Shown here: one piece after another, positions 1-64,000 of the stretch
How positions within the stretch are numbered: position 1 is the stretch's first letter
How the letters are laid out: each line of letters begins with the position of its first letter
Origin: Diabrotica undecimpunctata
Lineage: Eukaryota > Arthropoda > Insecta > Coleoptera > Chrysomelidae
DNA: 64,000 bases
Direction of reading: 5' to 3'
Assembly: GCF_040954645.1 (NCBI RefSeq)
Contig: NC_092810.1
Coordinates: 77,046,160 to 77,110,159, forward strand
The notes under the pieces: generated by a model
What the model was told of the DNA's origin: nothing
What the model saw: the letters and a program-made list of their open reading frames with translations, nothing else
Databases searched by the model: none
Program-made: the position numbers and the translations under genes

Positions 1-765
1 AATGAAGACAGAGTTGGAGCAGCAATTTATTCGGAAGACATCTCAGTTAGTTTCCAATTGTCGTCAATTACAACCATCTTTTCGGCTGAATTATTTGCAA
101 TTCTAAAAGCACTATCGTTAATACAAAACAAAAACCAAGAAATATGTATAATAATCACAGATTCTCTAAATTCATTTTCCTCGCTGACTCAATTATACTG
201 TGACAACCCCCTTCTACTTCTTAGTAAAAAAGAACATAAAAACATTTCAAATAAGAAAATCCAAGTTCATTTTTTATGGGTACCTTCTCATGTCAGAATT
301 GAAGGTAACGAAGTTGTAGATAAACTAGCTAAAAACGCACCAACTAACCTAATGTCCGAAGAAAGTAACATATTGGTACAAAACGATTTAAACCATAAAC
401 TTATACTACAAAAAATAATTCAAAAATGGCAACAAACTTGGAACAACACTCCATCAAGGCTATATGAAGTCAACAAACATCCACATCTTTGGATACCAAA
501 AATAAAAGACAGAAGAGAGCATGTGATATTTACCCGTCTCCGTATCGGCCATACACGACTTACTCATGGCTATTTACTACAGCGCAAAAATAAACCAGTT
601 TGTGAAGTGTGCAACCGTGTTCTAACGTTAAAACATTTTTTAATACAGTGCCCTAAATATAACAGTGAACGAGATATAGCATACCCAACTGCCCTAGAAG
701 AAAATACAGATACAAAAAGAATAATTTCTTATCTTAAAGACTGTCAACTTCTTCATAAGATTTAA
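1..765 (+). pseudogene. LINE ORF2 3' end: RNase H and C-terminal zinc finger
   Basis: The frame is open from the window edge, so the 5' part is missing rather than starting at an ATG. The protein carries an RNase H domain: an SAELFAI segment, then TDSLNS, then WVPSHVRIEGNEVVDKLAK. It is followed by a CxxC-x8-H-x4-C finger (CEVCNRVLTLKHFLIQC). That order, RNase H followed by a CCHC-like finger at the end of ORF2, is typical of I- and Jockey-group non-LTR retrotransposons. It would degrade the RNA template during target-primed reverse transcription. A 3' UTR of about 130 bases follows, ending in an A run near 889-897. No stop or frameshift interrupts the visible part, so this could be the end of a fairly young copy; the exact clade is uncertain. 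Confidence 0.85.
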
Positions 766-897
766 AACATACATTGTAATACACATACATATTATTATTA
801 ATTGTGAACTAATGTATATACACTATTTGTATCAACTGTAACATTAATCTAAATACGCTAATGCCTCTGCTTGGTAGATGCGTTTAAAAAAAAAGGT
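766..897 (+). other. 3' UTR and A-rich tail of the LINE
   Basis: This short AT-rich stretch follows the RNase H stop codon and ends with a GC-richer block (GCCTCTGCTTGGTAGATGCG) and a run of A residues. That is a plausible 3' end for the LINE. I saw no target-site duplication. Confidence 0.5.
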
Positions 898-1779
898 ATT
901 TATATTAGACTATAGATTATATTAGATTAGATATTCAGTTTTGTGAAAGCGCCTGTCTTAGACAAATTGAAGGAGCGCTCCTAAGATTTTTCGGGGTTTG
1001 GCTTAAAATTAATTCGTAGTTCATTTTATTATATTTAAGGCAATCATTTAGGTTTTTTTTCACTTCAGCAACAAAAGTTTTGGTTGTGCAAAGTATCGTC
1101 TACATGAAAGTCCTAGGATCTACTGTTATCGGTTATCATTTGTGTAAATGTAATACAGTGTAGGTGCCTATGCGCTACCCCAAGCGAGACCATTCATCTG
1201 CGTTCTTCATCTTACCATTGAATGATACGAAAAATCTTCTATTCTGTAGATATACGCGGATAAAACAAGTAATGTTTTTATCCAAGGCGATGTCATGCAG
1301 CTTTGGAGAAATGTTCTCTTATTTAATATGTCGTAAGTGGCATTTAGATTGACAAATACCACCCCTGATACCCGATATCTTTCGTACTCGTTGTTGCTTT
1401 TTGCAAAAACGGGTACGTTATTACGTACGTTAATAAGTATTACAAATAAAAATAAATAAGCAAGAAGAATATAAGTGATCTATATTTAAACTAAGTGGCA
1501 GAAAAAAGAATATTATATATACATTTACTTCTAAATTAAAAATTAAATTTTGATATGCCTGACAACGAAAGATACAAAAACACAATTATATAAAGTTGAA
1601 AATAATAATAGCTTGTACAAGCGACAAAGCATTTAAAACAATAAGACCGAACATATTATATGTAATTGTAATAGATATGTTGCCGAGAATCAAGATACCC
1701 TAAGGAACCCAAATATTTCTTCTTTTAGTATCTGCCATAAGTGTATCCATGTGTTTATGTGTATCTAAAATATAGTATA
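898..1779. other. AT-rich DNA with no recognisable gene
   Basis: I see no coding region, RNA gene or clear repeat here. It contains a 12-bp palindrome (AGGAGCGCTCCT, near 971) and scattered short open frames with no recognisable domain. Confidence 0.5.
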
Positions 1780-2422
1780 TAGGATATTGAATTCCCTACA
1801 TTTAAAAATCGAAATATTGAAATTAGACGGTAAAAAATTGGAATTTTAAGAATGATTTATAAATTGTTATAATTTAAATTTTACTACTCAATGAAACAAA
1901 TATTTTATACGTCATAAACTGTAGCAATCGAAACATCGGAACGTTCATTTATATAAAAAATATTTCAGTGCCAACGCATTTAAAAAAAAAACTAATAAAT
2001 AAAAATGAACTCTTGCCTTTTCCAAGTTTATAATAGGCACTACTTAAGTTTAAAAATAATTAAAGCAAGTAATATAAATTACCACTCTAAAATATTTAAC
2101 TGCATTAACCAAGTATTTGTGAAATTTCTCGATGACTAAATTGATTGATATTTAAATAAATTTGAAGTTCCAAAATGTACCTGCTGTAAAATTTGAAAGT
2201 CTACGACTAATCAAATTATTGGCAACATCGCAAGAGTTTAGTTGTGTACGCGAAGGTATACATACGGATCCCAAAAGTGTTTTAACCTATTACAGAGTTC
2301 ACTTAATCCTACGTGTTGCTCGGAGTCTACATAAAGCGCTACGCAGATAATAATATACACGGTGTATATTCTACTGGAGTTAGTATAATACCGTTTTAGA
2401 ACGGAGCTTACATTAACCGCTA

Positions 2423-2426
<4 letters not shown>
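1780..2426 (+). repeat. Dispersed repeat R, copy 1
   Basis: The stretch matches 62890-63687 almost collinearly. Shared blocks include TTATAAATTGTTATAATTTA-like text, TTTCAGTGCCAACGCATTT, GCAAGTAATATAAATTACC, AAGTTCCAAAATGTACCTGC and the last 100 bases up to CATTAACCGCTAGATG. Both copies end directly at a (TA)n array. The other copy has an extra block of about 125 bases at 63043-63170. No coding capacity is visible, so it is probably the end of a non-autonomous element or a microsatellite-associated repeat. Confidence 0.8.

Positions 2427-2478
<52 letters not shown>
2427..2478. repeat. (TA)n microsatellite
   Basis: A pure TA run separates dispersed repeat R from the left end of the Penelope-like element. 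Confidence 0.95.
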
Positions 2479-2482
<4 letters not shown>

Positions 2483-3005
2483 AGTTAGGTATTATTGACT
2501 GACACGTTATGTAAAATAAAGTTTTATTTTGAGGTTGCAGTCATTAATAGGGCAGGAAAGTAAAACTCTTTGTTCTTTAATCAAGCTTTCGCAAAATTTA
2601 TTTGCTTCTTCAGGATATGCTAAAATATGGTATCAGTAAATACAACGAAATTAGAACTAAATAGCATTGTATAAAACTAGTAAAAAAAAAAACTTACAAC
2701 ATGAGGTTAATCCATTAAATTTTCAAATTTGCAAAACATTAAAACTTAACTTATTTTAAAAATTATACAGTTATGTAAGTACAATATTCCAATTTAATTT
2801 AATTTTGTAAAAATTCATTTTGACATTGATTGTTTGATTTATGTCAGAAAGACACTCGTTTCTGTTTATTATATTTTTTGTTGTTGATAACTAGCTCTTG
2901 ATTGTTATTATGGTTACGTACAAAGTGGCGCCAAATATGAATATTTAAATTTTTTGAAATTCTAATATTTATAGTCAGAAAATCTAATATTGGAAAATTA
3001 TAGTA

Positions 3006-4208
3006 TTAATTTTCGTAAGACAGAATGTAATTATAAATATTGCTTAGTTTATCAATATCAGTTTTTTTATTAACGCATTGATATTTATTTATGCATACCA
3101 TTTCTAAGAATTCTCTTTTATTTAATTGGTTTTCGCGTCTTAATATATTAGTTTCATTGAAATTAAATGAATGATTTTTATTAATTGCATGATCTATTAA
3201 TGCACACGTATTTTTATTATTTCTAAGGTCACTTTTATGTGATGTTAGTCTGCCTATTAGATTTCTAGATGTGTGTCCGATGTATGACTTATCACAATTT
3301 TCGCATGGTATTATATAAACTACATTTGAGCTTTCCATAATGCTAATAGGTGATTTAGTTTTTGTATACAATGATGCTAATGTTTTAACATTTTTAGTTG
3401 CAATTTTAATATTAGAATAGTTAGCAAAGACTTTAGTTAGTTTGGGTGTTAATGTTGGTATGTAAGGTAGTGATGTGAAAGTAAATTGAGATTGCACGAT
3501 TTGTTGATTTGGTTCTCTTGTTTGATTCATGTCAATCATTCTATTATTAGGATTATTAAATAAAAATTTGTTAATTATTTTAATTGGGTACGAATTCTCT
3601 AATAAAATGTCTTTAAGTTCTAATAACCCTTTGTTGATGTTATTGATGTGTGATAATTTGACTATTCTGTTTTTTAAAGCCAATATCAAATTTATTTTCA
3701 TATGAGGTGGATGTTGTGAATGATAATTAATAAATCTGTTACTAAATATAGGTTTTCTGTACCATTCAGTGCTTAATACATTTTGTGCATTACGTTTGAT
3801 TTTTATGTCAAGATATGGGATGCTATTTTCTATCTCTTTTTCACATGTAAATTGTAAATGTTCACTATAATTATTAAAAGTTTGTAAAGTTTCATTTATT
3901 TTGTCTGCAGGTAAAGCAAGTATTAAGTCATCTACAAATCGTTTGATAAATGGGATATGAAAAGGCAACTTTTTTAAAGAATCTCTTATTAAATCGTCTA
4001 GTACATAATTACATAATATACATGATATACTTGAGCCCATAGGTGTGCCAAAAATTTGTTTATAGAATGCATTATCAAAAATCAATACATTAGAATCAAA
4101 AATGAATTCTAAAGTGCTTAAGAACGTTTTTTTGTTAATTTTGCAATTTATTTTGATTTTATCCCAATGTCTGTTTATACTATCATTAATAATATTTGTG
4201 TCAGTCAA
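3006..4208 (-). CDS. Truncated Penelope RT / GIY-YIG ORF (inverted copy)
   Basis: This 400-aa frame is the C-terminal half of the intact element ORF in opposite orientation. Apart from its first few residues it appears identical to residues 419-815 of that ORF. It keeps the FVDD catalytic box of the reverse transcriptase and the whole GIY-YIG endonuclease, but lacks the RT N-terminal half including motif A. The apparent ATG at 4208 lies in 5'-terminal element sequence joined at the break, so the start is accidental. It is unlikely to be a working enzyme by itself. Near-identity means the inversion arose with, or shortly after, the insertion. Confidence 0.85.
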   Translation of the reverse strand: MTDTNIINDSINRHWDKIKINCKINKKTFLSTLEFIFDSNVLIFDNAFYKQIFGTPMGSSISCILCNYVLDDLIRDSLKKLPFHIPFIKRFVDDLILALPADKINETLQTFNNYSEHLQFTCEKEIENSIPYLDIKIKRNAQNVLSTEWYRKPIFSNRFINYHSQHPPHMKINLILALKNRIVKLSHINNINKGLLELKDILLENSYPIKIINKFLFNNPNNRMIDMNQTREPNQQIVQSQFTFTSLPYIPTLTPKLTKVFANYSNIKIATKNVKTLASLYTKTKSPISIMESSNVVYIIPCENCDKSYIGHTSRNLIGRLTSHKSDLRNNKNTCALIDHAINKNHSFNFNETNILRRENQLNKREFLEMVCINKYQCVNKKTDIDKLSNIYNYILSYEN

Positions 4209-4235
4209 TAATACCTAACTACTTTATAATTAAAG
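4198..4235 (+). other. 5' terminus and leader of Penelope-like element 1
   Basis: The leader before the ORF is only 38 bases. Its first 25-31 bases are repeated inverted at 2474-2505, which marks the element terminus. Confidence 0.6.
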
Positions 4236-6683
4236 ATGGGGTTCTATGAAAACATCAAACATAGGTATGGACCTACAACTGAAAGGTTACTAAAAACTTG
4301 GGCAAAATATAACAACAAATTAGCATCTTCGCAAAATAGAAAAACTTTCTTAGTCAAATGTAGAAAACATCACTTACACCCTAACCACATCGTACATGGC
4401 ATTGCTAATACCAATAACCTACTACACCATCGAGGAGGAAGAACAGGAAAACAAGTACAATGTTTTAATTTAAAGTTAAAAACACAAGTTATTAATTTAG
4501 AGATAAAAGCTACATTTTCAGACATAAACTTTTTAGAAAAAAATATGTTAGAAATTAAAGATAAATTGCAACGCATATTACCACAACATATTATAACTGA
4601 ATTTTTTCGTAGACAAAAAATAGCTTACAACCAAATATTTCATAACATAAAACAAAATAACATACATAAATTTGAAAATCTGAAAATGAAAGCTTATAAC
4701 TCTATCACTTTTAAAGAAAAATGGTTTAAAAATTTAACGAACATTGAATTCCCTTATAATGTAAGAAAGATACTCGCATTAGGTCCAAAATTCTGTTTAT
4801 TACCAACACTTAAAGATTTTAAAATTTCAAATATACTAGCTGATATCGAAAGTACAATAACTAGATTTTCTGAAAATAAAAAAAACTTAGTCAGAGCTCA
4901 ATGCACTAACATCATAACTAACTATTTACACAAAAATAAAAATAATAATCATTTTTTAAATAGTTTATATCATGAATGTAAAAAATTTATCAAAGAACAC
5001 CCTGAGATATACATCGTGAGAAGTGATAAAGGAAATGTGACTGTTGCAATGTACAAAGATGATTACTATAATAAAAGTTATGAACTTTTAAATGATCCTA
5101 AATATTATAAAAAATTACAGAACAATCCCACAAGTACCTTGCAACAGAAAGCTAACAAAATAGTTACCGAATTGAAAAATAAAAAAATGATCACTAAAGA
5201 AGAAGCCTCAACTCTCACTATATATAACTCTGTCACACCACGCTTTTATGCACAACCAAAAGTACATAAACCTAACTTAACAATGAGACCAATTGTATGT
5301 TCAATTAATTCACCAAACAGTAAATTAGCAAAATTTTTGAATGATATTCTTACAAGGTCATATAACTTAGATAATAGTTTCTCTATACAAGATTCCTTTG
5401 AACTAAGTAATTTTATCAATAACTATCAACTACCTAATAATTATATAATAGTAAGCTTTGACGTTATATCTTTATTTACTAATTTACCACTACATATTAT
5501 TAATGATAGTATAAACAGACATTGGGATAAAATCAAAATAAATTGCAAAATTAACAAAAAAACGTTCTTAAGCACTTTAGAATTCATTTTTGATTCTAAT
5601 GTATTGATTTTTGATAATGCATTCTATAAACAAATTTTTGGCACACCTATGGGCTCAAGTATATCATGTATATTATGTAATTATGTACTAGACGATTTAA
5701 TAAGAGATTCTTTAAAAAAGTTGCCTTTTCATATCCCATTTATCAAACGATTTGTAGATGACTTAATACTTGCTTTACCTGCAGACAAAATAAATGAAAC
5801 TTTACAAACTTTTAATAATTATAGTGAACATTTACAATTTACATGTGAAAAAGAGATAGAAAATAGCATCCCATATCTTGACATAAAAATCAAACGTAAT
5901 GCACAAAATGTATTAAGCACTGAATGGTACAGAAAACCTATATTTAGTAACAGATTTATTAATTATCATTCACAACATCCACCTCATATGAAAATAAATT
6001 TGATATTGGCTTTAAAAAACAGAATAGTCAAATTATCACACATCAATAACATCAACAAAGGGTTATTAGAACTTAAAGACATTTTATTAGAGAATTCGTA
6101 CCCAATTAAAATAATTAACAAATTTTTATTTAATAATCCTAATAATAGAATGATTGACATGAATCAAACAAGAGAACCAAATCAACAAATCGTGCAATCT
6201 CAATTTACTTTCACATCACTACCTTACATACCAACATTAACACCCAAACTAACTAAAGTCTTTGCTAACTATTCTAATATTAAAATTGCAACTAAAAATG
6301 TTAAAACATTAGCATCATTGTATACAAAAACTAAATCACCTATTAGCATTATGGAAAGCTCAAATGTAGTTTATATAATACCATGCGAAAATTGTGATAA
6401 GTCATACATCGGACACACATCTAGAAATCTAATAGGCAGACTAACATCACATAAAAGTGACCTTAGAAATAATAAAAATACGTGTGCATTAATAGATCAT
6501 GCAATTAATAAAAATCATTCATTTAATTTCAATGAAACTAATATATTAAGACGCGAAAACCAATTAAATAAAAGAGAATTCTTAGAAATGGTATGCATAA
6601 ATAAATATCAATGCGTTAATAAAAAAACTGATATTGATAAACTAAGCAATATTTATAATTACATTCTGTCTTACGAAAATTAA
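4236..6683 (+). CDS. Penelope-like polyprotein: reverse transcriptase with GIY-YIG endonuclease
   Basis: The intact 815-aa ORF has the usual length and order for an endonuclease-positive Penelope-like element. An N-terminal region contains LGPKFCLLP (about residues 180-190) and VRSDKGNVTVAMY (about 260). RT motif A is SFDVISLF (catalytic Asp 409), followed by GTPMGSSISC and the FVDD box (residues 506-509). The C-terminal GIY-YIG nuclease shows VYIIPCENC and YIGHT (Tyr724, Gly726) with nearby Cys and His residues that could bind zinc. RT would copy the element RNA at a nick made by the GIY-YIG domain. There is no stop or frameshift, so this copy is potentially active. The start is the first ATG after the short leader. 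Confidence 0.95.
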   Translation: MGFYENIKHRYGPTTERLLKTWAKYNNKLASSQNRKTFLVKCRKHHLHPNHIVHGIANTNNLLHHRGGRTGKQVQCFNLKLKTQVINLEIKATFSDINFLEKNMLEIKDKLQRILPQHIITEFFRRQKIAYNQIFHNIKQNNIHKFENLKMKAYNSITFKEKWFKNLTNIEFPYNVRKILALGPKFCLLPTLKDFKISNILADIESTITRFSENKKNLVRAQCTNIITNYLHKNKNNNHFLNSLYHECKKFIKEHPEIYIVRSDKGNVTVAMYKDDYYNKSYELLNDPKYYKKLQNNPTSTLQQKANKIVTELKNKKMITKEEASTLTIYNSVTPRFYAQPKVHKPNLTMRPIVCSINSPNSKLAKFLNDILTRSYNLDNSFSIQDSFELSNFINNYQLPNNYIIVSFDVISLFTNLPLHIINDSINRHWDKIKINCKINKKTFLSTLEFIFDSNVLIFDNAFYKQIFGTPMGSSISCILCNYVLDDLIRDSLKKLPFHIPFIKRFVDDLILALPADKINETLQTFNNYSEHLQFTCEKEIENSIPYLDIKIKRNAQNVLSTEWYRKPIFSNRFINYHSQHPPHMKINLILALKNRIVKLSHINNINKGLLELKDILLENSYPIKIINKFLFNNPNNRMIDMNQTREPNQQIVQSQFTFTSLPYIPTLTPKLTKVFANYSNIKIATKNVKTLASLYTKTKSPISIMESSNVVYIIPCENCDKSYIGHTSRNLIGRLTSHKSDLRNNKNTCALIDHAINKNHSFNFNETNILRRENQLNKREFLEMVCINKYQCVNKKTDIDKLSNIYNYILSYEN

Positions 6684-7074
6684 TACTATAATTTTCCAAT
6701 ATTAGATTTTCTGACTATAAATATTAGAATTTCAAAAAATTTAAATATTCATATTTGGCGCCACTTTGTACGTAACCATAATAACAATCAAGAGCTAGTT
6801 ATCAACAACAAAAAATATAATAAACAGAAACGAGTGTCTTTCTGACATAAATCAAACAATCAATGTCAAAATGAATTTTTACAAAATTAAATTAAATTGG
6901 AATATTGTACTTACATAACTGTATAATTTTTAAAATAAGTTAAGTTTTAATGTTTTGCAAATTTGAAAATTTAATGGATTAACCTCATGTTGTAAGTTTT
7001 TTTTTTACTAGTTTTATACAATGCTATTTAGTTCTAATTTCGTTGTATTTACTGATACCATATTTTAGCATATC

Positions 7075-7101
7075 CTGAAGAAGCAAATAAATTTTGCGAA
7101 A
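7075..7101 (+). ncRNA. Hammerhead-like motif in the Penelope 3' UTR
   Basis: CTGAAGA (7075-7081), one A, a stem-loop with arms GCAAA/TTTGC (7083-7097) and GAAA (7098-7101) follow the hammerhead core order CUGANGA - stem II - GAAA. The same motif is present inverted at 2587-2613 in the partial copy. Penelope-like elements are known to carry type I hammerheads. Here the extra A before stem II and the lack of an obvious stem III and cleavage site make activity uncertain. Confidence 0.45.
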
Positions 7102-7169
7102 GCTTGATTAAAGAACAAAGAGTTTTACTTTCCTGCCCTATTAATGACTGCAACCTCAAAATAAAACTT

Positions 7170-7174
<5 letters not shown>

Positions 7175-7227
<53 letters not shown>
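7175..7227. repeat. (TA)n microsatellite
   Basis: A TA run lies between the Penelope 3' end and the start of the 5' LTR of the next element. The array resumes at 26136 on the far side of that element, so the array was split by the insertion. Confidence 0.95.
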
Positions 7228-7231
<4 letters not shown>

Positions 7232-7615
7232 ATGAAATTAAAGCTCCTAAACAGTTTTTTTTATATGAATAGTATGAACATAAAACAAAATGACAATATT
7301 GAATATACCACATATATATTTAACTCAAACAATTGTATTATTGTTGTTAATTTAATAGTTGAAACTAGATTCAACAATAAGAAAGAAACTAAAAGCAAAA
7401 ATAAGCAGAATTCACAGACATAATGTAACAAACCAATAACGACTATATTGTATCACCAGATTTAATTAATGTTTTCAAAATAATTTTATTATTATTATAA
7501 TTAAAACCAGTTGGTTTATTATAAACAAATTTAGCATAATAGAAATAAGATTCTTTTAATACGTGAGTTATTATAGCCACTGAGTTATAGTTGGTTGATA
7601 AACACTTTTCAATTA

Positions 7616-7682
<67 letters not shown>

Positions 7683-9953
7683 ACCAAAAACAATTGTTGA
7701 TCATGAAATTGATTATGATTTAAACTTAAGTTATTGTTCGTTATATATATTATATTATTTATGTAAGAGATACTTACAGAATAAGCCAATATAGCCACAA
7801 CATAAAGATACAAAAAGCAAATATCAAACCACTTCGGATCGAGTGGAAATAAAAACCATAAATTTGTATTTATTAATTAATTAATTTAATTTTTTATTAT
7901 AATCCAAATTCTATTATATACAAGTCAATAGAATCTTCAACAGTCCTAAAACAGATAAAATATTTAAGTCATTTATTCACAAAGTAAGAAGTTTCAATTT
8001 GTTAGTAAACATACAGTTAACATGGATAGAGCTCGGAAAATAAAACGTGTTAGGAGGTGAAATAGGATATAGCTCATAAATAAGAGTTCAGAATGATATA
8101 ATCTTTAATGGACAGGTAATCTGAAGACAATTCTCAGTGATTAAATATCAAAAGTGCTTTCAGATAGCTTTAAAATTAAATAAAAGCAAAATAAAAGCAA
8201 CTAATTCATGTTAAAATTGGTGTATGTCAAATTTGTTAGTAAAAATTTTAATATTTAAATTATCATTTGTTGTAGAAATTATATGTCAAAAGAAAGCTTA
8301 AATTCTCTAGTATTTGTTTCAATTCATTTCAAAAGTCAATATAGTTCTCAAGATTTAACAATTTATTAAAATTTAAAATATTTTTTATTTTAATCATAAA
8401 TGTCAAAAATATACAAAAATCCTGTCAGATCTTTAAAAACATTGTCAAAATGCTTGGAGATCTGGTAAGCAATGAAAAATAAAAGATAGAAAATCAATAG
8501 TTACGAAGAAGTCCAGAAATTTTTTTTGATTTTTCAGCAAGCACAATTTTTCAAAAGTATTTTAAAACCTTAAAAAAGTCCTGAATTATAACAAAGTATA
8601 TTCAAATTACCTTGCCGATAAGAAACCATCGTTTCTGATTAAATTTTAGCAAAGCCTGCAGATTAACAGTATATTTTCCGATAAGGGAATTGTTAGCAGT
8701 CATCATAAAGAGGTCAACAGCTACCAGAAAGGTGAGTTTTTCCACTCATTTGAATTCTCGCTGAATAAAGAGACCGTTTGGTGTTTATTTTTGACTGAAG
8801 ATCATTTAAAATTCATTTTGGGTACTTATAAATATTTCTCAACCATTGGAGAGATAATTCTGATAGTTTTGCGGCCCTAATCCATTAGAAGACGTCACTG
8901 AAAGATGCAATCTTTGTTATTGAAGATTTCCATAAAATTTTAGAGAAGGGATATCTGAAAGACGAAAATGAACTTTAATAAAGTTAAACGCAAGTTTTGA
9001 AATTTCTTTAGAAATAACCTTACCTTTTTAAACAGCCTATATCATTCTAAATCATCTTTGTGTTAAAAAAAAAAAAATTAATTTGAAGTCAAGTTCACAA
9101 AAATTTTATTATCGCTTTTGTAATATTAACCAAATATAATTCGCCGTTTCTTTTGCTTACTAAAATCATTAAACAAAACAGTTAATCGATATTAAACTAA
9201 AAATTGAAGGATTATAAACCTTTGTTTTCGCTCTAAAAAGATAGTAAGTGAGGTTATAAATACTTTGACAAACAAACACGTATTAGATCAAGTATTTCTT
9301 GTTGCAACTTCACAAAACACTAATTTCATATACTTACTTCAATATTGTATTACGTCATAAATCTAAATCCATTCATATTAGTATTAAACGGTTAAGTATT
9401 GGCTTATTTATTGGAAGAATCTTAAATAATTTTTTTTTTATATTATACAAGATATCGTTGTGTAATATTTAATTGATCACTTGTGAATAATTGCACAGTA
9501 CATTAAAAATAAAACTTCTTGTGTGGTGATTTTTGCTTTATATAATTTTGTATTTCTTTATCAAGCACTACAGGTCACAGAACTCGCTTGAGTTAAGAGT
9601 CTGCATGTTCTAAGAAAAATAAGTAAAAATTCAAATTCAAAATACAGCACGTTTCTTTCTATACTTTAGATAAACAAACGAAATTTTCTTTTATCAATAA
9701 TAGAAAAGATTCACTTTGCATAAAAAAAAGCAGTATCCTGTGAGATTTAGAGAATACAAGGTGAGTAGAATAAATGTTTGTCAATTTTTTTTATATTTTC
9801 AGGCGTTCAATAAATTTTATTAAAAGCATTTCTAAATTTATCAATATTACAAATTAATCAACTTAAAAAAAAAATTATTTTTATCTTCATAAAGCTAGCC
9901 GGTAAATAAGAGCAACTTGTAGTTTTCTTACATCGCATTCACATATCATAACA
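7228..9953 (+). repeat. 5' LTR of the long-LTR Ty3-like element
   Basis: The LTR starts TGTTATGA and ends TCATAACA, a perfect 8-base terminal inverted repeat. It is far longer than most insect LTRs. It holds an internal (TA)n run at 7619-7675 and no convincing ORF. Differences from the 3' LTR are few: short indels near 8797 and 8984, scattered substitutions and homopolymer changes. This indicates a recent insertion. Confidence 0.9.
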
Positions 9954-9956
9954 ATT

Positions 9957-9974
9957 TGGCGAGCCCAACGTGTA
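9957..9974 (+). promoter_or_regulatory. Primer-binding site candidate
   Basis: TGGCGAGCCCAACGTG starts three bases after the 5' LTR. It begins with TGG, complementary to a tRNA CCA end. I cannot assign the tRNA. Confidence 0.6.
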
Positions 9975-10107
9975 GCTGTGTCTTATAACAAAGTATTAAC
10001 CAGTGGTGTACCTTAAACATTTAATAACATAATATACAGGGTGTTAAGAGTATAATTTGTGTAGATAATAAGTTTATTGAGTGAATTGAAATTAAATAAA
10101 AATAAAC

Positions 10108-12079
10108 ATGGACAAAAGAAAGACTAGATCACATAAGAACGTAGAAGAAGAACAGGAAGTGACAGACAGAACCGAAGAACAAATTAAAGAGACTGAAGAA
10201 GTACAGGAGACGATGGAGGAGAAAAGACAGCCAGAAGAAGCACAAATGGAAAGGCAAATGGCAAGTGGAGACCAAGCTCAGCCCGTAAAGAAGGATGAAT
10301 CGGACTTTCACAAGATGATGGCAATTTTGTTACAGGAAATAAAAAAAACTGAGCAAAATATAAACCAGAAAGCAGAAGAAAATAAACAAGATATGACTCA
10401 GAAGTTGACAAAAGAACTTGAAGATACAAAAAAAGAAATAAAACGGGAAATAACAAAAAGTTTTGACGACAAAATACAACAGATGGCACAACAGGTTGAG
10501 GATAAGTTGGGAAAGAAGATAGAAGAAGTAAAAGAAGAGTTAACCCTAGAAATGGCCAAGAGGGAAGAGCAGTGCAAAGAACAAATGGAAGTGTTATCGG
10601 CACAGCTGGAAAAGAATAATGAAACTCAAAATAAAAAGATTGAATTAATGGAACAAAATTTAAAGCTCGAACAACAAAATAACAAAAAAAAGTTCGAAGA
10701 TGTTGACGAACAAATGGGAGTGTTGGCAGTACAGCTGGAACATCATATTGAGCAGAAGGAAGAGATATTTCGACGAGACATTAATGAACAGTGGAAGAAA
10801 AAAGAAGATGAAATAGATGAAAATATGAATAAGACCAAAGAGATAATGGAGAAAGAAATTGGGAGAGTACAAGAGTCTCTTAAAGAAGTAACACAGAAGG
10901 AATTGGATGCAAGGCCGGTTGTACAAACGGTCGAAAGAGATTGTAAAATCTATTTTAGTGGAAGAATAAAACAGCAGCATCTAGTACCTTTCATGAAATT
11001 CCTTAGGCACAGATATGCATCTTACAGAAATTTCGAAGACTTTAAAGAATTCATCAGAAACCAGATGACGGCTGAGGCGTTACTATGGTTTTCGAACAAA
11101 GAAAATGAGTTGGTGGATCTGGAAGACTTTGCGACCAAATTCAGTGAATATTTCTGGGGTCAAGCACGCACAACAGCGTTCAATCAAAAACGAGCTGTTA
11201 AGTGGCAAATACAACCCAAATCGTAGCATGTCATACCACCCGTACGCCATGCAAATTTACAGCACAGCTCAATACTTAGACTGTGGTTTTAACGAAGAAT
11301 ACATTGTGGGTTGTATCGTGCAACACTTTGATCGGACATTGGAAGATATCATGATGTTATACAACTTTAAAGAAATAGACAAACTGTGCCAATTTTTGAT
11401 GATGCATGAGCAACGAAACCCCATGTATCAAAACAATGACCAAGCAAATAATAATAATAATAACAACTTCAATGGGAACAATGACTACAGCAGAAACAAT
11501 AATCAGAACGGCAATAATTTCAATAATCATCGTAATTTTAACAATAACTATAGACAAAATAATGGTAACAACAACTATAATAACTCGAACTTTAGGAATA
11601 ATAATAATAACTACCGCAACCAAAATAATCAGAACTTTAATCGCCAAAACTATAATCGTAACAATCAAACTAACAACAATAACTATGGAAATAATGGACG
11701 GTATCAAAACGGTAATTACAATAATCAACACAACGGAAATTTTAACAGAAATAATTACAATAATAACAACAGAAACTTTAACTCCAATGGCAATATGAAT
11801 CACACATTTTCAAACAGTGCCATTCAACAGAATCAGACAAACAATTCACAACAACAGTCAAATCAAAACTACACAAACAATCGAAACCATAACACTAGAA
11901 GTCTAGAAGATATAAATAGAAATAACCAAAAAAGACAAGTGAATTTTCTAAGTCACCATCAATCATACACCGACGTCAGTCAACAAGAGTCACCAATTGA
12001 AACACTCAACACATCATCACCATCACAACCCTTTGAGACACAATACACAACAGATTCACAATCACCAAATTTTCAATAA
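10108..12079 (+). pseudogene. Gag of the long-LTR Ty3-like element (one frame change)
   Basis: The first frame (10108-11226) starts MDKRKTRSH. It has a highly charged Glu/Lys coiled-coil region (about residues 15-275), then a capsid-like region (IYFSGRIKQQHLVPFMKFL, LWFSNKE, FSEYFWGQA). The capsid continues in the next frame, open from 11105, with NELLSGKYNPNRS and CQFLMMHEQ, so the reading frame changes near 11180-11195 at a CAAAAAC tract. This is either a one-base indel or a programmed shift. The tail (about 11440-11900) is extraordinarily Asn-rich with scattered Arg, Tyr and Phe, and I see no CCHC zinc knuckle. RNA binding by the Asn/Arg-rich tail is an inference. Confidence 0.8.
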
Positions 12080-12498
12080 AGCACCTGCTAAATGCGGCCG
12101 TATGTCACTATGAGCATCCAAGGGAGTTCATAAAATTTGGGGAAGAAAAGAAAAATCAAAATTTGCAAGGGTTAATTTTAATTCAGGGTAAATTCTTTCA
12201 AAAACAAGTTAAAATTTTAATAGATACGGGTTCTGAAGTTTCACTAATTGACAATAAAGTTATTAATGAATTAAATTTTCAAAAATATTGTTATTCAATT
12301 CCAAAGGTGGGTGCAAACAACAAAAAACTATATGAAGCAAAGAAGGGAATAATGGGAAAAGTATTATTTGATACAACCGAATATAGTATGCAATTCATAA
12401 TAGTAGAAAACATGAGACATGATATTTTGATTGGGACAGACGAAATGGACAGAAATGGAATGGTCATCGATTATGTAAACAAAACTTTACAAATTTAA
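12061..12498 (+). CDS. Retroviral-type aspartic protease
   Basis: The frame is open upstream of the first ATG (12163) and overlaps the end of gag. It lies in the minus-one frame relative to the gag tail, which fits gag-pro frameshifting. The motif LIDTGSEVSLI holds the catalytic Asp, and HDILIGTDEMDRNGMVIDY is the second conserved protease block. It would cleave the gag-pol polyprotein in the virus-like particle. It stops at 12498, just where reverse transcriptase should begin. Confidence 0.85.
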   Translation: MTKFSIKHLLNAAVCHYEHPREFIKFGEEKKNQNLQGLILIQGKFFQKQVKILIDTGSEVSLIDNKVINELNFQKYCYSIPKVGANNKKLYEAKKGIMGKVLFDTTEYSMQFIIVENMRHDILIGTDEMDRNGMVIDYVNKTLQI

Positions 12499-12501
12499 GA
12501 A

Positions 12502-12984
12502 GTGATAAAATTTTTAAGAATATCAATAGAAAACAAACACACTGTATGGGATCAACATTTATTAAGGATAGAACAATACATAAATCAGTTACCAAACACT
12601 GTGACTAATGAAATACCACTATTACTAATGAAAAGGATAAGATCAGAAAGACCTTGGATTATAGAAATAGAACCTGAATATGACCAAATTTGTCAAGATG
12701 TAAAACTAAGAATCATCAAGAATGGAGAGAAATATTTGAAAAGACAAAACAAAAGGAAGATGAGAACAAACCGAAAATTTCAAAAAGGAGAACTAGTATT
12801 AATTAGAGCACATAGGGTAAGCAATTATAGAGATAACATTTGTAACAAACTTTTACCACCATTGGAGGGACCTTATGAAGTTGAAACAGAAGATGGAGAA
12901 AATAGTTATTTATTGAAATATCCTGAGAGTGGGTATCTTAGAGGAGTTTTTAACATAAAAGACATTTACAAATATGAACAATAA
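12502..12984 (+). pseudogene. Integrase C-terminal remnant
   Basis: The second half (FQKGELVLIRAH, PPLEGPYEVETEDG, LRGVFNIKDIYKY) is the C-terminal nucleic-acid-binding (GPY) part of a Ty3-type integrase. The zinc finger and the DDE core are absent, as are RT and RNase H, so about 2.5 kb of pol was lost between the protease and this point. The first 50 residues may be a remnant of the integrase core end. The ATG at 12502 is not a biological start. Confidence 0.75.
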
Positions 12985-13802
12985 GTGAAGAAATAAGAAG
13001 ACATTATTAATTTTAAGTTATATTTATAAAATGAAACAATTTTTTTTTAAGTAAAGGACATGAATGGGATACAGAAGATGGAATAATAATAATAATAATG
13101 CCGCTATTTATGAAATATGATGAAATATGAATTATTGCGGATATTATGAATATGAATATGATATATAATATAATATGAATTATGATGAATTATGAAAGAT
13201 TATAATGATATAATTATGCAGTATAATAATAAAACTTGGAATGGAATTACAGAAGAAGGATTGGAGAGGAAAAATTTGAAACGAAGATGGCAGAAACCAA
13301 GGAAGAAAAACAACTATAAAATGGATTCAAAAGTAGAATATAAACTCAACCTTCAACGAAAACTTATTAAAAATAACCGAATGATAATAAAGTCACATTC
13401 AAACTAGCTTACACTCTAACCACAAAATTCAGCTCACACGTGCTTAAATAAAACTTAAACTCTATATTTTTTGTATATATTCAAAATAAAATATGCATTA
13501 ATAAAACAAACTAAAGCGACCCAAGCTTACACATGCAAAATTAAAAGAACAAAACTAATTATTATTTTTTTCAAAGAGAGCATTCAAACTATCTGCAGCA
13601 TAATTGTATACCATATATATGCAACTGAATCAAAAATTTAATTGTTTTCAACCATCACACATTCATAAAATCACTGAAACATACACTTGTGTCGACGTTC
13701 AGAGAAACAATCACACGACTTGCAAAAACCAGTCAAAGAAAAATAAATATTTGATATTTGCCAAGAAACTTGTCAAATATGAAATATTAATGTTTGGAGA
13801 AT
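12985..13802. other. Non-coding 3' part of the long-LTR element
   Basis: The stretch is AT-rich, with an (ATA)n tract near 13084 and an imprecise TATGAA-type minisatellite at about 13105-13197. A short open frame at 13192-13407 has no recognisable domain and I do not call it a gene. The bases just before the 3' LTR (GGAGAAT) are a weak polypurine tract. Confidence 0.6.
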
Positions 13803-14188
13803 TGTTATGAAATTAAAGCTCCTAAACAGTTTTTTTTATATGAATAGTATGAACATAAAACAAAATGACAATATTGAATATACCACATATATATTTAACT
13901 CAAACAATTGTATTATTGTTGTTAATTTAATAGTTGAAACTAGATTCAACAATAAGAAAGAAACTAAAAGCAAAAATAAGCAGAATTCACAGACATAATG
14001 TAACAAACCAATAACGACTATATTGTATCACCAGATTTAATTAATGTTTTCAAAATAATTTTATTATTATTATAATTAAAACCAGTTGGTTTATTATAAA
14101 CAAATTTAGCATAATAGAAATAAGATTCTTTTAATACGTGAGTTATTATAGCCACTGAGTTATAGTTGGTTGATAAACACTTTTCAAT

Positions 14189-14265
<77 letters not shown>

Positions 14266-16412
14266 ACCAAAAACAATTGTTGATCATGAAATTGATTATG
14301 ATTTAAACTTAAGTTATTGTTCGTTATATATATATTATATTATTTATGTAAGAGATACTTACAGAATAAGCCAATATAGCCACAACATAAAGATACAAAA
14401 AGCAAATATCAAACCACTTCGGATCGAGTGGAAATAAAAACCATAAATTTGTATTTATTAATTAATTAATTTAATTTTTTATTATAATCCAAATTCTATT
14501 ATATACAAGTCAATAGAATCTTCAACAGTCCTAAAACAGATAAAATATTTAAGTCATTTATTCACAAAGTAAGAAGTTTCAATTTGTTAGTAAACATACA
14601 GTTAACATGGATAGAGCTCGGAAAATAAAACGTGTTAGGAGGTGAAATAGGATATAGCTCATAAATAAGAGTTCAGAATGATATAATCTTTAATGGACAG
14701 GTAATCTGAAGACAATTCTCAGTGATTAAATATCAAAAGTGCTTTCAGATAGCTTTAAAATTAAATAAAAGCAAAATAAAAGCAACTAATTCATGTTAAA
14801 ATTGGTGTATGTCAAATTTGTTAGTAAAAATTTTAATATTTAAATTATCATTTGTTGTAGAAATTATATGTCAAAAGAAAGCTTAAATTCTCTAGTATTT
14901 GTTTCAATTCATTTCAAAAGTCAATATAGTTCTCAAGATTTAACAATTTATTAAAATTTAAAATATTTTTTATTTTAATCATCAATGTCAAAAATATACA
15001 AAAATCCTGTCAGATCTTTAAAAACATTGTCAAAATGCTTGGAGATCTGGTAAGCAATGAAAAATAAAAGATAGAAAATCAATAGTTACGAAGAAGTCCA
15101 GAAAATTTTTTTGATTTTTCAGCAAGCACAATTTTTCAAAAGTATTTTAAAACCTTAAAAAAGTCCTGAATTATAACAAAGTATATTCAAATTACCTTGC
15201 CGATAAGAAACCATCGTTTCTGATTAAATTTTAGCAAAGCCTGCAGATTAACAGTATATTTTCCGATAAGGGAATTGTTAGCAGTCATCATAAAGAGGTC
15301 AACAGCTACCAGAAAGGTGAGTTTTTCCACTCATTTGAATTCTCGCTGAATAAAGAGACCGTTTGGTGTTTATTTTTGACTGAAGAAAATTCATTTTGGG
15401 TACTTATAAATATTTCTCAACCATTGGAGAGATAATTCTGATAGTTTTGCGGCCCTAATCCATTAGAAGACGTCACTGAAAGATGCAATCTTTGTTATTG
15501 AAGATTTCCATAAAATTTTAGAGAAGGGATATCTGAAAGACGAAAGTGAACTTTAATAAAGTTAAACGCTTTGAAAAGTTTTGAAATTTCTTTAGAAATA
15601 ACCTTACCTTTTTAAACAGCCTATATCATTCTAAATCATCTTTGTGTTAAAAAAAAAATTAATTTGAAGTCAAGTTCACAAAAATTTTATTATCGCTTTT
15701 GTAATATTAACCAAATATAATTCGCCGTTTCTTTTGCTTACTAAAATCATTAAACAAAACAGTTAATCGATATTAAACTAAAAATTGAAGGATTATAAAC
15801 CTTTGTTTTCGCTCTAAAAAGATAGTAAGTGAGGTTATAAATACTTTGACAAACAAACACGTATTAGATCAAGTATTTCTTGTTGCAACTTCACAAAACA
15901 CTAATTTCATATACTTACTTCAATATTGTATTACGTCATAAATCTAAATCCATTCATATTAGTATTAAACGGTTAAGTATTGGCTTATTTATTGGAAGAA
16001 TCTTAAATAATTTTTTTTTATATTATACAAGATATCGTTGTGTAATATTTAATTGATCACTTGTGAATAATTGCACAGTACATTAAAAATAAAACTTCTT
16101 GTGTGGTGATTTTTGCTTTATATAATTTTGTATTTCTTTATCAAGCACTACAGGTCACAGAACTCGCTTGAGTTAAGAGTCTGCATGTTCTAAGAAAAAT
16201 AAGTAAAAATTCAAATTCAAAATACAGCACGTTTCTTTCTATACTTTAGATAAACAAACGAAATTTTCTTTTATCAATAATAGAAAAGATTCACTTTGCA
16301 TAAAAAAAAGCAGTATCCTGTGAGATTTAGAGAATACAAGGTGAGTAGAATAAATGTTTGTCAATTTTTTTTATATTTTCAGGCGTTCAATAAATTTTAT
16401 TAAAAGCATTTC
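13803..16412 (+). repeat. 3' LTR, first part
   Basis: This matches the 5' LTR from TGTTATGA onward and includes a (TA)n run at 14191-14258. It breaks off at the BEL insertion point in AAAAGCATTTC. The remainder resumes after the BEL element at 26014. Confidence 0.95.
16407..16412. repeat. Target-site duplication of the BEL element (left)
   Basis: CATTTC occurs here and again at 26008-26013. The uninterrupted 5' LTR has it once (AAAAGCATTTCTAAATTT). Confidence 0.9.
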
Positions 16413-16878
16413 TGAACAAATTCCCTTCGTTGGCTCAGTGAAGATGTTCGTTCTGTTGTAATGGAAACACCAAATAATAGTAGCAGAGTTTATTGTTGAG
16501 ACGTACACTATGGGTGTAGACCCGGGATTACTTTGAGTAGAGACTGATGAAGTTGATCGTTGAAGACTATATGTTCGTTGAGTGAATATTGATTGAATGC
16601 TTCTCTAGTCAAGAGATATTAGTTTTATATAAATTCTATTTGGGTCAATATTTTTCGCGTACCTAGCGTGATATGTGTATTTAATTTATGTAAATTGTTT
16701 AACTTTGTCAGTACTTTTGACTGATGTCCAAATTATTATTTATAATTGACCAAATGTGTATGTAACCTAATTAACTACGTGTGTGTATTTAATAACAAAT
16801 AGATTCATTCGGTCTACTGGGTGATAAAATTATACTGTCCAATTTCGGATATGAATTCTGAAGATTTGATATTGGACA
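16413..16878 (-). repeat. 3' LTR of the BEL element
   Basis: 466 bases, bounded by TG and CA. It matches 25542-26007 with the same length and no difference that I noticed by eye. Confidence 0.95.
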
Positions 16879-17011
16879 TACTGCGGAATCGGGCAATCTG
16901 GCCCAAGTGTCAATACTCAAAGTTTACATATAAGTATTACATAACATAGTAAAATTCAAACATGATAAATTATAAATAGTTTAAGAATAATCAAAATCTT
17001 CCAACCGTACC

Positions 17012-20000
17012 CTAGCTATCAATGTCCGACTCTATCTCTAGATTAAAATTAGGGCAATTGGATGAAAATGTGGAAAGTGGGATGTCAACTTGGGAAGTCG
17101 ACCGTACAATGTTGTGCCGATTACTAACTAATACAGGTACTTCCTGTTCGTTAGTCTGAGTTTGTGGATTCCCTGAACGACATAGTCGTGCAACAGGACG
17201 GTACTTCCATAACGTGAGTATCCCAATTATTACCATTATAGTAATGATCCCGGTGGCCACAAAATAATGCCAATTAGATTCGTGAATCGATCGCCACTGC
17301 GTATGCGTCATTCCTTGTTCCAGACTCTCCTCCTCAAGTAACACATGACGTAGCTCTCCTCCTGGTATGTCAAGGTAGGTGTTTAGAGGCGTGTTAAACT
17401 TGCGGGGTGTCCTCGCCACCAGTTGGGCCACGGGAGTGATTGGCGACTTCAGGTAACTCGTCACTGCTCTGTCCACCCCACTGCTAGTGGGGAGTAATGT
17501 AATATTTTTTGTTTGGGCGATACATTTGGGTGAAAGCTTCAGGAATGTGACTCGTTCCAGTACTCTTTCGCTCCGATTTCCATCGCAAATAATGGATATG
17601 TGTATCGTGACTGGCGTGATAACTAGCCAGAGGTTGGGAGTACCCATCTTACTCCATTGAGCTGTCTGTATTGTCCTGGCTACCACTGGACATGTGCTAT
17701 TCTTATATCGCTCATAAATTTCTTCTAGTATGCAATTTGGTTGGGTATCCATGTTTCTTATAGCCGTTGGTGAGCACGCTATCTGCGCCTTTGTCAACAG
17801 TAAGCACCTTTCTCTATCTTCCGTGGTCAATTCGAAGTAGTGCAGTGTGTTATAATCTACGACCAGTAGATTCCTTGGGGCGACAAATGTGCGCAACACC
17901 GACCCCTCAACGTTAAGTGGTATGGCCGTGACTTTGAGCATGCTGTACTTATTTTTCCCTGTCACTATGAAGTAGCCGATGACTGTTATATATCTGTCGT
18001 CATGACTGACTTCTGTTTCTATAATGGGTTGTCGTCGTATTTCGACCCCTTGAGGCAGTATCTGCCCTGCTTTCCCTATTAATTTGGTTATTTCACCCGG
18101 TTTCACTATATCAATGAAGTGTCCGTGGTTATAGTGAAGGTTTAATATTCCCTCGTAAAATTGAGTATATTCGTTTATGAAGTCCATAACTTGTAATGCT
18201 ATCGTTTGTATTCGTAACGTGCTATATTCGGTTTCTAGTTTTTGTGCTTTGTCTTCTACTTCGTTAAGTCCTTTAGATATTTCTTGTAGACCTGTGATTA
18301 GTGCTTTGTTAAACTTGTTCATTTGCTCGTTTATCCTGTTCTCTGTGTGATTGATTGATGTTATTGTTTCTAACATTATCTTCGCCTGGTGCTGTGATTC
18401 CTTTATTAGCTCCTTTTGGTTATTATCTAATGCTTCAATGTTACTGTAGGCTTCGTCATTGACTCCAAATACTGAGGTTAATATTGTTCCTAATATTCCT
18501 CTTCTTTCCCTTCCTTTTATTTCTACTGTCAACCCCTCGCTTACTGACTCCGCCTTTCTTTGTCCTTCCTCTAACTTCTCTATTATATCCTTACAATTCA
18601 CGATTTTTATCTCATGACACAGTTCTCGTACGCCTTGTATCATATTTCCTATTAGTTGGTGCTCTGTTCCAATTCTTCCTTTTTCGAGTAACACCTTTAT
18701 TCGAAATGTTCCCCGGTCTATGCCGACCTCTCCAAGGTCTTCTGTGAAAAATCCTGGTACCGGATTATATATTTTATACGGTTCTGCCTTTATGGGTTTT
18801 AACATCGTTAAAAACATTATAGCTACTAGTATTTTCTTCCATCTTAGTGCTGCTGCCTTTTTCGGCTTTTCCTGTTTCTCTTCTTCCAGTCGTATTAGCT
18901 TATGCATGGGTCTTTTAGTCAGTTTCCCGTTTGCCTTTCTCACTGTTACTACTCTGGTTAATCCCTCCGCTCCAGGGTGTGTTTCTGTTACCCTCGCTAA
19001 TGGCCATCTGCCTGGAGGTGTATCCTCTTCTTTAATTATAACTATTTCTTCTTCTTTTATGTTAGGGTGCGCCTTATGCCATCTATTTCTCTGTTGTAAT
19101 TGGTGCAGGTATTCCTGTTTCCAAATTTTCCAGAAGTCTCTTTTTATTTTCTCCACTAATCTCCACCTCGTCGGCATCTTCAAATAAGTCGTAAGCTCTT
19201 CTTCCCGATTTGGTGATATAATTTCTCTCCCTATAAGGAAGTGAGCTGGTGTCAGGGCTATTTTCCCTTCAGGGTCTTCTGATGACCCACATAATGGTCT
19301 CGAGTTCATACATGCTTCTATTTGTGCCAGCACCGTACTCAATTCTTCATATGTTAGAACTGTTTCCCCGATGATTCTTTTCAAGTGATATTTCATTATT
19401 CGCACTGCGCTCTCCCATAATCCTCCGAAATGTGGTGCATATGCAGGTATGACATGCCACTGGGTACCTAGTGCCCGTAATCCTTGTTTTATCTCGTCAT
19501 CTATTTTTTGATTTTCTTTTTTCAACAAATTTGCTGTTCCTACGAATGTGGTTCCGTTATCGCTGTATACGTTGTTGCACTGTCCTCTGCGCCCCGTAAA
19601 TCTCTTGAACGCTGCGATGAAAGCATCCGTAGACATATCGCTTACTACCTCAAGGTGTACTGCCTTCGTTGACAGACACACAAATACTGAGATGTAGCCC
19701 TTATAGCTCCTCTGTCCTCTGCCTCTCGTGGTACTTATTTTTATTGGCCCGGCATAATCTATCCCTGTGTTAGTAAAGGGATGACTCGGGTTCACTCTGT
19801 CTTTCGGTAGATCTCCCATTAATTGTTGTGCTGCTTGGCTTTTATACCTCCTGCACCTTAAACATTTTGCTAGATGATCTTTCACGGTTCTTCTGCCGTT
19901 GATTATCCAGTATTTCCTTTTTATGTACTGTAGTGTTTGTTGTAATCCGCTATGTAGATTTCTTGCGTGACTATCTGTTATAAGTAACTTTGTTAATGCA

Positions 20001-20215
20001 CTATCCTTTGGCAAAATTATCGGATGTTTTTCTCCGTACTTTAGATTCGTGTGTCTCAGTCTTCCGGTGACTCTTAGAATTCCTTGTCTATCCAGGAATG
20101 GTACCAATGACGCTAATTTATTTTTCTTGTCTAATTGCTGTTTCTTCTCCAGCTTATTTATTTCTGGTTTGAAGTAGGCGTGCTGTGTGTGCTTTATCAC
20201 CTTTAATAGCGTTTC
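17012..20215 (-). CDS. BEL integrase fused in frame to an F-like envelope protein
   Basis: The largest part starts at ATG 20200 (1062 aa). It continues the pol frame past the stop at 20216. Residues 1-440 are integrase: an HHCC zinc finger (about 78-120), catalytic Asp148 (GIDYAGP), Asp214 (VYSDNG) and Glu263 (GLWESA), giving D-D-48-E. From residue 454 comes a hydrophobic signal-like segment (KKILVAIMFLT), and near 561-567 a furin-like site followed by a glycine-rich hydrophobic stretch (GRERRGILGTIL). Then come coiled-coil heptads (about 600-680), a Cys-containing ectodomain, a transmembrane helix (979-997) and a 60-aa tail. This is the layout of class I fusion envelopes of the errantivirus/baculovirus F type. 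The in-frame fusion to integrase is unusual. Confidence 0.9.
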   Translation of the reverse strand, partial: ETLLKVIKHTQHAYFKPEINKLEKKQQLDKKNKLASLVPFLDRQGILRVTGRLRHTNLKYGEKHPIILPKDSALTKLLITDSHARNLHSGLQQTLQYIKRKYWIINGRRTVKDHLAKCLRCRRYKSQAAQQLMGDLPKDRVNPSHPFTNTGIDYAGPIKISTTRGRGQRSYKGYISVFVCLSTKAVHLEVVSDMSTDAFIAAFKRFTGRRGQCNNVYSDNGTTFVGTANLLKKENQKIDDEIKQGLRALGTQWHVIPAYAPHFGGLWESAVRIMKYHLKRIIGETVLTYEELSTVLAQIEACMNSRPLCGSSEDPEGKIALTPAHFLIGREIISPNREEELTTYLKMPTRWRLVEKIKRDFWKIWKQEYLHQLQQRNRWHKAHPNIKEEEIVIIKEEDTPPGRWPLARVTETHPGAEGLTRVVTVRKANGKLTKRPMHKLIRLEEEKQEKPKKAAALRWKKILVAIMFLTMLKPIKAEPYKIYNPVPGFFTEDLGEVGIDRGTFRIKVLLEKGRIGTEHQLIGNMIQGVRELCHEIKIVNCKDIIEKLEEGQRKAESVSEGLTVEIKGRERRGILGTILTSVFGVNDEAYSNIEALDNNQKELIKESQHQAKIMLETITSINHTENRINEQMNKFNKALITGLQEISKGLNEVEDKAQKLETEYSTLRIQTIALQVMDFINEYTQFYEGILNLHYNHGHFIDIVKPGEITKLIGKAGQILPQGVEIRRQPIIETEVSHDDRYITVIGYFIVTGKNKYSMLKVTAIPLNVEGSVLRTFVAPRNLLVVDYNTLHYFELTTEDRERCLLLTKAQIACSPTAIRNMDTQPNCILEEIYERYKNSTCPVVARTIQTAQWSKMGTPNLWLVITPVTIHISIICDGNRSERVLERVTFLKLSPKCIAQTKNITLLPTSSGVDRAVTSYLKSPITPVAQLVARTPRKFNTPLNTYLDIPGGELRHVLLEEESLEQGMTHTQWRSIHESNWHYFVATGIITIMVIIGILTLWKYRPVARLCRSGNPQTQTNEQEVPVLVSNRHNIVRSTSQVDIPLSTFSSNCPNFNLEIESDIDS

Positions 20216-20821
20216 CTATAATTCTTGGACTGTAAGCTGACTTTGTCCATTGTCCTTCTTTTTTCTGCATTTGTCTGCAAATCTCCTACAATATGAAAGT
20301 ACTCTTCTCATTCTTTCTAAATTTGAGAATCTCTCGCATATGTCCTCCTTTATCGTTGTCGTGTGCACCGTTATTTTCATTTTGACTTCCTCCTCATTTG
20401 TCTCTGGTATTTCTTCTGATTCCTGAGTTAAAGTTTTGTTAGTAGTCAGCCAAGTTGGTCCCTTCCACCATAGCTCTGCTTCTAATAATTCTGATGCGGT
20501 ACTTCCACGTGAGAGGATGTCCGCTGGATTTTCCTTTGTATCTACCTTATGCCAATTTTTCGGTCCTATAACGCGTCTTATTTCCTCTACTCTGTTGGCG
20601 ACGAACATTTTCCACCTTTTTGATGATCCCCTTATCCAAGCCAGGGTTATCGTTGAGTCCGACCATGCATATACCTCAATGTTTTCCCTGTTCAATGCTT
20701 GTAGGGTTTTCTTCATTAAATTTGCTAGTAGTACCGCGGCACACAGCTCGAGCCTCGGTAACGTCGTTTTCCCTTTCAATGGTGCGACTTTCGATTTTGC
20801 TATCATTAGATTCGTTTTAAT
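20216..20821 (-). pseudogene. BEL RNase H region between two in-frame stops
   Basis: This segment carries TLPRLELCAAVLLANL and WSDSTITLAWI, the typical BEL RNase H blocks, and NPADILSRG. It sits in the same frame as the gag-RT ORF upstream and the integrase-envelope ORF downstream, bounded by a TAA at 20822-20824 and a TAG at 20216-20218. Without readthrough or repair these stops would prevent integrase and envelope synthesis from a single polyprotein. The ATG at 20806 is internal. RNase H would remove the RNA strand after reverse transcription. Confidence 0.85.
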
Positions 20822-23800
20822 TTATGGGCCTAATACCCTTGAGTAGATTACCGCTCCATATCCTTTCATAGACGCATCTGCAAATCCATGCAGTTCTACT
20901 CTGTTTATCTTGCTTAAGTTGTTCCACCTGGGCAATGTTATTTTCTCCAGATTTACTAATTGCGCCTGGTATGTATTCCACCTGCTTTGTTGGTTGCTAG
21001 TTAATTCTTTATCCCAACTGGTCTTTTGCTCCCATAATTCCTGTATGAACATTTTCGCCTGAATTACTACAGGTGCTATCCATCCCAGTGGGTCGTATAG
21101 TTTTGCTACTTCTGACAGTACGTGTCTTTTCGTTATTTTCTTTGCCGTCGTTATCCCTATTTTGAATGTGATTATATCCTCTTTAGGTGACCAGTGTATT
21201 CCTAACGTTTTCCGTACTTCTTCTTGTTTGAATGCCTTCGAGTCTACGTTCCTCATATCCTCCGGTACGTTCTCCATTATTTTTTCTTCGTTGCTCAACC
21301 ATTTTCTAAGAGTGAAACCTCCTTTTCTGAACAGTTGTATTAATTCCTTTTGGGCTGTTTCTGCTTCCTGCACTGTCTCAGCTCCTCCTAGTATATCGTC
21401 TACATACATGTTTTCTTTTACAATTTTCGATGCCAACGGGAACCTCGCTCCTTCGTCTTCTTGTAATTGTTGTATTGTTCTTAACGCTAAAAAGGGTGCT
21501 GCGGCCGTGCCGTATGTCACCGTCGTTAAGTTATACTCTTGTATGTGGTCCTTTGTGTCCTTTCTCCACAAAATTTTTTGATATTTTTGGTCTTCTTCTG
21601 CCATTCTGATTTGTCTAAACATTTTTTCCAGATCCGCTGAGTATGCTACCTTATTGGATCTCCATCGTAATATTATATTTGTCAAGTCTTGTTGTAATTT
21701 CGGCCCTGTGTGCATAATATCATTTAGGCTTACTGCCGATGAGCTTTTGCTTGATGCGTCAAACACGGCTCTTATTTTCGTTGTAGTACTGTCCTCTTTT
21801 CTCACTGGATGATGAGGTAAGTAGTACCCATCCCCCTGGTTTTCTGCTATTACCATATGACCTTGGTTTTCATAATCTTCCATGAATTGTCTGTAATTCG
21901 CTTCTAACTGTTTGTCTTTTGCAAACTTCCTTTCTAGTTGCATCAATCTGGCGAATGCTTGCTGTTTAGATTCTCCTGACTTTGCGACGTCTTCCCTAAA
22001 CGGAATTTTTACTTCGTATCTCCCTTCTTCATTCCTTTTTACAGTCTGTCGATACAGTTCTTCACATTCTTGTTCTTCCACTGAGAAACTTGTATCCTGA
22101 TTTACTTCTTCTAATTCCCAGAGGTTCTTTATTTGTACGTCCATTTCTTGTCTTGATATCATACAGCATACTTCTGCTTTTATATTCTCCCTTTCTCGTG
22201 CTATTCCCGAAACTATCCATCCTAGTTTGGTGTTTTGACTCAGGAGTCCATTACTTATTCTGTGCATCCCTTCTGTCAATATGTAACTGTATTCTTTTAC
22301 TCCTAGTAGTAAGTCTATCTTCCCTACCTTGTAATATCTTGGATCTGCCAGTATTGCATTTTTCTCGTTATAGTCCGGTAGAATTATATCCTTTTCCGGT
22401 AAATTCCTTGTTATCTTCGGTAGTACTAGTGCTTCTATTTCCATCTCGAAGTCACTTTCGTAATGAGTTTCGATTAAAAGTTTCATACTCCAGTTGGCTG
22501 TTTTTTCTCCTGACGAGCCTATCCCGGATATGGTCGCCTGTATGGGCTTCCTTGTTGTTCCTAGCGTCGTCGCAGCTTGTTCCGTTATAAATGCGCATTG
22601 TGACCCTTGGTCGATTAGTGCTCTCATTATGTGTGAATCTCCTTTCGCATCTCTTATGCGTACCACAGCTGTCGCTAGTAATGCTTCACCTTCCTTATGG
22701 CTTGCACAGTTTACTGAATTCTGCCCTCTTTGCTGGTCGTTGCTATTCCTAGGCCCATTGGTATCTTGTGTATTTTCTCGCCTTCCGTTATTTTGTTCTC
22801 TGGCGTTGTATGGATTATTATTTCCTCCTCTGTACCTATCAGCTTGGTACCCGTTTCTTCTATTGTTTGAATCTCTTCCATTTCTTTCTTGTGTTTGTTC
22901 TCGTTTCGTTTCATTGGAGTTTCTTTTGTTGCTTGTGTTTCCTTTTTCATAATGCAACATATGGTGGTGGTCTCCGCCACAGTGTCTGCACCTATATTGT
23001 GAATAACATTGTTTTTCTTTTTTATGTGCTAGGCAGTTTGTACACAATCCTTTTTCTTTTATCATCCTGTTCAGGTCTCTTACATTGAGTTCCTGAAATT
23101 CTCTGCAGTTCGGTACTCCGTGATCTCCGTTGCATATCAGGCAATGTGTTCTTGGTTTCCTAAGAGATCCTCCTTGCTTCTCTTGTCTTTTTTCTGACTC
23201 CAGCAGTTCCAGTGTCTGAAATCTTCGCTGTAGGAATGTTTGTGTCGATTTGTACGTCGGTATCTCTCTACTGTCTCCAATGTGGTTTTCGTACAGCCTC
23301 CTAGTTTCATTGTCCCATTTCGTTATGATAATTCGGGCTATCAATGGGCTCCACGCTTCCGTGTCTGTTCCTAACCCTCCTATGGCTTCCAGACTTTCGT
23401 GGAAGGTGTCATGTAGTGATTTCAATGCTCTAGCAGAAGATTCCTTTACTTCCTGCGCTAGTAGCATCCTGTCTATTAATTTAAACAATATCATCCTTGG
23501 GTTCTCATACCTATCTTTTAGCATGTTCCAGGCCACTTCGTAGTTGGCCTCGGATATGTTTAAGTGTTGTATCATTCTGTTGGCTTCCCCTCTTACTTGA
23601 GTTTTTAGGTACTGCATTTTTTCTGCGTTTGATAACTGGTCGTTTTCATGTATTACTTTAGTAAACAGATCGTGGAAAGTTCTCCACGTTTCATATCTGC
23701 CTTCATACACAGGGATTTTTACCTGCGGCAATGTCACACCGTCCCTCCTCTGTGTGCTTTCTGGCCGTTGCATTCCTGGCCTTATTTTCTTTAAAACTTC

Positions 23801-24361
23801 CCTGACTTTCCTCTTTAGATGATCTATTCTCTCTACTTCTCCAATATCTGTAGCGTCCAGTTCCTCATTTACTGCTGCTTCAATCATTAGTGTATTCACC
23901 TTTTCCATGTATTCTCTTAACTCTGACTGCAATTCTTCATCCTCCTGCAAGTCTTGTTCATTTTCTGGCCGTAATAATTCCTCGATTTTTTGTTTTCTTA
24001 TCTGTATCTCCTTTACTTTCGGTGCTTTTCCTCTTTTCAGCACCCTTCCATATTCTTCCAACAGGGTTTTCCCCTCAATGTATGTCTTAAATACCTGATC
24101 ATAGTATTTTGTTTCAAAATATTTTTCTTTCGTTATACCCCCTTCTAGCAGCTTTTCGTGGTTATTTAAAAATTTTGCCCAATATTCTTCTAATTTTTCC
24201 TGTCTATCCCGGATGTATTGTTGATTTTTCCGAGATTGGGAATCCTTTTTTGTATTTGAAACGAGTTTCACTATTTCTGTTCCTATTTCCGCTTGCTTAA
24301 CGTATAGACTCTCCATGATTATTTTAAAATTTTTACATTCAGCGGTAAATATATTAGACAA
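20822..24361 (-). CDS. BEL gag-protease-reverse transcriptase
   Basis: The 1179-aa frame starts MSNIFTAEC at 24361. Gag spans about 1-500, with the conserved YEGRYETWRTFHDLF block (about 219) and Cys/His knuckles (CLICNGDHGVPNC at 407, then CTNC and CRHCGGDHHH). The protease has ALIDQGSQ with catalytic Asp584. The RT has YSADLEKMFRQI and the YVDD box near residue 1000, and runs into the palm and connection region before a TAA stop. The product would assemble particles and copy the element RNA. Gag, protease and RT look intact, in agreement with a young insertion. Confidence 0.93.
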   Translation of the reverse strand: MSNIFTAECKNFKIIMESLYVKQAEIGTEIVKLVSNTKKDSQSRKNQQYIRDRQEKLEEYWAKFLNNHEKLLEGGITKEKYFETKYYDQVFKTYIEGKTLLEEYGRVLKRGKAPKVKEIQIRKQKIEELLRPENEQDLQEDEELQSELREYMEKVNTLMIEAAVNEELDATDIGEVERIDHLKRKVREVLKKIRPGMQRPESTQRRDGVTLPQVKIPVYEGRYETWRTFHDLFTKVIHENDQLSNAEKMQYLKTQVRGEANRMIQHLNISEANYEVAWNMLKDRYENPRMILFKLIDRMLLAQEVKESSARALKSLHDTFHESLEAIGGLGTDTEAWSPLIARIIITKWDNETRRLYENHIGDSREIPTYKSTQTFLQRRFQTLELLESEKRQEKQGGSLRKPRTHCLICNGDHGVPNCREFQELNVRDLNRMIKEKGLCTNCLAHKKEKQCYSQYRCRHCGGDHHHMLHYEKGNTSNKRNSNETKREQTQERNGRDSNNRRNGYQADRYRGGNNNPYNAREQNNGRRENTQDTNGPRNSNDQQRGQNSVNCASHKEGEALLATAVVRIRDAKGDSHIMRALIDQGSQCAFITEQAATTLGTTRKPIQATISGIGSSGEKTANWSMKLLIETHYESDFEMEIEALVLPKITRNLPEKDIILPDYNEKNAILADPRYYKVGKIDLLLGVKEYSYILTEGMHRISNGLLSQNTKLGWIVSGIARERENIKAEVCCMISRQEMDVQIKNLWELEEVNQDTSFSVEEQECEELYRQTVKRNEEGRYEVKIPFREDVAKSGESKQQAFARLMQLERKFAKDKQLEANYRQFMEDYENQGHMVIAENQGDGYYLPHHPVRKEDSTTTKIRAVFDASSKSSSAVSLNDIMHTGPKLQQDLTNIILRWRSNKVAYSADLEKMFRQIRMAEEDQKYQKILWRKDTKDHIQEYNLTTVTYGTAAAPFLALRTIQQLQEDEGARFPLASKIVKENMYVDDILGGAETVQEAETAQKELIQLFRKGGFTLRKWLSNEEKIMENVPEDMRNVDSKAFKQEEVRKTLGIHWSPKEDIITFKIGITTAKKITKRHVLSEVAKLYDPLGWIAPVVIQAKMFIQELWEQKTSWDKELTSNQQSRWNTYQAQLVNLEKITLPRWNNLSKINRVELHGFADASMKGYGAVIYSRVLGP

Positions 24362-24518
24362 TACTAAATGTACGTTATGTATTAAATAAGTATACCTGTA
24401 TTATAACACTTTCTTTTCTATCGGAATGTGCAATTTAGCGAAATATGAGTTTGACCTTGCCTGCTGTGCTATTCTTTGCATTGAGGTAGGTCAAGATGTA
24501 ATCCACACACTCTTATAA

Positions 24519-24520
<2 letters not shown>

Positions 24521-24602
<82 letters not shown>
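24521..24602. repeat. (TA)n microsatellite inside the BEL leader
   Basis: About 41 TA units. It may be a separate gain within the element. Confidence 0.95.
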
Positions 24603-24606
<4 letters not shown>

Positions 24607-25010
24607 ATCAAAATAAATGAAATTATTTGCTACGTAATTATTTTAATTTTTCGAAATAAAATATTTAATTGTAATTAAAAGCAAGCTATATGTATGAACG
24701 TTTCTTTTTTCAAATTGTCATACAAAATTACTGTTTAGTTAATTATAGTTGTGAATGACGTTTATTTTTGTTTTATCAATTCTCTGTATTATTTAAATGG
24801 TATGCATTCTAAAGTACATTATTATACGATTGATAGAGTGGAGATTGTTGTTCTAAATTGTTAAATTGTAATAAAAAAAAAACTTGTTAAATTGTAAGAT
24901 TGTAAAAGTTGGAAGATTTTGTAATTATTCAAAAACTTACGGTTTTTTGTGTTCTTAGACGTTGAGGATCCCTTGCTTCTGGTGGGTTCTGCAATCGGTC
25001 CTGTCCTTTG

Positions 25011-25440
25011 GCTGCTCTGCGGCTCTAGTATGGCTCTCGGCTTTGGTACTGCTCTCGGCTCTAGTATGGCTCTCGGCTTTGGTACTGCTCTCGGCTCTAG
25101 TATGGCTCTCGGCTTTGGTACTGCTCTCGGCTCTGGTACCGCTCTCGGCTCTAGTATGGCTCTCGGCTTTGGTACCGCTCTCGGCTCTAGTATGGCTCTC
25201 GGCTTTGGTACCGCTCTTGGCTTTGGTACCGCTCTCGGCTCTAGTACCGCTCTCGGCTCTAGTATGGCTCTCGGCTTTGGTACTGCTCTCGGCTCTAGTA
25301 TGGCTCTCGGCTTTGGTACTGCTCTCGGCTCTGGTACCGCTCTCGGCTCTAGTATGGCTCTCGGCTTTGGTACTGCTCTCGGCTCTGGTACTGCTCTCGG
25401 CTCTAGTATGGCTCTTGGCTTTGGTACTGCTCTCGTTCTC
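25011..25440. repeat. 18-base minisatellite
   Basis: Units alternate between GGCTCTAGTATGGCTCTC and GGCTTTGGTACTGCTCTC, with single-base variants. The basic period is 18 with a 36-base higher-order pattern, about 23-24 units. It is GC-rich compared with the surrounding DNA and lies within the leader RNA of the BEL element (read as the complement). Confidence 0.95.
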
Positions 25441-25522
25441 CCGGGTCTAGTGGTCTCTCTCTGCTACTGAGGGTGTTGCTGGCGTGGACTGTATAGGCTC
25501 TCTCAAACTTCCTTGAAGTATT

Positions 25523-25541
25523 CTGTTTCTCGATAGGACCA
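25523..25541 (-). promoter_or_regulatory. BEL primer-binding site
   Basis: Directly inside the 5' LTR, the minus strand reads TGGTCCTATCGAGAAAC. It is complementary to a tRNA end in ...GGACCA. Confidence 0.7.
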
Positions 25542-26007
25542 TGAACAAATTCCCTTCGTTGGCTCAGTGAAGATGTTCGTTCTGTTGTAATGGAAACACC
25601 AAATAATAGTAGCAGAGTTTATTGTTGAGACGTACACTATGGGTGTAGACCCGGGATTACTTTGAGTAGAGACTGATGAAGTTGATCGTTGAAGACTATA
25701 TGTTCGTTGAGTGAATATTGATTGAATGCTTCTCTAGTCAAGAGATATTAGTTTTATATAAATTCTATTTGGGTCAATATTTTTCGCGTACCTAGCGTGA
25801 TATGTGTATTTAATTTATGTAAATTGTTTAACTTTGTCAGTACTTTTGACTGATGTCCAAATTATTATTTATAATTGACCAAATGTGTATGTAACCTAAT
25901 TAACTACGTGTGTGTATTTAATAACAAATAGATTCATTCGGTCTACTGGGTGATAAAATTATACTGTCCAATTTCGGATATGAATTCTGAAGATTTGATA
26001 TTGGACA
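25542..26007 (-). repeat. 5' LTR of the BEL element
   Basis: 466 bases and the same ends as the 3' LTR. It is followed by the CATTTC duplication at 26008-26013. Confidence 0.95.
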
Positions 26008-26013
26008 CATTTC

Positions 26014-26131
26014 TAAATTTATCAATATTACAAATTAATCAACTTAAAAAAAAAAATTATTTTTATCTTCATAAAGCTAGCCGGTAAATAAGAGCAACTT
26101 GTAGTTTTCTTACATCGCATTCACATATCAT

Positions 26132-26135
<4 letters not shown>
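26014..26135 (+). repeat. 3' LTR, second part, of the long-LTR element
   Basis: It continues the interrupted LTR (TAAATTTATCAATATTAC...) to the terminal TCATAACA. Confidence 0.95.
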
Positions 26136-26209
<74 letters not shown>

Positions 26210-26226
26210 TATATATTATATATACG

Positions 26227-26295
<69 letters not shown>
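26136..26295. repeat. Compound (TA)n microsatellite
   Basis: Two long TA runs are separated by TGTATATATTATATATTATA-type interruptions. The first run is the far half of the array split by the long-LTR element. Confidence 0.95.
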
Positions 26296-26297
<2 letters not shown>

Positions 26298-26670
26298 AAA
26301 CTATTCAACTAGTGAATTCAGAGGTCTAATCGGTCATTCAGGTTGGCCAAAAAAAAAGAAGTCAACTACTTCATAAGTTTATCGAAGACGTTTCGCTTTA
26401 TATTTCTAAAGCTTCATCAGTTCTAACTCAATATGTATTATATTATCGATGTTATTATATATAAACTTTACTCATTATTTAAAACTAACTTAACAAAAAA
26501 AAAACAAAACAAAAAACACACAAACTCTGCAGAAAATAATGTTCATATTCGTAGATACGAAGATTTAAAAATTTTGTTAACGAACATTTGGCTTCATTTA
26601 GACGGTTCTCCACTGAAGGCAAACAAATCTCTCAATTCTGCTTGCTGAATTCACTAGTTGAATACTTTAG
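26296..26670 (-). mobile_element. 375-bp terminal-inverted-repeat element with hammerhead-like core
   Basis: The ends are 26-base inverted repeats with one mismatch (26296-26321 and 26645-26670; core ATTCAACTAGTGAATTCA). The interior has a minus-strand hammerhead-like sequence (26390-26420) and no coding region. It may be a Penelope-derived end fragment or a small non-autonomous element. The short open frame at 26433-26648 has no recognisable domain. Confidence 0.7.
26390..26420 (-). ncRNA. Hammerhead-like ribozyme core
   Basis: On the minus strand the order is CTGATGA (26420-26414), A, an 18-base hairpin with GCTTT/AAAGC arms (26412-26395), then GAAAC (26394-26390) and GTC. This matches the hammerhead catalytic core CUGAUGA - stem II - GAAA. 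Stem III and the cleavage site are not obvious. The extra A before stem II is shared with the two other motifs in this window. Confidence 0.5.
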
Positions 26671-26702
26671 AAATATAAATTGACGGTCGTAGTCTTTACT
26701 AC

Positions 26703-26703
<1 letters not shown>

Positions 26704-26757
<54 letters not shown>
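26704..26757. repeat. (TA)n microsatellite
   Basis: It ends at the left terminal inverted repeat of the zinc-finger element. Confidence 0.95.
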
Positions 26758-26758
<1 letters not shown>

Positions 26759-27186
26759 GTCTTCATAACAAGGTGAGATCCGATTAAATCGAGGACAACC
26801 CGAGATCCACCAATAGGAAATTAATTATTTGAGTATATTGTTCATAACTATCTTTATAATTAACATATTAATCATGGCACACTTAGAGGGGAAAAGATTT
26901 TTGAACTTAAATTTTTGTGATAAATTAAAAGCGAAACGAGATCCGTAGCTGAAAAGGGAAGGGGAAGACTTATATACAAAATTTTAGATTTTTTCCGATC
27001 AACGCGAGATCCCACACTGTTGCCAGCTCTAAAGGATATTAGTCGAGCGACCAGAGCTCGTCTTGTATTGCATATTTCCTACTCAAGGAGTAAAGTAATT
27101 TGCTGTTACGGTGTTTTATATTTTAAAAGTGTCTCGAGGGCAGCGGTTAGTTGAATTAGTGAAACAAAATTCAAAGATAACAGAAG

Positions 27187-27646
27187 GTAAGTAATGATTA
27201 TAATTTTTCTGTATATAATCAAATAATTCAACATAAACTTAATAAACCGAATAACTAAAATGCTCTGTTTTATTGAATTTGTTGAATTCTATTCTCAAAG
27301 CTATTTTTGTTTATTATTTATGTACAAAATTAAAAAGGGGAAACTATTTCAACTTTGTTTATCTGTATAAGAAAAGCTATCATTGTAACATTCTAATCGT
27401 GTTTTTACATAAAAATATTAGTTTTGCACAAGAGTAAATACGTTCCATATAGTAGAGTAAATCGACTGACAAAAATTTATTATTTACTTATTTGTCAATA
27501 AATTTGTTCTGCCTTAAATTAACTATGCTGTGGCTTTTTATATGTTGTAATTTTTTAGATATTGGTCAGTAAGAATTTCCCACTGTGATTTGTTTTAAAT
27601 AATTCCCTTGACTTTAGTAGACTGATTTATTTTCTTTTTTTAATAG
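27187..27646 (+). other. Probable intron in the zinc-finger gene
   Basis: CAGAAG/GTAAGTAATG at 27181-27196 is a strong donor. A pyrimidine-rich tract ending in TTTTTTTAATAG/G at 27646 is a matching acceptor just before the ORF. A 5' exon before 27187 would be non-coding. Confidence 0.55.
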
Positions 27647-27697
27647 GTCAGCACTTCGAAGGGCAAAAGTGTAGAATGTAGTCTGCGGAAAGGAAGG

Positions 27698-28400
27698 GTG
27701 GGGAACAAGAGAGACTGCTGCCTATACTGCAGTTTGGACGTAACAAATTTTTCGAGGCATATTTTTAGAAAACATCCTAAAGAGGAGAGTGTTTTAAAAA
27801 TAACCATGTTACCCAAAAGAGATATTGCTAGAAAGCATATGTTAGATCTCCTAAGAAAGCAAGGGAATTTTTCATATTTGCATGCAGCCGATACCATTAG
27901 ACCTGTCCAGAGACCTTCGTCTTTTTCAAATTCTAATACTGTATCAGCAGATTACTTACCCTGTATATACTGCAAAGGTTTATATAAACAAAAATCCCTG
28001 AAGCGACATGCAACAAAATGTTATTATAATAAGGAAAACAAAGCAGGAATTAAATATACAAGTGAAGGCCAAACCATGCTTTCAATCACAGAATCTCGAA
28101 AGAGATTTTTGGATAAATTAAGATTGAAATCTGAAATTTTTAATTCGATGCAGGCTGATCGAATTTTATTATATCGAAAGGGAGATGTAATAATGTGCCA
28201 ATATGCGGAAGATTACTTAAGAAAGCATAAAAGGACCCATATAAGAAGTGCTGTTTCAAATAAAATTCGTGAATTAGGCAGATTGTTAATTCCTCTACAA
28301 GATTTGTATGGCATTAATACTATGATAGAAGCACTTAAAGCTGAACTACGCCCAACTGGTTTGATAGACGGACAAATGCGAACGGTAGACGATTCTGTGC
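27698..28400 (+). pseudogene. Zinc-finger protein, 3'-truncated by a LINE insertion
   Basis: The open frame (ATG 27698, nominal stop 28432) encodes about 234 aa before LINE sequence takes over near 28397. The first finger is CLYCSLDVTNFSRHIFRKH and the second CIYCKGLYKQKSLKRHATKC. They are followed by a basic region with KIRELGRLLIPL. The arrangement resembles the N-terminal half of an arthropod and fish protein family that I recall as ending in a tyrosine-recombinase-like domain. That domain would lie beyond the break and is not seen, so this family link is an inference. It lies inside the TIR element, so it may be its transposition protein or a passenger. A related fragment is at 39430-39618. 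Confidence 0.6.
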
Positions 28401-30612
28401 CTATCTCGAAAACAAAAACAACACCACTGTAGCGGGTTCAATGGACCCAACATGCTTCCATGGAGAACTTCCCTCGCACATGGACTTAGCAATTCTACTC
28501 AATATAGGGCAACAATACGAAATAAAATCAATAAATGAAGGCGATTCCACACACAACGTAATCGTCATGACCCTAGGCACAGTGGAACTAAATCCACTGC
28601 AGCCCCATCAAATAAAGAAAACAAACTGGCCTAACTTCAGAAGAGTACTGAACGAAAACATCGGGGCAATCCCAACAATTAACAACATAGAAGAACTCGA
28701 AGAAAGTATAACAAGATTAGAGCAAACAATAATAAATGCCATCGATGCCAGTTCAAAAACGGAAACAAAAACAACACAAAAAGAAGATTCCAAGAAATAT
28801 CACATGAGCTAAAAGATCTCATTAAAGAAAAGAATAGGAAAAGAAGAAGAGCACAAAGAACAAAAAATAAAGAAGACAAAAGAATTACTAATGAACTAGA
28901 CAGAGAAGTCAAAAGAAGGCTAAACGAACACAGAAGTGACTATTGGGACAAATATATCCAAGAATTAAACCCGAATAAATCTGCATTCTGGAAAGTATCA
29001 AAAATACTCAGAAAGGATAAAAGCCCATACCGCCTTTACACGGAGAAAATAGAATGGTATATACCGAACAAGAAAAAGTTGAAGTAATGCGAAATACACT
29101 CGAATCCAATAATATATGAAAAACTTTCACCCGGCAGAAGACCTAGACTTTACGGAGGAAGTAGAAAGAAGCGCCAGACGCTTAAGAAGAAGAAAAATCA
29201 TAATCTGCCTAGAACACACAAGGCCAGATGAAATTAAAGAACTAATCAAAGTACTAAATCCAAAGAAAGCAGCCGGGCCAGATAAAATCCCAAACAGGGC
29301 AATTAAAAATGTACCAAACAAAATCATAGTGTATATCACGAATATAGTTAACGGTATACTAAGACTAAGATACATTCCAGACAGGTGAAAAGAAGCAGAA
29401 GTTATAATGATAGGAAAACCGGGGAAAAACGAGAGCTTTCCATAGAATTATCGACCAATAAGTCTCCTATCATCACTAAGTAAGATAGCTGAAAGAATAA
29501 TCCTAAAGAGACTACAAACAGAGTCAGAAACAATTGGAACGATCCCAGAATCACAGTTCGGTTTTAGATCCAGACACTCCTGCGAACTACAAGTACTTAG
29601 ACTAACCGAATTTATCACTAAGGGATACAACGAGAAAATGTACACTGCGGCAGCCTTCCTAGACGTCAGTAAGGCCTTTGACAGAGTCTGGCATGAAGGC
29701 CTGCTTTATAAGATGAGTCAATATGGATATAGTGAGGCAATGACATGTCTCCTTGCATCATACCTGACGAACCGGAGATTCAGAGTTCGGATAGGGCCTG
29801 CCCTATCCGAACTCTGGAGGCAGGTGTGCCACAGGGAGCGGTGTTATCTCCGTACCTATATACCATATATACAGCAGACACACGCGGTGATCACAAAATA
29901 CTGCTCAGCCTATACGCAGATGATACGGCAATTGCAACAAGCAATAGAAACGTAAATTTCGCAACAAGAGACTTACAACGCTCTCTAAATCGATTACATG
30001 CATGGTGTATAAAGTGGAAAATAGCACTCAACCCGGAAAAAATACCGGCCGTCATGTTTAGAAAAAGGAGACAAATACCAAACATGGAACCAAGTCTAGA
30101 TAATGAAAACGTAGAATGGAGCAATCAAGCTAAATACCTAGGAGTGACCCTTGATCACAAGCTCACATTTACTGAACACGTGAACCAAGTAGTTTATAAA
30201 GCAAAACTAACAAAGATACAACTTGCCTCATTAATAGGCAGGAAAAGCAAGCTAAATTTCTTCACAAAAATAAGGGTAGTAAATAGCATAATCCTTCCAA
30301 CGTTAACTTACGCATCAGCAGCGTGGGGACATACCTGTAAATCAAACAGGAAGAAACTACAAGTAACACAAAACCAGCTAATTAGAGAAGCACTAACGTA
30401 CCGAGATATGTACCAATAAGGTACTTATACAGAGATACAAAGCAGAAAAGAATCCTTCATACAATGAACGAAAAGGCATACGAGATCTTCAACGAAATAA
30501 GAAACCACCCCAACAGAAAGCTGAGAGAGCTAACGGATTATGATGCAAATATCAGAACGACACATAGACGACCTAAACAACAGATAGCTGGATATGTCCC
30601 AATAGCATAAAG
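28397..30612 (+). pseudogene. Jockey-type LINE ORF2, decayed
   Basis: Segments of one ORF2 occur in order across several frames. The end of the endonuclease is NNTTVAGSMDPTCFHGELPS. The linker follows, with the RT start KVLNPKKAAGPDKIPNRAIK (29116-29388). Then come a stop, NYRPISLLSSLSKIAERII, and AFLDVSKAFDRVWHEGLLYK (RT motif A). GVPQGAVLSPYLY and YADDTAIATSN follow in another frame (29745-30419), and the C-terminal end is RELTDYD near 30540. There are in-frame stops at 28810, 29386 and 29443 and a frameshift at a 36-base palindrome (29781-29816). The 5' part including most of the endonuclease is missing. Dead copy. Confidence 0.85.
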
Positions 30613-31527
30613 ACATATGAGGATTGAAATAGGCACAGAGTAGTCAAAGGCAACGCGGGTTAGAAGTAGAAAAAAAAAGGTAAGAACTGGGGTCTTGGCA
30701 TTTTAGAGTTCCGGACACCAGGCCTTGCTCACCAAAAAAATATCTTAGTTTTAGTCTTAGTATTAGTATAAAATCGGGAAAATACCTTCCAACACCGCGA
30801 ATAAATTATAGTGGCAAGGAATAGTTTAGTACCTATTCATAGTTTTCCGGGTCTTCAACCCACAATCTGCGCGATACTGACCCTGTCGCACACACATATG
30901 CACCAAGCGAGAGTACAAAGAGAACCATAAGTTCTCTTCTTACAGCCAAAATTTTGGCTTAGGCCCTTAGGGCAGGTCTATTTGGGAGACCAGCACCGCG
31001 ATTTTCTGAGCATCGAGGCCATGTGCGACAAGCATGGGCTTGGTGGCCAGACCAGTCGGGTGCCCAGCTGGCGAGGAGAACAAATTAAATTTTGCCAAAT
31101 CGGCAGCTGAGTGACCGAACACACACTTTCCCTGTGCGGAGGGACACCAACTTAGGTTGGTGCCTCTCCGTGCAGGGCACACACTTTTTTAGGGACAACA
31201 GTCCAAAGTAATGCTAACACCAAAGTAAACTCAGTAAAGTAATTAGGGAGAAAAGCTTTCTAGCTACCCCTTGATTTTAGGTGGCCTAACCACAACCATG
31301 TAGATACGAAAGGTGTTGTTTAGTACCCAAATCGCCCGACGTAAAGTTCATAAGCCTTCACTGCGTATGTCAGACGTAGTGAAGGGGTGGAGGAAAAACC
31401 TGGGAGTCAGATAGGTACCGAACCAGAATGATTGATTCTTTTGGAGCGAGACCGGTTTGATCTTCGGACATGTGGATCCCACTGACTAGCAGTTCTATAC
31501 ACATGTCACTAGGGGTTGGGGTGAACG

Positions 31528-31530
<3 letters not shown>
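30613..31530 (+). other. Non-coding 3' region of the LINE and unassigned GC-richer DNA
   Basis: The first part (to about 30775, ATCTTAGTTTTAGTCTTAGT) looks like a Jockey 3' UTR. The rest is GC-richer than its surroundings, includes a strong hairpin (31130-31177) and has no recognisable coding region. A minus-strand open frame at 30967-31182 has no known domain. Confidence 0.5.
31130..31177 (+). other. Strong RNA hairpin
   Basis: The 22-base arms 31130-31151 and 31156-31177 surround a TTAG loop. Eighteen positions are Watson-Crick pairs, three are G-U if read as plus-strand RNA, and one is a mismatch. Confidence 0.7.

Positions 31531-31531
<1 letters not shown>

Positions 31532-31571
<40 letters not shown>
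31532..31571. repeat. (GT)20 microsatellite
   Basis: Uninterrupted GT run. It is the only non-TA dinucleotide array noticed in the window. Confidence 0.95.
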
Positions 31572-31573
<2 letters not shown>

Positions 31574-32191
31574 TTGACGTACAGTGTCCAAGTTTAGCAG
31601 AAATGAACTGCATATATTGAAAAATATTCCCTTGGAATCTCAATATAGTACGTGAACAGCATAGTTGGTCCCTTAATTATAAATGATATGCAAAATAGAT
31701 TTGTGTTAATAACTCTCAATCAAATTGAAAACGGTTGGGTTTATTTTATAGGTCTTTTAAAAGCGATTAAAATAAATTTTTAACATTTTTTGTAAAACGA
31801 ACAATGGAGAAGATATATAAGAAAAATTGTAAAAATTGTATTCCGATACGACGTCTAGTTCTCGAGATATTTGACAATCGCCTTTCTGGACAGAGCTCTT
31901 TAATAACGTAAATATTATTATTCAAACCAGAAATAAGCCGAGGGGAGGAAGAGAGCTGACTATAAAATTCATTTGCGATATTGCCAAGTTTACCGGATCT
32001 CGGGTTGTCTACAAAATGTATATTTATCATATACACAACGGATCACTCGCCCTGACCTCTACAGCTAATTTCGTGGAACTACTGCAATATAAAATTCGCC
32101 AAAAGGGGTGCAAAATGAGGTCCAGACAAAAATCAATTTCCTTGTACCCCCATCATTGTTACATCGAGATGTCACTATATACACGTGAATA
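31572..32191. other. Right arm of the TIR element, no gene seen
   Basis: AT-rich, with GGATCTCGGGTTGTC at 31998, which is the inverse of GACAACCCGAGATCC at about 26796. This supports both belonging to one element. Confidence 0.55.
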
Positions 32192-32281
32192 CAAGGTGAG
32201 ATCCAAAATCGGATCTCGCCTTGCAAAATGGATCTCATCTTGTATAGCTTATGATACAAACGGATCTCGCATTGATATGAA

Positions 32282-32551
<270 letters not shown>

Positions 32552-32557
<6 letters not shown>

Positions 32558-34968
32558 CAACTTGCTATCATTTTTTATTTATAAGTCGTGTATATTCGTT
32601 TAGTGACCTTTGTAGGCTTGGCGCTGTTGTCGGTTTTTCAATATTCCGATTTTTTTATATATTTAATTTTTTACATCAAACCTAAATTTTAAAATCGAGC
32701 GGTAAAATCACTGTATTTGGTATCATTTTAGAGCCAATAGATGTTGCCGATATTATTACTTAAAATAATATTTGGATACATAAAAATATCGATCGGTTTG
32801 GGTCAAGTTCAAATAACAACATTGAAACTACCTGCTGACAAGTTACGGTCTTAACAGGTTTTTTTCTTCGTACAGATGTTATATTTATTCAACCTAGATA
32901 TTTTTTCAAAGAGAATTGTTGGTTGTACAATTATTGGTTATGATTGTGATGAGAATCACATTTTTAATTAATTAATGTTTGACATTTTGATTTCCATTCC
33001 GGACATCGTTCTCAAAAAGCGTGTTTTTGAACAATATGTGTATACACATTTTTACATCATTTGTACAATAAACAAGGTTAAATAGTGGAAATCAAAACGT
33101 TAAGTGGCTTAATCACATAAAAAATAATATTTAACTTAACCATGCAACAAGAAAGTATTTCACGGAACTAAAAAAATTATTCAAATAAAAGTTGTAGACC
33201 ATAAAAGGTTTTTTATGTTGAGAGATACCAAATTATAATACATAAATAATTGACCGAGATAATTGCAAAAAACCCTAAACTCTAAAATATTATGTTTTTA
33301 GTAATTTATAAATGTTAATAACTTTGTTTTTGTCTAACGGCAGGTAATATAGCTACTTGAAATTATGACAATTAATGAGATAATTAATTAATTAATTAAT
33401 TAAATTAAAGTGTGCTAAATATCAAGCAAATCGAAAAAATTGTTTACAACTTATTCAATTTGTTTATCCCAGAGAGCGATTATTTAAACAACTCTACTTG
33501 TCCAAACAGTGACTCTATGTACAAGTATTTTGTAATTTGCAATCCATTCTTTGCTCCTTCAGTTTTAAGGTTAACGATGAGACTACCAAAGAGAATTGAA
33601 GTGCTATTATAAAAATAGTACCTCAATCAACCATGGGAGTTTATCGTCTATGCCTTGCCTAGCAAAACCAAACATATTTATTAAAAAAAATAAGAAACAA
33701 TAATCAACCCTGCCAAAGCTTAACAATAATTAGTGAGGATGGTACTTATGGTATCGATGAGCTGCTTGTATGTCCTCCCAATTAGATGTTATGTCCTCCG
33801 GAGAGCTGTAGTTGTAACATGTGGATATAGCCCCGTGATTAAGTGGTTAATAAATTCTTAAATATGGTCTATTAAATTTATCAATAAATTCTTCAATATG
33901 GCCAATAAATTTGCCAATAAATTCTTCAATATGGTCAATAAAGCCGCTAATAAAATTTGAATGTTGTCAATAAACCCAAGAGAGTTTTGTAGACCATAAA
34001 ATGAATCTTATATAAATTTTAAAAATTTCAAAAGAGGCAAAAAATTATATTCCCACTACGTTAGAAAAGTTGACTGACAGAAAGTAGGAGGACTGAATGA
34101 AGTTAGCACAGATGTCATAGGATGTTCCTATATTATAGAATTAGCTTTTCTGTCAACACAGAACAGAATATTTAGTATTCTGGACAGAAAGAGAAAGAAA
34201 AGAAAGACAGAGGAAGAAAAGACAAACAGAGGGCGCCAACTACTTTTTAAATAAAAAAATAGTAAAAACTAAACTGGAGATAAAGAAATTAATAAAGAAA
34301 TTAAAATAAAATAATTATTTAAATCTAAATTAATAAAGGTTTATTAAAAAAAATTCCACATATTATTAAATTTTTTATTAAATCCAGTTTGAATAGGGGA
34401 CTTTTTAGCTTCTAAACATTTATAATAACTTTGATATTTTTTATGTCACACGCTTATAAGTAATCTTAATGAAAAGCTGAAGAAAAAAAAACAGAACCTT
34501 ATTTAACCATAAGAACTAAGATAGCATTTAATTCTTAAAATCATATTTTCATTGTTTATTAACACTAAGATCTAAAAATTGAAAGGATTTTAAATTAAGA
34601 TCTACAATGTATGATCGAAGTTATAGATGGCATATACAGTAAAGGAGTAAAAAGTTATAACCCATTAAAATAATGGTATTCGTAAATTACTGCCACGGAA
34701 AAGTGGTGGTAAGAACTGTCTGAGCTTCGTTTTTTTTTTTAGATTAGAACTTTAAATTGAAGCACGCTTGCAAAATATTTAATATCTCGGCTTCTGTGGC
34801 ACGTAGAACCTTCATTTATTTACTGGGGTAGCTCAACTAAATAATAAGAATTGTTAAGAAGCCTTAAGCTATCTTTGTTAGAATCTATGGAAATCAACAA
34901 ATTAAAAAACACAGATATAATTCTGAATGACCAGCTTGAGACAAACAGTTCTCCCCTCCTCAACCTAT
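32552..34968. other. AT-rich non-coding DNA
   Basis: No coding region is recognised. Near 33849-33970 a roughly 45-base unit built on CAATAAATTCTTCAATATGG is repeated imperfectly three times. A (TTAA)n-like run lies at 33380-33402. The 66-aa open frame at 33412 has no known domain. Confidence 0.5.
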
Positions 34969-35070
34969 TTCATTAGAGACTATAAAGTGTAAACCCATAC
35001 CAAAAACAGGTCACTTGAGTTCATTAGAGACTATAAAGTGTAAACCCATGCCAAAAACAGGTCACTTGAG
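34969..35070. repeat. 51-base tandem duplication
   Basis: Two copies of a unit starting TTCATTAGAGACTATAAAGT and ending GGTCACTTGAG, 34969-35019 and 35020-35070, differ at one base. They are followed by AAAGGCAATTAGCCGAAAC, a stem-loop then GAAAC, which resembles the tail motifs of Penelope-like elements in this window. Confidence 0.85.
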
Positions 35071-35104
35071 AAAGGCAATTAGCCGAAACAGCTGTAGTGA
35101 TAAG

Positions 35105-35750
35105 AATTTAAAATAAATTTTGTGGAAGTTTTGAAAACAAAGTTTTCAGTGTTTTATTGTTACAAATAAGAATTGTGCTATTTTGACCTATTTTACTAAA
35201 TTTTTCCGTAAAAAACTTATCGAATTTTACTATTAAATCGTAAGAAATATTTAAATTTGATTGATAAGTGTATGTTATTTATATAAATATATAATAATTA
35301 TTATAAATTAATAATATACCTCATTCTCGGTATACAAGTATACCACTTTCTAGATAAGATTTAGATCTTTGTTTATAATCAATTTAATTTTTAGCTCTTA
35401 ATGATAATAAAAAATAAAAATATGATTTAAAAAAATGTTATCTTGATCCTTATTGGTCATAGGTTTTGCTGTTTTTTGAAAATTATGTTTTTTCACCAGA
35501 TTTTTATTGAGCATGTGACATGAAAAATGTCAAAGTTATTATGAATGTTTATAAGATTAAAAGTCAGCCCGTTTTCATACTCATTTTTAATAACAAATTT
35601 AATAAAATATTGCAATGTTTTTAATGTACCTTAACACTTTGACTACTGGCTATAAATTTGAAGTTTTTTGTCAGAAACAGAAACTATATTTTGGTGAAAT
35701 TCATAATATTTAATACTAAAACATGTAAACACAAACATTTATGTAGACAT
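35105..35750. other. AT-rich non-coding DNA
   Basis: Nothing recognisable. It may include the end of a degraded Penelope-type tail near 35105-35160. Confidence 0.4.
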
Positions 35751-36345
35751 AGAAAAATCAAATACAGCAACATGTCAAAAGGGCTGTAATCACGTATCTT
35801 CGGTCCTATTGGTCCAATCGTGACGTATAGTACCTCTTATGATAGGATTTGACAAATAAAAAATAATGGGATAGAAAAATCAAATAGAGCACAATGTCAA
35901 AAGAGCCTTAGTTGTGTATCTTCGGTTCTATTAGTCCAATCGTGACGTGCAGTACCTCAAATGATAGAATTTAACAAATAAAATACAAGGAAGTATATAA
36001 ATTAAATGGAGTAGCATGTCAAAAGGGCCTTAGTTATGTATCTTTGGTTGTATTAGTCCATTCGTGACGATACCTCAAACCACTTAACCAATAAAATACA
36101 ATAACGTAAAAATCAAATACAGCAACACGTCAAAAGGGCCTTAGTTACGTATTTTCGTTTTTAGTTTTTAGTGGCTCCATCGTGATGTACAGTACCTCAA
36201 ATGATAGGATTTAACCAATTGAATACAATGAGATAGAAAAATAAAATACAGCAGCCTGTCAAAAGGGCCTTAGTTATGTCCTATTAGTCCAATCGTGACG
36301 TTTAGTACCTCAAATGATAGAATTTAACTAATAGAATACAATGAA
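35751..36345. repeat. ~120-base satellite, five copies
   Basis: Copies begin near 35751, 35873, 35992, 36104 and 36232. Each contains ATGTCAAAAGGGCCTTAGTT, a CCAATCGTGACGT block and TACCTCAAATGATAGGATTT. Copies are 108-128 bases and diverge from each other by roughly a tenth or more. No coding region. Confidence 0.9.
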
Positions 36346-37359
36346 ATTAACGCGCAGTATTAACGCACAGAGGTGTGACACATATTACGTAACAGCATTT
36401 AACAAATAACACACGATTACGTCATACATCTCTATGCATTCGTCCACTTTTAGTTAACTACTCTATATATGATAAACGCCAAAAAGCTCCAACGTTCACT
36501 GTTAGACATATGCCTCCCGTTCACTGCACACATTTACTGCTCCTTGACGCTCTGACGTGAATTTGATAGGATTTAACAAATAGAATGACATAAAACTAAA
36601 CAAGACAATGTTTAAAACGTGGAATGCGTCGTAGAACGTGAAATATTGGCGCAAAATTATATGATGGCCATAGACGGTTCTTTAATACCCAGAAAACGAC
36701 TCCCTTTGTAAAGGTACATAGGTTTGCAACTTTGCGTGAAAAAGTCGATCATTCGTTTTATAACCCAAAGGGGACCATAAAATATTCAACAGTAAAATGT
36801 GATATAATGTAACAGTATGACAAATATTTTTTCCCGCACGGGTTCACGCCTGTGTAACTTTACAAAGGGAGTCGTGCATAACCTTTAAGTTGATCGTAAT
36901 ACAAAACTGCAAAGTATGTTGACGACTTGGGTTAGTATATACAGTGCATTCGATGTGTTTTTTAAACATGATTAGGAAATTGTTGACTGGAGGCTATTAA
37001 ATAAGTTCTTAAAATTTTTGCAGGTCACCGCCTTTTCTGTAAATGGAGTGAATATTATTATCCATTTAATTTTTTTCCACAATTAGTTGAATAATTCCTG
37101 CTGGTATTTGGTCTAAGCTTACTTCTTTTCCCCATTAAATCTGTTTCATAGCTAATTCTACTTCCCCTCTATGGTGCCCTGTTCACCTGTTTTGGAAATT
37201 TCCGGCTCTTTTCATCTCTTATAACATAAAATAGTTGTTCCAGATATCTTTATCGCGTTTCCTTTTTTTATGAATGAATATGCTGCCGTTTTCATCTTCT
37301 ACTATTTCATATGGAGCTACACGATCAACAATTCTAAAGCAAGAAAACACAAATAACAC
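36346..37359. other. Non-coding DNA with a 17-base inverted repeat
   Basis: CGACTCCCTTTGTAAAG at 36697-36713 recurs perfectly inverted at 36858-36874. The intervening 144 bases have no gene. Otherwise unassigned. Confidence 0.55.
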
Positions 37360-37735
37360 TCCGAATTATATTATACAACTAATAGTCGAAAAACGAAGAG
37401 CAAGAGGTAGATGGCAAAGAAGCCGAAATCTTAATGACAAACACAAATATAATCGAGTAATCAGACATTTAAGATCAGCGCTACATGATGCACGCTATGC
37501 CACATTTGAACACTACATTAGTACATTGTCTAAAGAAGTCTTATTCAGTATGGATAGCAGCAAAAACACTTAAAGAGACCTGAAGAACACAACCAACCAA
37601 TTAAGAAAGATGGCGTTAGTTAAGTAAGATCAGACCAGGAAAAAATGTCAGCATTTGCAGAATACTTAGCTAGTATGTTTAAAGAATACTAACCATATAA
37701 TAATAATCAAGCAATAGAACACTGAAAGCACTTTT
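37360..37735 (+). pseudogene. LINE ORF2 fragment (endonuclease-RT linker)
   Basis: VEKRRARGRWQRSRN, KYNRVIRHLRSALHDARYA and, in other frames, EKMSAFAEYLASMFKEY match the region between endonuclease and reverse transcriptase of Jockey-type LINEs. At least one stop (37571) and a frameshift break it. No RT box remains. Confidence 0.7.
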
Positions 37736-38224
37736 TTTATTGTATTTTTCTCATTTTTCAAGATAATTTTTGTAGGGACATATTTATTTATTACATACGG
37801 TCTGTATTATGGTCTTATTACGACTTCAAGATTATACGACCTAAATATATCTTGTACCGCACTGCTAATTGAGAATTATGCTTTTGTAATGCGATAAGAG
37901 GTCCGGATATACGAGACACCAGTGACTCATGCCGCACTGATAAAAATCCGACAGGAATCTGCATTTCTATAAAAAATTGATTATTTGTTTTTTGTATTAA
38001 TTTAGTTTAGATCGAACAAGAGTTGCAGTTAATATTTTTCTACATATTGAATGTAAACCATATTTTCAATGCTTTGTGAAAGAGAACCAGTTTATAATAT
38101 TCCGGACGACATAAAAACACCTTGTTTAGAATATTGGTCGATGAATTGAAATCATGGTTCAAGAAACGAATTCATGTGCCGATGTTTTACTATAAAAACA
38201 TGTAAAACCAAAATCTCGATTAAA
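37736..38224. other. Probable decayed upstream part of the piggyBac copy
   Basis: No clear reading frame. Weak similarity to a transposase may start near 38170, but I cannot support it before 38225. Confidence 0.35.
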
Positions 38225-38836
38225 AAAGTTGCAACCGGTTACTTACAATGAAACTTCCCCCATTATTGATTTTACAAGTATAAAATGGGTCGACAAAAGA
38301 CCAGTTTTAATCCTTACAACATTTAAACATAATAGTTGTATCTTGGTTTAATCAGGTGAAAAGAAAAATTATACACAAGTGCTAAAACCACAAGCTATTC
38401 TCGATTATAACTTGGTGAAAAAGAGTGTTGATTTTAGTGATCAAATGGCTTCTTACCAAAGTCCAATACGCAAAATTCTGAAGTGGTACCGGAAAGTGGC
38501 AGTGGAATTAATATTTAATACCGCAGTAGTCAATGCTTAGTTGCTTAATAATAGAAACCATGAAAAAAGCGACAACCTATCCTTGAGTTCAGACTGGAGC
38601 TCGCGAACGCAGTTGCAAATAAAGAAATGTTGTAACCCTTACGACCAGTTACACCCAAAAAATACCATCTCAGGCAAAGCTGTGTAGATAATAAAAAGAG
38701 AAGAAAGTGCACAAGATGTTACAAAATTTTAAGAAGAAGCATGACTAGAAGAAAGGCCGATAGAAAAGTTAAAAAAGTTAAAACATACTGTGAAGAATGT
38801 GATGGCAAAACTGCAATATGTCTAGCGTGCACATGA
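38225..38836 (+). pseudogene. piggyBac-type transposase, C-terminal fragment
   Basis: In one main frame with stops I read KWVDKRPVLILTTFKHNS, then KPQAILDYN, VDFSDQMASYQSPIRKILKW and YRKVAVELIFNTAVVNA. These are the conserved end of the piggyBac (PGBD-type) catalytic domain, with the last Asp in the VDFSDQMASY block. After a gap comes a Cys-rich tail (RRKCTRCYK, TYCEECDGKTAICLAC) typical of the C-terminal zinc-binding region. Several in-frame stops and shifts make it inactive, and the N-terminal half with the first catalytic Asp is not seen. Confidence 0.8.
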
Positions 38837-39429
38837 AGCACATTAAAAAACAATTTTACTTATACAGGAACTATTTTTGAGTTAAAAACGTATTGTGCCT
38901 CAAGTGCCCTCATAGTATTGGAAGTCGTAAGTTGATAGTTTCTAGTAGTACGTTTTTATTGTTAATTACCTTTGTAAAAGTGATTGTGAGTTATAGTATT
39001 TGTAAAAAAATGGATGTAAATAATGTGCCTTCGACATCTAAAAAGCTAAATGTGAATATAAACGTAGATTAACCACTGCTAAATTACAATCATTGTTAAA
39101 AGCATCTGACGAGGACGATGTAGATTAAATGAATGGTGGAAGTGACTCTGATTGATTTTGACGAAATACTTGCACCAAGTCGTTCAGAAAAATCAAGGAT
39201 TGCGTTATATGGGGACAATTAAGATAAACCTTCTGAATGACCACTGGAAAGGTATGGATAACTTCTATAATAGTATTGACTTGACTAGACAATTGCTCAT
39301 AGCCAATATTAAGAAATAACCGAATAGACAATCCCCACTTGTCAAAGAAACTAAAAAAACGCGAAGAAACGTGTATCAAAAACATGAAATGTATATTCAG
39401 AATTTGGTTATCAGATGGTTAGAACTAGA
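38837..39429. other. Unassigned DNA
   Basis: A weak open stretch near 39050-39130 (TTAKLQSLLKASDEDD) might belong to a second piggyBac-like N-terminus. The support is poor. Confidence 0.35.
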
Positions 39430-39618
39430 TCAAGAAGAGGATTGGTATCTGAGAAAGTTAAATTTGGACAAAATCTCTTGAACTTCTATTTCCAAAAGGT
39501 GTGCAGTTACTAGATGTCTACTAAAATTTAAAACAAGATTTTCACAAAAATAACAATAACTCTTTAATCTGGTTTGTTTTGATGCAGTCGAAGTAGATGG
39601 GGCTGTACTTGTATCCAT
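39430..39618 (-). pseudogene. Zinc-finger protein N-terminal fragment
   Basis: 62 aa starting MDTSTAPSTSTASKQ and containing CYFCENLVLNFSRHLVTAH, followed by EVQEILS. The finger spacing and the NFSRH segment match the first finger of the zinc-finger protein at 27698, so it is a second, short, broken member of that family. There is no adjoining second finger. Confidence 0.5.
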
Positions 39619-39689
39619 TTTTACTATTTGATTAATTTCACAATTAACTTCAACTATCGGAATTATTATTTCAATGCTTAGATTCAGTT

Positions 39690-40645
39690 GGTCTGGACAC
39701 GTATGACATTAGATTGCTTAAAAATCTTTACTACAATCAGACCGCTTGTGTTAAGGTGGACCAAGAGGTTTCAGCTAAAGTTCCTATCAAACGTGGTGTC
39801 AGACAGGGATGTGTTATGTCACCGATGTTGTTTAATGCCTACACTGAACCAGTTTTTGAAATAGCGTTAAATAATCGCCGCGAAGGTGTTAAGATCGGTG
39901 GTGAAATTATTAACAACATCAGATACGCCGATGACACCGCAATAATGACAGAGAGTCAAGAAAAGCTTCAAACCCTGTTGAATGCTGTAAACAACGAATG
40001 CACTGAAAAGGGCTTAACAATCAACGCAAAAAAAACAAAATGGATATCTGGGTAGCTGGATTGACTGCAGGGTTGAAAGTGACGAGGAAATTTCGACCAG
40101 AATAGAACTCGCACGGAAAAACTTTATTAACTGGCGTTCTGTATTATGCAGTAGAAGTCTGTCGTTGACCACACGTCTAAGAGTATTGAAGTGCTACGTC
40201 TGGTCCACTTTGTTCTATGGATGTGAAACCTGGACAACAAAAATAAAAAATCTCAACAAATTAGAAGCGTTTGGGTTATGGTGTTACCGTCGCATGCTCA
40301 GAATCCCGTGGACAGCACACATATCTAACGAACGCGTGCTAGAGACCGTGCACAAAGAGCGAGAATTGATCAACATCATCAAAATGAGAAAGGTCCAATA
40401 CGTCGGTCATATAATGAGAGGACCTAAATATCGCTTACTTCGGTTAATCATTCAGGGCAAAATCGAAGGAAAACGTTGGGTCGGAAGAAAACAACTGTCC
40501 TGGCTGCGTAACATTAGACAATGGACAGGTCGAACGGTCGAGGAACTGTTTCATCTAGCTGCCGACCGAGAATCATTTCATCAGCTTGTCAATATGACGA
40601 TAGCCAACGCTTGAATACAAGCACGGCACACAAAGAAGAAGATCG
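39690..40645 (+). pseudogene. LINE reverse transcriptase fragment (RTE/CR1-like), 3' end
   Basis: The first frame (39714-40055) has VPIKRGVRQGCVMSPMLF and IRYADDTAIMTES, RT motifs B and C. The second (40165-40614) has FYGCETWTTK, LEAFGLWCYRRMLRIPW and RKVQYVGHIMRG, the C-terminal domain found in RTE/Daphne-like LINEs. One shift near 40055-40100 separates them. The 3' end is a short tail, GGCACACAAAGAAGAAGAT. The copy is 5'-truncated, lacking endonuclease and RT motif A. Confidence 0.85.
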
Positions 40646-41195
40646 GAATGTGATTATGATTATTAACACTTACATTATCTAAGCTTATTTTGTTAATATT
40701 ATGGATGTCTACATCTATTTCATCGGGAACGTTTTGATTTCGTTTATCAACTTCTAGACCTTGGACCTTAAAAAATCATATTACATTAAAGACTGTTAAC
40801 ATACAATTTCAACAGCTATGTCACCTGAAGCACTTGTGCTTTCTTATTGCTTTGGCTTTCCTTGTGAGTTATTCTGTGTGACTTAGTCCAACTTTCCTAA
40901 AATTTAGAGTGTTAGTACTATGTAAAAATTATATATTTACCTGATTTACCTCTAAATTATCGCTACTTTGATTACTTGGCGAATACGCAAGATCCTTTTC
41001 AGAATCGTAGAATGAATTATAAAATAATATTATGTTAAGGTATTTACATGTAAATTATATTTTTATTGTAATTTCGTATTATTTAATTAAATATTGTAAA
41101 AGAAGAGAAGATTTCATCAAAGAGTACAAGACAGAAGACAAGAAGAAAGAAGAAACCCAAGGATTTATTGTGAAAGACGCACACTCTAATAGTCA
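40646..41195. other. AT-rich non-coding DNA
   Basis: No gene or repeat recognised. Confidence 0.45.
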
Positions 41196-41971
41196 ATGTT
41201 GTAAGCCCGCTCCCGTACGAAAATAATTCTGATTCAGTTTATTTGCTGATTCCTGTTCAAAAATATCCCCTTTAAATAAACGAGAAGGCTGCCGAAAGAA
41301 ATTTTTGGGCAGAAATTGAAACAATTTTTTTAAACAAATTCAAAAGATTACCTTTTTGCACCGGAAAATACTTTTTTATGTTTGGGTCATTTTAAATAAA
41401 AAAGATTTCTTGTCATTTTTAAAAGTTTTAAAAATTTCTTAAGAAGTTGACAGGTTTCGAGTTATTAGCGACTTAAAATCTGAAAAATGCGAAAATACGC
41501 ATTTTCGAGGCTTAACACTCATGTAAATTATTATTTTTGAGGTTGCCAAGTGCCTAAATTGAAGTTTAAACATTCAGTTTCACGATTCTGGCGAATAATC
41601 GCGGCTTATTTCAATTTAGACCGTTGTTTTTTAATTGCTAATTATGCGCGTCCAATAGACGTTTAAGTAAAGACTTTTAAAATAATAATTTACATTTAGT
41701 TTTTAAGTTTTTAAGCCTCGAAAATGCGTATTCTTGTATTTTTCAGATTTTAAATTGCTTATAACTCAAAAACTATCAACCTTTGAGAAAAATAAAAAGA
41801 GACCTTCTTCTGTTTAAAATGACCCAAAAAAAACTAAATAAATATTATCTGGAGCAAAAAAAGATAAGCTTTTGGCGCCCTTCTAATTTGTTAAAAGTAG
41901 ACATTTTTGAACAGGAATCCGCAAAGAAACCGAATCAGAAATTTTTTCATACGGGAGCGGCCTCACAACAT
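41196..41971. mobile_element. Foldback element with ~280-330-base inverted arms
   Basis: The left arm (about 41196-41525) and right arm (about 41690-41971) are inverted imperfect copies. Ends are ATGTTGTAAGCCCGCTCCCG and, inverted, ATGTTGTGAGGCCGCTCCCG. Inner matches include GATTCCTGTTCAAAAAT, TTTGGGTCATTTTAAA and AAATGCGAAAATACGCATTTT. The central spacer is about 165 bases. It has no ORF, so it is a MITE or foldback transposon. Confidence 0.8.
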
Positions 41972-42400
41972 GGACTGTAAGGATATACTTTTCTAAAGGC
42001 GAAGAAGTTACAACCCTGAATTATCCAATATGATGACGATGTATAGAAAGACTATACATATTTGTTAAATTATATTAACAGCTTTAAGTTGTTACTGTAT
42101 TTTGAAATTGTACGTTTCAAACAAATAAATTTAAATTTCTGAAGGTTTCTAAAGGTTCTGAAACTATTGTCTTGTGGCATGTTTAATTTAAGTGTTATGT
42201 TTATATGGGATTAGCCACAGTTGTTTTTTAATTATAAATACATTATTATCTAAAAAATACTGATTTTTCGATTTGCACTACGGAAATCATTCACAAAGAA
42301 AGATTAGATAAAATTAAAATAAATTTTATTGCGAAAATTTTTTTTAAACACGTTTTCGGCTATGAATTTTGTAATTATTTTTTCCGCAATTTCTTATTAT
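41972..42400. other. AT-rich non-coding DNA
   Basis: Nothing recognisable before the LTR. Confidence 0.45.
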
Positions 42401-42681
42401 TGTAGCGAGATTAAATAAAACGAGCGGTTTGAATTTATATAAATATATTTATTTATAAGTTTACAGTTCGGTACTCTTTTATCAACTAAAACTCTACTCC
42501 TAACATCGTTACATATATATACCAAAAGTATTATTCTCGAATCTTGTGTGGTAGTCCCACCTCTAATTCGTCTCATCGAAAGCGCATCGAAGACGGGCGA
42601 TATTGAAATGCCAATTCTTGTGTTTTCTAGATTTATCCTTCTAAGAATTATGACGTATCGGAGATAGGCTAGTTCGTTACA
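42401..42681 (-). repeat. 3' LTR of the macrodomain-carrying Ty3-like element
   Basis: 281 bases; on the plus strand it begins TGTAGCGAGA and ends GTTCGTTACA, giving TG...CA ends. The assignment rests on the ends and on the adjacent polypurine tract. No second LTR copy is in the window. Confidence 0.7.
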
Positions 42682-42695
42682 CTGCTCCCCTCTTA
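42682..42695 (-). promoter_or_regulatory. Polypurine tract
   Basis: Minus strand AAGAGGGGAGCAG lies directly before the LTR start TGTAACGAAC. It primes plus-strand DNA synthesis in this class. Confidence 0.75.
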
Positions 42696-42746
42696 GATCT
42701 GAGCGTCCCGATCAGCAATTCCAGATGTAGGCCCAGGATGGCGGAA

Positions 42747-43289
42747 TCAACAGAGCTCTCCAGCTCTGCATGAACCCCTCAAGAAGAAATAACAGTCTAC
42801 AGACTTTGAAGGACACGATCTCTTCGGGTTAATACAACACACAGTAATTCGTACGCCGGTTTCTCGGAAGATCACTTCAAGCATGCTTCTGACAATCTTC
42901 CAATCCAGATTTTCTGGTGCATGGCCTATCTTGGGTAAGGCCAAATTCTTGATGTCATAATTGCACACGATTTTCTTCAAAGTAGCTAGAGCACGCCATA
43001 CATCCTTGTAGCTTGCCCTTCCTGTATACGACTTCCTGGTCACCATATACAGCAAAGATCGAGGACCATCTTCTAATCTCAGTACCCTTCCAACTTTAGG
43101 CTGCTGGTTTTTTAACTCGTCCAAACGACCGAACTTCCTATAGAATACAGATGAGATTCCTTTAGTCATCTCAAGATCTTGGGCAACACAGTGGGCTAGA
43201 GAGACGTTATGCGGAACACTAAAAAGATCCTGCTGAACTTCTGTCGTCACACCGAATCTAGAACTCTTTCTGTCTGCGTAACTTGACAT
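42747..43289 (-). CDS. TARG1/OARD1-like macrodomain protein in an LTR retrotransposon
   Basis: The intact 180-aa ORF starts MSSYADRKSS, 22 bases after the integrase stop. Residues about 18-153 form a macrodomain close to the OARD1 (TARG1) type, which removes ADP-ribose from proteins: DLFSVPHNVSLAHCVAQD, MTKGISSVFYRKFG, LLYMVTRKSYTGRASYKD and LALPKIGHAPENLDW. By alignment from memory, the catalytic Lys of TARG1 corresponds to Arg85 (next to Lys86) and the catalytic Asp to Glu126. So hydrolase activity is doubtful while ADP-ribose binding may remain. A Cys-rich tail (residues 154-180) follows. Its place between integrase and 3' LTR is that of an accessory gene. It could counter host ADP-ribosylation, which is an inference. 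Confidence 0.85.
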   Translation of the reverse strand: MSSYADRKSSRFGVTTEVQQDLFSVPHNVSLAHCVAQDLEMTKGISSVFYRKFGRLDELKNQQPKVGRVLRLEDGPRSLLYMVTRKSYTGRASYKDVWRALATLKKIVCNYDIKNLALPKIGHAPENLDWKIVRSMLEVIFRETGVRITVCCINPKRSCPSKSVDCYFFLRGSCRAGELC

Positions 43290-43311
43290 TCACTAATTCA
43301 CTAAAGCTTGG

Positions 43312-44252
43312 TCACCGGTCATCTTTGATCTCATGTTGAAGGGTTCGTACTTCTTCTGTTTCATTTGAGCCAGCATATGGTGCAAGACGATTTATGTGAA
43401 CTACTTTTGGTTTACCTTTCGGCAACTTCTTAATTCGGTATATTACGTCATTTATTCTCTTTTTAATTTCATACGGACCTTCCCATTGTCTTTGCAGTTT
43501 GGGAGACAAGCCTCGACGACGTTGTGGATTATAAAGCCAAAAAAGGTCACCTACTTCATAGCTTTCATTCTTGCATCGAGAATCATATTGATCTTTCATT
43601 CTGTCACTGGCTAACTGGATGTGTTGTCGGGCAAGTTCATGAATGTTATCCATTCTTAACTTCAGACGGTCGACATAATCTTCGCTTGCAACATGTTCTT
43701 CGGAAGGTCTGCAGCCAAACTCTAGGTCGCAGGGCAAACGAACTTTACGACCTAACATCAGGCAGACTGTAGTCTGACCTATAGTTTCATTCACGGCCGA
43801 GCGGTAGGCCATTAGGAATAAATGAATGTGCTGGTCCCAATCTCTTTGATGTTCTGATACAACTTTGGACAGGTGTTTATCAATCGTTCGGTTCATTCTC
43901 GCGACCATTCCATCTGATGCAGGGGTGTCATTCTGGTCTTATTGACACCAATCAATTTACAAATGTTTTGGAAAAGGGTTGACTCGAAGTTTTGCCCTTG
44001 GTCGGAGTGGATCTCCAAGGGAACACCAAATCGGCTAAAGAATTCTTTAAAAATAATACATTTCGTAAAATAATCCATGGCTACCAGGATATATTTATTT
44101 CCATCATTTGTCTCTGGAAGTGGACCTGCAATGTCGATTGCTACTTGTTCAATAGGACTACCAACATTGTACTGTTTCATGGGTGCCCTGTTTTTACCAA
44201 CTGGACCTGTGGCAGATTGATAGTTAACCTCCAGCCACACATGGGTTGACAA
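43312..44252 (-). pseudogene. Ty3 integrase core and C-terminus (frameshifted)
   Basis: The catalytic core (43893-44252) has VAIDIAGPLPETNDGNKYILV (first Asp), HSDQGQNFES (second Asp) and a C-terminal break. The next frame (43312-43908) resumes with NRTIDKHLSKVVSEHQRDW, FLMAYRSAVNETIGQTT and a C-terminal domain (YEVGDLFWLYNPQRRRG, WEGPYEIKKRI). The frame changes by one base near 43905-43915, around the position of the catalytic Glu. An inverted duplication (44208-44268) disrupts the junction with the zinc finger. Confidence 0.85.
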
Positions 44253-44814
44253 CTATCAATCTGCCACAACCATTACTGGTTGCACACATTTCACATTTCC
44301 GGCACCATCTTCTTACATCATCTTTACAGTTCACCCAATAGAACCGTTCTCGAACCTTTTGCAGAGTCTTCGTAATACCAAAGTGTCCACCTGATGCACC
44401 GTCATGCAACTGACGCAATACTTCTGACACTTTACTTTTAGGTACAATAAACTGAAGCTTAGTTTCTGTACCATCATCGTTCTCAAAGGTTCTATACAGA
44501 AGATCATCTTTCAGCATTAGGCAATTCCATTGGCTCCAGTAACACTTGACTTCTGGACTACATGCACTAATGTCTTGCCAAGAAGGTCTTTCACTTCGAC
44601 GCATCCAATCCAGTAGTCTTTTTATACATGGATCATCTGCTTGAGCGTCTTGTAGCTGTTGAGGTTGCCATTGATCATTAATGACGGTGGTTCGTCTCAC
44701 GGGGCAAAGTCGTTCTTCTAATTTAAGACAGTAATTACAATTTGCACTGCGTGGCCGTCTCGAAAGGGCATCAGCATTTGAATGAACTCTGCCAGATCTC
44801 GATCTCTTAATCAT
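44224..44814 (-). pseudogene. Ty3 RNase H end and integrase zinc finger
   Basis: SNADALSRRP marks the end of RNase H. LHDGASGGHFGITKTLQKVRER with WCRKCEMCATSNG is the integrase HHCC zinc finger. Further upstream (44881-44940, other frame) only the last part of RNase H (LRTDHAALKWLLQF region) remains, because about 200 bases including the N-terminal RNase H residues have been deleted after FEHLQMA. The last residues before the stop are produced by the inverted duplication. Confidence 0.75.
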
Positions 44815-44936
44815 ATTCTTGTAATCGTTCTAACCATCTTGCCATCTGGCCCTCTGGATTACGGAATTGTAGAAGCCATTTTAAAGCAGCGTGATCCGTG
44901 CGAAGAAGAAACTTTCTGCCATACAAGTATCGCTGA

Positions 44937-46235
44937 TCAGGCCATTTGTAAGTGTTCGAAAGCTCTTTGACACTCTTCGCTCCATGTATATTCTTTGCCT
45001 TCTTCTGTCAACTTTGTTAATGGCTTGGAGATGTTGGCAAATCCTTTGACAAAACGTCGGTAATATGTACATACGCCAAGAAAACTTCTAATTTCGTGTT
45101 TATCTCTTGGTACTGGCCAATCCTTAATTGCTGCAAGTTTTTCAGGATCAGCTTTTACACCATTACTTGCTACAATATGTCCCAAGTACTTAATTTCTCG
45201 TCGAAACAAGTAACATTTCTTCGGACTTAACTTCAAATTCGCTGCCCGCAATCGTTGAAAGACTTCTGTCAGATTATTGGCATGTTCATCAAAGGATCTT
45301 CCAACTACAATTACATCATCCAAATAAACCAGGCATGTTTTCCATGTTAGACCTCTTAAAACTCCCTCCATTAATCTTTCAAATGTGGCCGGGGCATTAC
45401 ATAAACCAAAGAGCATAACTGTGAACTTCAAAAGCACTTTTCAGATCGAGTGTGGAGAACCAACGAGAACTAGAAAGTGTATCCAAAGTATCGTCTATTC
45501 TTGGCAAACGATAACTATCTTTTTTAGTTACCGCATTGAGCTGTCGGTAGTCAATAGAAAAACGTGTTGAACCATCTTTCTTCTTTACTAGCACTACTGG
45601 TGATGTCCATGGACTGTTTGATGGTTCAATTACCCCTTGTTTGTTCATATCTTTGATGATGTCTTCGGCTTCATCTCTTTTCGCAAATGGAAGTCGTCTA
45701 AGTTGTTGTCTGATTGGCTGAGCGTCTCCGGTATTAATTTTATGCTTTACTATGCTTGTTTTGCCATTATCCTTCTTATCAATGGCAAAAACATCTTGAA
45801 ATTCTATCAACATAGACTTCACTTTTTTAGTTCGTTCATCATCAAGATCTTGGCACGTTTTAATCATCGTCTCAACAAGCTCCTTTGGATACTTAGATTT
45901 CGACGGTTTCTCATTAGTATTCATGGAACAAATCGAAGCCACGGGAACACACTGTCCGATCAAAGTTCTTTTACTTAACTTAATAGCAGTTCGCTTTAAT
46001 TTCATAACTCTTACAGGAACGACATCTCGAATTCTCACCAAAGCTTTTGCCGTTAGGAACTCGGCATTGTTCACATCTTTGACCATCCTTAAATTACCGG
46101 ATATTGTTATGTCACAAGTAGTTATTAAGCTGATAACATCCTCTTTGTCTTCATGAAATGGCAACTCTTCACCACTGATCTCGAGAACTCCATCTTTGAC
46201 ATTCAATACAGCCCCAACTTTCCTTAGTAAAAGAG
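44937..46235 (-). pseudogene. Ty3 protease-RT spacer and reverse transcriptase
   Basis: The upstream frame (45397-46235) carries AEDIIKDMNKQGVIEPSNSPWTS, VVLVKKKDGSTRFSIDYRQLN and FSTLDLKSAF (RT motif A). The next frame (44937-45437) has FGLCNAPATFERLM, VYLDDVIVVG (motif C) and FLGVCTYYRRFVKGFANI. A one-base shift near 45410-45437 separates them. Upstream of the RT lies a spacer typical of this element group. The annotated ATG at 46371 is in fused Penelope sequence and so is not the true start. Confidence 0.85.
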
Positions 46236-46360
46236 GTGTGACAGAAAAATTGAAGCCTTTTGATAGAGCTTTGGTAGCTGAATCGGATATGTGAATATCT
46301 GAGAAATTGCGGACAACAGTAGAAGGTTGTTGATTCGAAATGGGCTTTGGAGTTTGTTCT

Positions 46361-47037
46361 TTCAATCCCAACTGAGAAAATCATTTGTCAAACTGAAGAA
46401 GCTATTTCTCATCTTCCTTCCAAACAAGCCGAAGTCGCCAGACAAGATGTCGCCAGAATTTTCCGTACTTCCAAACCCCCACCGTCAAATATCAGTCTTT
46501 CAGAAAGACGCTCCAAAGATGATAGGTCATCTGAAATTAATTCAATAAGACAAACACTCTTACAAAACGGCTACCACAAAACCCAAATCAATAAGAGCAT
46601 TCAAAAACATCTAAACCCCATTCCATCCAAAAAAGAAACCTTGCCGCCGGATCAACCCAAAATCTTTCTACCTTTTATTAAAGGTGTCACTGATAAGATC
46701 AGTAGAACTCTTCTTCCTCTAAATATCAAAACCATCTTCACTACTCACTCCAAGTTGTCCAATCTCGTCAGATCCGTAAAAGACCAAATCCCTAATGAAG
46801 ACCATGGTGTCTACGAGATACCCTGTTCCAGTTGCCCACGTACATACATCGGACAAACAAACCGACGAATCCATAACCGTATTTACGAACATTCTATATC
46901 TGTCAAACATTCCGATACTACTTCAGCCCTAGCCCAACATCATATTCAAACAGGCCACAAAATAGATTTCGAAAAAGCAAAAACCATCGCCCCCATTCGC
47001 TCCTTAACATCGAGAATCATTCGTGGAAATCTATCCG

Positions 47038-47040
<3 letters not shown>
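46361..47040 (+). pseudogene. Penelope-like ORF with RT deletion and GIY-YIG end
   Basis: SIPTEKIICQTEEA and EVARQDVARIFRTSKPPPSNI are the N-terminal region. Directly after SERR the frame jumps to the pre-endonuclease region (QTLLQNGYHKTQINKSIQK) and then GIY-YIG (VYEIPCSSCPRTYIGQTNRRI). All RT motifs are lost by an internal deletion that kept the frame. The C-terminus runs into the (TA)n array, giving a meaningless Ile-Tyr tail. Confidence 0.8.

Positions 47041-47124
<84 letters not shown>
47041..47124. repeat. (TA)n microsatellite
   Basis: It truncates the GIY-YIG frame. Confidence 0.95.
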
Positions 47125-47127
<3 letters not shown>

Positions 47128-47289
47128 CTATTTATTGTCTATTGGTTATTGGTTAACTATTTATTATCTCGAGCTTTCAATTGTGTTAACAATTAATATC
47201 AAGAGCTGCTAAAAAAGACAAAATATCTTACAAAGTTGAACTAGAAAGAAAAAAAATTTTTGTTAACTCACCAAATAAAATTAGTTTGG

Positions 47290-48060
47290 TTAATAAAATT
47301 GCTGCAAATACATTTCAAAAAGAATTAATTCTTTTTGAATTGATGTGGTCGTTTTTTCTAGATAGGTAGTGGGATCGTTTGGGACGCGCTTGTATTCTGT
47401 GGAATTAAGAAGTTCGAACATTTTGTCGAAATGATTAGAAGAATTAAGAATGACGGTGGCATTACCTTTGTCGGCCGGAAGGATGACAATGTCAGAGTTG
47501 TTATAAAGTTCTTTGAGGGCGCGTTTTTCTGAAATACTGATATTTGACGGTGGGGTTTGGAAGTACAGAGAATTCTGGCGACATCTTGTCTGGCAACTTC
47601 GGTTTGGTCGGAAGGAAGATGAGATATAGCTTCTTCCGTTTGACAAATAATTTTCTCAGTTGGGATTGAAAGAGGAGTGACAGAAAAATTGAAGCCTTTT
47701 GACAGAGCTTTGGTAGCTGAATCGGATATGTAAATATCTGAGAAATTGCGAACAACAGTTGTTGTTCGAAAGGTTCTTGATTCGAAATGGGCTTTGGATT
47801 TTGTTGAGAGATAAGTTGGTCCATTTTGCGTTTCTGGGTTTGGGTTTTGTTGTCAGAAATGTGTTGAGCTTTTTGGTGAGAAATACGATCGAAAGTGTCC
47901 CATAATAATGGATGGATATTAAAGAAGTGGATGTCATTGTAAATTTTGAAACCCGTTTTGGAGCCATTTTCAAGAGTGATGATACGGTTCGGTTCGACTT
48001 CGGGGTTTCAATCTGCCTACTCCCCTCACTCGAGACGTACCAGTATCGTGTTCTACGATA
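47290..48060 (-). pseudogene. Penelope-like ORF N-terminal fragment
   Basis: In alternating frames I see PKPISNQEPF, the ALSKGFNFSVTP region, IPTEKIICQ and SEKRALKELYNNSDIVILPADKGNATVIL, then FDKMFELLN. This covers the N-terminal 250 residues or so, ending before RT motif A. There are several frameshifts. It duplicates the beginning of the neighbouring plus-strand fragment in opposite orientation. Confidence 0.75.
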
Positions 48061-48138
48061 AAATGATAAAATGAAGCAAATCAAATTATAATACAAATAT
48101 GTTATTAGCAAGAAACTTAAATGACGAGTGAACAATAA

Positions 48139-48348
48139 TGTTAAAGTCCTAAATTTATAATCTTCCTACAAAATGTGGTGTCAGCATTTCCCATGAAGGC
48201 CAGCTTTGGTCAGAGTTTGATGTCCGTGCATGGTCAGCTATCTCTATGGGAACGCTTGCTGAAAGATGATGAAATAGGAAGTGATATTGCGAAACCAAAG
48301 TGTCGGTAACCCTTAAATGGTTCAAGGTGACTATTTTCACATATAACA
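48139..48348 (-). repeat. Candidate 3' LTR
   Basis: Plus-strand ends TGTTAAAGTC and CATATAACA fit LTR ends, and a purine tract follows (48349-48362). No matching full 5' LTR was found: at 62355 only TGTTAAA agrees. This is tentative. Confidence 0.4.
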
Positions 48349-48362
48349 GCTCCCCTCATTAG
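48349..48362 (-). promoter_or_regulatory. Polypurine tract candidate
   Basis: Minus strand AATGAGGGGAGC precedes the candidate LTR start TGTTATATG. Confidence 0.6.
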
Positions 48363-48389
48363 TGAAAAGTCGATGCCTTGCTTCGACTT

Positions 48390-50189
48390 TTAAAGTTCAA
48401 TTGGGGTTTCTGATACTTCTTCATTTTCTGGGCGTACGTCTGATCTTCTTTTAAAGGTTAATCCTTTAAGTTTCTGTTTAATGGAACTGCTACGATGTGG
48501 TGAAGGTGGAGGTGAGTCCTGCGAATAGTTCATGACAAGTCTTGGATATCTTTTGGGTCTACATTTGCAGAAGATGTATACAAAAACTAGAATGATAATT
48601 AATGGTAATGAGAATATAGTTAACCAAGGCAAATGTTCTTCGATGAATGGTTGGTTCATGATTCGGTCGAGTTCTTCTGAATATTGGTCCAGCTTGTTGT
48701 GCAATATTTAAATCATCTGAATTAATCTTATTAAGTTGTAATGGTTTCAAATTGGTATGTGGTTTCTTCTTTCGAAATGGTCACAACATCTGTATGGAAC
48801 ATTAACTGGATGAATTCTGCAGGTTATATTTGGATATTTATCGATTTGATCTCTGGCGTGGACTCTAGTACTTCCAATAAATGCTTTACATTCGGGTAGT
48901 AATCTTAGAATTGTGTTTACTTTGATTGTCTGGGTACTGATATCTTTTCTTTCACACTTGATTGTAACTGGTAATGGATCGGATACTGTTATTAACCATA
49001 AATTTCTGTCAATTTCTTGCACATTGTATGTAATCTTGTGCTAAAAACGTTGACATCTGACAAGTTTTTGGTAGAACGCTAACTGGTTTCAATAACTGAG
49101 CTTCACATATAGTATCACTGTCTATTGGATAGGGAAGAATATCTGTGCACATTCTCTGGTTTGGACTAATTGATTTGCATTCTTCTGTGTTTCGGGGTAA
49201 TACATATGAAATTGAATCATCATCTCGTGCTAAATACTTATGTATTGTAGAAAGTGTATGAAAAAGACCAGTTTAATATATATAAATACAATATAAACGA
49301 TATAAGGTATAGATTTCGGGATCGACTAGTGGAATTTCTAGGACGAATACAATTTTTGAATCGAGTTGATATGCTTGAAGTTCTATTATATCAATATACT
49401 GGGCTATATTTGATGTATAAATAGGCAATGGTAATACATTATTTTGGAATGATTGTGAGATGGCATTCAAAATGTCATTAAGATAATTTTCTAAAAATAT
49501 GTAGCTTTCCATTAACGATTCACACAAATTTAAGGTTTGTAATTGTGCGCGGTAAAATGATATGTCGTCAGCAATGTCTATAAAAGTGGTTTCGATATCG
49601 TTTATGTCTTTGTTAAAACTTTCTTCGTCTATTTGTAATTTTTGGATAGTAGTGTTAAAAGATTTTATGACAGAAGTTGTAACAGAAGTTTGGTTCTTTA
49701 GGAGTGTTTCTATTTGATTTTCATCTGTAGTGATCCTATTTATACATTGTTTGAAATATACACCGTCTGATTTCCACTAATAGATTTTTATAAGGTTCCA
49801 ACACCATTGATTAATCCTCGTTTTTGGCGTGGATTATAGGCTCGTGTGTCGGCAGTTACTTCTCTATATTTTAAATTTACGGAATTTGAAATTTGTCTTA
49901 TCAAACTAATGTGTGTTTGTACTTCGGATTGAAATGCAAGATTCCTTGGTGTATCGGCATTAGTACATCTATCTAGCAAGTTTTCTAAAATTCTGTCGTT
50001 GTTGGATATGGCAGTTTTTATAGGGAGCAATTCCTGGCAAACAAGTAATGTCCATTTATCGTTAGATATTCGAATGGTACCTTCTTCATGATAGAAGATT
50101 CCGACTGTTTTATTAATAGGAGAGAGGTGAAATTGGGAGTAGGCGACTGAAAATAGTCCATAGAATCTGTAAAGAAGAAACTTATTCAA
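48390..50189 (-). pseudogene. Errantivirus-type envelope, broken
   Basis: Read from 50189 downward: an N-terminal part with a hydrophobic start (LYRFYGLFSVAYS) and a furin-like site followed by a Gly-rich hydrophobic stretch (NPRQKRGLINGVGTL). A helical middle region (FLENYLNDILNAI, 49273-49527) follows, then a Cys-containing ectodomain (48747-49022). The final part has one transmembrane helix (LTIFSLPLIIILVFVYIF) and a basic tail (48390-48704). At least three stops or shifts separate these segments, so no full-length protein is made. This layout is the F-like fusion protein shared by gypsy-group elements and baculoviruses. Confidence 0.8.
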
Positions 50190-50335
50190 AGTATGGTTTT
50201 AACCTGTCAAAATTTACTTTAGAAGTTTGATTTGTTTGGGGATATAGGATAGTGGCAGAATTTGTAAATATTTATTGAATTTGAAAAGGTCCATTAAATA
50301 AATTTTCAGATTTTGATTTTATTTGGGATTCTTTT
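50190..50335 (-). pseudogene. Integrase C-terminal end of the errantivirus-like element
   Basis: The minus strand encodes YDKVYVKESQIKSKSENLF and NGPFQIQ, the continuation of the integrase C-terminal domain that breaks off at about 53800. It marks the left side of the BEL insertion. Confidence 0.7.
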
Positions 50336-50402
50336 ACGTATACTTTGTCGTAAGGTCGTACAAGAGCGTCGTACATGAAAATAACTTCACTTCACGCTCA
50401 AC

Positions 50403-51081
50403 TGTACTATCGACAATCACTACACATGACACTCACGTCTTATTGGCTACAGCCAAAGTTCACATTTATCCAGTAAATGGACGACCTATTCTAGCCAGAG
50501 CCATTCTGGACTCTGGAAGTCAAAGTTCATTTATCACTGAGTCACTAGCTAAATCAATAGGATGCAAACGGCCTCCTTCCAGTCTGCATATCTCGGGAAT
50601 CCTTAATGATAGTAATGTCATTAAGGAAAGAGTTACAATAGATATCTTTCCTCGCAATTCTTCTGCTAAGCGGTTTACTCTTTCTTGTGCAGTAATACCT
50701 TCTATTACAAATTGCTTGCCTCAGATAGCCATTGACATAAGAAAGTTTAAAATTCCCTCTCATATATTAAATAGGCTGGCCGACGAAGATTTCGGTCAAC
50801 CAGCTGGCATTGATTTGCTCATAGGAGCTGATGCTTACTATGAGCTGTTGCTACCAGGACTTGAAAAGTTGGGGAAAGGATTGCCCTCTCTTATACAGAC
50901 ACAGCTAGGATGGGTTGTGTCTGGCTCTGTACCACTCAGCTATCTTAAACCCCACTTTCAACCTCACCCAAAATCGTACACATTTCACTCGACCCTCGGT
51001 TTTCAAGAAACCGAGGAATCACTTAAGAAAAACCCTTGGCTGTCTGTTACAAACTCTCGCGGAAGAAACATGGTGCTTTAA
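50403..51081 (+). pseudogene. BEL protease region
   Basis: HVLLATAKVHIYPVNGRPI and AILDSGSQSSFITESLAKSIG contain the BEL-type aspartic protease site DSGSQ. GIDLLIGADAYYELLL and LGWVVSGSV are the following conserved blocks. The frame ends where RT should start, so the RT, RNase H and integrase are lost. The apparent start (50323) lies in host-element sequence. Confidence 0.85.
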
Positions 51082-51174
51082 TAACAAAATTTGTGATTTG
51101 ATTCTCAGAGCGTGTCTCTCTCAAGTGTTTAGCAACAAGAAAATTTGTCTCCGCGATTGTGAAACTAATAATTT

Positions 51175-51402
51175 TGTGTAACCACGTATATTGTCACATA
51201 TAGTACTCACTAGGTTGTGTTACTTATAATACATTAAGAAATAAAAGTTAGTTGTAAGTTACTAGTGTTCTTTACGTACCATAGAAAAATAATACAGTCC
51301 ACTTAAAAACCCAAAGAATACCGGCGGTATAAGTTAGTTGAAGATTGAAAGCACGTGGAATCACATATAATTCCACCTCAAACGCCGGTAATTTCTCCAT
51401 GG
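51175..51402 (+). repeat. LTR of the BEL fragment (approximate start)
   Basis: The right end, ...TTTCTCCA, is fixed by the primer-binding site. The 3' third is repeated at 53688-53801. The left boundary is a guess from TGTGTAACC. Confidence 0.5.
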
Positions 51403-51425
51403 TCTATCTTCGAACCGGATGGATG
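51403..51425 (+). promoter_or_regulatory. BEL primer-binding site
   Basis: TGGTCTATCTTCGAACCGGA is complementary to a tRNA 3' arm, including the GGTTCGAA T-loop sequence. Confidence 0.75.
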
Positions 51426-52305
51426 ATTCTCCATGATTAGCTCTTTACAATTGAAGCCCAATCGAGTTGGAAGGTGCACAGCAGCCGCAGGAAGCAGACG
51501 CAAGTAGACATAGGCCTCCCCGAAAGCCTAGTGTATCGAGGTAAACTCTTTCCTTAATAAACAAAGTGCAGTGATAGCATTAAACACATATAATTATAAG
51601 CAGATTGTTTACTCAGAAGTGAATATAATTAAGTAATTTGGAACATAATTTAGATTGTATAAATTTGAGAAAGCTATGCCGGTCTGGAATGTTTTTTGTA
51701 TGTTTCAGGTGATGCTACGAGAATAATAAAAGCTACAAATTAGTTGTTTTATTCTGCATGTCTTTATTTATTTCATCGTAAACCAGATTGGCATATGCAT
51801 TATTATAATTATGTATTTAACAGTAATATAGAACCGTAAATTATCAATTAAGCTATCACTCTTCTCATGATATTTTTTGATTCTGTTACAGTGCGAGTCA
51901 CAAAGTTGCAATTTAAATATAATTTAATTCTTCATTTTTACTCTTAATAGAAAACTTAATTTATATATTGCTGCATAGTATATTTTAAAGTAAAATTTAT
52001 TTATATTGAATAATTCATTTTATTTTGTATACTGTTATTCTTATTTGGATTTAGCGAGAATACTTCTCTTTATTTCGCGTTCTGTGTCTTGTTCAGCATT
52101 TGCCCGTTTGTATTTCAATAGAAGTGTTGTTAAAAAAAATATATACCTCTCTGCATCTCTCTCTCTCTCTCACTCTGTGTCTTATCTTTGTATTTTACTC
52201 GAAGGGTTAGGTTAGTTTAGCAAAAAATACTTCTCTTTCTTAGTATTCTTATTATAAGTAGTTCTTAGTAAATTCTCAGTTAACTCGTTGTTTGTAAATA
52301 CAAAC
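51426..52305 (+). other. Leader of the BEL fragment
   Basis: Non-coding, about 0.9 kb. It includes possible splice signals (ATCGAG/GTAAAC near 51540 and TTTCAG/GTGATG near 51710) and a CT-rich tract near 52155-52180. Confidence 0.5.
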
Positions 52306-53688
52306 ATGGACACTCTTAAGAAAAAGCGTAGTACTTACAAGGCGCAATTCACCCGCATAGAAAAGTGGTACAGCGCTAATACCTCTTGTGATGATAAACA
52401 TCAGTTGTTGTCTCGTATAGACCTTCTCAAGGAGAACTTAGCTAAATATGACTCCATTCAAAATGAAATTGAGTTACTGGACTCACCTAGTGACTCAGAG
52501 GACAGAGAGGAATATGAAAATAAATGTCTGGATCTAAAATGTACCCTACAAGCTCAAGTCGAAGCCTTAAATCAAGTGTCTTCCCGACCAGATCCTGATC
52601 ATTTCTCTCGTAGTGGCCACTCTCATATAAATATTAAGCTACCAAATATTCACTTACCCACATTTAGTGGAAATTGCATCGAATATCCTTCGTTTATCGA
52701 CTTATTCAGAGCCCTAATTGTCAATAATTCACAGTTATCATCAAATGTTGAGAAATTCTTTTATTTAAAATCATATCTAAAGGGAGAAGCGTTAAAGCTA
52801 ATTGATAGGTTGCCGGTAACTGATGATAATTTTGTCATAGCTTTAGATTTATTACACAGCCGGTATAGTAACCAACGGCAGATAATCCGCTCATATTATC
52901 AGCAGTTACTAGCCACTCCTACATTGCAAAAATGTACTTCGCAATCGCTGAGACAATTCGTTGCAAATTCTAAGGCAATTTTGGATGCCTTAGATACGGT
53001 AAAGTTAAGTAAAGCAGAATTGTTTGAATCCTTACTTGTTCATTTATTGGAACAAAAACTTGATTATAGCACTCGCCGCTCATTTGAAGAGCAAGTTTCA
53101 GTGAATCAGCTTCCTTCTATTGATGACTTTTTCTATTTTTTGAGTAACCGTTGTGTTGTTCTGGAAAATATCAACTCTGAGAATAACATTGCGGCCCAAC
53201 AACCCACGTCTAAAGTGACTAGATTTCAAGGTAATGACCATTCTCACCCAAGTAAGTTTAAGGTAGCTTTTCACTCACAATCAAACCCCTCCAGTCAAAT
53301 GGATTCAAAATCAAAACCATATACCTCACAGCCCAAAGGATGTGGTTACTGCTCGCAGCAAAATCACCGCATCTACTCATGCACTAAGTTTTGTTCATTG
53401 CCTGTATCTGATAGAATTGAATATTCAAAGGCCAATAAGCTCTGTTATAACTGTTTAGGTAGTAAGCACTTTTTACAAAACTGTGGTTCAAAGTCTTCCT
53501 GTTCCCTATGCCACTCGAGGCACCATTCTCTTTTACACAACACTCGCAGCTCAGCAGCTAACACTCATACTCCAATTGAGCCCTCTAATCACTCACTCAA
53601 CCACGGAGAGTCTTCCACTCGTTCTATATCTCATACTCTCCTGACGACTCAGCCAGAAATTGACCAGTCCAGCGTCATAAACAATTAA
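52306..53688 (+). CDS. BEL Gag
   Basis: The 460-aa intact frame starts best at the ATG of MDTLKKKRS (52306); an upstream ATG at 52288 is possible. It has LPTFSGNCIEYPSFIDLFRAL, the conserved BEL gag block (about residue 115), then FLKSYLKGEALKLI. Cys/His knuckles lie near the end: CGYCSQQNHRIYSC, CYNCLGSKHFLQNC and CSLCHSRHHSLLH. It ends in a Ser/Thr/His-rich tail with a stop where protease should begin. It could still form particles, but with no pol this copy is non-autonomous. Confidence 0.88.
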   Translation: MDTLKKKRSTYKAQFTRIEKWYSANTSCDDKHQLLSRIDLLKENLAKYDSIQNEIELLDSPSDSEDREEYENKCLDLKCTLQAQVEALNQVSSRPDPDHFSRSGHSHINIKLPNIHLPTFSGNCIEYPSFIDLFRALIVNNSQLSSNVEKFFYLKSYLKGEALKLIDRLPVTDDNFVIALDLLHSRYSNQRQIIRSYYQQLLATPTLQKCTSQSLRQFVANSKAILDALDTVKLSKAELFESLLVHLLEQKLDYSTRRSFEEQVSVNQLPSIDDFFYFLSNRCVVLENINSENNIAAQQPTSKVTRFQGNDHSHPSKFKVAFHSQSNPSSQMDSKSKPYTSQPKGCGYCSQQNHRIYSCTKFCSLPVSDRIEYSKANKLCYNCLGSKHFLQNCGSKSSCSLCHSRHHSLLHNTRSSAANTHTPIEPSNHSLNHGESSTRSISHTLLTTQPEIDQSSVINN

Positions 53689-53801
53689 AATAATACAGTC
53701 CACTTAAAAACCCAAAGAATACCGGCGGTATAAGTTAGTTGAAGATTGAAAGCACGTGGAATCACACATAATTCCACCTCAAACGCCGGTAGTTTTCTCC
53801 A

Positions 53802-54076
53802 CCGATTTTAAAATCAGGGCGTTGTGTTGAAATATTTTCAACAAATCTTTCTTTAGCTTTTTCCTTTGCTCTTTCTGTTTTCTCTCTGGCTACTTTGTAA
53901 AAGTATTCCATACGGTTATTAAGGTCTCTAACATATTTGCTAATTAGGCTTTTTTGATGATATAAAGTTTCTGGTGGTCGTCCTGCAGTATGTTCAAAGA
54001 CTAGTTCGTACGGCTTAAAACCGAGTGTCTTGTTTTTTGTATTATTGTAACATATCACTGCATAAGGCAGGATCAC
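53802..54076 (-). pseudogene. Integrase C-terminal half of the errantivirus-like element
   Basis: ILPYAVICYNNTKNKTLGFKP and YELVFEHTAGRPP are the integrase region after the catalytic Glu. ISTQRPDFKIG leads to the C-terminal domain and is cut by the BEL insertion. The sequence continues at 50335. Confidence 0.8.
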
Positions 54077-54099
54077 TAATGAGTAATCATTGGGATTTT

Positions 54100-54691
54100 C
54101 GGATCATTTCTGATAGTGTGGCATGGAATCTTTCTACAGATCCATTGGATTGTGGATGATTTACACTAGAAAATGTTAATTTTATATCATAGAAGTTGCA
54201 TAGATCTTTAATTATGGCATTTTCGAATTCTTGACCACAGTCACAATGTATTCTTAAAGGTGTTCCGTAATGTTGGAAAAATAGAAGGAGTGTACTCGCT
54301 ACGGTGACTGCCTTTTTATCAGTGAAAGGGTATGCCTGAGTGAATTTAGTTAGTTCATCTCTAATGGTTAATGCATAGTTTCTATTTATGCTTTATTTGC
54401 TCGGATCATTTCTGATAGTGTGGCATGGAATCTTTCTACAGATCCATTGGATTGTGGATGATTTACACTAGAAAATGTTAATTTTATATCATAGAAGTTG
54501 CATAGATCTTTAATTATGGCATTTTCGAATTCTTGACCACAGTCACAATGTATTCTTAAAGGTGTTCCGTAATGTTGGAAAAATAGAAGGAGTGTACTCG
54601 CTACGGTGACTGCCTTTTTATCAGTTAAAGGGTATGCCTGAGTGAATTTAGTTAGTTCATCTCTAATGGTTAATGCATAGTTTCTATACAC
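54100..54691 (-). pseudogene. Integrase catalytic core with a 290-base tandem duplication
   Basis: The segment 54402-54688 is repeated at 54100-54386 with almost no change (for example AGTTAAAGGG against AGTGAAAGGG) and a 15-base spacer (TTATGCTTTATTTGC). Each copy encodes YALTIRDELTKFTQAYPLTDK, HCDCGQEFENAI (second catalytic Asp) and NHPQSNGSVERFHATLSEM (catalytic Glu). The duplication would insert a second core and break the protein. Confidence 0.85.
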
Positions 54692-55060
54692 GGTTCACAA
54701 TTTGTCGATAGCTCACTACAAGTTTAACCCTAATTAGAGAGCTGAAATACAGAGAGGATAGGTAATACGATATAATAGTAAAAACCAACCTGAAACTGGC
54801 GGTTTAAGATGTTTTCGACTAACCCACCTTGTATCTGAAATAATACAATACCTTATAATCCTATTACGAAGGTATATTAAAAGGTTACAGATGTGTTACA
54901 CCAGTGTCGTAGAGTATATGATTGAAACATTTTTTTGAACTAAATAAATATATTTTTTAAATTGTACTTATGTAAATTGTATTTTTTAATAAAACTTCTT
55001 TATTTTATTCAAAAATAAAAAGTTTCTTGCCATTTGTAAAAGATACATTTATTTAATTAA

Positions 55061-55458
55061 GGGGAAAGGCGCCAAATGTCGCCTGGCATAATTTCCAATG
55101 TGTTTTAAATGTATCCATTATTTTCGAATTCGTAGAAAACTAATAAATATTTTTGAAAAATTTAAACGCAGAATGAAAGATTACATTATTACTGAGGGCA
55201 GAAAGTCCCTGAAAACTTCTACAATGTTTATTTTAATATGTTATGTAACAGGGGTGAAAATAAAAGAGAAAATATAGTATAATTTTTAATTGAAAATATT
55301 GCATGCAAAAGAAACTTTTTATTTATTCTAATAAATATTTCATTTTGCCTTTAAATTTTTCAAAAATGCTGTTTAGTTTTCTCAGGATTTGAAAAAAAAA
55401 TGGATACATTTAAAACACATTGAACATTTTTACAGGCGACATTTTGCGCCTTTCCCCT
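55061..55458. mobile_element. 398-base MITE with 60-base terminal inverted repeats
   Basis: The ends read GGGGAAAGGCGCCAAATGTC on the left and, inverted, AGGGGAAAGGCGCAAAATGT on the right. Matching continues for about 60 bases to TGTTTTAAATGTATCCATT. TTA or TTAA flanks both sides (55057-55060, 55459-55462), so it fits a piggyBac-like MITE. No coding region. Confidence 0.8.
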
Positions 55459-55515
55459 TTAATACCTTACGATTACAACTATTATTACTTACCTTATATA
55501 ATTACGATTAGAAAA

Positions 55516-56890
55516 CTATTCAAATTCAAAATAAATAGGATCAACTTCGGAATCCGAGTCATCTTGAGGGTTAATAATTAGCGGTTGTGTCTCTACGGTC
55601 GCATCAATTATGTTATCAAGATCCCACATTTTTTGTTCTTCTTCTATTACATGCCGTACTGCATCTTTCCAGTTTTGTTCTGTAATATGTTGTAAAGACT
55701 CGTATAACAATCACGTACAGCTTGTATTTTATATAACGTATTTTTACTAGCCACATAACTTTTCATTTGTGCCCAAATGAGTTCAATTGGATTTATTTCG
55801 CAGTGGTAGGGTGGAAGTCTAAGGACTGTAATGTTTCGCCTTTCCGCCATTTTGTCAACTACGTATTCCTTGAACTTAGATTTGTGTTGTTGGGCAATTT
55901 TTAGAAGTTCTGCTTTTACCATTCCATCTTCGTAAGGCAGATACTTATTCCGCAGCCAGTCAAGAATATCCTGTTTCTTCCACGGAGTCGTTGGAAGTCT
56001 TTCTACTAGTCGTGAATGATAAGGTGCATTATCTAATACTATAATTGAATTTGGTGGTATGTGTTCAATCATCTGCTCAAAATACTCTTCGAAAACATCA
56101 GCTGTCATCTCCTCGTGATAGTCTTTTGTGCTTTTGGACTGAAATTCCAACAAACCATGCTTAACAAATCCTTTTTCACTGCCAATGTGAGAAATTATTA
56201 ATCTACTGCCTTTACCAGAAGGTGGGGAGATACCAGTAGACCAACCTTCCATAAAGGCTTGCCTGGAGCTTAATATATTTTTATCTGACCAATTTTTTTT
56301 TAGAGTATGACCTGAGTTTACCCACGTTTCATTGTGGTAGAAGATGGGCCTTCCTTCAGCCCGGAATTTTCGTATGGATCTAGATAATTTCTTCTCCAAC
56401 ATATTATCTCCCCCCGGTCAATCAAAAGTGATTTTCAGTCTGATTTCTCCCACCGGAAATTTAATTCTTTTAAAACTTGCCACAATTTAGTTCGTCCGAT
56501 ATGAGGCAAATCCGGGTCGTCTCTAACTTCTTGTAAAATTTTGTTTAGGTTTGGTATTTCTTTTTGAAAAAAAAAAAATCCATGAATTTTCCTTCGAATA
56601 CCATTTTTGGCAAATTCATCAATTTCAATAGGCTTTTTCCCTCTCTTTAAGTGTTCGTTTGTGTTTTTGTTAGCTATACCGTGTTTTTTTCTTTCTGATA
56701 GGAACCTATACCAACCAGTCATGTTGGCACAACTTTCGACTATGTTGCGAACAGTGTTTGTGGGATTCTGAGAAATCAGAGCATCGTGAACATTCAGGAC
56801 AATAGTCTTCTCTCTTGGTGAATAGACAGACTTACTGACTGTACGCAACAATACCGGTGTAAAACTTGATGATGTTGATGATGAAGCCAT
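55516..56890 (-). pseudogene. DD82E transposase, inactivated
   Basis: The probable start is the ATG at 56890 (MASSSTSSS). The N-terminal DNA-binding part (to 56435) ends with a TGA after RWEKSD. The catalytic part (55647-56402) has HNETWVN where the first Asp should be (Asn24 of this frame), VLDNAPYH (Asp124) and NPIELIW (Glu207). Exactly 82 residues lie between the last two, which is the D-D-82-E spacing of the Sailor group. A shift near 55700 leads to the C-terminus (LYESLQHITEQNWKDAV, 55516-55710). The stop, at least two shifts and the Asp-to-Asn change show the copy is dead. Confidence 0.85.
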
Positions 56891-57031
56891 CACAAACAAT
56901 CCAACAAAACGAGCACGAGCGAAAGGTACGTATATGTCCGTAGGTATATGGAATAAAAAATCACTCACGCACTGCATATAATTCGCAAAAGAAATATTCG
57001 AGACGCTAATTACTGCCGTAGACGCGGACAC

Positions 57032-57480
57032 ACCGACGCGACGAGCCGTAAATTACATGCGATCAAAAACGTACTAAACAAAAAAATTGTTTTCGTTCGT
57101 AATAACTTCACCCTTTTAAGTTAAGTTTCGAATATAAACTGAACAAACGAGGCACGTGGCCAAAGCATACCTATTATATTATTAAAAATCTGGGGAATTC
57201 CATCCTAATTATCTTGCAACGAATAGTACCTTCGGATATGAATTCCAGGTTTTCTAGTAAAGTGATTAAACGCGAAGATTAGTATTGAAATATCCAAAGA
57301 GATAAGGTATTCTTATTTACAAAATTGTTAATGGTTAAATTCTTATTTTTATTAATATAATATAATTACATAACAGCCGTGAAAGTTTTAATTGTTTTTT
57401 TGCTAAATATATTAGTATTAAAATATTATTAATATTATATATATAACAGTATTAAAAAATATTATATTATTATTTAATGA
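57032..57480. other. Non-coding end of the mariner-type element
   Basis: AT-rich, with several TATATA and ATTATT tracts. No gene or further repeat recognised. Confidence 0.5.
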
Positions 57481-57570
57481 ATAAACACCTAAGGAACGCC
57501 TATGGTTTACGACCGTTTTATGAGTTTGAGGCACATTTCGTGATCTCAACAATTTATGAACGGAGAATAG

Positions 57571-57842
57571 TGGGATATTCAAATATGTCTATGTTGATCC
57601 TTTCAAATGGCGTTTTCGGTGTTTCCGTTATAACTAATGGTCCACTTAAATTTTTTCTGTAAATTTTGACCTTTTGGCAAATTTCACAGGCTTTTATATA
57701 TTTTTCGACATCTTTTGCTAAGTTCTTCTAATTATATTTTTCTTTTATACGTCTGACGGTTTCGTTTATTCCTCTGTGCAAGTTATTTTTGCCACAATGG
57801 TAATGTTCTAGGATTTGTGGGGTTTCGTCTTCACTTGCCTGT
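57571..57842 (-). pseudogene. Integrase zinc finger of the errantivirus-like element
   Basis: The minus strand encodes ILEHYHCGKNNLHRGINE, then YIKACEICQKVKIYRKN and ITETPKTPFERINIDIFEY. This is the HHCC finger and the start of the catalytic core. It has in-frame stops (for example after KEKYN) and is cut by the mariner-type insertion. Confidence 0.75.
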
Positions 57843-58289
57843 TTAATTACATTTTGGCAGGATTTTTAATTTAAGTTCTTTGTCTGCAAATATATATAAA
57901 AATATTTCTAGAATGGGAAGTTCGAGATTATTTTCTATGCAATAGGTCTTTGATTCGTCAAATTGTTCTTGGTTCGCATAAAGTATGAGAAATAAGTATG
58001 ACATTACTCTTTGTGGATCGAAAGGTAATGGGATAATGAAATATTTTCGATCTTTTACGGTTTTACTGGATACGATATTGATCCTTCGGTTACTGTATTC
58101 TATATTTTCTTTGAATATGTCACTCATTATTTTTTCTTGCAGGTCCTCAAGTTTAATCTGCCAGAAAAAAGTAAGGATATTCTTGTGAGATTTATCTAAC
58201 AGTTCTGCGTTTGACGTTTCTATTTTGGAGTAATCGATAATGGATTTTATTCTATATAATTCGAGAAATTTTTCGAATTCTTCGGACAT
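57843..58289 (-). pseudogene. RNase H-integrase spacer of the errantivirus-like element
   Basis: The 148-aa frame (EFEKFLELYRIKSIIDYSK, YFIIPLPFDPQRVMSYLF, LPILEIFLYIFADKELKLKIL) fits the linker between RNase H and integrase in gypsy-group elements. The ATG at 58289 is internal to pol. Confidence 0.6.
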
Positions 58290-58294
58290 CTTTT

Positions 58295-58720
58295 CTATTC
58301 CTTCTTCTGTGTCCTCTTTTTCTTCTTCGTCTTCTTCTGTCTTGGTTTCATCTCTGTTAGATGCGTGCAGGGCAAGTTTTGATTGAAACGGTGCTCTATT
58401 TTGAAATTATATTCTTCAAGTTTTAGGCGCCAGCGTGCTAGGCAGCTTCCTAGGTCTTTGATTGAAAATAGCCATGTAAGAGCTCGATGATCCGTGATAA
58501 GAGTAAACTTGCGACCGAAAAGATATGGTCTGAAATGTTTTACTGCCCATACTATAGCTAGTAATTCTCTCTCTATTGTGGAATATTTGGTTTCTGCACT
58601 GCATAATGTTCGTGAGGCATAAGCGATTGGCAGATCTTTTCCTAATGCGACTTGTGACAAAACGACTCCAATTGCGAAAGCACTAGCGTCAGTAGTAAGT
58701 AGTGAGTAAAAAGGGTTCTT
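58295..58720 (-). pseudogene. RNase H of the errantivirus-like element
   Basis: LPIAYASRTLCSAETKYSTIERE, LLAIVWAVKHFRPYLFGRKF and ITDHRALTWLFSIKD are the conserved RNase H blocks, followed by HRFNQNLPCTH where the usual NADALSR-type motif is altered. It ends in a Lys/Glu-rich stretch and is separated from RT by shifts near 58700-59150. Confidence 0.8.
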
Positions 58721-60214
58721 TAAAATTTGGATATATGAGAATTGGGTCTGTCATTAGAATATTTTTGAGATTGTTGAATGCTTCCTTACATTCGGTATTA
58801 AAAACAAAAAGGATATCTTTTTGAAGTAATTTAGTCAGTGGTTTGGAAATTTTGGCAAAATTCGGGATAAATCTACGGTAGTAACCTACTATGCCTAAAA
58901 ATGATTTTATTTCTTTAGTTGTCTTGGGTTCTGGGAAACTTTTTATGCATGATATCTTGGCAGGATTTGTTTTTACTCCGTGTTCAGTTACGAGGTGTCC
59001 TAAGTATGCGACTTCTTCTCTTTAGAATTCACATTTATCCGGTTGTATCTTCAGATTTGCTTTCCTTAATCTTATAAATACTTCTGTCATTCGTGACATA
59101 TGTTCGTGAATGGTGGCTGAATAGATGATTATGTCGTCCATATATACTAAACATCCCTCGTTTTGAATCCCCAAGAGGATGTTATTAATGTGGAAGGAGC
59201 ATTCCTTAATCCGAACAAATTCGTAATGTCCGTTGTCAACTGAAAATACTGTTTTGTTTGGATATCTTTTGGATCGATTTCAATTTGGTGGAATCCGGAC
59301 GCCAAATCTAATGTTGTAAAGTACTGACATTTTCCAAGTTGGTCCAACAATTCTGAAATTTGTTTAAGTGAATAACGGTCTTCTATTGTAACTTCATTAA
59401 GTTTACGATAGTCAATAACGACTATCCATTTCTGTTTGCCAGATGCGTCAAGTTTTTTGGGTACCACCCACACTGGACTTGACTAGGGCGATATGCTATG
59501 CCGAATTATTCCGTGCTCTAGCATTTTGTTGGTTTGTGTCTTTACCTCTTCTTTATGAACCTGTGGATATCTGTAAGATTTCGTATATATCGGTTTCGCG
59601 TTGTTCGTTTGGATTGCGTGCTTAATTTCATTTGTGAATGTTTGTGTTGTGTGAAGCTTGTCACCTTCTACGTAAAATATATCTGAAAATTCCGTACAAA
59701 TGTTTAGAATTTGTTCCTTTTCTTCTGAGTTTAAGTGGCCAATTCTCAGTTGTTCTTTAATTATTTGTTCTCTGTCTATAATTGGATGTTCGCAGTGATT
59801 TTCGTCGTAGGTGAAAATTGTCTCCAAGTTTTCTATAGGTTCGATGGAAATATTCGAAAATTCGATTATTTTTGGCATTGCATTAGCATTAATGACGAAA
59901 GATAAAAAGTCTCCATTTTCGTCTACATGAACTAATGCGTGAGGAATTCGAACTTTTTCGATTTCTTGGGATGACAGTATTGCGTCTGTATTGGATAGGT
60001 TGCATTTTAATTTGAATATTTGTTCTGTTCGGCTATCAATCGAAATTTGGTTTATTTTTTCTTTTATTCGTTTTTTCTCTGGTCTTGGGATGTGTTGTTG
60101 ATCATGAGTGTTTTCATGAAGTGAGCTGCTATTTTGTTGAGCTTTAATGTTTGTGTTTGATTTCGGATATGTTTGAAAATTATTTGGCGGTACTATTTTT
60201 GTAGGAAATGTCAC
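58721..60214 (-). pseudogene. Reverse transcriptase of the errantivirus-like element
   Basis: The frame 59483-60214 holds the spacer and the RT beginning (EVKTQTNKMLEHGIIRHSISP), ended by an in-frame TAG at 59483-59485. RT continues in the same frame with VWVVPKKLDASGKQKW, IDYRKLNEVT and YFTTLDLASGFHQIEI (motif A; 59147-59473). After a shift near 59180-59200 the YMDD box (VYMDDIIIYS) and FLGIVGYYRRF appear near 59140-58860. The RT is non-functional as it stands. Confidence 0.82.
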
Positions 60215-60594
60215 CGGTATATTTTCTGTGATGTGGTAAGTTGTCTGGATTTAAGGTCTATTATGCATTCGTAATGGTCTAGGAAATCTAGGCCTATTAT
60301 GTCGTCAAAGTCAATGTCTAGATTAAAAATGAAAACTTTGTGAGGGTTGTCATCGGTAAAGGGAATAAGGACAGATTCTGTAATTAAGAGTTTTTCGTCG
60401 GTTATGTCTTGAATGGTAATGTTTTCTGAGGATCGGTTATGATAATTTCGTGCAGTATTCTCTTTGAAAACTGTAATTCCTGCACCGGTGTCAATTAGAA
60501 GTTTAAAAGTATTCGTAGCGTCATTGATATAATACAAGTTTTTAGAACTCATTGTGTGAAAGGGGCTTACAGGAATTTCTGTTCGGGAACACAT
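60211..60594 (-). CDS. Aspartic protease of the errantivirus-like element
   Basis: TFKLLIDTGAGITVFKENTA contains the catalytic DTG. FDDIIGLDFLDHYECIIDL is the second conserved block. It overlaps the next frame by four bases (60211-60214), which is compatible with frameshifting in pol or with decay. The protease domain itself is intact. Confidence 0.8.
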   Translation of the reverse strand: MCSRTEIPVSPFHTMSSKNLYYINDATNTFKLLIDTGAGITVFKENTARNYHNRSSENITIQDITDEKLLITESVLIPFTDDNPHKVFIFNLDIDFDDIIGLDFLDHYECIIDLKSRQLTTSQKIYR

Positions 60595-61178
60595 TCACAT
60601 TTGGATCGAAATTGTCCAAATTGAGGGCTTGGATTTGTTGTTGTACGTTCATAATATCGGTTGAAAGATTCGTATATACTGGAGGATGGTTCTGATTGGG
60701 TAGCGAAAGAAAATCCTGATAATTTTCTGTATCAGGTGTATCATTGATATAATCAGATGTATCATTGGTATAATCGTAAAAATAGTCAGTTTGAAGATCA
60801 TCCTTTGTATAATAATCTTCATACGATTCTACGAGATCATCAGGGTATTCATTAAAGACATGGACTCTTTGCTGAAAATTTTGGAAATTTGGATTTCTCT
60901 GAATAACAGAGGGGCGATTCTGTGGTTGATTTTGAGAAGGGAAGTTCGATCTCTGTGGGTTTAAATTTTGTTGATTGGAAGAGTGTTGATTTTGATTACT
61001 TGGGTAATTTTGTGGTCTACTATTATATTGATTGGAAGGTTTTGGTTATTTTGGTAGTTTTGTGGTCTACCGTTATATTGATTTTGGTAATAAGGAAAAC
61101 GTGATGAGCGAGATTCGCTGCTTAAATGGCCAATACAACCACAACTTGTGCATTTGGAAAAATTAGATGAGGTTCTTT
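60595..61178 (-). pseudogene. Gag C-terminal region with a degenerate zinc knuckle
   Basis: KCTSCGCIGHLSSES (near 61150) has the CxxC and His of a CCHC knuckle but Ser in place of the last Cys. It is followed by an Asn/Gln-rich tail. Frame breaks occur around 61040, where an imperfect copy of a Gln/Asn stretch (GATTGGAAGGTTTTGGTTAT) is seen. Confidence 0.6.
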
Positions 61179-61817
61179 TCATCGGTTGGAAGGTTTTGGA
61201 TTATTTTGGCTATCTTTATATGATTTTTGTGCTTCGAAATACGATAACTGAAGTTCACGTCGGATACGGTTACTGGCTTGAATAAGATCTTTAGGGTTAC
61301 TAGCCCTAATTATTTGTCCTAAGCGGAGTTCTAGTCCAGTTAAAAGAATATTCAAAGCCATAAAGTTAATTAACGTGCATTGAGCGATCTTTTGGTCTTG
61401 TGTTAGGCCTGATTTTTGGATTGAGGCGTGCATGTTTGCATTTAGAACTTGTAGTCTGTTGAAAAGGGTTAAGGGTGATTCATTTGATAACTGTCGGAGT
61501 CTTTGTAGGTCATGAATTAAAGAAGTGAGATCTCGACTATCTCCGAAATGAAGGTTTAATAAATTTTTGATGTCCGTATATGAAGTTGGTTTTCTAGAGT
61601 TTATTAGTTGAGCTGCTTTACCTCTTAGTTTATTTTTAATGTGAATCGTTAATAAGACACGTTGGTCTCCCGAAGACGTTTTAATCGCGCAATAACATGC
61701 GTCTAAGAATGTGGGAAGAGAGATTGGGTCTCCATCAAACTCAGGAATTATGAAAAATATTTCTGAAAGTTTGTAGGGTTCAATTTTAACTTGGGTTTGT
61801 GAACGTGTTTTAGGCAT
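61179..61817 (-). CDS. Gag of the errantivirus-like element
   Basis: The 212-aa frame starts MPKTRSQTQVK at 61817. The blocks FIIPEFDGDPISLPTFLDAC, NKLRGKAAQLINSRKP and LLNLHFGDSRDLTSLIHDL are the typical gypsy-group capsid (PF03732-like). It ends near the start of the zinc-knuckle region by a shift. It would assemble the particle core. Confidence 0.85.
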   Translation of the reverse strand: MPKTRSQTQVKIEPYKLSEIFFIIPEFDGDPISLPTFLDACYCAIKTSSGDQRVLLTIHIKNKLRGKAAQLINSRKPTSYTDIKNLLNLHFGDSRDLTSLIHDLQRLRQLSNESPLTLFNRLQVLNANMHASIQKSGLTQDQKIAQCTLINFMALNILLTGLELRLGQIIRASNPKDLIQASNRIRRELQLSYFEAQKSYKDSQNNPKPSNR

Positions 61818-62332
61818 TTTGACAATAATATGTCAGTGGAAGTATAAAAACAAAATATACAAAAATAAATATGGTAAACTAAAATAAAATATAGTAAAAT
61901 CGAGTAAAATATGGTAAAATCAAGTAAAATGTGGTAAAATAAAGTAAAATATCGGTGAAAGAATAATATGAAATCAATGAAATGCGTAAATAAAAATGAT
62001 AAAATAGTAAAAGTATGTAATAAAAAAAATATTTCCTTATTAGAAAATCAGCTTGGCTTGACTTTCTGTATAGTCAAGATTATAAATTGAAAATATGATG
62101 TATGTACGATATGTTTGCAAATATTAAAATAGTAAAAACGAGATGATTTAATAACTTACATTAACAGAAACATCGAGGACGTCTTGTTTTCTAACGGGAT
62201 CTGCTACCAGGGGCTTCGCCAGGTGTTTCTTCCGTAGTATCCAGTTGAATGAGGACGGCTCTAGGTTCTTTTCCGTTGAGAGATAGGGATCCGCTGTTGC
62301 TAGTGAGTTTCCTTGTTCTAACAACGTTAACC
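61818..62332 (-). other. Leader of the errantivirus-like element
   Basis: Includes an imprecise 15-17-base repeat, GTAAAATATGGTAAAATCAA (61871-61950). No gene. Confidence 0.6.
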
Positions 62333-62352
62333 GGATCCTACTGACTGCGCCA
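62333..62352 (-). promoter_or_regulatory. Primer-binding site of the errantivirus-like element
   Basis: The minus strand reads TGGCGCAGTCAGTAGGATCC, the tRNA-Ser-type site used by the 17.6/297 group of gypsy elements, as I recall. Two bases separate it from the LTR remnant ending TTTAACA. Confidence 0.8.
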
Positions 62353-62361
62353 AATGTTAAA

Positions 62362-62580
62362 TAACTACTGTTCACTACTGTGCGAACTAGTGAGTGAACT
62401 AGAAGTGACTAGTGAGTGTAGTAGTGTCTGGGAGCTCGGGAGATTGAAACCACGGAAGCCCTGAAGAAGACATCAGAGAGGATGTCGAAAGCTCGGCAAA
62501 ATGGATATCGACGCGGTTCAACCCGGAAGACTGGTGAGTTTAATATTAATTTTTATAATAATATTAATCTTAGCTCTAAG

Positions 62581-62585
<5 letters not shown>
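62362..62585 (+). mobile_element. Penelope-type leader fragment
   Basis: A GC-richer segment (GAGATTGAAACCACGGAAGC, CTGAAGAAGACATC, GACGCGGTTCAACCCGGAAG) resembles the starts of Penelope-like copies; the fragment at 48000-48060 also has GATTGAAACCCCGAAG on its minus strand. No ORF of the element follows before (TA)n. A short direct repeat, ACTAGTGAGTG, lies at 62386-62420. Confidence 0.5.
62461..62490 (+). ncRNA. Hammerhead-like motif
   Basis: CTGAAGA (62461-62467), A, stem arms GACATC/GATGTC with a six-base loop (62469-62486), then GAAA (62487-62490). It has the same layout as at 7075 and 26420. Confidence 0.45.

Positions 62586-62667
<82 letters not shown>
62586..62667. repeat. (TA)n microsatellite
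   Basis: It separates the Penelope-type leader from the tandem repeat unit. Confidence 0.95.
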
Positions 62668-62671
<4 letters not shown>

Positions 62672-62889
62672 CTACTATCATTTTCGCATCGATACATTAT
62701 GCTTTTACCATCAATTTAGCATCGTCTTGCAAAGTAGCATCTGTATATCGACGCTACTTTACAAGACCTTAATAACTTTTTTCCTGTACCTGTTACAAGA
62801 ATTTTAACCATCTCATTGATTAGAGTTTTGATACCGTGTTGGTATTTTAAAATATCCGCTTTCTCTTTTTATCCCTTATTGAGTTATTA
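62668..62889 (+). repeat. Tandem repeat block A, copy 1
   Basis: It starts TACATCCTACTATCATTTTC and includes GCATCGTCTTGCAAAGTAGC. Copy 2 is at 63742-63964, about 97 percent the same by eye. Both follow (TA)n. Confidence 0.9.
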
Positions 62890-63684
62890 AATATTTTAAT
62901 TAAAAATCGACATATCTATTGAAATTAGACAGTAAAAAATGATGTTATTAAATTTTGATTTATAAATTATTGTAGTTTAAATTCAACTACGCTATTAAAC
63001 AAATATTGTATGTCATAAACTACAGTAATCGAAAAATTAGAAAGACCTCCCTGTTGTACAGTTTTCTTTAATTAATAGAGTAACAAACATTATAATCCTA
63101 CCGAAGGGGCTTCTACTTTCATAAACTGTTACACGATTACTCTATCCGATGTACGTATATTTATGGACTAAATGTTTCAGTGCCAATGCATTTTAACAAA
63201 AAAAACTAATTAATAAAAATGGAAACTGAACTTTTCAAAGTTTATAATAGACACTTTCTTATGTTTGAAAATATATAAAGCAAGTAATATAAATTACCGC
63301 CTTGTTTATTAAAACTAAAAAGTAAAATAAAGTTATGTGTCGGTTAAAAATTTATATTTAACTACATTAGCCAAATAGTCCTGAAATTCCTCCGTGACTA
63401 AATTGATGGATATTTAAATAAATTTCAAGTTCCAAAATGCACCTGCTGTAAAATTTGAAAATCTACTACTAATACAATTATTGGCAACATCGCAGGAGTT
63501 TAGAAGTTTACCCAAAATGGTAAATACGGATCCCAAAAATGGTTTATCCTGTTGTGGAGTCCACTTAATCCTACATGTTGGTCGGAGTCTACATAAAGCG
63601 CTACTCAGATAATAATATACACGGTGTATATTCTACTGTAGTTAGTATAATACCGTTTTAGAACGGAGCTTACATTAACCGCTA

Positions 63685-63687
<3 letters not shown>
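62890..63687 (+). repeat. Dispersed repeat R, copy 2
   Basis: Collinear with 1780-2426, plus an extra block at 63043-63170 that contains GTAACAAACATTATAATCC. It ends at (TA)n in the same way. Confidence 0.85.

Positions 63688-63741
<54 letters not shown>
63688..63741. repeat. (TA)n microsatellite
   Basis: Fixed position within the tandem unit, as at 62586. Confidence 0.95.
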
Positions 63742-63749
<8 letters not shown>

Positions 63750-63964
63750 CTATCATTTTCGCATCGATACATTATGCTTTTACCATCAATTTAGCATCGT
63801 CTTGCAAAGTAGCATCTGTATATCGACGCTACTTTACAAGATCTTAATAACTTTTTTCCTGTACTTGTTACAAGAATTTTAACCATCTCATTGATTAGAG
63901 TGTTGATACCGTGTTGATATTTTAAAATATCCGCTTTCTCTTTTTATCCCTTACTGAGTTATAC
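63742..63964 (+). repeat. Tandem repeat block A, copy 2
   Basis: Matches 62668-62889. The unit (block A, repeat R, TA array) is about 1.08 kb and continues towards the window edge. Confidence 0.9.
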
Positions 63965-64000
63965 AAGTTTATTCCAGAAAATGTTTGAGTCTAAAATGAT

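What the first reader, a model, noticed from the sequence alone, without database searches (positions are those of the whole stretch)
42747..43289. A Ty3-type retrotransposon carries a TARG1/OARD1-like macrodomain gene
An intact 180-aa ORF sits 22 bases after integrase and before the 3' LTR polypurine tract, on the element strand. Its blocks (SLAHCVAQD, YMVTRKS, ALPKIGHAPENLDW) match ADP-ribose-processing macrodomains. The reverse transcriptase and integrase around it are broken, but this ORF is intact. Viruses use macrodomains to counter host ADP-ribosylation, so a retroelement accessory gene of this kind would be notable. The two positions matching the catalytic Lys and Asp are Arg85 and Glu126, hinting at binding without normal catalysis.
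Basis: partly seen in the sequence, partly recalled or inferred. Interest (0 to 1): 0.88.

Follow-up and report, generated by a model that had tools for sequence, protein, structure and literature searches.

The report
ADP-ribose-type domain in beetle retrotransposon polymerase
A family of beetle jumping genes carries, on the end of its own polymerase-integrase protein, a relative of a cellular enzyme that removes ADP-ribose tags, followed by a zinc finger; the copy first noticed is a decayed member of that family.

Summary
The 180-aa ORF is real and is a TARG1/OARD1-like macrodomain (PDB sequence hit E=3.5e-26; model fits TARG1 at 0.9 Å). It belongs to the surrounding Ty3 element but is not a separate accessory gene. 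In four relatives of 1372-1379 aa one ORF reads protease-RT-RNase H-integrase-macrodomain-CCCH zinc finger and apparently continues through the polypurine tract into the LTR. The "22 bases after integrase" are decay of that joint, and the ORF's stop lies inside the finger. Relatives come from Diabrotica, Aromia, Molorchus, Pyrocoelia and unnamed contigs. Macrodomain and integrase diverge together. TARG1's catalytic Lys/Asp pair is kept in 125 of 131 proteins and lost in 6 of 6 window/Diabrotica ones, so Arg/Glu is a lineage trait. Best reading: Pol delivers an ADP-ribosyl-hydrolase to the replication or integration complex; a chromatin-reader role is the main rival. No activity data or dN/dS exist. 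Fish retroviruses with macrodomain ORFs are earlier (cited in PMC4977317); seven targeted open-access searches showed no Pol-fused TARG1-like domain.

The parts
42672..42681 (-). Presumed first bases of the 3' LTR, TGTAACGAAC; the far end of the LTR is not determined
   Evidence: Position after the PPT; no second LTR copy in the window
42682..42694 (-). Polypurine tract AAGAGGGGAGCAG
   Evidence: what looks like the same PPT/LTR boundary in translation (LRGEQCNE, LRRGQCN and similar) ends relatives P0005, P0006, P0008, P0009, P0012, P0013, P0014, P0113, P0125, P0127; pattern in 104 of 131 proteins. Relatives' DNA was not seen
42738..42794 (-). C-x7-C-x5-C-x3-H zinc finger; a stop codon (42747-42749) lies inside it in this copy
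   Evidence: Weak PF00642/PF18345 matches, below cut-off; all four ligand positions kept in 119 of 131 proteins; PF00642 above its cut-off in P0113 and P0127
42837..43247 (-). TARG1/OARD1-like macrodomain core (residues 15-151); Arg85 and Glu126 at the catalytic Lys84/Asp125 positions
   Evidence: phmmer to PDB E=3.5e-26 to 5.1e-26 for five C6orf130/OARD1 sequences; AlphaFold mean pLDDT 80.3, 10-residue blocks of residues 11-150 at 83-97 except 76 for 121-130, the block with Glu126; Foldseek best hit TARG1 4j5s_C, E 2.9e-15, rmsd 0.9
42747..43289 (-). The 180-aa ORF of the finding
43290..43311 (-). Decayed integrase-macrodomain joint: a stop and a frame change where relatives read straight through
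   Evidence: open joint in P0009, P0010, P0012, P0013, P0014, P0113, P0125, P0127
43378..43479 (-). Integrase C-terminal p58 domain with GPY motif, PF22938
   Evidence: E=1.3e-12, above cut-off; GPY seen in the translation
43291..44216 (-). Integrase core and C-terminal part, in two frames
   Evidence: tblastn with P0013, P0113, P0125, P0127; rve PF00665 E=1.2e-6, below its cut-off
44260..44974 (-). RNase H end and integrase H2C2 zinc domain, frame-broken
   Evidence: PF17921 E=6.5e-22
44940..46230 (-). Reverse transcriptase and the region before it, in two frames; upstream of 46230 the alignment stops in a repeated, Penelope-like sequence; protease start, gag and 5' LTR not found
   Evidence: RVT_1 PF00078; repeats at 46230-47805

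Best explanation
The ORF is the severed C-terminal end of the Pol polyprotein of a Ty3/gypsy LTR retrotransposon lineage known here from beetles. Relatives with an open frame encode protease-RT-RNase H-integrase(GPY)-linker-TARG1-like macrodomain-CCCH finger in one ORF that appears to end inside the 3' LTR. Shown by sequence: the domain order, homology to TARG1, joint divergence with integrase, and retention of the TARG1 catalytic Lys/Asp pair in the lineages seen other than window/Diabrotica. Inferred mechanism: Pol is packaged into the particle, so the domain reaches the reverse-transcription and pre-integration complex. There the macrodomain, held near nucleic acid by the CCCH finger, removes ADP-ribose that host ADP-ribosyltransferases place on element RNA or cDNA ends, on Gag/integrase, or on chromatin at the integration site. 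In the window/Diabrotica lineage the catalytic Lys became Arg and the GCGLD loop was rewritten (mostly to GH..E), so there it more likely only binds ADP-ribose, or uses another chemistry. I put the anatomy at about 0.95 and the eraser mechanism at about 0.45.
For: Anatomy: P0013, P0113, P0125, P0127 (1372-1379 aa on contigs of 4562-6188 bases) hold PR, RT, RNase H, H2C2, rve and p58C by Pfam with macrodomain plus finger behind. Partial Pol P0012, P0014 and short P0009, P0010 have the same open joint. The window aligns colinearly from Pol residue 74-77 to the finger, 46230 to 42738. The integrase end motif lies upstream in the same chain in 117 of 131 proteins, with 20-25 aa up to the profile match in 115 of the 117 (most are near-copies). 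Joint descent: Mantel r=0.71, 1 of 2000 permutations as high, nine rows; 15 element rows split from human OARD1+P0011 at 99/99. Catalysis: Lys/Asp in 125 of 131 and 12 of 12 non-Diabrotica representatives, as are the Gly and Leu before Asp. Chemistry: TARG1 removes ADP-ribose from RNA ends and, as cited there, from DNA ends and Glu/Asp (PMC6582358, abstract and passages), and from thymidine in DNA, needing Lys84 (PMC8501950, passages). In mammals ADP-ribosylation touches retrotransposons: SIRT6 ADP-ribosylates KAP1 in L1 silencing (PMC4695847, passages), and ZAP, a CCCH PARP-family protein, restricts retrotransposons (PMC4982230, passages).
Against: No activity, binding, expression or packaging data. 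No relative's DNA could be read, so no dN/dS. 114 of the 120 proteins listed (of 174 found) come from two genome annotations (Aromia, Molorchus) and are largely near-copies; only eight proteins and the window were distinct under 92% identity. Of the 120 only 4 cover the RT and 6 the integrase core, so the continuous Pol rests on few sequences, all unnamed. The macrodomain changes faster than integrase (median identity 0.55 against 0.68). The window/Diabrotica lineage lost the pair yet left several diverged copies, so catalysis is not needed everywhere. Pfam's Macro model reaches its cut-off in none of the 13 proteins scanned for it. The finger is mostly modelled at pLDDT under 50. Whether beetles ADP-ribosylate retroelement products is not known to me.
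Confidence: 0.5

Rival explanations
1. The macrodomain is an ADP-ribose reader that steers integration, as the chromodomain is thought to do at the C-terminus of chromovirus integrases: it tethers the integration complex to ADP-ribosylated chromatin such as breaks or PARP-active genes, and the finger binds element RNA.
For: Position behind the GPY/p58C domain with 20-25 aa up to the profile match in 115 of 117 proteins, comparable to chromodomain-bearing integrases (PMC5408687, passages). Loss of the catalytic pair with retention of the fold in the window/Diabrotica lineage. Chromatin macrodomains are among the weaker fold hits: macroH2A1.1 at rank 26 and ALC1 on a PARylated nucleosome at rank 37, the latter with rmsd 12.5; that they are readers is recalled.
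Against: A pure reader would not need the Lys/Asp pair, yet 12 of 12 non-Diabrotica representatives keep it. No insertion-site data were available. No chromodomain was reported.
Confidence: 0.25
2. Counter-defence in the strict sense (a sub-case of the best explanation, so the odds overlap): insects restrict retroelements by ADP-ribosylating their RNA, proteins or silencing factors, and this domain evolved to reverse it, as viral macrodomains do.
For: Alphavirus macrodomains are among the fold hits (rank 12) and a coronavirus one at rank 28. TARG1 and MACROD-like viral hydrolases reverse RNA ADP-ribosylation (PMC6582358, abstract). SIRT6 ADP-ribosylates KAP1 in mammalian L1 silencing (PMC4695847, passages).
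Against: I made no search for insect ADP-ribosyl restriction as such and know of none. The element domain is TARG1-like (ranks 1-8) rather than viral-like.
Confidence: 0.2
3. A host OARD1 gene or pseudogene only happens to lie beside an integrase fragment.
For: The ORF is separate in this copy, and Diabrotica gene models are named OARD1-like.
Against: Open frame with integrase in relatives, PPT/LTR-like end peptide, joint divergence with integrase, separation from human OARD1 and P0011.
Confidence: 0.02
4. A captured but dispensable passenger domain, carried by hitch-hiking and drifting to decay.
For: Faster divergence than integrase; long stem and loop loss in the Diabrotica lineage; no dN/dS possible.
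Against: 38 human-OARD1 positions kept in at least 11 of 12 diverged non-Diabrotica representatives, including Lys84 and Asp125; finger positions whole in 119 of 131 (mostly near-copies).
Confidence: 0.1

Closest known systems
TARG1/OARD1/C6orf130 (ALC1-like class macrodomain hydrolase)
   Same: Fold: rmsd 0.9-1.5 Å to the 4j5s and 4j5r chains, 35-36% identity for the window ORF and 40-42% for P0009; Lys84/Asp125 kept in 125 of 131 proteins
   Different: Fused to the end of a retrotransposon Pol and followed by a CCCH finger; in the window/Diabrotica lineage the Lys/Asp pair and the loop are replaced
Chromoviruses (Ty3/gypsy elements with a chromodomain at the integrase C-terminus; PMC5408687, passages)
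   Same: An extra cellular-type domain at the integrase C-terminus of an integrase with a GPY motif
   Different: Macrodomain plus CCCH finger instead of a chromodomain; ADP-ribose as presumed ligand
Teleost fish endogenous retroviruses with macro-domain ORFs (Basta et al. 2009, J. Virol. 83:10152; seen only as cited in PMC4977317)
   Same: A retroelement that has acquired a macro domain
   Different: Described there as additional ORFs in epsilon-like vertebrate retroviruses; the macrodomain type was not visible to me. Here it is part of Pol in an insect Ty3 lineage
Bdelloid rotifer LTR retrotransposons with captured ORF3 (PMC5408684, passages)
   Same: Captured enzyme domains beyond gag and pol
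   Different: GDSL esterase or DEDDy exonuclease as ORF3; no word beginning with 'macro' in the main text
Viral macrodomains (alphavirus nsP3, coronavirus nsp3)
   Same: Macrodomain fold carried by a replicating element
   Different: More distant in fold than TARG1 (alphavirus from rank 12; IBV nsp3 rank 28); RNA viruses

Membership tests
TARG1/OARD1-like macrodomain (fold family) | Sequence homology and macrodomain fold closest to TARG1 | tested here: met
   E=3.5e-26, profile of four relatives E=1.4e-43, Foldseek ranks 1-8 all TARG1/C6orf130. Against: Pfam Macro below cut-off or absent in all 13 proteins scanned
TARG1 hydrolase | Catalytic Lys84 and Asp125 | tested here: not met
   Window copy has Arg85/Glu126, and 6 of 6 window/Diabrotica proteins lack the pair; 125 of 131 proteins in all keep it. 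The window copy is therefore not filed as a TARG1 hydrolase; its relatives meet this feature
TARG1 hydrolase | ADP-ribose binding and hydrolysis | not testable with these tools
   Needs purified protein
Ty3/gypsy LTR retrotransposon | PR-RT-RH-IN order with H2C2, rve and p58C/GPY domains | tested here: met
   Pfam on P0013, P0113, P0125, P0127; window pieces
Ty3/gypsy LTR retrotransposon | Two LTRs, primer-binding site, target-site duplication | tested here: inconclusive
   PPT and TG start seen; no second LTR in the window; primer-binding site and target site not examined
Chromovirus | Chromodomain at the integrase C-terminus | tested here: not met
   None reported by Pfam in the window pieces (E up to 1) or in P0013, P0113, P0125, P0127, P0015, P0099 (E up to 0.01)
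CCCH zinc finger | C-x7/8-C-x5-C-x3-H with Pfam support | tested here: met
   All four ligand positions in 119 of 131 proteins; PF00642 above cut-off in P0113 and P0127, otherwise below cut-off or not reported; interrupted by a stop in the window copy
Retroviral-type accessory gene | Separate ORF | tested here: not met
   Open joint with Pol in relatives; the separation in the window is a stop plus a frame change

The most novel reading that the evidence does not exclude
A beetle Ty3 lineage carries its own ADP-ribosylhydrolase inside Pol, joined to an RNA-binding-type CCCH finger. It uses this to reverse host ADP-ribosylation of its RNA, cDNA ends or integration site, and in one branch (Diabrotica type) the enzyme has turned into an ADP-ribose reader for integration. 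This would be, to my knowledge, the first retrotransposon with an eraser of ADP-ribosylation built into Pol, and would suggest that insects ADP-ribosylate retroelement intermediates.
Probability: 0.3. Interest if true: 0.9.

Novelty: new variant of a known kind. Interest (0 to 1): 0.74.

Why it matters
ADP-ribosylation is contested between hosts and RNA viruses, and in mammals it has been tied to L1 silencing (SIRT6-KAP1, PMC4695847, passages). Whether retrotransposons answer with their own ADP-ribosylhydrolase is open. A macrodomain fused to Pol, with its catalytic pair kept across diverged lineages, makes that question testable with one purified domain. It would add a module to those known at the end of Ty3 integrases, next to the chromodomain, and offers a natural comparison within one family (Lys/Asp type against Arg/Glu type). 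For annotators it explains gene names such as 'ADP-ribose glycohydrolase OARD1-like' in Diabrotica and 'C3H1-type domain-containing protein' in Aromia: these are, at least in part, transposon Pol ends.

Tried and rejected
Host-gene neighbour: rejected, though no beetle host OARD1 could be compared. Separate accessory gene: rejected by open joints in relatives. 'Only this ORF is intact, hence selected': rejected, P(0)=0.28. IMG/VR searched with two alignments: 39 and 13 pattern matches, none confirmed. GTDB genomes with one alignment: 57 pattern matches, none confirmed. Search of the window's own assembly was asked eleven times with the same request and never answered, so copy number and dN/dS in the source genome are unknown. 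Second LTR: none found. The other Ty3 remains (54096-59812) as a second carrier: the macrodomain profile hits the window once only. Papers not held: Sharifi 2013, Basta 2009. The last paper search was too broad (4,263 papers, 12 listed, TARG1 and OARD1 counts 0 in all 12). Several listed papers were not opened. Skipped RT and rve in Aromia and Molorchus gene models as real deletions: 10 of those 114 models were looked at one by one and the joints vary, so I take them as gene-model artefacts, not proven. The clade of the element within Ty3/gypsy was not determined. In one search two proteins (P0077, P0128) were dropped for poor integrase alignment (recounted), and proteins with little sequence before the macrodomain were left out. 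TARG1 Gly123 as a binding residue is recalled; the one paper checked does not mention it.

Full report
What is there. The ORF at 42747-43289 on the minus strand encodes 180 aa. Against the PDB it matches human OARD1/TARG1/C6orf130 over residues 15-151 at E=3.5e-26. Pfam's own Macro model does not report it, and gives only weak CCCH zinc-finger matches at the C-terminus; in all, that Macro model reaches its cut-off in none of the 13 proteins scanned. An AlphaFold model from a 12-row alignment has mean pLDDT 80.3 with the core well predicted; the weakest core block, 76, is the one with the catalytic loop. Its eight best Foldseek matches are all TARG1/C6orf130 structures, the best at E=2.9e-15 and rmsd 0.9 Å.

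Surroundings. On the same strand lie integrase C-terminus, integrase core, H2C2 zinc domain, RNase H and reverse transcriptase. Full-length relatives align colinearly from 46230 down to 42738, with six frame changes and two stretches of relatives' Pol unmatched, for P0127 between residues 364-385 and 549-615. Upstream of 46230 the alignment ends in a sequence repeated at 46230-47805; that it is Penelope-like is my reading of the text of the ORFs there (Pfam found nothing in the one scanned). Protease start, gag and 5' LTR were not found. Downstream, AAGAGGGGAGCAG at 42694-42682 is followed by TGTAACGAAC, the presumed LTR start. No second LTR copy is in the window.

It is part of Pol. The first protein search found five Diabrotica proteins and P0006 from an unnamed contig; a second, with P0006, added P0008-P0011, among them P0010 from the firefly Pyrocoelia pectoralis. 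P0009 and P0010 begin with the integrase end (..VHFNRL..) and run into the macrodomain without a break; P0010 is a gene model. A third search, limited to the macrodomain part but open to long proteins, gave 174 hits of which 120 were listed. 114 of these 120 are from Aromia moschata or Molorchus minor; six are from unnamed contigs (recounted). Four of the unnamed ones (P0013, P0113, P0125, P0127; 1372-1379 aa on contigs of 4.6-6.2 kb, so with little room for introns) contain protease, RT, RNase H, H2C2, rve and p58C domains by Pfam and end in macrodomain and CCCH finger. The integrase end motif lies upstream in the same chain in 117 of 131 proteins; P0009 starts inside that motif and was not counted. 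Near the end of many relatives stands LRRGQCNE or similar (pattern in 104 of 131; ten named ones). In the window's DNA the same stretch is polypurine tract and LTR start, so Pol appears to end inside the LTR; the relatives' DNA was not seen. In the window the joint between integrase and macrodomain holds a stop and a frame change, and the ORF's stop falls within the finger. The separate 180-aa ORF is thus a decay product.

Caveat on gene models. Of the 120 listed proteins only 4 cover the RT and 6 the integrase core of P0125 (P0125 itself included), while 118 cover p58C and all 120 the macrodomain and finger. The Aromia and Molorchus models that I looked at skip RT and rve, at joints that vary, probably because repeat masking led the gene finder to splice round them; this is inference. 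The claim of one continuous Pol therefore rests mainly on the unnamed contigs.

Joint descent. Among nine rows less than 92% identical (eight proteins and the window; two proteins dropped for poor integrase alignment), pairwise integrase and macrodomain distances correlate (r=0.71; 1 of 2000 permutations as high; drop count). In a tree of 17 macrodomains the 15 element rows separate from human OARD1 and P0011 (a short protein without finger or integrase) at 99/99, and the window groups with two Diabrotica proteins at 100/100 on a stem of 0.69 changes per site. Only 4 of 14 inner branches are well supported and the human row is long. With two non-element sequences and no beetle host OARD1, the source and number of captures stay open; one capture is the simplest reading. 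The macrodomain diverges faster than integrase (median identity 0.55 against 0.68).

Catalytic pair. TARG1 is proposed to use Lys84 and Asp125 (PMC9411070, passages); K84A is inactive (PMC8501950, passages). Both are kept in 125 of 131 proteins (P0011 among them) and both are replaced in 6 of 6 window/Diabrotica proteins, Lys always by Arg, Asp by Glu in five and Val in one (the profile was built from ten of these proteins). In 12 non-Diabrotica representatives Lys, Asp and the Gly and Leu before Asp are kept 12 of 12. The window differs at 9 of the 38 positions kept in at least 11 of 12, four of them in that loop.

Selection. Seven disablements in 2940 bases of Pol predict 1.3 in 540 bases, P(none)=0.28, so this says nothing. 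Better evidence is conservation across lineages and the whole finger in 119 of 131 proteins, though most are near-copies. dN/dS could not be computed since no relative's DNA was available; eleven requests to search the source genome did not complete.

Mechanism. Retention of the pair argues for chemistry, and the place in Pol argues for packaging and presence during reverse transcription and integration. TARG1 removes ADP-ribose from RNA ends, and from DNA ends and Glu/Asp as cited (PMC6582358, abstract and passages), and from thymidine in DNA (PMC8501950). The CCCH finger suggests closeness to RNA; ZAP, a CCCH PARP-family protein, restricts mammalian retrotransposons (PMC4982230, passages), and SIRT6 ADP-ribosylates KAP1 in L1 silencing (PMC4695847, passages). 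I infer an eraser delivered with Pol. The main rival is a reader that steers integration like the chromodomain (PMC5408687, passages), which fits the Diabrotica branch better. Substrate, packaging and benefit are not shown.

Comparison with what is known. Fish retroviruses with macro-domain ORFs were described by Basta et al. 2009; I saw this only as a sentence and a reference in PMC4977317, the paper itself not being held. Captured enzymes beyond pol are known in bdelloid LTR elements (PMC5408684, passages). Seven targeted searches pairing macrodomain or macro domain with retroelement terms listed no paper that by title, abstract or opened passage reports a Pol-fused TARG1-like domain; an eighth was too broad to count. 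The library lacks most subscription journals, and no repeat database was searched. I rate it a new variant of a known kind.

Identity of the source. The nearest proteins are from Diabrotica (75-84% identity) and the window is rich in BEL/Pao, GIY-YIG/RT and Ty3 sequence, so it is most likely from a chrysomelid beetle; the species is not established.

Noticed in passing
16413-26007: BEL/Pao element with two 466-base direct repeats identical to each other (16413-16878 and 25542-26007), ORFs of 1062 aa (H2C2, DUF5641, and a Baculo_F envelope-like match just below cut-off) and 1179 aa (DUF1759, RT, Peptidase_A17): a very young insertion, perhaps env-bearing.
   Followed up: partly
7226-9833 and 13801-16413: 2.6-kb direct repeat, 98.9% identical, flanking ORFs at 10108-12984; its right copy ends where the BEL/Pao repeat begins.
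   Followed up: no
2448-4195 and 5494-7227: Inverted pair, 99% identical, overlapping ORFs with RT and GIY-YIG domains (Penelope-like is my reading).
   Followed up: no
54096-59812: Remains of a second Ty3 element (30-51% identity to P0013 by piece) without a macrodomain; an integrase piece is duplicated in tandem at 54099-54385 and 54401-54687.
   Followed up: partly
49273-49776: Baculo_F envelope-like fragment near the element, on its upstream side, where an envelope gene of this element would not be expected.
   Followed up: no
25006-25435, 26123-26302 and 32283-32562: Short tandem satellite-like arrays; the last two share units in both orientations.
   Followed up: no
P0015-P0131 except P0113, P0125, P0127: Aromia and Molorchus gene models, as far as looked at, join gag or protease regions to integrase end, macrodomain and finger and skip RT and rve; artefact of masking or real deletion derivatives.
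   Followed up: partly
P0005, P0006, P0008, P0009, P0012, P0013, P0014, P0113, P0125, P0127: The Pol ORF appears to read through the polypurine tract into the LTR, so that the Pol stop would lie in the LTR.
   Followed up: partly
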